From contig CAIWJG010000811.1 in the NCBI GenBank assembly GCA_903912925.1, positions 1-37,271 of the forward strand: a DNA stretch of 37,271 nt. The letters are read 5' to 3'. This DNA comes from an uncultured Verrucomicrobia subdivision 3 bacterium. GTDB lineage: Bacteria; Verrucomicrobiota; Verrucomicrobiia; Limisphaerales; UBA8199. Shown in pieces: positions 1-37,271 of this stretch (positions are counted from its first letter, which is position 1; each line of letters begins with the position of its first letter). Made by a program: the position numbers and the translations under genes. The notes beneath the pieces were generated by a model. That model was not told where the DNA came from. It saw only the letters and a list, made by a program, of their open reading frames with translations, and did not search any database.

Positions 1-84
1 GTTGTTTTAGCCTATGCCAACGGTTGTGGACCCGGTCGCGGACCCGGCGGTTATCCGGCATTCTATAAACATGGCGCGGCTAAA

Positions 85-271
85 GTGGCTTTGTTGGCGC
101 TTTGTGGGAGCCTTGTGGTCGCATGAGGGTCGCATGAGGGTCGCATTGTAGACGCATTGGGGTGGCCTTAGGGTGGCCTTAGGGTGGCCTTAAGGTGGCT
201 ACCGCCTGGCTAGCAACACGCATTGAGGTGGCTTTGATGTCGCATTGATGTCGCATGAGGTGGCTTCGCCC
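85..271. repeat. 11-bp degenerate tandem repeat array
   Basis: From 85 to 260 the sequence divides into sixteen consecutive units of exactly 11 bp with no slippage. There are two main unit types, GTCGCATGAGG/GTCGCATTGAT and GTGGCCTTAGG/GTGGCTTTGAT. The clearest runs are 118-150 (GTCGCAT type), 162-194 (three GTGGCCTTA units) and 228-260. The edge units (85-117, 195-216 and 261-271) are more divergent. An 11-bp period is not a multiple of three, and every frame carries stops, so I read this as non-coding. Eleven bases is close to one helical turn, so each unit would face the same side of the DNA. I see no gene and no convincing terminator in the rest of 1-309, which lies downstream of the toxin gene. 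Confidence 0.85.
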
Positions 272-309
272 GGCTCAGGGAAATATAACCAGGAGCTGTA
301 AAGCCTTGC

Positions 310-789
310 TCAGCCCCCTTCGGCAACCGTGACAACTTTCAGACCTTCCGCCTTGGCAAGCTGAGCCTGGCGATCATCCGTAGTAAGGAAAACCTCGCTC
401 TCGAGCGCCAGAGCGCCGGCCACGTGCAGAAGATCGATGGCCCGCGCTCCAAGCCGCTCGGTGTACACGCTTGCCAGTTCGGTCGCCCGCCTGATTGCCG
501 CGTCCAGCTCCGACGTAACGTCCAACAGGGTGCGCCGGGAAAGGAAGCGTTCGAACCGGTCAAACGCGGCGTCCCGCTCGCGCGTAATCTGCTGCCGCGC
601 GCGAGATGGCAACGACCGGCGTTCGTGAAATGCGCGCTGCAGGATCGCATTCCGAACCTCCAGGGCATGCAGCGGAAGGAAGAACAACCACGGCAGGCCG
701 ATCCGGCGATACTCCCCAATGGCTGCCCCCGAATCCGCTTCCGCAGTAACCAGTCAAAGGATAAAGCTGCTGTCGGCGTAGGCCCTCAC
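310..789 (-). pseudogene. VapC-like PIN-domain toxin with in-frame TGA at codon 12
   Basis: The reading frame begins with GTG at 789-787, which overlaps the antitoxin stop by four bases (GTGA). It encodes a PIN-domain ribonuclease of about 159 codons, a normal to slightly long size for VapC. The start reads VRAYADSSFIL and carries the first expected acidic residue, Asp6. Codon 12 (756-754) is TGA. After it the frame continues uninterrupted with typical PIN features: Glu44 in LHALEVRN, Asp119 in RAIDLLHVAGA, and Asp138/139 in FLTTDDRQ. A TGG or CGA codon changed at one base would give this TGA. Neighbouring genes use TGA as a stop, so a reassigned code is unlikely. A restart at TTG 687 would lack Asp6 and the first beta strand, so it should be inactive. 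VapC toxins cleave specific RNAs and are silenced by the paired antitoxin. It could be a recent nonsense mutant, a readthrough case or a sequencing error. Confidence 0.8.
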
Positions 790-1028
790 CGGCGCGAATC
801 CTCCAGCAGACGGGCAGCGCTGATTCTGGACGGGGTGTCTCGCAGAACCTCGTCGAGGATTTCGGCCGTCGCGCGGAGACGCTCCGCCTCAACCAGCGCG
901 GAGTTAGCAGGTTGAAGAATCCAGAGCGGCTCGCCGCTATCAGTGACCTGCACCGACTTGCCGGTGCGCGTCAAGCGCTTGACCGTCAGCGGTTCTCGCA
1001 GCAGTGTTCGCAACGTAATGGTCTTCAT
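786..1028 (-). CDS. Phd/YefM-like antitoxin
   Basis: This 80-residue protein starts MKTITLRTLLREP and contains the RTGKSVQVTDSGEPLWIL segment typical of prevent-host-death (Phd/YefM-type) antitoxins. The N-terminal half would form the DNA-binding dimer. The C-terminal half, rich in Arg and Glu, would wrap the toxin. I chose the ATG at 1028 because the longer upstream frame is low-complexity and lies in the promoter/operator region. The toxin frame begins inside its stop codon (GTGA overlap), which implies translational coupling. The usual role of the family is to neutralise the partner toxin and repress its own operon, and an inverted repeat around the predicted -10 box fits this. Family assignment is by pattern only. 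Confidence 0.8.
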   Translation of the reverse strand: MKTITLRTLLREPLTVKRLTRTGKSVQVTDSGEPLWILQPANSALVEAERLRATAEILDEVLRDTPSRISAARLLEDSRR

Positions 1029-1029
1029 G

Positions 1030-1065
1030 CTGTCAGACACTACTAGCTGACAGTCCGCCCGGCAA
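1030..1065 (-). promoter_or_regulatory. Candidate promoter with operator for the antitoxin-toxin pair
   Basis: On the minus strand, TTGCCG (1065-1060), a 17-base spacer and TAGTGT (1042-1037) form a modest sigma-70-like promoter, with the antitoxin ATG about 8 bases further on. A perfect 7-bp inverted repeat, CTGTCAG and CTGACAG (1047-1053 and 1030-1036, 10-bp gap), frames the -10 box. Binding there would block RNA polymerase, as expected for autorepression by a Phd-type antitoxin. The leader is very short, which lowers confidence in the exact boxes more than in the operator. Confidence 0.5.
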
Positions 1066-1072
1066 CACCAGC

Positions 1073-1155
1073 AACGTGAAACGTGAGCTGTGAGCTGCGG
1101 AGCGTGCCATTTCATTCGGATTCCCTTCACGTTTCACGTTTCACGTTTCCCTTCA
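1073..1155. repeat. GTGAAAC heptamer repeats forming an inverted pair at the coaE 3' end
   Basis: A (TTTCACG)n run at 1126-1149 faces a shorter GTGAAAC run at 1073-1086. AACGTGAAACGTGA (1073-1086) is the perfect 14-bp reverse complement of 1127-1140, leaving a 40-base loop. The inner GTGAGCT units (1083-1096) are variants of the same heptamer. The 9-bp direct repeat TTCCCTTCA (1121-1129 and 1147-1155) flanks the core run. The run supplies the last codons and the stop of coaE. A transcript hairpin is possible, but no T-rich tail follows, so I do not call it a terminator. Confidence 0.75.
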
Positions 1156-1739
1156 ACAAGACGGTGCAGAATTCGCTCGATCTGGGCGGCGTGGACGTCG
1201 AGACCGGCCTCGGTCCAGATTAGGTAATCGGCGCGGGCGATCTTCTGTTCGATGGGCCATTGCGCCTGGAGACGCTGCTCGATTTGTTCCGGCGTCCAAC
1301 CGCGGGACCGGAGGCGCTGTTGTTGGCTAGCGGCGGAACAGGCGACACAGATGGTTACATCCAATTCTGTTTCGGCCTTTGTCTCGAACAAGAGCGGAAT
1401 CACAACCACGGCAAAGGGATGCCCATCGCCCCGCCAAGCCCCAACCTGAGCGCGCCAAAGTTCCCGGATACGAGGATGAATAATCGCTTCGAGCTGATGG
1501 AGGGCGGCAGAATCGGCAAAGACACGGCGGGCCATTTCGTCGCGGCGCAATCGGCCATCCGGCCCGGTAAATTGAGGGCCGAAGGTTGCCAAAATCTCCG
1601 CCAAGGCAGGTTGCCCAGGCTCAACGATCTGGCGCGCCAAGTCGTCGGTATCCACGACCGGCACCCCGTGCGCACGGAATAGCCCCGCCGAGGTGGACTT
1701 CCCCATGCCAATGCCACCGGTGAGACCGAGAACTTTCAT
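1134..1739 (-). CDS. coaE: Dephospho-CoA kinase
   Basis: This 201-residue protein matches the usual length of CoaE, which phosphorylates the 3'-hydroxyl of the ribose in dephospho-CoA with ATP, the last step of coenzyme A synthesis in the cytoplasm. The P-loop GGIGMGKST lies at residues 8-16. It is followed by VVDTDDLARQIV (substrate side), IIHPRI, the VIPLLFE strand and the RGWTPEQIEQRL lid region. The ATG at 1739 places the P-loop at its usual distance from the N-terminus; an upstream extension in this frame lies in the neighbouring gene. It starts 28 bases after the stop of the M6 protease-like gene, so it may be co-transcribed with that gene, though the functions are unrelated. The last residues, GKRET and the stop, are written by a GTGAAAC heptamer array, so the natural C-terminus has probably been replaced or trimmed by that repeat. 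Confidence 0.95.
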   Translation of the reverse strand: MKVLGLTGGIGMGKSTSAGLFRAHGVPVVDTDDLARQIVEPGQPALAEILATFGPQFTGPDGRLRRDEMARRVFADSAALHQLEAIIHPRIRELWRAQVGAWRGDGHPFAVVVIPLLFETKAETELDVTICVACSAASQQQRLRSRGWTPEQIEQRLQAQWPIEQKIARADYLIWTEAGLDVHAAQIERILHRLVEGKRET

Positions 1740-1767
1740 CGCCACGGTCTGGCTGCCCCGCACCGCA

Positions 1768-4700
1768 TCACTGGCGCTGAGTGCGATAGAAGCGCTGTTG
1801 GAGAGCCGGGGTAGTGGTGTCGGTGAAGGTGAAAGTGCCCGTCGTGTTGCTGTTGGTGCTGAGCGACGCCCAGGAAGTGAGATTGGTCGAACCCTGGAGA
1901 ACGTAAACAAATCCCGCCTGGCAGGTGACGGTAACGTGGAAATAGCCGTTGGTGAAGACGCCGCTCAGAGTAGTCGGCACAGAAGGGGTGGGGATGGTCT
2001 GGGCCGTCGTAAGGCCCAAGGTCCAACCGCTGGCGATGACGCCGGCGTCACCAGCGGTATCATCAAACACGTAGAGGGACCAGGAGCCGTTCGGGTCGCT
2101 GCCGTTCACAGCGGAGAGGGCATACTGATAGAGGCTATACGATCCGGTGCCCGGCAGGGCAATCGGCCCTTGATAAACGCTGGGCCGGTTGGTCCCACTG
2201 GTCAGCAGGTTGGAGTTGGGCAGGAGGCCCGAAGCGTCGTCGTCAAAGGTCAGCATGAGGTTGTTGACGGCATAACCTCCGCCCGTGTGGGACATCACGA
2301 GCACATCGGTGCCAGCAGGACTGGCCAGCAGCACGCTCACGTCGTGCGGGAAACTGTGGGCGAACCCATTCAGAGTGACCGTGGCCTTAGTGACCTGCCC
2401 GGTCAAACCCGCCACGGTGATAGTCGAGGGATAAGGACTGCCGGCACCGTGATCCGGGATCATAATAGCGGCGGTACTGGAGAAACTGGAGGCCTTGGGC
2501 GCGGGGAAGGTGAAGACGACCGTCGGAGCACTCGCACCCAGGTTTTGATCCTGGAGTTGCAAGGTAGCGACGGTGACGCCGCCCGGTGCCGCCGAGCTAG
2601 TGAAGGTAAAACTGCGCGCAGCGGAGGAGCCGCCACGAATCAGCGCGCCGTAGTATTGCGGGGCGGTGGGGGAGGTGACACCTCCCGTAGGCAGCAGGGT
2701 TGCCTTCAGGTTAACGGTGTCGAGCGAGCCGATATTGGCGAGGGAAAGCGAGAGGGTGACGGTTTCACCGGGGTCAACGGCACCGTTCACAGGTCCGCTC
2801 TCATAGGTCAAAACCGCACCGGCGTTGATGATTTGCGGAGCCGGGTTGACGACGGTAGCGACGTAGATTGCGCTGTGGTTGGTGCTGACCGGATCCGTTG
2901 AAGCGGTGCTAAGGGAAACCGCGTTGGTCATGAACCCGGGGGCCGAGTTGGTCAGGACGAGGACGACGGTTGCCGTAGCGTTCGAGGCCAGGTCACCCAG
3001 GGTGCAGGTGATGACGCCGCCGACATTGGCGATAGTCCCAACGGTAGAACTGGAGCTGGCCGCGACGAACCCGGCCGCGGGCGGCAGCGGTTCCGTCAGG
3101 ACCACACTGAGGCCGGTACCGGGGCCACGGTTCGTGATGACAACGGTGTTCGTCAGGCTGTAGCCGACGACGACAGGGTCAGGCGCCACAGTTTGAGCCA
3201 GCGCCAGATCCGCGACGGGCCGAATGACGGTAGTGACGACGGAGATGGTGCTATTGACGGGACTCAAGTCGGTCTCATTGGCGGCGACGTTGGCGACATT
3301 GGTCAGGGCGGCGATGGAAACTCCCGACGGAATGGCCGCGGTGGTAACCATGACCACGTTAGTCACAGTGGCGATGGCGCCAGCATTTAAGGTTCCGAGA
3401 TTGACGATGAGGCTGACAGGGGTGGTAAACACATTCCCTTGCGACGCACCGGCCGAGACCAGTGTCAGACCCGTCGGCAGGACATTGGTAAAGGCCACGG
3501 AGGTAGCGGCGTTCGGTCCACCATTGGTAATGATGAAGATGTAGGTCAAAGTCCCGCCTACCAGGCCCGGATTGGGCGCAGCCACGGCGGCCAAACCGAG
3601 ATCGGCGATCTGGTTGACTGGAGAGATACTGGTAAGGGCGAGGCTCCAGCCGTTCGAAATGGCGCCGGCGTCGCCGCCGGAGTCGTCGAACACGTAGAGC
3701 GACCATGAGCCATTGGGATTCACGCCGTTGAGGGCAGAAAGCGTCGTCGGATAAGGTCCCGCGGGCGCATTGGACGGAAAACCACCCAAGCCTGGAGCGG
3801 GACCGTAGGCCGTCGGCTGCCATACGCCCGAGGGGAGCTGACCTGCGGCGGGCAAAAGACCCGCCGCTGAGTCGTCAAACGTCAGATTCAAGCCGGTTCC
3901 GACCTGGTCGCCGGCGTGGGACATGACCAGCGTCTTCGCGCCACTCGGAGCGACGAGCAAGACATTCACGTCACCCGGATAGGAATGGTTCAGGTCAGAG
4001 AGGGTGACGGTCACTTTGCCGAGCATTCCGGTGAAGTTCGAGACGGTGATGGCCGATGGGTACGGCGTGGCTGGGCCAGATGCCATGGGGTAAGGGGGAT
4101 TCGGCGCACTGGGATTGGGGATGAGGATGGGGTTGGGGTTGGCGAAATGCTGGATGGTTGGCAGCGTGAAGGCGAAACTGACGGGCGGGTAAGTGATGGC
4201 ACCGTCTTGAAGCTGGAGCGTGGGATGGATCGTCTGCCCATTGGTACCGCTGGCGGTAAAGGTGAAGGCCCGGCCCACGGGGAAGCCGCTGGGGGCCAGC
4301 ACCCCGTAAGTCTGGCTCGTTGGGGAAGCGGGCGCAACGCCATCGGTCGCCACCAGGGTCCCCACCAGATTGAGGGTGGTGACATTGCTGATATTGCGAA
4401 GGCGGAGCACGACGGTAACCGTTTCGCCGATGTCAATCGCACCGTTGGGCGGGAGGAAGCTCTCCGCGGTCAACGTGGCCCCCGCCACCGCGATGGCGAC
4501 TCCCGGCGGCGCCACTTGCGTCGTTAGCGTGGCACTGTTGTTGGCCGGATTGGGGTCGGCTTGGTCGGCGGCCACCGTGGCGGAGGTGGTCAACGTGGCA
4601 TTAGTAGTCGTGTGGACAACAATAGTGAGCGTGGCCTGCTGGCCCCCGCTGCTCATCGTGCCCAGGCTCCAAGTGAGCGTGCCGCCGACAATGGACACCG

Positions 4701-7700
4701 TGCCTTGGGAAGCATTGGTGGAGATCACGGCAACCGCAGCCGGGAGGAAGTCGTTGACAATGACGCCGGTGGCGGTGCTGGGGCCCCGGTTGGTGACGGC
4801 GACGGTGTAAGTCACATTGCTGCCGGTGACGACCGGGTTCGGGAAACCGGTGAGGCTGAGCGCGAGGTCGGCAGCGGGACCGACCGTGGTGGTGACCGTC
4901 GCGGTGTTATTGGCCATGATGGGGTCAACTTCGCGGGCGCTCACTGCGGCAGTAGCGGTGATAAGCCCTTGAACGATCGGCGTGACCGCGATGATGGCGG
5001 TGGCCGAGGCGCCTCTGGCCAAGCCGGGCAAACTCCAGAAGATCACATTGCCGGCGTAGGTAGCCGTGCCCCGGGAGAAGGTCGCGGAAAGGATGGACGC
5101 GCTGGCGGGCAAGACGTTGGTCACGGTAATAACGGTCGCGGGGCTGGGCCCGTTGTTCGTCAAGGAAACGGTGTAGGTGAGGGTCGAGCCGATCAAGACC
5201 GGGCTGGGCGAAGCGACCATGCCCACGGCCAGGTCCGCCGAAGTGGGATTGATTTGGGTGGTCACCGTAGCGGAATTGTTGACCGTATTAGGATCGAGTT
5301 GTTCAGAAGTAGCGGTGACGGACGAGAAAACCTGACCTGGCCCCGTCGGCAGCACAACGACCGTGAGGGTCGCCGTGCCCCGGACGGCCATCGCCCCGAG
5401 GCTGAACGTGACTAAACTGCCCTGCTGGGAGTAGCTTCCCTGGGACAAGGAGGCAGAAACGAAGGTCACCGTGCCGGGGAGCACATGAGTGACGACGACG
5501 TTGGTGGCAGTGCTGGGGCCAAAGTTCGTGACCGCAATGGTGTAGGTTAAATTGTTTCCGACGACATCCGGATCAGGTTGGGCGGTGATGTCCACCGCCA
5601 AATCCGCGCCGGGGCATTGGCCACCGCCGTCGGCGCAGAGGGTCGGGGTCAGGAATAAGGACCAGCACTGAATCGCAGCGGTGCCAGAGTGGCCTTGATC
5701 CTTGGCGCGGAGCTGCCAAGTACCATTCACGTTGGTCCCGGACTTGCCGATGAAGATCGAGAGCGGCTGGGTTGGTCGGAAGGCACCGAAAAAGGGCGCC
5801 GAACCGGAGGCGATCGGCGTCAACGCCGCATCGTCGAAGGTGGTCCGCTGCGAGTCCGGGCTGCACGCAATCCCGTAATTCTGGCCAAAAGAGCCATTAT
5901 TGGTTGAAAGGATGCAAGCGGTGCCGTCCGGCGCGATGAGTTCGAGGCCTAGAGCGTAATCAACGTCTTCGGTGACGAAGAGCGACACCGTAGCCTGGTT
6001 GAGGGCATAACTAATATTCGAAACGACGACGGTTGACTTAGCGGAGCCGGGAGAAGGAATGGTAACCATGGCATCGTTGTCAAAGCGCACCGGGCTGCCC
6101 GGCAGACCGCTGGCGAGGCTGAATTTGTAGATACCGACCCCCTGGTCGAACTGCAAGAGGAGCGAACATTCAATTGGTGTTCCGCACACAAATGTAGGCG
6201 AGGTGCTGATTCTGAACGGAACGAGGTTCGTCGCCTCAGTGTTGCCAGGAATGTCGGGATACTCGGAGATTGATTGCGCAACGGCGGCTCCCAGAGTTGT
6301 GGTGAAGAGGGTTGCCTTAACGCCGGTGGCGTTGGCAGTCCCCAGGTTGGTCAGGACCAAATTCAAACTGTTGCACTCATTGAATTCGATGATGCCGTTG
6401 CCGTTGCCACCGAAGACGTAGTTGGTGGCGATGGCGAGCGATGAAGCGGAGCCGCCGCCGCCGCCAACAACAAAGGTCATTTCGGGCGCGCTGGTGCTGA
6501 AATTGGTGAATACAATGCCGGAGGGGGAGCCATCCCACCACCGCGCGCTGGGGGCGGTGACATCAGTTAGTGCGTTGACATAACCGCTGGCCGAGTTGCC
6601 CGGGTAGTAGAGGTCCTGGGCATTGCCTGCGTTTACATTGCGCTCAAAGTCCCAGAGGTTGTCAGCCTGGACCAGCGTGATTTCGTAATTGGCGTGCGAG
6701 GTATTATAGTCGAGACTCTGGTCGTCCTTGTTACCAAGCTCATCCACATGCCAGATGGCAATGCCGGAAGCCGGGATCAGGGCGTCACGACCGCTCTGCT
6801 GGCGGTTTTCGACCAGGTAGTATTCTGTGGAGACATCCGGCTTCTGGAAGCGGTAGAAGTGGTTGAAGTTAGAGCCCGCCGGGGCGGAAACGGTAGCGGT
6901 GAGGGAGGAAAGGTAAGTCAGGTCGGTCGTGGTGGCCCACCCGGCGGCACGCTTGAGGTAAGCATCTATTTGGACGGGGTCATGGTCAAAGCTGCCATAG
7001 CCCATGAGGGAGAAATTGCCAGAGCCGCCCGTGGAATCGTAATCGTAATCATATTCATCAGGATAGCCGCAGAGCATGTGGCCGTTTTCATGGCAGAAGG
7101 TGCCGATGCTCAAAGTGCTGCCGATATCGGTGATCTGATAACGCCAGACTTTCTTGCCCCCGGGGGAGAGCTCCTGGGCGCCGACATTGTAAAGCGCCCA
7201 GGAGTTGGGCCAAAGCCCAAACGACCAGACACCGCTGTTAGCGCCAGCAAAGAAGGCGTTGCAGGCAACGACCTGATTCTCACTGTCCACGGTTAGCGCA
7301 TCAAAGAATGGCAGAATGTCCGTGGTGTAGTTGGGCAGTGCCTTCATCGCGTCGATAGCATCTTTAACCAACAGGTTCCCCTGCGCCCCACAGTCTTTGG
7401 TCGTGTCGTTGTAGTAAGTCTTGGGCTGAGGCACGCGGATATAGAGAGTGACGACGTTGGTGTAGGTCAACAGACCATCCGAGTTGTCGTAGTAATACTT
7501 CTTCACGGAGCCGTTGTTGCCGAAACCCGTGTAATTGTCGCCGTTGCAAAAATCCACAATGTCGGCTTGCAGAACAGTCGCGGGATCGTCGGAGAAGTCA
7601 ATCAGCAGGGTAAGGCCGACTTTGAGACCGGTGGTGGTGAAAGGCGGGGGGGCAGATTGCGGGCCATTGGTTCCCCCGGCGGTCCCGCCGCCCGACCGGG

Positions 7701-8175
7701 CGTAATACTGGTTTGCGGACGCTTTTAGCGCCTTCCAACGCGTCTGGATCTGCATACCCTGCTCCCAGCGTTGGTAGCGTTCAATCACCATCTGTTTGCG
7801 GGCCGCGTCACTCATTCGCACGCCCTTGGCTAAACCAAGGGCGGTCGGATCGCCGCGCTGGACCTGGACGCCAGTGGAAACCAACTGGCCGTCGGTGTCC
7901 TGCCGGGCGAAGCAATAAGCCTTTTGCGCCTGGTCGAAAACGACGGTGTAGCCCGCGAGGGTTTCGAATCGCGCGGAGAAATCATCCCCGCGGCCGTGGA
8001 GCCGGATCTGGGTGCCATCGGGCTGGGTGAAGTCGAGTAGTTTGTCGAAAGGAGCCGCCCAGAGGGAAACCGTGAGGGCCGAGGCGAGGAGGCAGCCCAG
8101 GAAGGCTGCCCGGCGGAGGCGCCGGCCTGAGGGAGCGATGCTACGTCGTTGAGAGCGATCAATGGAATTCTTCAT
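1768..8175 (-). CDS. Secreted M6-type metalloprotease with DUF11 and P domains
   Basis: This is a 2135-residue exported multidomain protein. Residues 1 to about 42 are an Arg-rich n-region and a hydrophobic signal core ending near SLWAAPF. The M6-like (immune inhibitor A type) zinc protease part holds HENGH near residue 361, then PDEYDYD and a Met-turn-like SLMGYGSFDHDP. A P (proprotein convertase-like) domain lies near 711-842. DUF11 domains begin near 855, 978, 1098, 1521 and 1652, each starting ADL(A/G) with TNxGP. Two GETVTV-type modules (about 1221 and 1775) are each followed by another P domain (about 1355 and 1908). The tail, from about 2061, is a VLQGSTNLTSW...RFYR module, not PEP-CTERM. 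I start at ATG 8175; TTG 8196 would add seven residues. It sits 39 bases after the 3288-residue gene and shares modules with it. A secreted or surface protease is a firm reading; the substrate is unknown. Confidence 0.85.
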   Translation of the reverse strand: MKNSIDRSQRRSIAPSGRRLRRAAFLGCLLASALTVSLWAAPFDKLLDFTQPDGTQIRLHGRGDDFSARFETLAGYTVVFDQAQKAYCFARQDTDGQLVSTGVQVQRGDPTALGLAKGVRMSDAARKQMVIERYQRWEQGMQIQTRWKALKASANQYYARSGGGTAGGTNGPQSAPPPFTTTGLKVGLTLLIDFSDDPATVLQADIVDFCNGDNYTGFGNNGSVKKYYYDNSDGLLTYTNVVTLYIRVPQPKTYYNDTTKDCGAQGNLLVKDAIDAMKALPNYTTDILPFFDALTVDSENQVVACNAFFAGANSGVWSFGLWPNSWALYNVGAQELSPGGKKVWRYQITDIGSTLSIGTFCHENGHMLCGYPDEYDYDYDSTGGSGNFSLMGYGSFDHDPVQIDAYLKRAAGWATTTDLTYLSSLTATVSAPAGSNFNHFYRFQKPDVSTEYYLVENRQQSGRDALIPASGIAIWHVDELGNKDDQSLDYNTSHANYEITLVQADNLWDFERNVNAGNAQDLYYPGNSASGYVNALTDVTAPSARWWDGSPSGIVFTNFSTSAPEMTFVVGGGGGSASSLAIATNYVFGGNGNGIIEFNECNSLNLVLTNLGTANATGVKATLFTTTLGAAVAQSISEYPDIPGNTEATNLVPFRISTSPTFVCGTPIECSLLLQFDQGVGIYKFSLASGLPGSPVRFDNDAMVTIPSPGSAKSTVVVSNISYALNQATVSLFVTEDVDYALGLELIAPDGTACILSTNNGSFGQNYGIACSPDSQRTTFDDAALTPIASGSAPFFGAFRPTQPLSIFIGKSGTNVNGTWQLRAKDQGHSGTAAIQCWSLFLTPTLCADGGGQCPGADLAVDITAQPDPDVVGNNLTYTIAVTNFGPSTATNVVVTHVLPGTVTFVSASLSQGSYSQQGSLVTFSLGAMAVRGTATLTVVVLPTGPGQVFSSVTATSEQLDPNTVNNSATVTTQINPTSADLAVGMVASPSPVLIGSTLTYTVSLTNNGPSPATVITVTNVLPASASILSATFSRGTATYAGNVIFWSLPGLARGASATAIIAVTPIVQGLITATAAVSAREVDPIMANNTATVTTTVGPAADLALSLTGFPNPVVTGSNVTYTVAVTNRGPSTATGVIVNDFLPAAVAVISTNASQGTVSIVGGTLTWSLGTMSSGGQQATLTIVVHTTTNATLTTSATVAADQADPNPANNSATLTTQVAPPGVAIAVAGATLTAESFLPPNGAIDIGETVTVVLRLRNISNVTTLNLVGTLVATDGVAPASPTSQTYGVLAPSGFPVGRAFTFTASGTNGQTIHPTLQLQDGAITYPPVSFAFTLPTIQHFANPNPILIPNPSAPNPPYPMASGPATPYPSAITVSNFTGMLGKVTVTLSDLNHSYPGDVNVLLVAPSGAKTLVMSHAGDQVGTGLNLTFDDSAAGLLPAAGQLPSGVWQPTAYGPAPGLGGFPSNAPAGPYPTTLSALNGVNPNGSWSLYVFDDSGGDAGAISNGWSLALTSISPVNQIADLGLAAVAAPNPGLVGGTLTYIFIITNGGPNAATSVAFTNVLPTGLTLVSAGASQGNVFTTPVSLIVNLGTLNAGAIATVTNVVMVTTAAIPSGVSIAALTNVANVAANETDLSPVNSTISVVTTVIRPVADLALAQTVAPDPVVVGYSLTNTVVITNRGPGTGLSVVLTEPLPPAAGFVAASSSSTVGTIANVGGVITCTLGDLASNATATVVLVLTNSAPGFMTNAVSLSTASTDPVSTNHSAIYVATVVNPAPQIINAGAVLTYESGPVNGAVDPGETVTLSLSLANIGSLDTVNLKATLLPTGGVTSPTAPQYYGALIRGGSSAARSFTFTSSAAPGGVTVATLQLQDQNLGASAPTVVFTFPAPKASSFSSTAAIMIPDHGAGSPYPSTITVAGLTGQVTKATVTLNGFAHSFPHDVSVLLASPAGTDVLVMSHTGGGYAVNNLMLTFDDDASGLLPNSNLLTSGTNRPSVYQGPIALPGTGSYSLYQYALSAVNGSDPNGSWSLYVFDDTAGDAGVIASGWTLGLTTAQTIPTPSVPTTLSGVFTNGYFHVTVTCQAGFVYVLQGSTNLTSWASLSTNSNTTGTFTFTDTTTPALQQRFYRTQRQ

Positions 8176-8180
8176 AGTCA

Positions 8181-8197
8181 ATTGGTCAATAACCAAT
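8181..8197. promoter_or_regulatory. Small inverted repeat before the M6 protease gene
   Basis: ATTGGT (8181-8186) and ACCAAT (8192-8197) form a perfect 6-bp inverted repeat with a 5-base loop, placed 5 bases upstream of the ATG at 8175. It could be an RNA hairpin affecting translation initiation or a weak protein site. I see no Shine-Dalgarno sequence in this 39-base spacer. At this size chance is a real alternative. Confidence 0.25.
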
Positions 8198-8214
8198 CTG
8201 CGGACTGGCTAGCG

Positions 8215-11200
8215 TCATGGGGCGGTTCCCTGCAACCGGAAGAACTGGCCGGCGCTGCCGATGGGCAGGGTAACCGTATTCTGCCCGCCAATCACTACCG
8301 GGACCGGGCTGGAAACAGGCGACCAAACCACGGGTGCCTGCAAGTTGGTTGCGCTTTGCAGACTGCAATTCCATGGGTTTATCGGCCAGGCGATAATAAT
8401 ATTGGCCCCGGCGCGCGAAATGTTTAGCGGCAGAGTCGGCACCGAGGTCCAACGCAATCGGAAGTAGCGGTTGCCGAGCCCGATGGGAACAACGACCGTG
8501 ATCTGCCCGCCTACCAGCGCTGGGGCGGCATCCATCGCCGGCAGCCAGACTACTGGCGGCCGCAAATCCGTGGTGCTCTCCAGGATGTAATTCCCGAGGT
8601 TGGCAGGCCATGAAATCACCAGATTCGGTCCCTCCTGCGAGACGGTGAGCGGCAACGGTTGAACGATAGTCTTGACGGAGGCCGAGTTGTTGGCCTTGAA
8701 GGGATCAATGACTTCGGAGTGGCAGGCAGCGGTGTCGGTGAGGGTGCCCGCCGTGGTGGGCTGGACGGTAATAGTGAGGTTGGTCTGCGCGCCACTGGCC
8801 AAATTGCCAAGGTTAGTGAAGGTGACGACCTGGCCCACGACCGTGTAGGTGTTGACGGGCGAGGCGGAGATGAAGTTCACCGCCGGCGGCAAGGTATCTA
8901 CGGTGATCAACCCGGTCGCGGTCGCCGGGCCGCCGTTCGATACGGTGATCGAGTAGGTCAAATAGTTGCCCAGCCACAACGGATCGGGCGTATCGGTCAA
9001 GCCGAGGGCTAGATCGGCGGTCGGGCTGACGACATTAACCACCGCCGCGGCAGTACCATCGTCCGGGTTCGGGTCGGCGGTGCCAGTCGTCACGGCCGCC
9101 GTATTCGTGATCACACCCGTACTGTTGGCCTGGACGACGAGCGCGAGCGAAGCGGTAGCGTTCAAGGCCAGCACCGGAACGGTCCAGGTGACCACGCCCG
9201 CACTGTAGATCACGTTACCTGGCGAGGAACTGCTCACAAAAGTCATGCCCAGCGGCAGCGTGTCGGTCACGACAATGTTCGTGGCCGCCGAGGGGCCGTA
9301 GTTGGTCAGCGTGAGCGTATAGGTCAGGTTGCTGGTCACAACGACGGTAGCGGGCGAGGCCGACATCGCGAGGCCGACGTCGGCCTGAGCGGGAACTACG
9401 CCAGCGATGACCAGGCTCAGACTCCAACCGTTGGAGATGACGCCATTATTATACGGCGTGTCATCAATCACATAGAGGGACCAGGCGCCATTGGGGTTGT
9501 TGCCTTTAAAGACGGCGAGGTTGGTGTTGTAAGGCGGGGGCGGGGTCAGGGCCGGCGGGAAGGGCGGCGCGGTGAAGGCGTAGGAGGTCGGGCGGTTGGT
9601 GCCGGAGACAATCTGGGTGAAGTGCGGCAGACTGCTGGCGGCCGAGTCATCGAACGTCAAGGTGACATTGTTAGCTATGTAACTGCCGCCGCACTTAGCC
9701 ATCAGGTAGGATTTCTGGCCGGTCGGCGACACGAGCAAAGCGTCAATGTCATTGGGCCAGGTGTGATTCAGATTCGAGATGGTCACCGTTGCTTTGGTCA
9801 CCAGACCGGCCAAGCCACTGACGTTAATCGTCGAGGGATAAGGTGCCGCCGGGGCGTTGTCGTTGATAATGATCGCCGCGGGGTTGGCAAAGCTGGCGGT
9901 GGTCTGGCCGAGGGTGAAGTTAAAGGCCGCGGAGCCGCGGTTGATGGTGCCGTCCTGGAGCTGGAAGGTGGCGGTGATGGTTTGGCCGGTAGCGCCGCTG
10001 GCCGTGAAGGAGAAGGGCCGTGAAACGGAGGGCCCGTGGACGACCAGTGCGCCGTAATTCTGGGGCCCACTCGGATTGGTGATGCCGTTGGTGGCCAGCA
10101 GGGTCGCGACCAAGTTGGCGGTGTTGGTGCCGACACTGTCGCGCAGCGCAAAAAGCACGGTCACCGTCTCGCCCGGGTCAATCACGCCGTTGACGGTGCC
10201 ACCCTCCGAAATCAGGGCCGCGCCGGCGGCGACGATCACGCTGCCGTCGGTTTCCAGGATGGCGAGGGTCGCGGCCTGGGGATTGACGAAGAGGGCATTG
10301 CCAACCAGGTTCGAGAGGACCAGGGAAACGGTGTGGTCACCGCTCAGCACGCCGTCGTCTCTGACCGGCACCGAAAAGGTCTTGAGCGTGTCGCCCGGGT
10401 TAAACGTCAAGGTTCCAGTAACATTGGAGTAATTAACGCCGGGGATGGCCGTCAGGCCGGCGGTGCCGTAGCTGACCGAAACGGTGCTGTTGGTATAGTT
10501 GCCGCGCAAAACGGCGATGGTAGCGGAGCCGCCATTTTCGTTCACGCGGTAGTACGAACTGGAGAAACTGATGCCGGCAATATCGTCGGTGATGGTGACG
10601 GTGGCGGTGCTGGGCGGGATCAATTGGGCAACGCCCGGGGCCCCGCCGACGGGGTTGGTGAGATCAATACTGAAGGTCAGGTCGCCCTCGAGCTGGCGGT
10701 TGTTCAGGATTGGCACCTGGAAGGACTGGAGGGTGACGCCGTTGCTAAAGGTCAGGATACCGCTGGTGGCGGCATAATCCACGCTGGGGACCGCCGTGTC
10801 ACTCGCCTTGGTCGTGGTGGCATAGTTGACAGATACCGTGCCGGTATTGGCATTGGTGCGGAAAACCGTAACGAGCAGGCTGGTCCCGCTCTTGAGCACA
10901 CTGTAGCTGGCATTCGTCACGGTCGAAAGGTCGGCGTTGGTGATGACCACGCGGTCGGGGGTGCTAAAGCTGAGGCCGGCGTCCACGTCGAGGACATTCA
11001 CAACCGTCGAGGCATAGTTGAACACCTGGGCGGGGGCGGACGGGTTGAACAGGTTCACCCCGAAAGCGAGGTCGCCGGTAACGCGCGGATCGTGCAAGAC
11101 CTGCACCGCGATTCCTTTCGAGGTCTCGCCAGGGTTAAAGGTGAGGGTCGCGTTGGTGATGCCGAGATAGTTGACGCCGGCGCTGGCGGTCAGGTTGGTG

Positions 11201-14200
11201 GTCGAGTAATGCACGGTCGTGACCTGGTTGGTGGCGTTCTGCCGGAAGACCGACAGCACCACGGTGCCCGCGGTCTCCAACGGGGCATAAACCGGCGCAG
11301 CGAAGCTGATCCCCACCTTGTCATCCACGATGGTTACCGGCACAGTCGTGGGGGGGATAATGGTGGCGCCCGCCGTCGCGTTGGACAGCACCAGCGAGAA
11401 GGTCTGGTTGCCCGTCGGCACGCTCTGCTCGAGGATCGGGACGGTGAAAGTCTGACTGGCCTGGCCAGGGCCGAAGGTCAACACGCCACTGGTGGTGAGA
11501 TATTTGCCCCCGGGCGACGCGGTGCCGGGGACCGTGCTGAAATTGACCTGGACGGTGCCGGAGAGCCCGTTGGTACGAAGAACGGTGACGGGCAGGAAGC
11601 CAGCCGCCTCGCTCACGACGTAGCTGGTCTGCGAGAACAGGAGTTGGCCCGGCGCCTGGTCCACGTCCTGGATGGTCAGCGTCGCCTGGAACGGATTCAG
11701 CAGCAGCGAGCCGTTGGCGTCGCTCAGTTGCAGGACGACGGTCTTGTTTCCCGTCGGGCGCGGGTCGTAGATGAGCGGGACCTGGACGAGGCAGATGGTC
11801 TGGCCGTCAACAAAGGTCAAGTTGGTGGCCACGGGCACATAATTGACATAAGGGACGGCGGTCCCCAGGGGCAGGGTAGCAAAGTTCACCGTGGAGGAAC
11901 CCTGGCTGCTCCCCGTCCGCAGCACCGGGATAAGGGCATAGCCGACATTTTCGGCAATAATGTAGGTCGGGGCCGAGAAACTCACGCCGCTATCCACATT
12001 GACAATCGTCAGCAACGCGTTGGGCTGATTGCCAATGGCGGGGCCGCCCGGCACCGCGGGCATGGGACTGGACAGATAATTGCTAACCGTCAGGCCCGGC
12101 GTGATCGCGAAATCATGAATGACCGGAATGGTCAGGGCCTGAAAGACTTCACCCGGCGGGAAGGTCAGAGTATTGGTCACCCCAAGGTAATTAGCGCCCT
12201 GGACAGCCGTGCCGCCGCTGGGGTCGGTGGCGCCGACGACGGAGATGTTGGGCACATAGACATTATTGGACAGCACGCCGCTGGTACCGCCCCGGCGCCG
12301 CACGGTGAGAATGGCATTGCCCGCGGTTTCGAGCACCTGGTAGTTGCCCGAAGTGAATTCGAGAGTGCCAGGGCCGGCGACGGTGCCGCCATAAATCCGC
12401 GCCAGGCGCTGCCGTGGCTGGCCGTCGTACTGCGTGAATCCGCCGCCGAGGTTGATCATGCCGTTGGTCTCAATCGCCAGCGCGCTCACAAAGCTGTCGG
12501 CCCCGGCTCCGAAGTTGATCATCGTATCCAAGGTGCCGTCATTGTTGAGCCGGGTCAGGCGATGGCGGGTGACGCCGCCGCACACGGTGAACTGGCCGCC
12601 CAACACGATCCGCGTGTCCGGCTGGATCGCAATGGTCGAGACCGAGTCGTTGAGGCCCAGCCCCGGGGTGAAGGTGCTGTCCACCGCCCCGCGGTCGGTC
12701 AGGCGGGCGATGTGGTTCAGCGCGGTGCCGTTGACGTTGGTGAAGAACCCGCCGATGACAATGCGGCCATCCAGTTGCACGGCAATCGCGCGCACGGAGC
12801 CGTTCGCGCCGAGCGCCGGGGCAAAGCTCGCATCCACCGAGCCATCGGTATTCAAGCGGGCAACGTGGGGGAGCGCGACGCCGTTGACGGCGGTAAAGTC
12901 GCCGCCAATGACGGCCTTGCCGTCGGGCTGAACCGCGATGGCATAGACGCTGCCATTGGCCGCCGACTGGAAACCGGTGTCCAGCGTTCCATTGTTATTC
13001 AGCCGCCCGATATAATTCTGCGCTCCCGATCCGAACGAGGTAAAGCTGCCGCCAATCAAGAGCTTGCGGTCCGAACCGAGGAACATCTCGGCGACGGCAA
13101 ACACGGGGTTATTCGGGCCGGAGCCCGGGTTGAAGGTGGTATCAGCGGCGCCATTGAGCGCGACACGGGCGAGGAAGCTGTGCGGGAGGTTGTTAACGTT
13201 GGTAAAGCCCCCGCCCAGCACAATACGTCCGTCCGTCTGGCTGATCAGGGCCACGATGGGGGCGTCGGCTCCCATGAGGGGCGAAGCGGAAGAGAAGGTC
13301 TGATCGAGGGTGCCGTCGGCGTTCAGGCGGGCCATGCGCTGGCGACCTATCCCGCTGGCCATCGTGAAATCGCCACCCACCAGTAACTTGCCATCGCCTT
13401 GCAGCGTCAGGGCATAGACCGGCCCGTTGAAGCCCATCGTGGGATCTTCGGCGGTGTCCAGCGACCCCGGCGGCCCGCTATTCTCAATGATAGCGAGGGT
13501 GGCCACGCTCGGTGAGCCGAGCGACCCCGTCGGAGTGGCGTTCGACAGCGTCAAAGTTACATAGCGCGGGGGATACGTGTAGGAATTGTCAAAGATCGGC
13601 ACCGTAAAGGTTTTGCTGACCTCCCCCGGCCCAAAGACCAGCGTCCCGTTGGTCGGATAGAAATCCACGCCCGGGGTCGCGCTGCCCGGGATGGCGGCAA
13701 AGTTGACGGCGATGGATTCCGCGCTGCCGCCCATGCGCACAACGGTCACGTAGCCGGGGCCGCCGTTTCCGTTCACATTGTAAACGGGCGTGCTGAAAGC
13801 GACCTGGCCGCGAGAATCGGTGTTGACGATCGAGAGCGTGGCGTTCGTCCGGCCGATCAATGCGGCGGAGTTAGGGCTGCCGTTAAGGGTCGCCGAGCTG
13901 AGTTGCAGATTGACGGTCAGGTTAGCGGTCTCAACGACGCCATCATCGAGGACGGGGATGGCAATGACCTTGGACGCAACGTCGCCATTGTTCCAGGTCA
14001 GCGTATTAGTGAGCCCGAGGTAATTCACTCCGTTAGTGGCCGTGCCATCGCTGGTCGAGAACTGGACCCCGAGCGTGCCGGCGCTGCTGCCATTGCGGGT
14101 CACAGTCACAAACGCATATCCGGCATTCTCGTTGGTGGAGTAGGCCGGAGAGCTGAATTGGACATACCCGCCGGGAATAAAGTTATTGATGATGGTCAGC

Positions 14201-17200
14201 ACCGCGTTGGACAGGCCCAAAGTCGCGCCGCCGCTGGAATTGTACAGGCGCAGGTTGACGGTGGCGTCGCCGCCCGGAGTTGGGTTGTTAATGTTCGTAA
14301 CCACGACCGTCTGGACCGCCACGCCGGGCAGGAAGGTGACCCGGGTATGATTAGTCCGGTAGTGAACCATGTTGGTGGCCGAGCCATTGAGGGTCTGGAA
14401 TTCCGCCGTCACCAGCCCGGTGAGCCCGTTGGTCCGGGTGATGGTGATACTGGCATTGGTGCTTTCACTGCACGAGTAAGTTGCGGCGCTGAAACCCAAC
14501 ACCCCGGGGAGGGTATGCGGGTCCACAATGGTCATGGTGGCGGAGGCTTGCCCGAGCGCCACACCCAACGGGATTCGCTCGCCGCCCAGCAAGAAGTTGT
14601 CGTTGTCGGTCGGATTGGCCAGTTGGATGGCCAACTGCCGGTTGCCCGAGGCGTTGGTGTTGTCGATCAGGCTGATGAACACATCGTTATCCGGAACGTT
14701 TTCAATGAGGAAAGGGTTCACGGTTGAGCTGTAACCGTTGTTCTGCCCGAAAAGCCCGTCCCCCAGGTGCCAGGTGGGATAGGGCCAGGTGGTCGGCCAG
14801 GTGGGAGTGCCGTAGGTGTTGGCGTCAAAATTGAAATCCCGGCCCTCGATAGCGATGCCCGCCACGCCATTGTTCGTCGAGTAGGTCAGCGGCGTGACCG
14901 TGACGGAGGCGGGACCGAGGTGGCCGTTGACGCGGGTCATGTTGATGAAACTTTGCTCGTCGGTCTGGTTAGCGGAGTAATTCTGATAGACGAGCCCAAT
15001 GTTGCCGGGGCCGGGGGTCGCCCCGCCGATAAGCCGGCAGAAGTTCTGCTTGTTGCTGACCTCGTCGCGGGTGGTGCCGCCGCCGACCCGCGGGAAGCTG
15101 CCCGCAATGAGGAGGTTGCCATCGGGCTGCAGGCCGAGGGCGTAGATGTAGTTGCGCGCTTCCGCGCCCGGGTCCCAATAGTGGCTGATCACCCCGGCGA
15201 ATTGGTTATAGGCGGTGTCCATGAAGCTGGTATCCACCGTGCCGTCGATGAACAGCCGCGCGAGGCCCACGCGCCGCGTCTGATTGAACCGGGAGAAAAT
15301 GCCGGCCAGCAGGACCTTGCCGTCCGGCTGCAAGGCCAGGGTATAGACGGCATCGTTCGCGCCCGCGCCCGTGAGGAAACCGAGGTCCAGATTGCCGAAC
15401 GGGTCGAGCCGGGTCAGGCCGGGACGCGCGTAGTTGTTGAAGGATTGGAACGCGCCGCCGACCACCACGTTGCCATCCGGCTGCAAGGCCAGGGCATAGA
15501 CGGTGCCGTCAAAGCCGGTGCCCGGGGCGAAGGTGGTATCGAGCGACCCGTCGGCGTTGAGCCGGGCGATGTGGTTGAGCGAGACCCCGTTGACGTGGGT
15601 AAACTCGCCGCCGATGATGACCCGCCCATCCGGCTGCACGCAGAGGGCAGAGATAGTGCCGTCCGGGCCCTGCCCCGGGTTAAAGGTCGTATCCGTAGTG
15701 CCATCGGGCAGCAGCCGGGCAATGTAATGGCGGGTGAAGGTGTTGACACTGCCGAATTCGCCCGCGATCAGGATTGCGCCGCTGCCGGGGTCAATGGCGA
15801 GCGCCCAGACCGTGCCGTCGGCCCCCTGACTCTGGGCGCCGAAGGATGGGTCCAGGGTTCCGCTGGAGTTGACGCGGGCAATGCGGTTGCGCGAGATCCC
15901 GTTAAACGAAGTGAACGCGCCCCCGATCACCGCCTTGCCGACCGCATCAATCGCCAGGGTGCTGATGAAGGAGTTGGCCCCGTTTCCCGTGTTGAAAGAC
16001 TGGTCGAGCGAGCCGTCGGTGTTGGCGCGCGCCAGGCGGTAAATATTGGCCTGGTTGTTAACGACGCCGATACCGTTGTAGTCGGTGAAATCGCCGCCGA
16101 TGATGGCCTTGCCATCGCTTTGAATCCCGATGGTGTACACGGTGCCATTGGGACCGGGGTGCAGGTTATACGCGGGATGCGTATTGGCATTATTCTCCAG
16201 GTTATAGGTTAAGTCGGCCGCGCCGGCAGGCTGGTCGCTGAACATGATCGTCAGGTTGCACGTCTGCACGTAGCCCAACGACCGCTCCGAGCCCGCGTTG
16301 GGATAAGTCGGGCCCGGCAAGGACAACTGCACCAAGAGGTCCTCATTGAACTGAACCACCGCGTCGTCGTAAATGGGGATGTCAATGAACTTGGGCGTCA
16401 TATCTGAGCCTTTCCACTCCAGCGTGCCGCTCGTCGTCGCAAAATGGATATTGTCCGAATATATGGAGCGACTGCATTCGGTATTGGTGACCACGCCGGC
16501 GTAATCCGAGCCCGGCTGCAAAGGGATTTCCCAGTCGTTCTGGTACGGATTGTTCATGAACGTGTTGTTCTCTGACTGACACGGGTGGAGGAAGTCAATC
16601 CGGTAATCAACGGAGGTATCCTTGGGGGGGGAGTCAATGGACGAACGAAAGACGGCGACGCGCGCGACCCCGATGCCCTCGGTGCAGCGGAGGGTCGCCC
16701 GCTCGAAATTGAACACATTCGTGCCGGGTGAGCCACTGCCGAGGCCTGCCGGTCCGCTTTCAGGATTATTCTCGTAGGGGATCACCATCGCCTGCTGGCT
16801 CAGGATATTGAGCATCGCGTTAGTGGCGGTGGTCTTGGCGGTAGGCGGCGGGATGGCCGTGGATTCGAGCGGGTCGAGCGCCACCCGGGTGATGGAGGCG
16901 ATCAGCACGTGGTTGAGAATGGGGAATCCCTGGCTAGAGCTCGGGAGGACCGTCACCAGAATGTCGGCGCTCATTTGATAATCGTTGAAGACCAATTGGC
17001 CCCGGGCAGGCAAGTAATCCCGGAAGGGAGTGGCGGAGGCGACGATATTTGAGCCTGATTTCGGCGGGAGGCAGAAGGACGTGGTGACCACCGGCACCGG
17101 ACCATTGGTATCCGTAACCGACGAGTTATCGCAGACGAAGTCTGGGGGAGCATTGGTCCACGGGTAGCTGACCAAAGTGCCGCCCTGATTCGTGCCGGTG

Positions 17201-18081
17201 ATGGAAGTCAGCAAGTACATGGTGGGGGTGTGTACCCATCGGCCGTACTCGTTGTTTTGGTAATTCGCGGCCACCAGGATGTTAGTGGTGAACACTTTGA
17301 TGCCCGCGACGGTTATGTTCGTCCCGAAGATGTTGGTGACGAATAGATTGGTGTAGTAGGTGTTGGTGACGCTGTAATTCACCAGCACCCGACCGGTTTC
17401 GCCCTTCAAACGGGTCACCGTCAGCCGCGCCCCCCGGGTGGTGTCAGACATGTCGAGGAGGGCGCTCTGAGGATAGTATATTTCGCGTTCACTAGCGATG
17501 TAGAGGGGTATGGCGGGCGAGGCGGCCTTGGCCTGCGAGGCGAACAGGAAATCCCCGGCGGCTGAAGCAGAAACCTGGCTGTTGGTGTTCCAGCCCAGCA
17601 CGAACTTGCCGTCCGGTTGGCTGTAATAAGGATAACCGCCCACCTGCACATGGTAAGTAGTGCCGGCCGTGGCATTGAAGTTGGCGGGCTGGCTGCCAAT
17701 CACACCGATGTCATAACCCTCGCCGGCGAGGGTGAGCGCATTCACGGCGTTGCCCGTGTAAACGCCCAGCATCGCATCGAAGCTGCTGCCGGCGGTGGTA
17801 AAGGAGTAGGCCCCATCGGCGGGCGCGGTCCACATGTACCAAACGGTTTCCACGGTCGCGACGCCATTGAGATCGGGTTCGCCGGTTTCCGTGCTCGCGT
17901 TGGCATTGGTGCCGCTGGTCGAGCCGCTGACCCCGCTAATCGCAATGGCGTTGGTAAAGTTGTCATTAGCCGGCACCGCCGCCAGGGCCACCGTGCCGGC
18001 CAAGCCGATCCAGACGGATATTCCGAGCGGCAGAACTCCCAGCCGGCCCAGGAAAGAGGCATTTACTTGCAATGTTTGCAT
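8215..18081 (-). CDS. Giant secreted protein: two propellers, Calx-beta, P domain, DUF11
   Basis: This 3288-residue protein has a signal peptide ending near VALAAVPANDNF and an N-terminal domain (about 30-155) like those of secreted bacterial proteases and adhesins. A divergent Calx-beta domain lies near 455-600. Seven delta-60 repeats (pattern ALQPDGK(V/A)(V/L)xGGxF) fill about 640-1005, followed by Calx-beta domains at about 1020-1535. A second set of seven delta-60 repeats spans about 1550-1900, then six more Calx-beta domains to about 2620. A GETVTV module plus P domain covers about 2620-2893, and two DUF11 domains about 2897-3147. The tail has two copies of the C-terminal module, ending NRYFRLR and QFFRLQG. 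No enzyme motif was found. Calx-beta domains bind calcium and delta-60 sets probably fold as propellers, so a long surface adhesin or matrix protein is the likeliest role. A TTGAC/GTCAA inverted repeat (18097-18108) precedes the start. Confidence 0.85.
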   Translation of the reverse strand: MQTLQVNASFLGRLGVLPLGISVWIGLAGTVALAAVPANDNFTNAIAISGVSGSTSGTNANASTETGEPDLNGVATVETVWYMWTAPADGAYSFTTAGSSFDAMLGVYTGNAVNALTLAGEGYDIGVIGSQPANFNATAGTTYHVQVGGYPYYSQPDGKFVLGWNTNSQVSASAAGDFLFASQAKAASPAIPLYIASEREIYYPQSALLDMSDTTRGARLTVTRLKGETGRVLVNYSVTNTYYTNLFVTNIFGTNITVAGIKVFTTNILVAANYQNNEYGRWVHTPTMYLLTSITGTNQGGTLVSYPWTNAPPDFVCDNSSVTDTNGPVPVVTTSFCLPPKSGSNIVASATPFRDYLPARGQLVFNDYQMSADILVTVLPSSSQGFPILNHVLIASITRVALDPLESTAIPPPTAKTTATNAMLNILSQQAMVIPYENNPESGPAGLGSGSPGTNVFNFERATLRCTEGIGVARVAVFRSSIDSPPKDTSVDYRIDFLHPCQSENNTFMNNPYQNDWEIPLQPGSDYAGVVTNTECSRSIYSDNIHFATTSGTLEWKGSDMTPKFIDIPIYDDAVVQFNEDLLVQLSLPGPTYPNAGSERSLGYVQTCNLTIMFSDQPAGAADLTYNLENNANTHPAYNLHPGPNGTVYTIGIQSDGKAIIGGDFTDYNGIGVVNNQANIYRLARANTDGSLDQSFNTGNGANSFISTLAIDAVGKAVIGGAFTSFNGISRNRIARVNSSGTLDPSFGAQSQGADGTVWALAIDPGSGAILIAGEFGSVNTFTRHYIARLLPDGTTDTTFNPGQGPDGTISALCVQPDGRVIIGGEFTHVNGVSLNHIARLNADGSLDTTFAPGTGFDGTVYALALQPDGNVVVGGAFQSFNNYARPGLTRLDPFGNLDLGFLTGAGANDAVYTLALQPDGKVLLAGIFSRFNQTRRVGLARLFIDGTVDTSFMDTAYNQFAGVISHYWDPGAEARNYIYALGLQPDGNLLIAGSFPRVGGGTTRDEVSNKQNFCRLIGGATPGPGNIGLVYQNYSANQTDEQSFINMTRVNGHLGPASVTVTPLTYSTNNGVAGIAIEGRDFNFDANTYGTPTWPTTWPYPTWHLGDGLFGQNNGYSSTVNPFLIENVPDNDVFISLIDNTNASGNRQLAIQLANPTDNDNFLLGGERIPLGVALGQASATMTIVDPHTLPGVLGFSAATYSCSESTNASITITRTNGLTGLVTAEFQTLNGSATNMVHYRTNHTRVTFLPGVAVQTVVVTNINNPTPGGDATVNLRLYNSSGGATLGLSNAVLTIINNFIPGGYVQFSSPAYSTNENAGYAFVTVTRNGSSAGTLGVQFSTSDGTATNGVNYLGLTNTLTWNNGDVASKVIAIPVLDDGVVETANLTVNLQLSSATLNGSPNSAALIGRTNATLSIVNTDSRGQVAFSTPVYNVNGNGGPGYVTVVRMGGSAESIAVNFAAIPGSATPGVDFYPTNGTLVFGPGEVSKTFTVPIFDNSYTYPPRYVTLTLSNATPTGSLGSPSVATLAIIENSGPPGSLDTAEDPTMGFNGPVYALTLQGDGKLLVGGDFTMASGIGRQRMARLNADGTLDQTFSSASPLMGADAPIVALISQTDGRIVLGGGFTNVNNLPHSFLARVALNGAADTTFNPGSGPNNPVFAVAEMFLGSDRKLLIGGSFTSFGSGAQNYIGRLNNNGTLDTGFQSAANGSVYAIAVQPDGKAVIGGDFTAVNGVALPHVARLNTDGSVDASFAPALGANGSVRAIAVQLDGRIVIGGFFTNVNGTALNHIARLTDRGAVDSTFTPGLGLNDSVSTIAIQPDTRIVLGGQFTVCGGVTRHRLTRLNNDGTLDTMINFGAGADSFVSALAIETNGMINLGGGFTQYDGQPRQRLARIYGGTVAGPGTLEFTSGNYQVLETAGNAILTVRRRGGTSGVLSNNVYVPNISVVGATDPSGGTAVQGANYLGVTNTLTFPPGEVFQALTIPVIHDFAITPGLTVSNYLSSPMPAVPGGPAIGNQPNALLTIVNVDSGVSFSAPTYIIAENVGYALIPVLRTGSSQGSSTVNFATLPLGTAVPYVNYVPVATNLTFVDGQTICLVQVPLIYDPRPTGNKTVVLQLSDANGSLLLNPFQATLTIQDVDQAPGQLLFSQTSYVVSEAAGFLPVTVLRTNGLSGTVQVNFSTVPGTASPGGKYLTTSGVLTFGPGQASQTFTVPILEQSVPTGNQTFSLVLSNATAGATIIPPTTVPVTIVDDKVGISFAAPVYAPLETAGTVVLSVFRQNATNQVTTVHYSTTNLTASAGVNYLGITNATLTFNPGETSKGIAVQVLHDPRVTGDLAFGVNLFNPSAPAQVFNYASTVVNVLDVDAGLSFSTPDRVVITNADLSTVTNASYSVLKSGTSLLVTVFRTNANTGTVSVNYATTTKASDTAVPSVDYAATSGILTFSNGVTLQSFQVPILNNRQLEGDLTFSIDLTNPVGGAPGVAQLIPPSTATVTITDDIAGISFSSSYYRVNENGGSATIAVLRGNYTNSTVSVSYGTAGLTAIPGVNYSNVTGTLTFNPGDTLKTFSVPVRDDGVLSGDHTVSLVLSNLVGNALFVNPQAATLAILETDGSVIVAAGAALISEGGTVNGVIDPGETVTVLFALRDSVGTNTANLVATLLATNGITNPSGPQNYGALVVHGPSVSRPFSFTASGATGQTITATFQLQDGTINRGSAAFNFTLGQTTASFANPAAIIINDNAPAAPYPSTINVSGLAGLVTKATVTISNLNHTWPNDIDALLVSPTGQKSYLMAKCGGSYIANNVTLTFDDSAASSLPHFTQIVSGTNRPTSYAFTAPPFPPALTPPPPYNTNLAVFKGNNPNGAWSLYVIDDTPYNNGVISNGWSLSLVIAGVVPAQADVGLAMSASPATVVVTSNLTYTLTLTNYGPSAATNIVVTDTLPLGMTFVSSSSPGNVIYSAGVVTWTVPVLALNATASLALVVQANSTGVITNTAAVTTGTADPNPDDGTAAAVVNVVSPTADLALGLTDTPDPLWLGNYLTYSITVSNGGPATATGLITVDTLPPAVNFISASPVNTYTVVGQVVTFTNLGNLASGAQTNLTITVQPTTAGTLTDTAACHSEVIDPFKANNSASVKTIVQPLPLTVSQEGPNLVISWPANLGNYILESTTDLRPPVVWLPAMDAAPALVGGQITVVVPIGLGNRYFRLRWTSVPTLPLNISRAGANIIIAWPINPWNCSLQSATNLQAPVVWSPVSSPVPVVIGGQNTVTLPIGSAGQFFRLQGTAP

Positions 18082-18159
18082 AAAACTTCACTACAGTTGA
18101 CTCGTCAAAACTCATTCCCTACGCACCCGGCAATTCTCATTACGGCCAGACCGCCCCCC

Positions 18160-18230
18160 GCCGGGCGAGGGCACCCGGCCTACATCCCGCGCAAAACCGC
18201 CCGCCTGTAGGCCCGGTGCCCTCACCCGGC
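18160..18230. repeat. Long imperfect palindrome, REP-like or terminator
   Basis: GCCGGGCGAGGGCACCCGGC plus CTACA (18160-18184) pairs with 18206-18230 at 23 of 25 positions around a 21-base loop. It sits between the 1001-residue gene and the 3288-residue gene. A GC-rich hairpin this long could stop transcription in either direction or stabilise the upstream mRNA end, but no T-run follows. The compact, symmetric form also resembles dispersed REP/BIME palindromes, which only a genome search could show. The rest of the 210-base gap holds the duplicated 3' end described next to it and no gene. Confidence 0.75.
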
Positions 18231-18232
18231 GT

Positions 18233-18335
18233 CCCGGCATCCAAGCGCACGCGATAGAACCGCTACGGCATCACGTTTCACGTTTCACGTTTCACCCCCC
18301 GGCATCCAAGCGCACGCGATAGAGCCGCTGCGGCA
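18233..18335. repeat. 38-bp direct duplication flanking a heptamer array
   Basis: Positions 18233-18270 and 18298-18335 are direct copies matching at 36 of 38 bases. Between them lies TCACGTTTCACG... (18271-18297), which on the minus strand is a run of GTGAAAC heptamers. The right copy is the last coding segment of the 1001-residue gene (residues RLYRVRLDAG). The left copy repeats the same sequence after the stop codon. The gene's TGA is the first triplet of the heptamer array. Confidence 0.9.
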
Positions 18336-21297
18336 CCGTGTTCGTGATCCGGTCCGTGACCTGCAACCGCGGGCACTCCGGGCCAGGCACGAAGATATTG
18401 GTCAAAGGCGTCCAATTGGTCGCCGTGTTAGACCGTTTCAATTCAAGGTAATTTCGCTTGAACGGAACACCGTTCCAGGAGAGCACGATATTGGTGCCGC
18501 CCAAGAGCACGGCGGACAGACTCACTTGCGAGGGGATGAGCACCGGCGCCGGGTCCAGGCAGTTGGGAATGCCGTTGTTGTTGGAATCCAGGTCGCAGCT
18601 TGTGACCAGCGCCAGGTTGAGGCGGTTGGTCGTGCCGTCGGGATAGACCACATTGGTGGAACTGAACGTGCCGGCATAGGATGGCACCCAGTTCAAGCCA
18701 CCGCCGTTCTTGCCGTTGAGCTTCTCCGCCAAGGAGACTCCGTTGATAATAAGCTGGGCGTAATAGATCTTCATGCCCGAAGCAAACTGGAGGTTGGCGA
18801 GGTTGCCGCTGCTGTCGAAGTTGGTCGCGTAATTCCGGCACTCCAGATAATCCACGTAGAGGGCGTTGTTCGTGGAGGGTCCCTCGAAGTCAAAGGCGCT
18901 GCTCTCCCCGCCGTCCAGGATCAGCCTCCCGAGAGCCGCGTTATTGCTGTAGCCCACCGCCACGGCGCCGAGATCCAGCCCAGCCCAGAGATTGGAGACC
19001 AGCGATCCGGGGTAGGCGAAACTATTGACGGTCGTGGCGAGCAGGCTGGCATTAGCGGGACGCCGCGTCAGGTTGATGCCGAAGCCCACCTGCCAGATGT
19101 TCCGATGGTTGACCGCATCGGCCCCGGCGAGCAGGCTGCCGTCATCCAGTTTGTTGGTTGCCGCCAACGTGATGCTGCGCCCGGCCACCAGCACCTGGTT
19201 GCTGATGAGCAGGCTGCCGCAGGTGAGGCTGATGTCGGCATCTGTGGCCAGGAAAATGCCATTGGTAATGGTAGCGGAACCAGCCTGGACGCTGAGCGGT
19301 CCGTCGCCGGCATTATTTGTGCCGCTGGCTTCGTAATAATTCGCCCAGGTCGAGTTTCCTTGCGAGCTAATGAAGCCGTGGTTCACAAAGCTCAGATAGG
19401 GCGCATCAAAGGTGCCACTGAACCAGGGTGGATCGTTGGAGTTGAAACCGAAGTAGATCGAGTCAAGATTGCTGATCTTGCCAAAGTTCGTCAGGCACTG
19501 CAACCTGGGCAGGTTGGCCGACCAGACAATATCGCCCGAGGTCAAGTTGATCTCCCCGTAGGGCGTTGGGGCATTGGCCGCATTGGTGCTGATAGTCAAA
19601 CGCAAGGTATCCAGCGTCAGGCTGCCGAACACGTTCAAGGCGTCGCCGATCAGCAGGTTGTCGCTGCGAAGGCTCAGATTCTGGATCTGCGAAGGCGACT
19701 GCGCCTCGAGCCGGCTGTCAATCATCGTCACATTATAATACGTGGCAATCCCGGCCGGGGAGGTATTCGTCCAGCGACCGCTCCACACCTCGACCTCCCC
19801 GGCCATACGGGGAATAAAGGGAGTGGTCAGATTGCTGATCGCCATGCTGGCGTTGGTGTTACCCAGATAGAAGTCACTGACGGGTGACACGATCACCGCA
19901 TTCGTACACCCCACGAAGTGATTGGTGGCGTTCAAGAGCAGATAGCTCTCGCCGCTTATTTTCGCGCGGTTCAGGTCCAAATATGAATTCGGGCCGGCAG
20001 CGGTCATTTCAATCCGGCCCGGCACGTTCGTATAGGTCGAGAAGGAAATAGTCGGATCGGGAATGAAGGCGCTGGCCGTGAGGGCGGCCGAGTAACCGGC
20101 GTTCGTGGCGTAGGTCGGGTAGTTGGTGCCGGCAAAGACCTGCGGATCCAGCGCCACATTATTCATTACCAGATCCGTGCCATAGCCGTACGGCGGGGCA
20201 TGGGTAATGGCGTAATTGTAGGGATGATACGTGGCAGCCGAGTAGCGGGTATAGAAGTACGAGGATTTCGGGGTCTGGACCACGAAGGGGGGCACACCCC
20301 AGGAGGAAGCAAAGGTATCCTCGAGGTAGAGCTGGTTCGTCACCACGGACGCCGTGGCTCGATTCGTCAGGAGGGCCTGCCATTGCACGATCTTGTCCGA
20401 TCCCGGCGAGCCAAAGGGACTGAACCGAACCTCGGTAGTGATAGCGGGGTTGGTCTGGCGCAGGAACAATACATCGATCGCCTGGATGCCCGAGCCAAGG
20501 GCATTGGTCCGGATATAGGTCTTGAAGCCGCTGGCGAGTTGCAGGTTCTGCCACATATAACCGTACATCGGCGGAAAGCCCGGATAGGTTTCAATCGTCG
20601 TTACCAGCAAGTACGAACTGGATACGAACGTGGGAGTGAAGGTCGCGGTGAGGGGATTGCCGTTATCAACGCCCCAGTAGATATCCCGCACTCCGGCCAA
20701 TTCGTTCGTTTCAGTGCCGACGGCACCGAAGGTCCCGCGCGCGAAATCGAGCTTCTGGCCGGCCAGCGTCATCAGACCCGCGCCCCCGACGGCGAGGGTG
20801 CCCTTGTTGTTGAGGTTGGTGGCGGACACCAGCAGATACGTCTCGCCGTAGATGTTGGCGTTAGTCGGATTGGCGTTGCCCGAATTCTGGAAGTTGGCGG
20901 ACCATCCATTGGTTCCGCCGTCGCGGTCGTAATAATCGAACCGGAAGCCCGAGTCGCCGACCATGCGGCTGGCGTTGGTCCAGTTACGCGTGTTCCACGA
21001 TTCGTAAGGTAGCGACGGCTGGGCGCCATTGTAGTAGGTGTTGACAATGGAGAACAGGGCCTGGTTAACGAAGTTCGAGGCGTCAATCTGCGGCGCAACC
21101 CCCGGCGGGGAAATAACAGTCACGCCCCCCGTGTTAATATAATTAGTGGTGGCCAGCGCCAGCGACGCCGGCAACATGCCGAGGAAGACCAACCAGCTAG
21201 TGAAACGTGAAACGTGAAACGTGATGCGGTGTAGCGACGACGGTAGCATGCCGAGGAAGACCGACCAGAGCAGCCGCTTCATATTCAAGAGGTTCAT
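18292..21297 (-). CDS. Secreted 1001-residue protein, beta-helix-like, function unknown
   Basis: I do not recognise a named family. The N-terminus carries a signal sequence whose hydrophobic core appears twice: VFLGMLPSSL, then VFLGMLPASLALA. They are separated by HRITFHVSRFTS, which is encoded by a heptamer repeat. The mature part is rich in Asn, Thr and Ser. Its short strand-like stretches (SLRSDNLLIGD, SITLAATNKL) resemble right-handed beta-helix adhesins. Near the end DLDSNNNGIPNCLDP looks like a calcium-binding thrombospondin type-3-like loop. The final segment, with NYLELKRSNTATNW and RLYRVRLD, matches the C-terminal module of its neighbours. The start at ATG 21297 lies 4 bases after the preceding stop; ATG 21282 (MKRLLWS) is a good alternative with a normal n-region. 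It is probably co-transcribed with the 739- and 649-residue genes, and is exported. Confidence 0.75.
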   Translation of the reverse strand: MNLLNMKRLLWSVFLGMLPSSLHRITFHVSRFTSWLVFLGMLPASLALATTNYINTGGVTVISPPGVAPQIDASNFVNQALFSIVNTYYNGAQPSLPYESWNTRNWTNASRMVGDSGFRFDYYDRDGGTNGWSANFQNSGNANPTNANIYGETYLLVSATNLNNKGTLAVGGAGLMTLAGQKLDFARGTFGAVGTETNELAGVRDIYWGVDNGNPLTATFTPTFVSSSYLLVTTIETYPGFPPMYGYMWQNLQLASGFKTYIRTNALGSGIQAIDVLFLRQTNPAITTEVRFSPFGSPGSDKIVQWQALLTNRATASVVTNQLYLEDTFASSWGVPPFVVQTPKSSYFYTRYSAATYHPYNYAITHAPPYGYGTDLVMNNVALDPQVFAGTNYPTYATNAGYSAALTASAFIPDPTISFSTYTNVPGRIEMTAAGPNSYLDLNRAKISGESYLLLNATNHFVGCTNAVIVSPVSDFYLGNTNASMAISNLTTPFIPRMAGEVEVWSGRWTNTSPAGIATYYNVTMIDSRLEAQSPSQIQNLSLRSDNLLIGDALNVFGSLTLDTLRLTISTNAANAPTPYGEINLTSGDIVWSANLPRLQCLTNFGKISNLDSIYFGFNSNDPPWFSGTFDAPYLSFVNHGFISSQGNSTWANYYEASGTNNAGDGPLSVQAGSATITNGIFLATDADISLTCGSLLISNQVLVAGRSITLAATNKLDDGSLLAGADAVNHRNIWQVGFGINLTRRPANASLLATTVNSFAYPGSLVSNLWAGLDLGAVAVGYSNNAALGRLILDGGESSAFDFEGPSTNNALYVDYLECRNYATNFDSSGNLANLQFASGMKIYYAQLIINGVSLAEKLNGKNGGGLNWVPSYAGTFSSTNVVYPDGTTNRLNLALVTSCDLDSNNNGIPNCLDPAPVLIPSQVSLSAVLLGGTNIVLSWNGVPFKRNYLELKRSNTATNWTPLTNIFVPGPECPRLQVTDRITNTVPQRLYRVRLDAGG
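21161..21268. repeat. 36-bp direct duplication flanking a heptamer array inside a signal peptide
   Basis: Positions 21161-21196 and 21233-21268 are direct copies matching at 32 of 36 bases. Between them is a 36-base insert (21197-21232) containing TGAAACGTGAAACGTGAAAC on the plus strand. The offset is 72 bases, a whole number of codons, so the reading frame survives and the signal-peptide core is duplicated. The base following the array, GTGATGCGGTGTAGCG, resembles the array flank at the gene's other end (GTGATGCCGTAGCG on the minus strand). Confidence 0.9.
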
Positions 21298-21301
21298 TTT
21301 C

Positions 21302-23521
21302 TTAGGGGTTTATAGTGATGGTCAGCGATCGCGTAATGGTGCGCGAGTAGCCCCCAGGTATGATTCCCGTCAGGCTCACAGTGAAAGAATAAGTCCCCCC
21401 CGACGACGGTGTTCCGCTGATCACCCCGCTGGGACTGAGGCTCAAACCGGGCGGCAGGGAACCGCCTGCCAGTGACCACGTAAGCGACTGAGCGCCAGTA
21501 GCCTGCAATTGGGTGGCCGGGTAAGCGGTGCGCGCCGTGCCATTGGGCGGACGCGCGGTGGTGATCTGGAAAAGTATCTGGGCCTCGAGATTCGCGATGC
21601 TGGTGCCGCTCGGGTACACCACCGGGGCATTGGTGCCTCCATCGAAGGAACCCCAGATGAAGTTGGTCCGGGCGGTGGACTCGCTCAGGCCACTGAGTAT
21701 ATAGTTGGTGCCATAGACGTTTTGGAGCAGCGGCCCGACTTTGTTGAAGGTAATCACCATGTTGGGCTCGATATTGCCCGGCCCGGAGATGCCGGGGTTC
21801 TTATTGGCGTCGTTGAAGTTGCCGGGCGTTGTGGTGCGAGACGCGAGGAAGCCTAGCAGATCAGAGGCGGTGATGAGGAAATCCGGCTTGGTGACGACGC
21901 GCCGCATCCAGGCGGTGTACGGCTGGCTGTTGGAGATGAGCACTTGCGAGTAAATGTTGGTGATCGGCTGGAAGAAGCGGCCGACCAGCGAGTCGTAATT
22001 GGCGCGGACGAAGGTAAAATGATCTATGCCCTGGCGCAAATTGGTATTCGCCGTGAGGCACTCCACCGGGTAGTAATTGAACCAGTGATTGGTGGAGTAG
22101 TTGACGATGGTCTGGCTGTAGGACTGGATGTTGGTGGAGCCCGGCGGGCCGTTGGTCGGGGACGACACGACATTCGTGTAGGAATTAGTAAAGGTGGCCT
22201 GCAACCCCAGGATGGCAATGCTGCAAAGGCTGGGCGGCAGAATGAAGTACTCGCCGACCACCTCGTTGGTTGGATAGGTGACGCTCGTGGTGCTGACGTG
22301 GGGCGGAGTTCCCACCGGGTCGAAAGGCGAGTTGACCATGGTGGTCGTCTGCACGGTATAGAAGTCCCGACCGGTGAGGAGATTCACATCCGGCACCGGC
22401 ACCATTACCCAAACGCCATTCCTTAAGACGAAAGTCATCAAATTGCCAAAGGTGTGGCGGTACTGTGTCTGCACCGTCAGGGTGCGGGTGGTGGTGAACA
22501 CCTGATGCGGCGGGGTGCCGACCGGATCCATTGGGTAATTCGTGAAATAGGCCGTGATGTTGGTCACCCAGATGTTCGTGAAGATGTTGGCGGTGGCGAC
22601 AATATTCAAGTCGGGATACAAGCCCTGGAGCGCCGCGGCATTATTGGTCAGCGCCTGGGCGGCCAGCAGCGTCAGGTTCGAGGTGATGAGTAACTGCTGG
22701 CCCCCGCCGGTATTGGTAGCGAAGAACGTGCTGTCGCTCGACATAGACTCCCAGTTGACGTTGTTGGTGCCATAGATGTATCGCAGGCCGCCGATGTCAT
22801 CCCGCGTCATCGCGGTGGTATATTGTCCGTAGCCAAAAGTGCCCATGGACGTGATGGGGTAGGTATTAAACACGAGCGGATCCACCGTGAAGGGCGTGGT
22901 GGTGGCCGTTGGAGTACCGGTGCAATACTCGTCGATGACATAACTGTAAAGGGTTCCGTTCAGGTAGCTGCTCGGCTCCCAGGTCACCGGATCGAAATTG
23001 CGTTTGATGACCCTGTAGATCATCCACGGACAGCTCAGTCCCGGCTGCGTCTCCCGCGAGCGCAGGGTCCAAACGTAGCGGTCGGACTCCGCCAAACCCA
23101 GTTCCTCCACCACCAGGTTGAGCGCAATGGTCTTTAGATCATAAAGGTGGAGCGCCTGCGCGCGATAGTTCACCCGCATCGTCTCCAAAGGCACCTCCGA
23201 CAGGTTCGCGCTGTATTTGGAGAAATTGGTCAGGCGGTTCAAAATGGCGAAGGCCTGCTCGACGGCGGCGACGCCGTTCGAGCCGAAGTAATCCAAGAAA
23301 TTCTGGTTGAAGCCGTAATAAATGACCGGCGTATTCCAGCGATACTCTTCGCCGAGGTTCTTCGGGGTGCCAATGTCCCCGCCCACCATGTAGCCGATCT
23401 CGGGGACCTGCCAAGTATCCGGGTCGTTGGCACCGGGGCCCAAAAGGGCGTAGCCGGAAGCAAGCTGCCCACCGAAGGCCAGCAAGGCCAGGCAGCCAAA
23501 GATTTTCGCAAGTCGCAGCAT
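21302..23521 (-). CDS. Secreted 739-residue protein with Ig-like C-terminal domain
   Basis: The N-terminus, MLRLAKIFGCLALLAFGGQ, is a clear signal peptide ending near ASGYA. The first 280 residues (IGYMVGGDIG, IYYGFNQNFLDYFG, VEQAFAILNRL, RDDIGGLRYIYGTNN) recall the layout of matrixin-like secreted proteins. I find no HExxH, however, so no protease activity should be assumed. The middle is rich in Thr and Asn. It repeats DPVGTPPH twice, near residues 335 and 405, each followed by a Thr-rich strand. The last 85 residues (LPPGLSLSPSGVISGTPSSG) form a putative Ig domain of the He_PIG type. It lacks the RFYR-like tail of its neighbours. It starts 11 bases after the 649-residue gene with a good ribosome-binding site, and its stop lies 4 bases before the 1001-residue gene, so the three form a tight operon. 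Surface or extracellular location is likely; the role is unknown. Confidence 0.78.
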   Translation of the reverse strand: MLRLAKIFGCLALLAFGGQLASGYALLGPGANDPDTWQVPEIGYMVGGDIGTPKNLGEEYRWNTPVIYYGFNQNFLDYFGSNGVAAVEQAFAILNRLTNFSKYSANLSEVPLETMRVNYRAQALHLYDLKTIALNLVVEELGLAESDRYVWTLRSRETQPGLSCPWMIYRVIKRNFDPVTWEPSSYLNGTLYSYVIDEYCTGTPTATTTPFTVDPLVFNTYPITSMGTFGYGQYTTAMTRDDIGGLRYIYGTNNVNWESMSSDSTFFATNTGGGQQLLITSNLTLLAAQALTNNAAALQGLYPDLNIVATANIFTNIWVTNITAYFTNYPMDPVGTPPHQVFTTTRTLTVQTQYRHTFGNLMTFVLRNGVWVMVPVPDVNLLTGRDFYTVQTTTMVNSPFDPVGTPPHVSTTSVTYPTNEVVGEYFILPPSLCSIAILGLQATFTNSYTNVVSSPTNGPPGSTNIQSYSQTIVNYSTNHWFNYYPVECLTANTNLRQGIDHFTFVRANYDSLVGRFFQPITNIYSQVLISNSQPYTAWMRRVVTKPDFLITASDLLGFLASRTTTPGNFNDANKNPGISGPGNIEPNMVITFNKVGPLLQNVYGTNYILSGLSESTARTNFIWGSFDGGTNAPVVYPSGTSIANLEAQILFQITTARPPNGTARTAYPATQLQATGAQSLTWSLAGGSLPPGLSLSPSGVISGTPSSGGTYSFTVSLTGIIPGGYSRTITRSLTITINP

Positions 23522-23528
23522 AAACGGT

Positions 23529-23534
23529 CTTCCT
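23529..23534 (-). promoter_or_regulatory. Ribosome binding site overlapping the upstream stop codon
   Basis: AGGAAG on the minus strand lies 7 bases before the ATG at 23521, and its first two bases are part of the TAG stop of the 649-residue gene (TAGGAAG). This supports that start codon and suggests translational coupling. It is one of few clear Shine-Dalgarno sequences in the window. Confidence 0.65.
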
Positions 23535-25482
23535 ATCGCAATCGCAGAATGCGGTAATAGCCGGGGTTATTGAGGCCGATATAAACCGAATCGGTGTTGC
23601 CGACCGCAAAGCGCGGCGGGCCCCAATGAACCCACCCGGACAGGTTGGTCGAGCTTTGCACCTGGTAGGTCAGGCCCGGCTGGGGATTCCAGGTCAGAAA
23701 GTAGCCTTGGGCGGAATTGCTTAGGGCCGTCCGCAGCCAGGTGGCCGAATCAGTCGGATTAGCACCCGTCAGAAAAAGCTGCAGCAGCGACGGGCCGCCG
23801 GGGCTGACTGAGGCGCCTGCGCCCGGCCAGTTGTAGATCATGGTAAATCCGTTCCAGAACGCGTCGAAGGAACCGTAGTAACGGGTCATCCACTCCCACG
23901 GAATGCCGCCCCAACTCTGGCCGCTCCAGGTGGTCGCGCTGCTGGCGGGGGACAACGGTGAGCGCCGGCCGTCGGCTGTCACCACGCGCACCTGAAATGT
24001 GTGGGTGCTGCTGGGGGTGGCCGTCATGACCCAGACGTTGGTCGTGAGGGAGGCGGCGGCCAGGCTGGCGCCGTCCACATACACCTCATAATGATCCACC
24101 GGCAGCCCGGTTTGGGCCGCCCAGAAGACTTCGATCTGCGGCTGATAAACGTTGTTGCTGACTACGAAGGGCACGTAAGCCAAGGGAGCGTTCATGGGCG
24201 GGAGCGGCGGGGCGTTGGGGGTGTAGCGCTGGGCAAACAAATCGAAGCTATTGGGCCCGCCGATGTACCCGCTCCAAGCCACCAGGAACCGGCCCGCGCC
24301 ATCCGCGGCCACGCAGGGATGGATTTGCGCATTGATGACCGTCGGGTTGACGAGCATTTCACCCCCCAGCAGCGAACCATCGCCATGCAAGAACTGTCCA
24401 TACACCCCCTCGTTGGAGCCGTCCTGGCCCATGCTGGTCCAAACGACCAGGAAATCCGCGCCGCTGGCGCTGACCCGAGGGGCATACTGGTCACCGAAGG
24501 TGAACGTGTTGGCGCGGCGCTCCGTCCCCCCGACGCCGGCACTGGAAAATGGCCGGGCGAAGACATCCCAACTGTTGGTTCGGTTGGCCGAGTTGAACTG
24601 ACCCCAGGCCACCAGGAAGCCGCCGTCGTCGCTCGCGGCCACGCTGGGGTTGGCGCAGAGGTTAGTCCCGGTGTTGACGAGGAACTCACCGGTTACGGGC
24701 GCGCCGCTGGCACTGTAGAGCCGGCCGTAGATATCAACGCTGGGCGATCCAGTAGCGTCGGTAACCCGTTCCTGCTCGGAGACCCAGACCACCACGAACC
24801 CGCCGCCGGACAAGGGGGCTACGGCGGGCGTGCGCTGGTTGAAGGCCGTGAAGGCGTTGACGAGGAACTCGCCGCCGACTTTTTGTCCGCCGGGCGAGAG
24901 CAGTTGCGCATAAACGTCCTGCATACTGTTGGCGCTAAACTGGTTGTAACTCCCCCAGGCGACCACCAGGTTGCCGTTGGCCAGAGTGGCGGCGGCGGGA
25001 TCCACCTGCGAACTGGAGGTGAAGGTGTTAACGAGCACGTCATTACCAGTCCACGTGCCGGCGGCAGAAAGGAACCGGGCGTAGATGCGCTGGAAGCCCT
25101 GGCGCCCGCCCTGCCAGACAAAGGCCGCGCCACCACCATTGAGCAAGGAGACTTGCGGGCGTTCCTGATCGGCGGCACCGACGAAGTTCACCCGGAAGGG
25201 GGAGAGGACGCCTGAGAAGTTGGCATCCAACTGCAAGGCGCTAATTCCCAAGCCGTCGCCATCGGTGATGCTGTCCTCCCAAACCAAGTAGCCGCCAGTG
25301 GCATTCAGGCCGAGGTGGGGATGAACCTGATCCGTGGGCAACGAACCGGCGATGGCGTATTCCACCCCATTGGTGACATAGGAGTTGGTTTGGCCAAAGA
25401 GGACCGCGGGGGCGGCAACGGCCAAGCACCCGCAGATCAACGCGTTACGGGCGAAGAATGACAAACACATACATTCAGGCAT
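23533..25482 (-). CDS. Secreted seven-repeat beta-propeller-like protein with FnIII domain
   Basis: The protein has 649 residues. The signal peptide core (ALICGCLAVAAPAVLFGQ) is followed by seven repeats of about 55-65 residues over roughly residues 40-400. Each ends with a strand such as GGFVVVWVSE, GGFLVAWGQF or ADFLVVWTSM, followed by D(I/V)YG(R/Q)L and a GGEFLVN turn. Seven copies fit one seven-bladed propeller. A fibronectin type III-like domain follows (about 410-510: IEVFWAAQTGLPVDHYEVYV). The tail (YQVQSSTNLSGW, then GYYRILRLR) is the same C-terminal module as in the larger neighbours. Met5 could also be the start. The gene lies 64 bases after the secretin gene on the same strand, with no terminator seen between them, so it may be read from the same transcript. 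Binding or scaffold functions are plausible; no catalytic motif is visible. Confidence 0.78.
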   Translation of the reverse strand: MPECMCLSFFARNALICGCLAVAAPAVLFGQTNSYVTNGVEYAIAGSLPTDQVHPHLGLNATGGYLVWEDSITDGDGLGISALQLDANFSGVLSPFRVNFVGAADQERPQVSLLNGGGAAFVWQGGRQGFQRIYARFLSAAGTWTGNDVLVNTFTSSSQVDPAAATLANGNLVVAWGSYNQFSANSMQDVYAQLLSPGGQKVGGEFLVNAFTAFNQRTPAVAPLSGGGFVVVWVSEQERVTDATGSPSVDIYGRLYSASGAPVTGEFLVNTGTNLCANPSVAASDDGGFLVAWGQFNSANRTNSWDVFARPFSSAGVGGTERRANTFTFGDQYAPRVSASGADFLVVWTSMGQDGSNEGVYGQFLHGDGSLLGGEMLVNPTVINAQIHPCVAADGAGRFLVAWSGYIGGPNSFDLFAQRYTPNAPPLPPMNAPLAYVPFVVSNNVYQPQIEVFWAAQTGLPVDHYEVYVDGASLAAASLTTNVWVMTATPSSTHTFQVRVVTADGRRSPLSPASSATTWSGQSWGGIPWEWMTRYYGSFDAFWNGFTMIYNWPGAGASVSPGGPSLLQLFLTGANPTDSATWLRTALSNSAQGYFLTWNPQPGLTYQVQSSTNLSGWVHWGPPRFAVGNTDSVYIGLNNPGYYRILRLR

Positions 25483-25546
25483 TCACGGAGATTGGGGGCA
25501 GTTCACGCAATGTCAGGGAGTGGAACAGCTTGACGCGCCACGGCCA

Positions 25547-28390
25547 TCAATTCTTTTCCCGCCCGGCTGCGGCGGCGGTTTGCGTCGGGAAACCACCCTG
25601 CGCAAAGGGCATTTCGTCGTCCGTATGCAACCGGTTACCCGAGGGGTCGATGAGCGTAGGGGTGACAAAAATGAGCAGGTTATTCTTGCTGGTCTGCTTG
25701 GATTCACTCCGGAAGAACCGGCCCACGAGCGGGAGGTCGCCGAGCATCGGGACCTGGTCTTTGATGGTGGTGACGGTTTCGGCGAGCATCCCGCCGAGGA
25801 CGACGGTCTGGCCGTCCCAAACATTGACCGCGGAAACGACCTGGCGCACCCGGAACAGCGGGAGGACCACGGGAACCATAACCAAGCCGCCCGGAAATGC
25901 TCCTGAGGTGGACAACGCCGAGGAGTCCACGGAATTGGGATTGTCGTAACCGACGAACTCCGTCAAGGTCGGGATCACGGTCATGTTGATGGTGAAGCCA
26001 TCCGAGAGCACGCAAGGAATGACGTCCAGCGTGGGCCCCAACTCCATCTGCTCGGGCATGGGATAGACAAAGGTAGCGGTTGGAGCTTGAACGGAGGTGC
26101 CACTGCCGACCGACGCGCCGGTGGCGCCGGTGTTCTGGCTGAAATTATAGGCGGTGATGATGGTCTTGACCTGGGTAGCCTTCATCTGCGCCTGCCGGCC
26201 ACTTTGGGTGGTGACCTCGGGCTGAGCCAGAAGTTCAGCCCCTTGCCGCTGCTGCAAGGCCTTAATCACCAGGCGGAATTGCGGATCCGTCAGGATGCCG
26301 GTGAGAGTGAAAAGCGTGGTGGAGGGATTGCGCAAGCCAGAGGTTAAGATTTGGTCCGTGCTGCTCGGCGCGGTGGCCGTGCCGGCGGCAACATTGCCGG
26401 GAAAGACTGTAGAGGGAGGATTCTTACCAGACAATGAAGGGGCCGAGCCGCCCTGCCCCCCAATCGTCCCATTGTTCATCAACACATTGCCCAGGTACCA
26501 GTCAAAGCCCAGCGCTTTGTTATCATCCTGGGAAACCTCGACGATCTTGGACTTGATATTGACCTGGGGCGGAACAACGTTGAGGATTTGAATGGCCGCC
26601 TCAATGATATCCAGGTCCTGAATGGTGGCTCGGACCAGGAGCACCCCTTGACGATCGTTAAAGAAGACGGCCTTGCCGGGATTCTTTATCGGATCAAGGT
26701 CAACCCCCAAGGCAACGAAGTAGTTGACGGCGGCCTGCGAGACCTGGGTCTCGTTATCCACCTGGGTAATGTGTTTCAAACCGCCGCCGCTGCTGCCGCC
26801 GGTGGCACCGCCTGCGCCGCCTGCGCCGCCTGCGCCGCCCATACCGCCACCCATACCGCCGCCCATGCCGCCGCCCATGCCGCCGCCCATGCCGCCGCCC
26901 ATCCCCATACCCCCCCCAGCGACACTCACGCGGGCAACCATTGCACCTACCCCGCCGCCCATACCGCCGCCCATACCGCCGCCCTGGCCGCCGCCTTGGC
27001 CGCCACCGCCCATACCACCGCCGCCACCGCCCATACCGCCGCCGCCGCCACCCATACCGCCGCCGCCACCGCCCATACCGCCGCCGCCACCGCCACTGCT
27101 GCTATTACCCACGTTATAGGAGCCTCCGAAACTCATCGCCCCTACGTTTTGCAGGCCCTGATAGAAGGTGTTGGGATCAACCTTAAAGGTGCGAATGTAG
27201 AGGGGGGTCGCCTCGCGCGCCTTCAATGAGAACACCACGGCGTAATCCTCGACCGAATACTTAATCGGTTTATCGGCTACTTTCACGATCGCATCCAACA
27301 CGTCCGCCAAGCGGATGTCATTGAGCGCCGGGTTGATCTTGATGGAGATGGAGCTCATATCCACCTGCTCCACGGGAGCGGCCGGAATCGGCTGGCCGTC
27401 CGGACCAAGCGACGGCAGGCCGGGAATGGTGGGGCCAGCGCTGTCGATGTTCTGGTTGACGAGAAAATTGATGCCGCGCTTTTCCGGGTCGCGCTTTTTG
27501 GCTTCGTCGTTTAGACTGATGATGACCTCGCCCAAGGGCAATCCGTCATACTTGATGGTGTCGAGGTGGATGCGATCCAGCTTGGCGATGATACTCTGGC
27601 GGCCCTGGCCGGTGAATACGAGGTTGGTGCGGGCGTAGGGATTCGGCACGGGCAAAAGGTCGCGGGTGATCGGGGTGGCCCAAGCCTGCTCGACGGCGCG
27701 GACGTCTTGCCGCATGGTCACCTCGTGCAATTTTGATGCCCGCACGAATTTGGCCTCCGAAACGAGGTTAAGATAATAGAGGGCAGCTTCATTGTGCGGG
27801 TCCTGCTTGAGGGCCGCCTTGAGCTTGGCGTCGGCTTCGTCCAACTTGTCCATTTCGAACAGCAGCTTTCCGTCGTGCACCAGCGTGCTGGCCTTGACTT
27901 TCTCTTCCATGACCGCCGGCACCTGGCTCCGGACATCTTCGCTGGGGATCCGGCCGCGCTGCTCGGCGAGCAGTTTTTCGTTGCCGGTTTTGAATTCAAT
28001 GGCCGCCGCATTGGTGGGATCAACGCGCAGCCCGTCATCGATTTGCGTCCGGGCCTCTTTATAGTCGCCCCGGCGCTGCGCGGCGCGGGCCAACTCGAGC
28101 CGCACCGCGCCCAGGCCGGCTACGGTCTGGTCGCGCTCGGCGTCCACCCCGGACCCGATCTTCTGCACCAGCTCCCAGGAGTCATCGTAGAGTTTGGCCG
28201 CCGAGGGGAGCGCGTGGCGCTCTTGCGCAGCGCGGGCGTCCGCCAGTTTCTGCCGCAGGGCAATGCGGTTGGCCTGGCGATAAACGGCCTCGTTAACGGC
28301 GGTCTCTTGCGGTGGGGTCTGGGCCGGGGCCGCCGAAGCGGCGGCGAGCAAAGCGATCAGGGCGAGCGAGAGGGTGGCTGCTTTCATCAT
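25547..28390 (-). CDS. Amuc_1098-family secretin, type IV pilus or type II secretion-like
   Basis: This 947-residue outer-membrane secretin would form the multimeric channel of a pilus-like or type II secretion-like machine. After a signal peptide (MMKAATLSLALIALLAAA), residues about 30-215 form a TPR-like helical region, including LDEADAKLKAALKQDPHNEAALYYL. Secretin N-domains follow at about 285-425. Residues about 432-536 are almost pure Gly and Met. Another N-domain (VRATIQDLDIIEAAIQIL) and the secretin core (about 697-920) come next. The core carries the family signature: VLGGMLAET, DQVPMLGDLPLVGRFF and NNLLIFVTPTLIDP. I use ATG 28390; ATG 28387 is as good, and a longer TTG start would overlap the upstream stop. 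It is the last of four clustered genes, 35 bases after the Amuc_1099-like gene. The TPR plus secretin layout and gene order match the Akkermansia Amuc_1098 locus as I recall it. Confidence 0.93.
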   Translation of the reverse strand: MMKAATLSLALIALLAAASAAPAQTPPQETAVNEAVYRQANRIALRQKLADARAAQERHALPSAAKLYDDSWELVQKIGSGVDAERDQTVAGLGAVRLELARAAQRRGDYKEARTQIDDGLRVDPTNAAAIEFKTGNEKLLAEQRGRIPSEDVRSQVPAVMEEKVKASTLVHDGKLLFEMDKLDEADAKLKAALKQDPHNEAALYYLNLVSEAKFVRASKLHEVTMRQDVRAVEQAWATPITRDLLPVPNPYARTNLVFTGQGRQSIIAKLDRIHLDTIKYDGLPLGEVIISLNDEAKKRDPEKRGINFLVNQNIDSAGPTIPGLPSLGPDGQPIPAAPVEQVDMSSISIKINPALNDIRLADVLDAIVKVADKPIKYSVEDYAVVFSLKAREATPLYIRTFKVDPNTFYQGLQNVGAMSFGGSYNVGNSSSGGGGGGMGGGGGGMGGGGGGMGGGGGGMGGGGQGGGQGGGMGGGMGGGVGAMVARVSVAGGGMGMGGGMGGGMGGGMGGGMGGGMGGAGGAGGAGGATGGSSGGGLKHITQVDNETQVSQAAVNYFVALGVDLDPIKNPGKAVFFNDRQGVLLVRATIQDLDIIEAAIQILNVVPPQVNIKSKIVEVSQDDNKALGFDWYLGNVLMNNGTIGGQGGSAPSLSGKNPPSTVFPGNVAAGTATAPSSTDQILTSGLRNPSTTLFTLTGILTDPQFRLVIKALQQRQGAELLAQPEVTTQSGRQAQMKATQVKTIITAYNFSQNTGATGASVGSGTSVQAPTATFVYPMPEQMELGPTLDVIPCVLSDGFTINMTVIPTLTEFVGYDNPNSVDSSALSTSGAFPGGLVMVPVVLPLFRVRQVVSAVNVWDGQTVVLGGMLAETVTTIKDQVPMLGDLPLVGRFFRSESKQTSKNNLLIFVTPTLIDPSGNRLHTDDEMPFAQGGFPTQTAAAAGREKN
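26781..27094 (-). repeat. Low-complexity Gly/Met tract within the secretin gene
   Basis: About 104 codons encode GGGGGGM units and then GGGM units. Short interruptions read QGGGQGGG and AMVARVSVAG, and the tract ends in GGAGGAGGA. On the plus strand the DNA is a run of CCGCCGCCCAT-type units. Such codon-level repetition is prone to length change by slippage. The tract lies between two secretin N-domains, so length changes would alter a flexible periplasmic linker, not the barrel. Confidence 0.9.
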
Positions 28391-28425
28391 GGTTAGGATT
28401 GCGTTTGGGAAAAGTCTGGCGCAGT

Positions 28426-29232
28426 TCAAGGGGCGGCACCGGCACGGTACTTAATGGTCCATTTCTTTTGGTTCGATTTAGCGGACAATACAACTTCGTT
28501 CTCGGTGATGGCAACGATATTGTAATCCTCGCCGTTGAAAGCGAGCGACGCGCCGACGCGGCGGTTGGTCCAGGTCTTGGCCTCCGGCGCGTACTTCATA
28601 TCGACCACGTAGCCATCAACGCGCCGGAAGGGCTGGTCTTTGGCCACCGTCGCGCGCTGCGCCGTGTCGTTCAATTCCAGCACGACCGTGGCGTTGGTCG
28701 GGTCGTCGGGCGCCGTTTTGACCTCACGCAGGGTGAAGGTGTCGTTCTTGGTATTGAGCGAACAGTACTTCTGCGTCTTGCTCCGGTCGCGTGGATTCAC
28801 GGCGGCTTCCTTCTCGATGCCGATAACGTAGCGCGGCCCGGCCTCCAGGAGGGTGACCGAATCGAGCGTGAGCTTGAGGTGCAAGGGGACCATCTTGGTG
28901 ATCGTCACCGCGTTAGGACCAATATTAGTGACGTCCACTTTGATGAGATGACCATCAGCCGCCTTCTGCCAAGGCATCGGATTGAAGAGTTTGTTGGGGG
29001 CGGAGAGATCGATCGTGGCGGGCGCGGCCGCCCGCTTGAGCACGGTGTCCGGCAGGGTGAGGTCCAAATTGGTCAGCGGTTTGACTTTGAGGTGAATGAG
29101 GCGATTACGCATGTCCTCCAGCGTCTGCTTTTCACTGGTGATCTTGTAAGGCAGAAAGCCGACCGCCACGGCCAAGCCCAGGAGCACGACGCCGAGCAGG
29201 ACCTTTTCGTAGTTTTTCTTGAGAAAATCCAT
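28426..29232 (-). CDS. Amuc_1099-family pilus-like system protein
   Basis: This 268-residue protein has a short cytoplasmic start (MDFLKKNYEK), one membrane anchor (about residues 11-29, VLLGVVLLGLAVAVGFLPY) and a periplasmic part. The latter has two beta-rich segments: about 85-175, with LKLTLDSVTLLEAGPRYVIGI, and about 200-265, with VGASLAFNGEDYNIVAITENEVVLS. The second looks like the small beta domain that inner-membrane partners such as PilP or GspC use to contact the secretin. The assignment rests on position as well as sequence: it lies between an Amuc_1100-like gene (2 bases apart) and the secretin, as in Akkermansia. It probably links the inner-membrane platform to the secretin; that role is inferred. 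Confidence 0.8.
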   Translation of the reverse strand: MDFLKKNYEKVLLGVVLLGLAVAVGFLPYKITSEKQTLEDMRNRLIHLKVKPLTNLDLTLPDTVLKRAAAPATIDLSAPNKLFNPMPWQKAADGHLIKVDVTNIGPNAVTITKMVPLHLKLTLDSVTLLEAGPRYVIGIEKEAAVNPRDRSKTQKYCSLNTKNDTFTLREVKTAPDDPTNATVVLELNDTAQRATVAKDQPFRRVDGYVVDMKYAPEAKTWTNRRVGASLAFNGEDYNIVAITENEVVLSAKSNQKKWTIKYRAGAAP

Positions 29233-29234
29233 CT

Positions 29235-30323
29235 TTACTTGGAAGCGGCCGGTTTCACTGCAATGAGCATCAGGGTGACTTTCAACTGTTTCTCGTCCAG
29301 ACTGATCGGCAGGCCGCCGCGGTTGGCCGACGCCGACGCTGCGGGCGCCACTGGCGGGACATACGCCGGGGCAACAGGCGAGGGCCCGCCGCGATTACCG
29401 TAGCGCTCGGAAAATGCCGACCCCGGCGCCCCCCGGCCCCGCATACCGTAGCGCTCGGCCAATCTCGCCTCCACGGAGGGGGCCATGGCCGGAGCAGGCG
29501 CGAGCGGGGCATAGGGAGTAGCGGCGGTGGACGCAAATGCTTCGGCGCCCGCGGCCGCCGCCGGCGCCGACTCGACGTTGATGGTCTTGACCAGCAAACC
29601 GCAGGGAGAGGCGGAAAAGCCGGCCAGCACGGAAGCCAGCTCAGAACTGAAGCAGCGGAAGGTCACTTCATAAGGCGACAGCACGGCCAATTCATTCGTC
29701 ACGGTCTTCTCCGTTAGATAATCGGTTTGCGGCCCCTTAAAATCGTCATCGGAGACCCGTTCGCGCCGGATATTGTCCAGCGAGTTAACCTTGGCCTGGA
29801 CCAGCACATTGCAGATGCCCTTGACCTCAGCCAGTTGCACAGAGAGGGGGGCGAGGCTGCCGGGGGCGTAGGCGAGGCTCTTGCTTTGGGCGGCGAACGA
29901 AAAACAATACGGCTGGCCAGTCGAATCCTTGGGCGGCAGAGTTACGCTCGCTTTGGTGGCGTCGCGCTGCATCTGGTCCAGGGTTCGGCTCAGGGCGGAG
30001 CTGAATTCCTGGGGGGTCAACTTGCCGGATTCCGGGACGGGGATGGGGGGGCAAAGTTGAAAATACTGGCGAGCTTTCCCGATATAGGCACGCATCTCCT
30101 TCTGCTGCTCCTTGGCGGCTTGAATGTTGTTGACCTGGTCGGACCCCGGATGCGGGTTCTGATCATTCAAGCGCTTAAGCTCGACGTATTGTTCGTCAAG
30201 CTTGCCGAGGAATTCGTTATTGAGTTGCCACTTGGAATAGAGGTACCAGCCGGCCAGGCCCATCAGCGCCAACGCCACCAGGCTCCCGATCAGAAAGTAC
30301 AAATTGCGCTTTATCCAGTCCAT
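29235..30323 (-). CDS. Amuc_1100-family pilus-like protein
   Basis: This 362-residue protein starts MDWIKRNLYFLIGSLVALAL, a single N-terminal membrane anchor followed by a coiled-coil-like helix (LDEQYVELKRLND...). The periplasmic part has two alpha/beta segments: about 105-245, with QEFSSALSRTLDQMQRDATK and LVQAKVNSLDNIRRERV, and about 245-280, with YEVTFRCFSSELASVLAGF. A flexible Ala/Pro/Gly linker with two ERYG(M/N)RG-like motifs precedes a last strand, LKVTLMLIAVKP. The same layout is known for Akkermansia Amuc_1100 (317 residues), a membrane-associated protein noted for effects on host signalling. Five Cys residues are scattered through the periplasmic part. The ATG at 30323 lies 1 base past the PilM-like stop; a longer upstream frame would overlap that gene and spoil the anchor. 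A PilO-like platform role is inferred, and no host interaction should be assumed. Confidence 0.85.
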   Translation of the reverse strand: MDWIKRNLYFLIGSLVALALMGLAGWYLYSKWQLNNEFLGKLDEQYVELKRLNDQNPHPGSDQVNNIQAAKEQQKEMRAYIGKARQYFQLCPPIPVPESGKLTPQEFSSALSRTLDQMQRDATKASVTLPPKDSTGQPYCFSFAAQSKSLAYAPGSLAPLSVQLAEVKGICNVLVQAKVNSLDNIRRERVSDDDFKGPQTDYLTEKTVTNELAVLSPYEVTFRCFSSELASVLAGFSASPCGLLVKTINVESAPAAAAGAEAFASTAATPYAPLAPAPAMAPSVEARLAERYGMRGRGAPGSAFSERYGNRGGPSPVAPAYVPPVAPAASASANRGGLPISLDEKQLKVTLMLIAVKPAASK

Positions 30324-30324
30324 A

Positions 30325-32289
30325 CTACAATTTGAGCGGGTGTTTGAGCCGGGCGACGATGCTGAAGGTGAACGTTCCGCTCTGATCATCGTTCACCACC
30401 TCGCTGGTAGTGTGCGTCTCCTGCGGGTCCGGGTCAAAGAAGGGACTGTTTTGCAGTTCTTGCAGCACGGAATAGGCGATGCCCTTGTCCGCATCCGCCT
30501 GACCGGAAGTGTTCTTCAAGCTGACGGCGCGGAAGGTCATGGTGAGCGTGGCAATTTCTTTCGCGTCGCCCTTGGGCTTGCGGGAGCCCGTCGCGGCGGC
30601 GGGGGCGGCGGCATCCCCCTCGGCGGCAGGCGGTTGTTCGGCGGCGGGCGGTCCGGGAGGTGGCCCACCACGCCCCGGCATTCCTCCCCGCCCTTCGAGA
30701 CCATAGCGCGCGCCATAACGTTCGCGGAATCTCTGCGCCGCCATAGGGTCCATGGACGGCATGGCTGGCGCGCCTGAAGCAGCGCCCGCGTCCATCCCCG
30801 GGGTTCCATCACCTTCCGCCCGCGGAGCGGCCGTGAGCAATTGTTCGATCCATACCCCGGCATCCGTGCGCAGCTTCCCCTTGGTGGTCTGTTCCACCTG
30901 GATCAGCAACCGGCGCAGTTCGCCCAGGACGTCCACCCAGTAGAATCGGTCGCCCATCCAAGTGACTACTTGAGCGACTTCGTCCTTGGTCTTCTTCAAA
31001 CTGCTGTGGGCGGTCTTGAACTGGACTTCCTTCGCCTTTTCCGGCTCGACATCCTTTATCACCGTCGCCAACACGTCGGTCTTGACCACGGCCAGCTTGT
31101 CAAACAGGAAGGCCATCGCCGCCACGACCGCCACGAGGCTGAACACGGTGGCGATGAAATAGGGCTTCTTCTGGTTGAAGCGCTGCCAGCGGAGGGTGGT
31201 CGCCGGCATCAAATTCAACTCGACCGGGCAATGCGCCAGGTTGCGCAGCCCCAGGCCGACCACCTCGCCGAGCGAATGGGCCACCCGCGCCAGCTCTTCC
31301 AGGTTGATCGCGGGGTCAAGCTGAACATTTCGCAGCGGGTTGAAGTACTCGACCGGCACGTTCAGCTTCTCGGCAAAGAACTGCGCCGTGTAGGGCATCA
31401 CCGACGCGCCGCCGGACAGGAACAACCGCTGCGGCGCCGAGCCGCCCTGCTGTCCGCGGTAGAACTGCATGGTCTGGTTAACCTGGATGTGCAGCCGGGT
31501 CATGAACTGCCGGGCGATCTTCGAAATAGCCGCCTGATGCTGGTTCTCTGGTTCTTCGTAGGCGCCGCCCAAGCTGACAAATCCTTCTTCGATCTTGAGC
31601 TTCTCCGCCGCGTCGAACTTCAGCTTGGATTCATTGGCGAAGTCCTGCGTGATCGAGTTGGCACCGAGGTTGATGCTGCGGGAGAAAACCTTGCCCTTCT
31701 CGAAGAACAGCAAGTTGCTGGTCTTGGCGCCGATGTCCAGCAACATCGTGCAATCTTCCAGATCGCCGTAGTTGTAGCGGAACGCGTTGCACAGGGCGGC
31801 CGGGGAGACATCGGTCAGTTGCAGGCGCAGCCCGCTGCTCTCCGTCACGCGGAACAAACCTTCAACAATGTCGGCTTTGATGGCGACCAGCAGCACTTCC
31901 AGTTCGCCCCCGGCCGTCGAGCCCAGAATCTGGTAGCTCCACACGACTTCCTCCAGCGGGAACGGCACGTTCTGCTGCGCCTCATACTGGATGATCTGCG
32001 TCACTTTGCCCGCATCCACCGGCGGGAGCTTGACGAATTTGGAGAAGACGTGGAAACCCGGCGCGCACACATTAACATTCCTGGCCTTAACACCCTTTTC
32101 CGCCAGGAGCTGTTGGAGCGCTTTGAGAACCGTCGCTTCGCGCGTGGCTTCCTGCGCGCCTTCGGCGCCGAGCGACTTGAGCGCGTACTGCTTCAAACGC
32201 AAGCCGCCAGCTTCATTGACCTCGAACTCCGCCAGCTTGAGGCTGCCGGCTCCGAAATCAATCGCGAGAAATGACTTTGTGTTCAGCAT
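30325..32289 (-). CDS. Amuc_1101-family PilM-like ATPase fused to a PilN-like part
   Basis: The protein has 654 residues. Residues 1 to about 350 form an actin/FtsA-like PilM domain: FLAIDFGAGSLKLAEF at the N-terminal phosphate loop, LLDIGAKTSNLLFF near 185, and LFLSGGASVMPYTAQFF near 285. A membrane helix follows (about 375-396, FIATVFSLVAVVAAMAFLFD). Beyond it is a helical periplasmic segment, a Pro/Gly-rich linker with RFRERYGARYGLEGRGG near 516-532, and a final alpha/beta segment (IATLTMTFRAVSL) as in PilN or GspL. Canonical PilM is a soluble protein of about 350 residues that binds the tail of separate PilN; here both seem to be in one chain. The gene leads the pilus-like cluster, with the next start 1 base after its stop, and a candidate promoter lies upstream. 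It would sit at the cytoplasmic side of the inner membrane. Confidence 0.9.
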   Translation of the reverse strand: MLNTKSFLAIDFGAGSLKLAEFEVNEAGGLRLKQYALKSLGAEGAQEATREATVLKALQQLLAEKGVKARNVNVCAPGFHVFSKFVKLPPVDAGKVTQIIQYEAQQNVPFPLEEVVWSYQILGSTAGGELEVLLVAIKADIVEGLFRVTESSGLRLQLTDVSPAALCNAFRYNYGDLEDCTMLLDIGAKTSNLLFFEKGKVFSRSINLGANSITQDFANESKLKFDAAEKLKIEEGFVSLGGAYEEPENQHQAAISKIARQFMTRLHIQVNQTMQFYRGQQGGSAPQRLFLSGGASVMPYTAQFFAEKLNVPVEYFNPLRNVQLDPAINLEELARVAHSLGEVVGLGLRNLAHCPVELNLMPATTLRWQRFNQKKPYFIATVFSLVAVVAAMAFLFDKLAVVKTDVLATVIKDVEPEKAKEVQFKTAHSSLKKTKDEVAQVVTWMGDRFYWVDVLGELRRLLIQVEQTTKGKLRTDAGVWIEQLLTAAPRAEGDGTPGMDAGAASGAPAMPSMDPMAAQRFRERYGARYGLEGRGGMPGRGGPPPGPPAAEQPPAAEGDAAAPAAATGSRKPKGDAKEIATLTMTFRAVSLKNTSGQADADKGIAYSVLQELQNSPFFDPDPQETHTTSEVVNDDQSGTFTFSIVARLKHPLKL

Positions 32290-32364
32290 TTAACTATGGT
32301 GGCTTACCAAGCCGACAAAAATCTTTGCGCCCGCGTTGGGTTATCCGACGGGCGACCGATGGTG

Positions 32365-32391
32365 ATTACAGAAAACTCCCACCCCAGTCAA
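32365..32391 (-). promoter_or_regulatory. Candidate promoter for the pilus-like operon
   Basis: On the minus strand TTGACT (32391-32386) and TGTAAT (32370-32365) match the sigma-70 boxes at 5 of 6 positions each. The 15-base spacer is shorter than ideal. The leader to the ATG at 32289 would be about 70 bases and contains a small GGCTT/AAGCC hairpin (32301-32313). No clear Shine-Dalgarno sequence precedes the start. The -35 box sits beside the octamer repeats described next to it. Confidence 0.35.
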
Positions 32392-32396
32392 ATGGA

Positions 32397-32511
32397 AAAT
32401 GCTGAAATGCTGAAATGCTGAAACCCAAACCATGCCCCCACCCATTCCAATTTCAGCATTTCCCTTTCTCTCCCTGGCCTTTGCGTCTTTGCCGCTTGGC
32501 GTCTTTGCGTT
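32397..32511. repeat. Octamer arrays in the 402-base gap upstream of the pilus-like operon
   Basis: GCTGAAAT is repeated three times (32401-32424, the last unit ending in C). AAATGCTGAAAT (32397-32408) pairs perfectly with ATTTCAGCATTT (32450-32461), so the array can fold back. A second array has four 8-bp units, TTTGCGTC, TTTGCCGC, TTGGCGTC and TTTGCGTT (32480-32511). The 402 bases between the decarboxylase gene and the PilM-like gene hold no gene that I can support; the one open frame there is only a translation of the repeats. Confidence 0.8.
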
Positions 32512-32691
32512 AACTGCCGTTTTTAGCATGATCAATCTGGATTCTTTAACAGGAACCGTGCCAACGCGTCTTATGGGGGATTTCCAGCACCGGCAGGGAA
32601 TGGCGGGGTGAACTTCACGCAAAACGCGTGCGACGCGCGCATCCGGCGGCGGGCAGCCAGAATCCCCACGCACGGGCGTTTGGGTGGCAGC

Positions 32692-33657
<966 letters not shown>

Positions 33658-33709
33658 AAATGCCGTTAAATCAGACTTGGGGATGCGCGTCTCAATGAGC
33701 CCTGCCGCC

Positions 33710-35107
33710 CTATTTGGCGCCGGTGCCGGCGAGGACAGCCGGCAGGGTGCGCCAGAGAATCCAGATGTCCAGCCAAAGCGACCAAGTGTCAATGTATTCC
33801 AGGTCCAGCCGCACCCAGTCCTTGAAATCGCAGACATTGTTGCGCCCGCTGACTTGCCACAGGCAGGTCAACCCCGGTTTGACGCTCAGCCGCCGCCGGT
33901 GCGCCAGGTCGTTGAACCGCTTGACTTCGTCCACCGGCAGCGGTCGCGGCCCCACCAGGCTCATCTCGCCGCGCAGGACATTGAAGAGCTGCGGCAGCTC
34001 GTCCAGGCTGTACTTGCGCAGGAACTTGCCGACGCGCGTAACGCGCGGGTCATTGGTCACTTTGAAGACCGGGCCGGTCATTTCGTTCATCGCCGCCAGC
34101 TCGTGTTTGAGCTGTTCGGCGTTGGTCACCATGGTGCGGAATTTATAAAGGGTGAAGGGCCGGCCATTGATGCCCGACCGCTGTTGCCGGAACAGCACCG
34201 GCCCGGGCGAGGTGAGCTTGACGAGCAGGGCAAGCAGCCCAAGTAACAGCCAGCCAAACAAGAGCGCCAGGAACGACCCGAGCGAATCTATCAACTGCTT
34301 GGCCACTCTCGGCCACGAGGAGTCCGGAGTCGAGCGGAAGACCAGCACCGGCCAGCCGTAAAAATCGTCAAAGCTGGTGCGCGAGATTTGAGCTTTGAAG
34401 AAATCCGCCACCAGCCAGGCCTCGACTCCCTCCAGTTCGCACGCCCGAATGGCGGCTTCGACTTGCTCAAAATATGCGTGCTTCGCACTGAGGATAACGC
34501 CATTGACAGAGTGCTCGTGCAGCATCTCCACCAGCCGCGGGACGGTCGTCTGGTTCAGATCCACCCGCGCCAGTATTTCAATTTCCGGCGCCGATTTGGA
34601 CTTCAGTTCCGCCTCCATCCGCACCGTTTCTTCGCTCGCACCGACCAGGATCACCCGCCGCCGGTATTGCTCCTGCGCCAACTTGCTGCTCACAAACCAC
34701 CAGAACACTTCTTCCTTCGTAAATACGAGCCCGAAGCTGCTCACCCCAAACCAGATGACCACCCAACGCGCAACGGGTGGAATCTGGAACAGGAACATCG
34801 TCAGAACCAGCCCAATACTGATGAAGAAGCAGCCTTTGAACAGAATCCAGGCGGTCGTGCTCCGGGGACACAACATCGGCCGCGCGTAAAACCCCTGGCC
34901 CTCCAGGATCAGCGGCGCAGCAGGGATCAAGACCAAGTACAGCGACATGTAAGTTTCGAATGGCTGAGTCCACTCCCTTAGACCAAAGAGATTAATGATG
35001 GTCGGGTTGGCCCGCAGTTCGTAAGCTAGCCAGAAGCTGAACGCGAAAAGGCAGGCATCCATCAGTTGATGGATTTGCATCCGAATCTGGCGGTCGCGGC
35101 GCAACAT
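33710..35107 (-). CDS. Polyprenyl glycosylphosphotransferase for exopolysaccharide
   Basis: This 465-residue membrane protein should transfer a sugar phosphate from a nucleotide sugar to undecaprenyl phosphate, the first step of repeat-unit assembly. The N-terminal part has four membrane helices (roughly 14-32, 50-68, 85-105 and 112-130). A cytoplasmic nucleotide-binding-like domain follows ([27 protein letters not shown]). A fifth hydrophobic segment near 275-297 leads into the bacterial sugar transferase domain: [53 protein letters not shown] and [13 protein letters not shown]. Architecture and length are those of the WbaP/WcaJ/EpsB-type enzymes. Which sugar it uses cannot be read from the sequence. 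The start at ATG 35107 has no clear Shine-Dalgarno sequence. The 353-base spacer upstream may separate its transcript from the exosortase pair. Confidence 0.95.
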
Positions 35108-35199
35108 GCTTTGTTAGATTCTAGCAGCTTTCAAGAAGGTCCCGCAAAAATATTCGCGCCGGATTTGTAGTGGATACACCTGCCCGGCGCAACCCTTGA

Positions 35200-35434
35200 C
35201 CCCCTGACCCAGGGGCGCTCTAAAGTCGGTTAGTGTTAGTAGCTGCCTAAAACCGAAATCCGAAATCCGAAATCCGAAGGAAATCCGAAGCCCAAAAACC
35301 GAACTGGGCCAGCCGCCTTGGGGGCGGTGTTTCGGTGTTTCGGTGTTTCGGTGCTTCGGGCTTCGGATTTCAGAGCTGCTCGCTGGGAACAGGAGAACCT
35401 TAGAACAGCCCTGCCCCCTGACCGATCCGGGGGC
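35200..35434. repeat. Heptamer and octamer arrays bounded by related hairpins
   Basis: Four CCGAAAT-type heptamers (35253-35280) and four GTTTCGGT-type octamers (35329-35360) face each other. AAATCCGAAGCCC (35281-35293) and GGGCTTCGGATTT (35358-35370) are exact reverse complements. Outside them, two related GC hairpins share CCCCCTGACC (35200-35209 and 35414-35423) and GGGGCGC. The left one is a CCCCTG/CAGGGG stem with a 3-base loop. The gap 35108-35460 contains no gene that I can support. The right hairpin, just after the EpsI-like gene, could end transcription, but it lacks a T-tract. Confidence 0.75.
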
Positions 35435-35460
35435 GCCGACCACTCTTCGCAGCATTCGCT

Positions 35461-36204
35461 TCATGGCCGAGCGGTGGAGGTCTGTCCGGCCGGGCGTGGG
35501 ACCAACTGGATGTCCGGCGCGGAGGCGACGATGAACTTCTTCAGGCGATCGCAGGCCGCGTCCTCCTGGCCGGGCGCGCAGACGGTGAAATAGCTGATCA
35601 TGGCCCACCGTTGCAACACGCCCGTGCGGACAAGGTCCCGAGCCATCCACCACATGCGCTGCCAATGTTGCGCAGTGAACTCGTCGCCGTCGGCCACGAA
35701 CCAGGCCAGATAGACCCCTCGGGCAGTAAGCTTCCGGCCCTGCTCCGTCACCTCGCGAGTGGCAATGAACTTCATGACGGGCAAGTCATAAGGGTAAGGC
35801 CGGTCGATGCGCACGGTCGTTTCGTGCGAAGCACTTCGATCAATGCTCCAACCCTGCCCTTCCAGGCAAAACTCGGTCTTGTGCAGGCTGGTGCGATCGC
35901 TTCCCATCAGCACCACGTTCACCGACGCCTGAAAGCCATCGGGCGCCCGGTAAAGCCGTTGACCGAAGCTGGTGTCCGGTGGCAGCCAATCCAGTGCTGT
36001 CTTGTCCACCTCCACCGCCTGAGAAGCGTAGTCGAGCGCGCGCTCCGGCAGCTCGACCTGGAGCCGGATGCTGCCCGGGATGGGGCGGGTCTTGACCGCC
36101 GGCTGGCCCAACTTCTGGTGAGTGCGCAAATTCGTCAGCAGGCCCGCAGTGCCGCCCATTAAGCCCAGCGCCACGATCAGGATTATCCATGTTTGCTTGT
36201 TCAT
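35461..36204 (-). CDS. Exosortase-associated EpsI-like protein
   Basis: The protein has 247 residues with one N-terminal membrane segment (about 6-25, WIILIVALGLMGGTAGLL) and a periplasmic domain of the EpsI/DUF3485 type. The family pattern is visible: LPPDTSFGQRLYR near 74-86, VNVVLMGSDRTSLHKTEFCL near 95-114 with His108 and Cys113, and EGQGWSI. The second half (YLAWFVADGDEFTAQHWQRM) is also usual for the family. EpsI proteins accompany exosortases, either as a separate gene or fused to them, and are needed for the associated exopolysaccharide in the systems where they were tested; the biochemical act is not settled. It begins 18 bases after the exosortase stop, so the two are co-transcribed and probably act together at the inner membrane. 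Confidence 0.9.
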   Translation of the reverse strand: MNKQTWIILIVALGLMGGTAGLLTNLRTHQKLGQPAVKTRPIPGSIRLQVELPERALDYASQAVEVDKTALDWLPPDTSFGQRLYRAPDGFQASVNVVLMGSDRTSLHKTEFCLEGQGWSIDRSASHETTVRIDRPYPYDLPVMKFIATREVTEQGRKLTARGVYLAWFVADGDEFTAQHWQRMWWMARDLVRTGVLQRWAMISYFTVCAPGQEDAACDRLKKFIVASAPDIQLVPRPAGQTSTARP

Positions 36205-36222
36205 AGCTGCCGAGGTCCCGGA

Positions 36223-37239
36223 TCAGACGACTTGCGCGGGCGCGGGGTCGGCGACGGGCTTAGATGGCTGTTCCCCAAGCAGACGCCCCAGCAGGATTAA
36301 CCCGGCGAACGCGGCAACATAGGGCAGCAGACTGATAATGCCAAACGGTCCCCCTTCATGCACGTAGTTGCCCGCTTCCTGTCCCCAGACCTCCGCCGCG
36401 ATAATAATAGTCATCATCCGCACGATGTTGCCAAAGACCGCCAGGGGCACGGCCGACGCAATCAGCACCCCACGTTTCCACCAGGGCTGGAAGCAAAGCA
36501 TGGCGTAGATGATGCCCACCGCGACGGTAGCGAACAGGCTGCGAATCCCGCTGCACGCCGCCGCCACGTCATACTGATAATGGCCGGCCGGATTCATCAA
36601 TGCCGTGCCCACCCGGAGAATATCAATCTGCAGAATGTAGCCCGAAATCAACTCCACCGCGCGGCAGACCAGCAGCCGCAGGGGAAAGGTAATGGACACC
36701 GCCGACCACCCCAGCGGCACACAGAAGGCGAATAAGCAGAACGGGAAGAAGCTTTCGTACAGCCATTGGGGTCCCCACGCCAGCCCCATCAAACCGTAGA
36801 TGCCGACAAACAGCGCGACGATCGAAATGCGCGGTTGCTGGACCATGTAGCCCAGCAAATGCAGCCCCAGGGCCAGCGCCACCACCAGCAACCCCGGGGT
36901 CCAGGTTCGGAGCGGCAGGGCCAGCAATCGCTTGCGTTTCAACCAGAATAGCCCCAAGACCAAGAAGGGAATCAGTTTCCCGTGGCTGTCGTCCCTGGCA
37001 GCCGCGTCCCCAGTGGAGCCGTAGGCGGCGCTCATCCAGGACAGTAGCGACGGCGTGGGAATATAGCCCACCGTAGAATTACCCAGGAAATGGAACAGCG
37101 ACAGCCAGGCGACCAGCAGAACACAAAACAGGCCTTTGTTCGGCAGTCGTTGCCAACAGTCGGCAAGCTGAATGCGGAAGTCTTCGAGAATCCCGTTGGC
37201 CGGTTGCTTTTCCATTCGCACAGGGTCTGGCACTTGCAT
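36223..37239 (-). CDS. Exosortase/archaeosortase-family transpeptidase
   Basis: This 338-residue polytopic inner-membrane protein has about eight hydrophobic segments. The three catalytic residues of the family are in place: Cys229 in VAAACSGIRSL, Arg274 in FGNIVRMM and His294 in YVHEGGPFG. The early loop DDSHGKLIPF also matches. Exosortases cut and probably re-attach proteins bearing a C-terminal PEP-CTERM-like tripartite tail, and they are linked to exopolysaccharide loci; here EpsI and sugar-transfer genes follow. No protein in the window has a PEP-CTERM-like tail, so substrates must be encoded elsewhere or differ in form. I use ATG 37239; ATG 37215 (MEKQPANG) is an equal alternative. Only 32 bases lie upstream in the window, so its promoter, or a preceding operon member, is out of view. 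I do not assign an Xrt subtype. Confidence 0.93.
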   Translation of the reverse strand: MQVPDPVRMEKQPANGILEDFRIQLADCWQRLPNKGLFCVLLVAWLSLFHFLGNSTVGYIPTPSLLSWMSAAYGSTGDAAARDDSHGKLIPFLVLGLFWLKRKRLLALPLRTWTPGLLVVALALGLHLLGYMVQQPRISIVALFVGIYGLMGLAWGPQWLYESFFPFCLFAFCVPLGWSAVSITFPLRLLVCRAVELISGYILQIDILRVGTALMNPAGHYQYDVAAACSGIRSLFATVAVGIIYAMLCFQPWWKRGVLIASAVPLAVFGNIVRMMTIIIAAEVWGQEAGNYVHEGGPFGIISLLPYVAAFAGLILLGRLLGEQPSKPVADPAPAQVV

Positions 37240-37271
37240 ACAAGAGCTAACGAGAGCGCCGCGTGAGAACA

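Follow-up and report, generated by a model that had tools for sequence, protein, structure and literature searches.

How does a bacterial signal peptide come to carry two hydrophobic cores with a tandem heptamer array between them? The question is raised by one gene in the window, that is, the whole stretch of 37,271 nucleotides analysed here (contig CAIWJG010000811.1 of assembly GCA_903912925.1, from an uncultured Verrucomicrobia subdivision 3 bacterium). A sequence-only reading had described two 36-bp copies of signal-peptide coding DNA around a 36-bp GTGAAAC insert, with an in-frame doubled core (VFLGMLPSSL and VFLGMLPASL); the coordinates and the identity of the copies were reproduced, and translation confirmed the open minus-strand frame. 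The features of this gene, and the further arrays of the window, are the following.

18292-21297, minus strand: host gene, an open frame for a 1001-residue protein with a signal peptide, with orthologues across the order and no Pfam match
21161-21196: duplicated target copy A, coding for LVFLGMLPAS, the C-terminal core, which adjoins the ALA cleavage motif
21197-21232, plus strand: 36-bp insert between the copies, CTA-(GTGAAAC)3GTGA-TGCGGTGT
21200-21224, plus strand: GTGAAAC array of 3.6 perfect units, within the 36-bp insert
21233-21268: duplicated target copy B, coding for WSVFLGMLPSSL, the N-terminal core
18233-18270: downstream copy of a second event, 38 bp, past the host gene's stop codon
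18271-18297, minus strand: 27-bp insert of the second event, with a GTGAAAC array at 18271-18295, from which the gene takes its stop codon region
18298-18335: upstream copy of the second event, 38 bp, the last codons of the host gene
1126-1149, minus strand: third array in the window; its inverted partner lies at 1073-1093, and it is not flanked by a duplication

The minus-strand frame translates as MNLLNMKRLLWSVFLGMLPSSLHRITFHVSRFTSWLVFLGMLPASLALATTNYIN, which confirms the doubled core as well as the open frame. The two copies are direct, identical at 32 of 36 positions and spaced 72 bp from start to start, and the array between the cores reads HRITFHVSRFTS in the host gene. The chance expectation of the 14-base array pattern in the window is 0.00. 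No inverted repeats were detected at 20900-21500, and the signal-peptide insert thus lacks terminal inverted repeats. Two of the differences between the copies are silent changes within a single Leu codon, from which we infer that translation of the doubled form has probably gone on for a while.

Relatives of the protein are present in 46 of 58 genomes of the order, and those with a readable N-terminus show one signal core only and lack the array peptide, including a relative from the same genus (L028) whose single core is MKRLLLWILLSALPAPLALASSNYV. The ancestral state was judged from related genomes, among them this congener and none of the same species. Because orthologues, same genus included, have one core, the signal-peptide insertion is a derived, in-frame gain of 72 bp, the 24 codons of which correspond to one core copy plus the insert. 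In the N-terminal alignment that the sequence-only reading had called for, the array and the second core are both missing from the orthologues.

The same gene carries a second event at its 3′ end, missed by that reading, in which the copies are identical at 36 of 38 positions; the upstream copy codes for the usual C-terminus (RLYRVRLD) and the other lies past the stop codon. Just beyond the gene, at 18158-18232, a dispersed element forms a near-perfect palindrome (GCCGGGTGAGGGCACCCGGCCTACA), and a search against Rfam gave sub-threshold matches only, chiefly to this palindrome (weak microRNA matches on both strands). Elsewhere in the window, positions 88-256 hold several adjoining tandem arrays with an 11-bp period and differing units.

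A two-unit GTGAAAC pattern has 455 matches in the 8.8-Mb assembly. The 1.34 Mb sampled, the DNA with most of the listed arrays, contains 214 arrays in 176 clusters, many of them of 3.6-3.9 perfect units. Adjacent duplications were found at 9 of 164 testable clusters versus 1 of 20000 shuffled flank pairs, and are therefore not due to chance; arrays flanked by direct copies, which the earlier reading had proposed to look for, do recur in this genome. About 95% of the arrays have no flanking duplication, which may be explained by duplications that have decayed or by another route of spread. In a type I-C locus, the intergenic stretch between cas1 and cas2 also consists of a heptamer array (L151 9800-9835, equivalent to C422:11799-11834; L240 1334-1360). 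This array is common to the window genome (G000) and its congener G001, so arrays can outlast the decay of any target duplication. Duplications flanking arrays were absent from G001 (0 of 19 clusters) and from G010 (0 of 46 clusters), and either the process is peculiar to the lineage of the window or most arrays are older or spread otherwise. Background rates were drawn from G010, from 148 kb around orthologues and from public contigs.

Several further observations concern the arrays themselves. At L175 (8388-8567), one of the nine clusters with duplications, a 38-bp segment occurs three times, separated by two heptamer arrays, in an arrangement like a miniature CRISPR. Contig C374 (L137, L138) carries about 10 arrays in one orientation, roughly 2 kb apart, in an apparent repeated gene family, alongside ATTCTGC heptamers. 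In public genomes, an identical GTGAAAC array is found across many phyla (L243-L322), including Anaerolineae, Desulfococcaceae, Gemmatimonadota, Nitrospirota, Bacteroidales, Gallionella and Verrucomicrobia, and the relative G022 has 43 occurrences of CAAAGTGCAAAGTG, the heptamer pair reversed but not complemented. A literature search with the array sequence returned unrelated cancer papers only.

An unbiased scan of the 1.34 Mb for isolated direct repeats of at least 26 bp revealed a recurring geometry. Pairs spaced 60-79 bp are sharply enriched (18, against about 0.8 per 10-bp bin elsewhere), with copies of 32-41 bp and inserts of 27-39 bp; a stricter scan gave 13 pairs in the 60-80 bin versus about 1 per 20 bp elsewhere, the copies being mostly 32-41 bp. 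The heptamer lies in the gap of 8 of the 18 pairs, where 0.4% would be expected (P ~5e-15), and among the other gaps are some with an ATCGAAC hairpin, a GGCTGAA array or further short repeats. Copies average 33.6 +/- 4.0 bp (core copies 27-41 bp) and inserts 35.0 +/- 5.7 bp. Longer inserts may also exist, since at two hairpin sites copies of 30-36 bp enclose some 112-117 bp. In BLAST searches within the same DNA, most flank copies match only themselves and most inserts have 5 to more than 500 matches; a unique target thus surrounds a repetitive insert, which argues for insertion rather than local duplication. Four cases are weaker: the inserts of L145 and L022 are single-copy in the DNA examined, L022 falling within an internally repetitive protein, and the copies of L060 and L192 match dispersed families in part.

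Copy boundaries are abrupt and the mismatches interior. With 0-5 differences between the flank copies, few of the events are recent. Of 43 copy mismatches, 36 are transitions; for the remaining direct repeats of this DNA the figure is 1561 of 2977 (P = 4e-5). The excess may reflect damage in a single-stranded gap. The strand polarity of the differences leans about 26:11 toward deamination in 5′-overhang gaps, a post hoc comparison with one misaligned row dropped that gives P ~0.02 and is not significant when counted by event.

The events fall mostly at gene borders, with genes called from open frames only. They lie inside signal peptides (the window gene and L170), across the start codon (L068, L211) or closely upstream of it (L070, L210, L072), and at 3′ ends (window 18271, L175). 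The second signal-peptide case, L170, is an open frame of 1856 codons, subtilase-like from its catalytic motifs, in which the first copy plus the insert double the signal core; its orthologues, including the same-genus L381, have a single core. Selection against intragenic insertions may explain the border placement as well as a target preference does. The suggestion that such events are a way of remodelling secretion signals holds to the extent that two doubled cores exist, but gene starts and ends are hit generally, and signal peptides as the purpose are unsupported.

What was observed directly is the insertion relative to orthologues, the mostly unique target around a repetitive insert, the narrow lengths and the recurrence. 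These observations make it probable that short dispersed repeats are inserted at staggered cuts, leaving target duplications of unusual length; the cut, its filling-in and a shared enzyme are what we infer from them. A piece of dispersed repeat of about 36 bp, comprising a GTGAAAC array and a few flanking bases, would have entered at a staggered cut in the signal-peptide codons, and fill-in of overhangs of about 36 nt would have duplicated the target. The 72 bp so gained would have kept the frame and doubled the hydrophobic core. The same process would have acted at the 3′ end of the 1001-residue gene and at about 14 other sites in the genome, where the inserts are heptamer arrays, small hairpins or short repeats of other kinds. 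Because unrelated inserts have similar length, that length would be set by the machinery rather than by the element. The sequence-only reading had offered both a target duplication around an inserted element and a repeat-driven template switch. Single-core orthologues, unique flanks, dispersed inserts and the recurrent geometry support the former, whereas a simple template switch is disfavoured by copy and insert lengths that are both narrowly distributed.

In its fuller form, the template-switch explanation holds that replication slippage or template switching first made a 36-bp tandem duplication, and that the same faulty replication put in or lengthened the heptamer at the junction. It could draw on L175, where three copies and two arrays are what repeated slippage might yield, and on the hypothesis, cited in PMC4692102, that heptamers are slippage-prone. 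However, the heptamer and the other family sequences occur at unrelated sites, which indicates that the insert was copied rather than made locally; both lengths are narrow, and the 1.34-Mb scan found no isolated direct repeats spaced less than 50 bp, so that we regard this origin as distinctly unlikely. A misjoining of strain variants or repeats in a metagenome-assembled genome is a very improbable source of the pattern. The assembly is indeed fragmented, with 997 contigs of which several end in arrays, but the frames are intact at both signal-peptide sites, the two silent changes sit in a single Leu codon, the insert types differ and the geometry recurs at many independent sites. Ku-dependent end joining was rejected, as Ku was not found in the window genome or in G001, and G010 has Ku and many arrays but is free of duplications. 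Reverse transcriptase was likewise dismissed as a discriminating factor, being present in all eight genomes searched.

Off-target spacer integration by Cas1-Cas2 in vivo was reportedly observed by Nivala and colleagues in 2018. Here, Cas1-Cas2 could take short self-repeats as prespacers, join them off-target and duplicate a target of repeat length, which would make it a candidate enzyme for staggered-cut insertion rather than a full alternative to it. Copy and insert lengths that are both narrow despite unrelated inserts are what an integrase with rulers would produce, and in the type I-C array of the genus the repeats measure 37 bp and the spacers 33-35 bp (37/34 in this genome itself), values closely matched by several events, with copy/insert lengths of 37/34, 36/35 and 36/36. 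The genome also encodes the I-C cas1 (C422:10711-11658), directly followed by a 96-residue open frame that is presumably cas2, and further cas1 genes on C237 and C256. On the other hand, on- and off-target Cas1 junctions favour G (54%; PMC6895254), and G was found at 10 of 32 insertion ends here (P = 0.008 against 54%). The event lengths scatter far more than those of the cognate array, none of 10 I-C spacers is a heptamer spacer, and G001 has a similar I-C system yet no duplications at its arrays. We consider an involvement of Cas1-Cas2 unlikely. More broadly, we offer as a tentative and rather doubtful conjecture that an integrase with rulers for target (about 36 bp) and insert (about 34 bp), perhaps Cas1-Cas2 of the same cell or a relative of it, spreads heptamer and hairpin self-repeats and reshapes gene starts, including signal peptides.

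How gene-less repeats of 20-40 bp spread through bacterial chromosomes is an old question. The duplications of about 36 bp provide a measurable footprint, consisting of cut spacing, insert length and end bases, that can be searched for in any genome and that hints at an enzyme with rulers. They also show how repeats can change the N-termini of proteins, as in the two signal peptides with doubled cores.

Target duplications made by DDE transposases are short, about 2-14 bp. An insertion sequence or MITE was rejected here, as copies of 27-41 bp are too long and the heptamer inserts have no terminal inverted repeats (some of the other inserts are hairpins). Elhai and colleagues are said to have described in 2008 small dispersed repeats of about 20 bp in cyanobacteria that were suspected of being mobile, repeats to which PMC2884548 and PMC3116915 also refer. 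Long target duplications are not known from REPINs, and the heptamer arrays are not palindromes. A likeness to the REPIN/RAYT system (PMC3116915) lies in repeats that are short, non-autonomous and dispersed, some of them palindromic. Intergenic heptamers of Xanthomonas (GGGAATC) and Nostoc (GGGGA(T/C)T), with about 186 loci per Xanthomonas genome, mostly of about four units, share with the present arrays the 7-bp unit, the hundreds of dispersed arrays, the common occurrence of about four units and some inverted pairs; the unit differs here, some copies lie in coding DNA, and a flanking target duplication is unreported in the accessible part of that source (PMC4692102). Insertion with target duplication is already known as a kind of event, and the combination of a tiny repetitive insert with a duplication of about 36 bp is undescribed as far as our search extended. 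Off-target Cas1-Cas2 integration in vitro (PMC6895254) resembles the events here in placing an insert of about 34 bp between copies of a duplicated target of about 36 bp, whereas the events here have no G preference, more scattered lengths and, as inserts, the genome's own dispersed repeats.

Follow-up and report, generated by a model that had tools for sequence, protein, structure and literature searches.

The stretch of DNA analysed here (hereafter, the window) is a complete contig of 37271 bases, belonging to a draft genome of 8.8 Mb in 997 contigs; its host falls in the Limisphaerales (Verrucomicrobia subdivision 3), which agrees with the environmental lineage supposed in an earlier note on this DNA, and it probably represents a soil or peat lineage. 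On the minus strand, from 32289 to 25547, four open reading frames follow each other with intergenic gaps of 1, 2 and −4 bases. The first (30325–32289) encodes a PilM-like protein of 654 aa, homologous to Amuc_1101 of Akkermansia muciniphila, in which residues 1–350 form a PilM domain, followed by a hydrophobic stretch and by a C-terminal half that belongs to no known family. The second (29235–30323) encodes an Amuc_1100 homologue of 362 aa with a PilO/GspM-type fold, recognised by NCBIfam, hhalign and fold comparison, and the third (28426–29232) an Amuc_1099 homologue of 268 aa, placed by profile-profile comparison and lacking the calcium-loop insertion seen in Akkermansia-type proteins. The fourth (25547–28429) is a secretin, homologue of Amuc_1098/PilQ, with N-terminal TPR, a Gly-rich insert and a C-terminal secretin domain; it measures 960 aa if counted from a TTG, and an ATG near 28390 is its likely start. 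Upstream, on the same strand, lie the genes of a NAD-dependent sugar epimerase/dehydratase (32692–33837), an exopolysaccharide polyprenyl glycosylphosphotransferase (33710–35107), an EpsI-like exosortase-associated protein (35461–36204) and an exosortase (36223–37239). The flanks described in the earlier note were therefore found as such, namely exopolysaccharide and exosortase genes on one side and genes of large secreted proteins on the other. Promoter and terminator scans gave a signal no better than that of shuffled sequence.

The genes downstream of the secretin, also on the minus strand, are here named gE to gA. gE (23533–25482), 64 bases behind the secretin, encodes a secreted protein of 649 aa with repeats of the form G-D-Q...A-x-L...V-W that resemble those of beta-propellers, fn3- and TSP3-like domains and a C-terminal domain with a conserved end; it has a single match in its own genome, and its relatives show weak matches to the fn3, TSP3 and GH43 families. 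The gE profile also weakly matched the sister-order Amuc_1099 proteins; this was traced to a TSP3-like motif present in both and does not reflect a common origin of the proteins as a whole. After a gap of 11 bases, gD (21302–23521) encodes a secreted protein of 739 aa, of unassigned function, in which only a C-terminal Ig-like (He_PIG) domain was recognised. Its model has a pLDDT of 85.7; Foldseek and VIA matches of the full model mainly cover the Ig domain, and no usable fold match was obtained for residues 1–640. By eye, this N-terminal part resembles matrixin metallopeptidases that have lost their zinc ligands, on account of a helix motif and one of the 'GLTRDDVGGLRY' type; when solved structures were searched with a profile nothing was found, and the resemblance is kept only as a lead. 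Four bases further, gC (18292–21297) encodes a secreted protein of 1001 aa without known family, for which no match in the PDB sequences and only stray weak Pfam matches were found; its N-x-G rich repeats suggest a beta-solenoid. The translations begin with stretches that look like signal peptides. Two giant secreted proteins come next: gB (8215–18081; 3288 aa), with Calx-beta, delta-60 and DUF11 repeats and a P-domain, and gA (1768–8196; 2142 aa), with an M6 metalloprotease domain, DUF11 repeats and P-domains; neither is constant, gB being a less regular and gA not a fixed member of the locus. The string closes with coaE (1134–1739), a dephospho-CoA kinase gene named from sequence and place, which is a downstream neighbour common to Akkermansia. 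Behind it, at the contig end (minus strand, 400–1030), the translation shows by eye an antitoxin-like short ORF (start 1028) followed by a PIN-domain-like ORF.

The earlier note had claimed that the four adjacent genes reproduce the layout of the Akkermansia locus. The order on the minus strand is as it had described, and family, profile and fold matches bear it out. In the NCBIfam check that it had proposed, the PilM-like protein matched Amuc_1101_fam with 485 bits (E 3e-145; curated cut-off 650), the 362-residue protein Amuc_1100_fam with 65 bits (E 8e-18; curated cut-off 180) and the secretin Amuc_1098_fam with 332 bits (E 9e-99; curated cut-off 750), all three missing the cut-offs, and no NCBIfam model matched the 1099-like protein of the window. 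Solved structures of PilM (E 5e-48) and of GspD and PilQ (E 2e-27) were matched by the PilM-like protein and the secretin, respectively; in the C-terminal half of the former, where the PilN part would lie, Pfam recognised no family. As for the 1099-like protein, Amuc_1099_fam matched weakly 13 of the 27 members of its alignment (best E 8e-5), the window's own protein not being among them, and in the window's genome the matches of this model fall on a short stretch of other large proteins. On the other hand, the profile of the 27 members aligned with that of 14 Amuc_1099-family proteins from sister orders over 252 columns (E 1.5e-19), and it is by this profile-profile comparison that the protein is identified. 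PilP was matched neither by the window's 1099 homologue (Pfam, NCBIfam) nor by the sister-order 1099 family (Pfam). In the alignments the calcium-loop motif is absent from the 1099 homologues of the Limisphaerales; a D-x-D-x-D ... E calcium-loop-like motif is invariant in the 14 sister-order Amuc_1099 proteins, including that of locus L190 (10863–11876).

For the 362-residue protein, Amuc_1100_fam matched all 24 scanned members of its alignment and the GspM model, weakly, 9 of the 24. The profile of this alignment matched Amuc_1100 itself by hhalign (E 3e-9); used alone against the PDB sequences it did not recover Amuc_1100, which NCBIfam, hhalign and the fold did. An AlphaFold2 model computed with 61 input sequences (mean pLDDT 81.6) was compared by Foldseek with the PDB: the ten best matches were all Amuc_1100 chains (E 1e-8 to 1e-7), followed by PilO of Pseudomonas. 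Superposition by VIA-align gave Z 17.0 with Amuc_1100 (6kny_A; rmsd 2.7, 168 aligned residues) and Z 16 to 17 over the Amuc_1100 chains; PilO, the PilO core and PulM reached Z 9.9, 8.2 and 5.9, respectively. As modelled, the 362-residue protein folds like Amuc_1100; the structural comparison asked for in the earlier note was thus passed, and the outcome it had named against itself, an unlike fold, did not occur. Chance similarity of the four genes was also considered and is ruled out by the family matches, the 1099 profile match and the Foldseek result. The four genes are confirmed as homologues of Amuc_1101, Amuc_1100, Amuc_1099 and Amuc_1098.

The conservation of the locus within the order was evaluated on two overlapping sets, the first made of 36 regions of the order plus the window (37 loci) and the second of the 80 best among 289 gE loci. 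Genes of the first set were called as longest ORFs, and because of this simple procedure single genes lying under longer antisense ORFs appear as gaps in the map of the 37 loci. The usual string of the order, in these loci, often starts with exosortase, EpsI, sugar transferase and epimerase genes (an epimerase homologue is present at 20 of the 37), continues with PilM-1100-1099-secretin and gE-gD-gC, often with gB, and leads to coaE. In at least 13 of the 37 loci a 5'-3' exonuclease of housekeeping type, named by eye, stands near or between the secretin and gE, hence unrelated genes can break up the string. Among the best 80 of the 289 gE loci, the four scaffold genes lie on the same strand in 59/59 loci having at least 8.5 kb upstream, the secretin is present in 76/76 having at least 500 bases upstream, and gD and gC in 58/58 having at least 6.5 kb downstream; coaE is found in 18 of the 80, many of which stop short of it. 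Moreover, in 43 of the 48 order genomes with gE, gE and the 1100 homologue are 4.7 to 7.5 kb apart on one contig, and in the other 5 they are on separate contigs. gE-gD-gC is a fixed part of the locus across the order. The 'different genomic setting' of the earlier note, if meant as a relocation, is not supported: coaE is also the Akkermansia neighbour, sugar-transferase or epimerase homologues lie upstream in 7 of 20 loci of sister orders as well, and gE-gD-gC is constant in the order. Several records entitled Akkermansia muciniphila, Klebsiella pneumoniae or Proteobacteria bacterium (L138, L142, L146, L152, L145 and L147) carry a locus of the Limisphaerales type, and their titles look wrong; in one genome (G014, contigs C2 and C37) two copies of the locus were seen, possibly by contamination of the draft.

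The distribution of the single components was followed in a single set of 286 genomes from the class, used for every profile and comprising 52 members of the order and 234 others. The 1100 profile was matched in 51/52 order genomes and in 117/234 of the others. gE was found in 48/52 order genomes (3 of the 51 carrying an 1100 homologue had no gE match), and full-length in none of the 234 others, where 9 genomes gave partial matches at E 1e-20, eight of them limited to the C-terminal part and one (G158) to part of the repeats. About 12 of the 48 order matches stop near profile position 430–505, and these gE proteins therefore have no C-terminal part. By contrast, the profile of Amuc_1102, the pilin-like fifth gene, was matched in 145 of the 234 other genomes and in 0 of the 52 of the order, nor was there a match in the window's own genome; a separate search gave 0 of 30 relatives, and the 80 and 36 order loci gave no match at E 10. 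The sensitivity of this profile was controlled by leave-one-out, in which each of 15 members was recovered by the profile of the other 14 at E below 1e-24. Judging from these searches, the order lacks Amuc_1102. Outside the order, 89 of the 234 genomes matched neither gE in full nor Amuc_1102, so that lacking Amuc_1102 is not by itself tied to having gE. Of the 286 genomes, 145 gave a match to Amuc_1099_fam at or above the cut-off; in another sample, made of 58 relatives, the window's 1099 homologue was detected in 51. A second 1100 homologue, of the order's type, was seen in a genome of another order (G319, contig C14), where contamination of the draft is possible.

The arrangement outside the order was examined in 20 regions around Amuc_1099-family matches from other orders of the class. 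One of them, L190, is Akkermansia muciniphila itself, as its 1100 protein matches PDB 6lad/6kny and its 1102 protein 7dsz; it has the gene order 1102-1101-1100-1099-1098-coaE, with gE, gD and gC absent, and most of the other regions are arranged likewise. L196, L203 and L208 showed no recognisable secretin, and L207 no recognisable member of the four. rho neighbours the locus in 9 of the 20 regions, and was not found in the regions examined from Limisphaerales. Tandem pairs of secretin genes were observed in L193, L194, L197, L199, L200 and L204.

The four genes probably encode a trans-envelope scaffold of the type IV pilus/type II secretion kind. In it the PilM-like protein, extended by a membrane and a periplasmic portion, would form the cytoplasmic ring, the Amuc_1100 homologue would act as PilO, the Amuc_1099 homologue would stand in for PilP as periplasmic linker, and the secretin would provide the outer-membrane exit. 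No T2SSE match for a motor ATPase was found in the window; the 17 matches over the cut-off in its genome (9 GspE/PilB-like and 8 PilT-like, by score and length) are all on other contigs, and the ATPases of Akkermansia likewise sit away from its locus. Most likely, an assembly ATPase whose gene lies away from the locus would power export by way of the secretin, with gE, gD and gC either going through it or being seated on it at the cell surface, where their propeller-like, fn3 and Ig-type domains might hold a polymer substrate for uptake. This last step would be comparable to the need of MUL genes for mucin accumulation in Akkermansia, where they are required for the accumulation of mucin products in internal compartments (PMC12418764), and selfish laminarin uptake has been reported for aquatic Pedosphaeraceae (PMC13174399). 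The domain content of gE is no proof that it binds polymers. Since the pilin-like gene is missing and three different secreted proteins are in the operon, we suggest a general scaffold with exchangeable outer parts; that a PilM-PilO-PilP-PilQ-like scaffold had here its outward-facing module exchanged, with gE-gD-gC coupled to it as synteny and short gaps indicate, seems to us reasonably probable. Only as a tentative proposal, which we hold to be less likely, the scaffold could be a class-wide envelope machine in which the Limisphaerales swapped Amuc_1102 for a gE-gD-gC surface device for polymer capture, from which the polymers would pass through the secretin or alongside it, leading to selfish polysaccharide uptake.

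Other explanations of the same gene string have to be weighed. The four genes might encode a type II-like channel devoted to secretion, of which gE, gD and gC, with the giants gB and gA, would be the cargo, released or anchored via a shared C-terminal domain. In fact, the translations of gE, gC, gB and gA have similar short endings closing with an aromatic-arginine motif, the stretch ~500–642 of the gE profile also matches segments of other large proteins from several genomes, and the GspM matches within the 1100 alignment point in the same direction; this ending, however, is missing in gD and in several gE homologues, whose matches stop near position 435, and further secretins in the genome could act as general secretion channels, so that we regard this possibility as doubtful, though worth consideration. 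A little less credit is due to an ordinary type IV pilus alignment complex using pilins encoded elsewhere, with gE, gD and gC as conserved neighbours of unrelated surface role, which we judge unlikely. The abundant GspE/PilB- and PilT-type ATPases, off-locus both here and in Akkermansia, would suit such a complex, as would the housekeeping-looking genes (coaE, the exonuclease) of the same neighbourhood, owing to which neighbourhood alone is no proof of partnership; but gE-gD-gC is kept after the secretin in all testable loci, over many families, and gE is confined to the order without Amuc_1102.

Quite different is the case of an independent type IV pilus operon whose likeness to Akkermansia would be superficial, as the missed NCBIfam equivalog cut-offs might lead one to think. 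The Amuc_1100-specific fold, with family matches in every scanned member, the Amuc_1099 profile match, and the identical gene order with coaE as neighbour leave it a negligible probability, and we consider it already refuted.

The preferred reading, a conserved scaffold with an exchanged outer module, has to be seen against what was known. Amuc_1100 has been studied as a protein acting on the host. The main inference of the earlier note, that the complex is older than life in the gut, is right, yet known in outline, having already appeared in print (PMC4960237, PMC13174399): PilQ homologues were reported in environmental Verrucomicrobia in 2016 (PMC4960237), and the MUL2 locus in 2026 in aquatic Akkermansiaceae and other Verrucomicrobiales (PMC13174399), being often conserved in the Verrucomicrobiales, less in Chthoniobacterales and undetected in Methylacidiphilales. 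The Akkermansia gene cluster is known as Amuc_1098-1102 (PMC5332112), Amuc_1100 has been named PilO (PMC11573778), and coaE is named as a neighbour in a figure legend (PMC13174399). The main text of the latter paper has no mention of Limisphaerales, and 'Pedosphaer' occurs in it once, for laminarin; no description of gE-gD-gC was found in the titles and abstract openings of the open-access literature on the order or on Amuc_1100/Amuc_1102. What is new is an entire order in which the scaffold is retained, Amuc_1102 is lacking and gE-gD-gC stands at the same place instead. A scaffold of soil and freshwater bacteria without the pilin-like partner separates the conserved core (1098-1101) from an exchangeable part, the swap of partner is a natural experiment on the role of the complex in the cell, and gE, gD and gC offer three protein families testable for polymer capture.

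Compared with type II secretion (GspD, GspM, GspL), the window has a secretin that matches GspD structures and an 1100 family touched weakly by GspM in 9 of 24 members, but no GspE at the locus, and the 362-residue fold is best matched by Amuc_1100 and then by PilO. With PilMNOPQ of the type IVa pilus it shares the PilM domain, the PilO-type fold, the secretin and the gene order, although no PilN is separately encoded or recognised and no motor ATPase is at the locus. In comparison with Amuc_1098-1102/MUL2 of Akkermansia muciniphila, it is without the Amuc_1102 gene, which in MUL2 lies upstream of 1101, its 1099 homologue is without the calcium-loop motif invariant in the 14 sister-order proteins, its sequences are below the NCBIfam equivalog cut-offs of 1098, 1099, 1100 and 1101, and gE, gD and gC (in the window also gB and gA) are inserted between secretin and coaE. 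Nevertheless, the homologues of 1101, 1100, 1099 and 1098 stand in the same order in both, and coaE lies downstream in both, here after the gE-to-gA block.

Follow-up and report, generated by a model that had tools for sequence, protein, structure and literature searches.

The pilus operon described here raises the question of why two neighbouring proteins of one platform should carry the same short peptide, centred on the residues RYG, in their periplasmic linkers. The window, meaning the whole stretch of 37,271 nucleotides that was analysed, apparently derives from a member of the Limisphaerales (Verrucomicrobiota).

The pilus operon and its copies of the motif

The genes of the operon, the linkers and the motif copies are listed in Table 1. 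The PilM domain of the fusion protein was identified with PF11104 (127 bits, cut-off 27), with further matches to TIGR01175 (143.6 bits, cut-off 133) and, in the PDB, to PilM (3jc8, E 7e-46). A score of 485 bits against NF045709 (Amuc_1101), under the cut-off of 650, marks the fusion on profile evidence as a relative of Amuc_1101 and not an equivalog. Similarly, the product of the adjacent gene scored 61 bits against NF038287, under the family cut-off of 180, and is accordingly designated only as Amuc_1100-like; a sequence-profile search of the PDB returned no match for it at E <= 0.01. Foldseek comparison of its model nonetheless indicated an Amuc_1100/PilO-type fold (6lad_C, E 7.5e-9; more weakly PilO, 2rjz, E 2.6e-3). 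PilN and PilO are related folds, and the initial annotation, which regarded the domains around the motif as unrelated, was therefore not wholly correct on this point. Orthologues of the third operon gene follow the Amuc_1100-like gene in most of the loci compared, and its translation in the window contains no RYG. The secretin scored 332 bits against NF042912, under the cut-off of 750.

Table 1. Operon genes, linkers and motif copies in the window.
Feature	Position	Strand	Remarks
Amuc_1098-like secretin, TPR N-terminus	25547..28429	-	PF00263 and TPR matches
Third operon gene	28426..29232	-	Amuc_1099 by position; no family match
Amuc_1100/PilO-like protein	29235..30323	-	N-terminal membrane helix and periplasmic domain
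Amuc_1100-like linker, residues 253-346	29286..29567	-	AlphaFold model; between strands 243-252 and 347-358
Amuc_1100-like motif copy 2, FSERYGNRGG	29385..29414	-	Weak copy; no L/I/M after RYG, no predicted helix
Amuc_1100-like motif copy 1, SVEARLAERYGM	29442..29477	-	Helix predicted, residues 284-292 (VEARLAERY)
PilM-PilN fusion, Amuc_1101-like	30325..32289	-	PilM domain, membrane helix, PilN-like periplasmic domain
PilN-domain linker, residues 487-577	30559..30831	-	AlphaFold model; between strands 479-486 and 578-589
PilM-like protein motif, MAAQRFRERYGARYGLEGRGG	30682..30744	-	Helix predicted, residues 515-526

The three RYG stretches lie on the minus strand at the coordinates initially annotated. 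The description of the linkers as low-complexity also held, since both are rich in Pro, Ala and Gly and mostly disordered in the AlphaFold models (pLDDT about 33-38 outside the motif in the PilN-domain linker). In each of the two models the principal motif of the linker is predicted to form an isolated mini-helix, at low to moderate confidence (block pLDDT 57-72). The copies in the window are themselves atypical and poor examples of the motif: in the PilM copy L follows the second RYG only, and motif model A1 did not list this copy even at E <= 10, while the first Amuc_1100 copy was scored at E 0.034.

Shape and joint evolution of the motif

The conserved element is not ERYGxRG, as first proposed, since the E and the trailing RG vary. 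Its core comprises a hydrophobic residue at position -3 from the R, then R-Y-G and usually L, I or M, with [M/F][D/S]Px[M/F/L]xxRYG[L/I/M] as the fuller motif, and up to four copies may stand in tandem. Of 111 PilM and 111 Amuc_1100 linkers, 45 and 47, respectively, contain RYG, where shuffled linkers would give 1.1 and 2.4. A second motif model, A2, gave 77 matches in 29 of 58 genomes, 46 of them under E 0.05, these forward matches including many training sequences and a few by chance; the reversed model gave seven matches in seven of the 58 genomes, none under E 0.05. At E <= 0.02, A2 matched none of 144 genomes of a phylum sample besides the window's own. A raw DNA-pattern search of nine genomes returned 49 matches against 26 for the backwards pattern, so that about half are due to chance. 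The motif has the disordered context and the few-residue conserved core under selection that characterise a short linear motif. Among the papers listed in literature searches, none describes it by title or abstract start, and the term RYGL motif did not occur in the papers searched.

In close relatives the motif is present in orthologues of the PilM-like as well as the Amuc_1100-like protein, and the refuting observation named in the initial annotation, its absence from both, thus did not occur. Co-conservation of the motif was examined in 111 operons, obtained from 124 by merging those with PilM proteins at least 98.5% alike. The motif was present in both proteins in 40 operons, in neither in 57 and in one only in 14 (table 57/8/6/40), where any RYG in the tail was scored as a motif and stray RYG, found in some G-rich linkers (e.g. 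L290, L322 and L325), is thus included. A first co-occurrence table omits L017, L026 and L028 (Amuc_1100 gene missing from the locus, or a duplicate of L088), and the 111-operon table additionally omits L079, L082, L087 and PilM proteins shorter than 560 residues. The Amuc_1100 tail of L067 (genome G028) looks out of frame and was scored negative, and some loci belong to genomes that also bear a G handle. The two motif presences evolve together, being gained and lost jointly in the orthologues of both proteins (Pagel LR 44.8, p 4e-9, with some rates of the dependent model near their bounds; 21 and 19 changes by parsimony). Since 57 of the 111 operons are free of the motif in both pilus proteins, such proteins evidently manage without it.

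Other carriers and the genome dialect

A search of envelope proteins of this genome and its relatives, suggested in the initial annotation, revealed many unrelated carriers. In these genomes, proteins of the membrane or of the secreted fraction, among them YfbK-type VWA, VIT-VWA, M56 and TPR proteins, bear the motif in linkers or tails, with at least nine host proteins in a single genome (G024). A membrane-like segment precedes the motif in 32 of 33 host proteins, as opposed to three of ten globular-looking or tiny frames; matches in frames of this latter kind (HisS, PurD, an efflux pump, L238 and others, named by reading) were excluded by eye. The motif lies either inside the protein or in a short hydrophilic tail, e.g. 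MSPELMRRYGLQE at the stop, and in three reading frames (L171, L219 and L228) it ends two residues before the stop codon; the C-terminal motif, membrane helix and basic cluster of a sorting tag were not found.

YfbK carries the motif in 10 of 19 genomes with a motif-bearing PilM or Amuc_1100 and in none of ten without, as counted by hand with kinship ignored. This count started from 32 genomes, of which G015, G023 and G042 were omitted (no PilM match); G010 was classed as motif-bearing by Amuc_1100 alone and G044 by PilM alone, whereas G031, in which one of the two YfbK loci yielded no VWA frame, was scored motif-free. The YfbK of G030 is cut by a contig end, and odd-shaped stray RYG (SERFRYGGA in G031 C34, and one at the frame start in G047 C73) was not counted.

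At the variable positions, motifs of unrelated hosts resemble the PilM motif of their own genome, with an identity of 0.594 within genomes and 0.225 between them (p 2e-5, the lower limit attainable with these shuffles; 20 genomes and 50 host motifs, G025 omitted as its PilM motif was unread). Because these hosts were picked by the author, the test was rerun on YfbK proteins taken by family, and identity was then 0.71 within and 0.19 between genomes (p 5e-6). The match between PilM and Amuc_1100 was far weaker than that between PilM and YfbK (0.28 vs 0.15), and the excess was small inside the window's own family (0.50 vs 0.38). The copies lack the DNA-level similarity of a mobile repeat: at shared residues, 182 of 407 synonymous codons were identical against 167 expected, which is close to random, and the DNA flanks of compared motif pairs were 10-60% identical, most less than 50%. 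Since the peptide dialect is shared while synonymous codons are near random, selection acts on the peptide.

These results bear on the initial proposal of a docking site for the partners of one complex, with peptidoglycan or a common third protein as ligand. A common third protein fits the genome-specific dialect. The motif is not special to one complex, however, and to interpret it purely as a docking site within the pilus complex would be too narrow. Peptidoglycan would appear to be a poor fit, because a conserved polymer is not expected to drive dialects that differ between genomes.

A putative shared reader, its rivals and known systems

Since unrelated proteins of a genome share a dialect and selection acts on the peptide, the best explanation is a single co-evolving protein reader; that there is one reader, that the motif docks to it and that this happens outside the cytoplasm are inferred. 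RYG(L) is probably a short linear recognition motif of envelope proteins in the order, docking into one shared putative extracytoplasmic reader. The wider reading, only slightly less probable, is an envelope-wide docking or sorting code of the Limisphaerales, in which pilus-platform, sensor and secreted proteins would carry an internal RYG(L) tag, helical and in many cases repeated, that is read in a dialect proper to each genome by one putative co-evolving extracytoplasmic protein. Mechanistically, a stretch of about 11 residues, as predicted for two proteins, would form a capped mini-helix within a disordered periplasmic linker or tail, and its hydrophobic face (the -3 residue, Y and L) together with the invariant R might occupy a groove of the reader. 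Motifs on hairpin loops of the PilN and PilO-like domains would tether the pilus platform to the reader, through several copies in some genomes, and the same reader may also bring together VWA proteins, M56 sensor peptidases and further hosts. Where the reader differs by lineage, the motifs of a genome would drift together as a dialect.

When residue identity was regressed on motif presence in a phylogenetic framework, neither the secretin nor the third operon protein was supported as the reader, each yielding few scattered weak columns (largest |t| 4.9 in 1933 tests and 4.7 in 802 tests, respectively). The strongest associated columns outside the motif lie in the membrane-proximal part of the Amuc_1100-like protein (five of 984 tests above |t| 4, largest 5.0). 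Nor did operon neighbours at 80 named loci (25 of them motif-bearing in both proteins and 39 motif-free in both, three lacking one of the two genes) include a convincing candidate. Clusters, named by reading, that occurred only or mostly by motif-free operons were glycosyltransferase-like (0 motif-bearing vs 21 motif-free), acylphosphatase-like (0 vs 17) and phosphoesterase-like (0 vs 13), and those commoner by motif-bearing operons were a sugar transferase (10 vs 2), an epimerase (10 vs 3) and an exosortase-like protein (7 vs 2; p 0.02, kinship ignored). These were taken as clade differences in gene order.

A single co-evolving enzyme would also be expected to produce a dialect, and the motif could feasibly mark envelope proteins for one periplasmic or intramembrane protease, several hosts being regulator-like or sensor peptidases (YfbK-VWA with an anti-sigma-like N-terminus by reading; M56). 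Docking fits better than cleavage, because tandem copies would be odd as cleavage sites, as would motifs with just two residues left before the stop; a capped helix, as predicted here, is moreover a poor protease substrate, and we regard the protease as unlikely. Less likely still is a homotypic sticker, in which motifs would adhere to one another, or to a second motif-bearing host, and so cluster the envelope proteins with no separate reader involved. That two proteins of the same complex carry the motif, and that it occurs in tandem, is consistent with such an arrangement, as is the resemblance of linkers rich in Tyr, Arg and Gly to sticker sequences, but it needs neither a capped helix nor a sharp dialect, and many hosts carry a single copy.

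An in-frame mobile repeat, of which the Rickettsia palindromic element is the type, could likewise spread through tolerant linkers, the dialect of each genome then going back to a single founder copy. The many unrelated hosts per genome and the identical motif peptides within some genomes are compatible with this, and GlyGly-CTERM regions have been argued to be paralogous domains (PMC3237569). Recent DNA copying is contradicted by near-random codons beside a constant peptide and by the unrelated flanks, joint gain and loss in two genes also speaks against such an element, and old copying followed by selection would still need a function, so that this explanation is very improbable. A compositional accident of Met/Arg/Gly-rich linkers, to which low complexity, stray RYG and the chance half of the raw DNA-pattern matches might point, is scarcely credible, as the shuffles, the reversed model, the phylum sample and the dialect all speak against it.

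Known systems resemble the proposed shared-reader motif in part. The window operon has families related to those of the Akkermansia pilus-platform operon Amuc_1098-1101, in the same gene order, and differs in its scores under the NCBIfam cut-offs and in a motif that A2 did not find elsewhere in the phylum sample. Platform-secretin linker peptides, such as those of PilP, which binds PilN/PilO and PilQ, and of GspC, are comparable in that disordered stretches in the periplasm carry short binding sites within pilus or type II machines; in the RYG system, however, PilN and PilO themselves carry the motif, as do non-pilus proteins, and there is no clear secretin signal. Eukaryote-style short linear motifs share the disordered context, the few fixed positions and the copies in unrelated proteins, whereas RYG is bacterial, presumably extracytoplasmic, confined so far to one order and organised in genome dialects. 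The PEP-CTERM/exosortase and GlyGly-CTERM/rhombosortase systems also place a short motif on many unrelated exported proteins per genome, are sporadically distributed and have a many-to-one reader, as would RYG, and GlyGly-CTERM hosts include a VWA protein (PMC1569441; PMC3237569 for the latter). Their signal consists of a C-terminal motif, a membrane helix and a basic cluster (same sources), whereas RYG lies within the chain or in a short tail, is often repeated and has no membrane helix in its signal, and its reader is only putative.

Many-to-one tags have previously led to new enzymes, namely exosortase and rhombosortase. If the present reading is true, an internal, multi-copy tag on the pilus platform and on regulator-like proteins would point to a new cell-envelope organiser in a largely uncultured order, and its dialects would constitute a natural series of peptide-reader co-evolution.

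The RYG(L) motif in the pilus-platform operon

The minus strand of the window carries a four-gene pilus-platform operon (Table). The initial annotation reported an ERYGxRG motif shared by the PilM-like and Amuc_1100-like proteins, and the motifs are indeed found where it placed them, in the PilM-PilN fusion and the Amuc_1100/PilO-like protein.

Table. Coordinates of the operon genes and of other features in the window
Feature	Position	Strand	Remarks
PilM-PilN fusion	30325-32289	-	operon gene
Amuc_1100/PilO-like protein	29235-30323	-	operon gene
Third protein	28426-29232	-	operon gene; Amuc_1099 by position
Amuc_1098-like secretin	25547-28429	-	operon gene; TPR repeats
Long Gly/Met-rich run (GGGMGGGMGG)	about 26700-27100	-	in the secretin, ahead of the secretin domain
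Exosortase-family protein	36223-37239	-	
EpsI-like protein	35461-36204	-	weak likeness
Exopolysaccharide sugar transferase	33710-35107		near the exosortase-family and EpsI-like genes
Giant 3288-residue protein	8215-18081	-	nine delta-60 repeats, DUF11 repeats
2142-residue protein	1768-8196	-	M6 metalloprotease domain, DUF11 repeats

Co-conservation, proposed as a check in that annotation, was examined in two sets of loci. The order sample comprises 58 genomes, and PilM is present in 54 of them, including that of the window. In 53 operons RYG occurs in the tails of both proteins (24), PilM only (one), Amuc_1100 only (two) or neither (26); in each of the two Amuc_1100-only genomes PilM has a near-motif (FARRYHL and MQRYN). 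The second set comprised 80 loci named as Limisphaerales, Pedosphaera, Verrucomicrobia subdivision 3, plain Verrucomicrobia or a few other labels, 77 of which have both genes, with RYG in both (25), PilM only (5), Amuc_1100 only (8) or neither (39). Merging of the sets and removal of near-duplicates left 111 tips, in which RYG is found in both proteins in 40, in neither in 57, in PilM only in 6 and in Amuc_1100 only in 8. By parsimony the two motif presences require 21 and 19 changes, and Pagel's test on the PilM tree (LR 44.8, p 4e-9) indicates that the two presences evolve together. In PilM linkers no tripeptide is more enriched than RYG (45 genomes against 1.1 expected), which is strongly enriched in Amuc_1100 linkers as well (47 against 2.4 expected), where the two tripeptides that outrank it appear to belong to the folded C-terminus included by the linker cut. 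Two incomplete genomes, G015 (locus L212) and G042 (locus L222), carry the motif in other proteins without a detected PilM gene, and motif presence may therefore be independent of the pilus operon.

AlphaFold models of the two proteins, built from alignments of 48 and 67 sequences, place the linker of each periplasmic domain between two strands and predict both linkers to be largely disordered, except for one short, isolated helix where the main motif lies. The predicted helices span residues 515-526 of PilM-PilN (block pLDDT 57-60 against 33-38 for the linker) and 284-292 of the Amuc_1100-like protein (72 against 46-56), and both stop at RY-G; the second Amuc_1100 motif copy of the window has no helix in the model. 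Judged from its residues, the motif looks like a small capped helix, with a D/S-P start, a hydrophobic face, and Gly and L as C-cap. In structure comparison the Amuc_1100-like model matches Amuc_1100 crystal structures (E 7.5e-9), and PilO more weakly.

Elsewhere in the window, the exosortase-family and EpsI-like genes, with the sugar transferase gene nearby, represent a system of the PEP-CTERM type not far from the pilus operon, and stretches of the 3288-residue protein that match a sodium/calcium exchanger model are probably Calx-beta repeats.

Other motif hosts and genome-specific dialects

Searches with a DNA pattern (49 matches in nine genomes against 26 for the backwards pattern) and with two motif models (A1 and A2) revealed the motif in YfbK-type VWA, VIT-VWA and TPR proteins, M56 peptidases (including one M56-secretin fusion), a membrane protein resembling CvpA by a weak Pfam match, an ABC-2-like permease (in its tail), a dienelactone-hydrolase-type protein and unassigned proteins. 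In the window's genome, contig C287 encodes a third host, of 640 residues, with a membrane-like segment and FRRRYGL. Genome G024 has at least nine hosts, one with four tandem copies and another ending at the stop codon in MSPELMRRYGLQE. In genome G056, a 1334-residue protein (L221:2862-6863, plus strand) with four RYG motifs is an unusual sensor-peptidase/secretin fusion, combining M56/BlaR1 peptidase, Amuc_1098-like secretin and SLBB domains.

A membrane-like segment precedes the motif in 32 of 33 kept hosts against 3 of 10 set-aside matches. The forward model gave 77 matches in 58 genomes (46 below E 0.05), a count raised by training sequences and including a few chance matches, against seven for the reversed motif (best E 0.052). 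At E <= 0.02, 13 of 188 genomes in the class sample were matched, namely 12 of Limisphaerales, apparently the window's order, including the window's own, and one with a chance-looking match in a globular protein; in the phylum sample none of 144 genomes besides the window's own was matched. Many FRRRYGL-type members are missed at this threshold, so that absence elsewhere applies to the stronger motif form only.

The variable residues N-terminal of RYG match among unrelated proteins of the same genome, as in G026 (PilM MMDIRMLMRYGLL, YfbK PMDIRMLMRYGLL), G038 (DEVFMQRYGL in two proteins) and G056 (EAMMKRYG in PilM and YfbK). The PilM motif was compared over seven positions with 50 host motifs from 20 genomes; identity was 0.594 when both came from one genome and 0.225 when they came from different genomes (p 2e-5, the lowest value that the shuffles allow, whether or not these were kept within clades); an earlier version with 17 genomes gave 0.62 and 0.25. 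The excess is small inside the window's own family (0.50 against 0.38) and larger in the remainder (0.66 against 0.35). When YfbK proteins were taken by family, which removes the author's own selection of hosts, the motif was present in 10 of 19 genomes with it in PilM or Amuc_1100 and in none of the 10 that lack it there (p 0.005); identities were 0.71 within and 0.19 between genomes (p 5e-6; clade-restricted, 6e-5). The match between PilM and Amuc_1100 is weaker (0.28 against 0.15, p 2e-5, 40 tips). Of 407 codon pairs at shared residues 182 are identical, against 167 expected from codon usage, and the flanking DNA is mostly below 50% identical; conservation acts on the motif peptide, not on the DNA.

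Proposed docking on a putative reader

The capped-helix look, the dialects, the tandem copies and the tail positions together point to docking on one co-evolving protein, whereby the motif helix would bind a single putative reader. The main rival explanation is cleavage of the motif proteins by one protease. Peptidoglycan, a ligand suggested in the initial annotation, is unlikely, since dialects would not be expected to arise against a polymer that is itself conserved.

As regards the identity of a reader, the operon secretin was the first candidate, for its TPR domain, but was not supported, as no secretin column follows the motif strongly. No column of the third operon protein tracks it strongly either, and the genes neighbouring the operon offered no convincing candidate. 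The columns that follow the motif most strongly, apart from its own, belong to the Amuc_1100-like protein, in its membrane-proximal part. Residues there, within the first 60 or so, follow motif presence with absolute t up to 5.0, exceeding every secretin residue.

Many-to-one tags are known, but PEP-CTERM and GlyGly-CTERM (PMC1569441, PMC3237569) are signals of the C-terminus bound up with a membrane helix, whereas the RYG(L) motif is internal and repeated. In the open-access papers searched, preprints excepted, the term RYGL motif was not found, and the top-listed matches on related topics contained no description of the motif. Docking motifs and genome-wide tags are already known in general.
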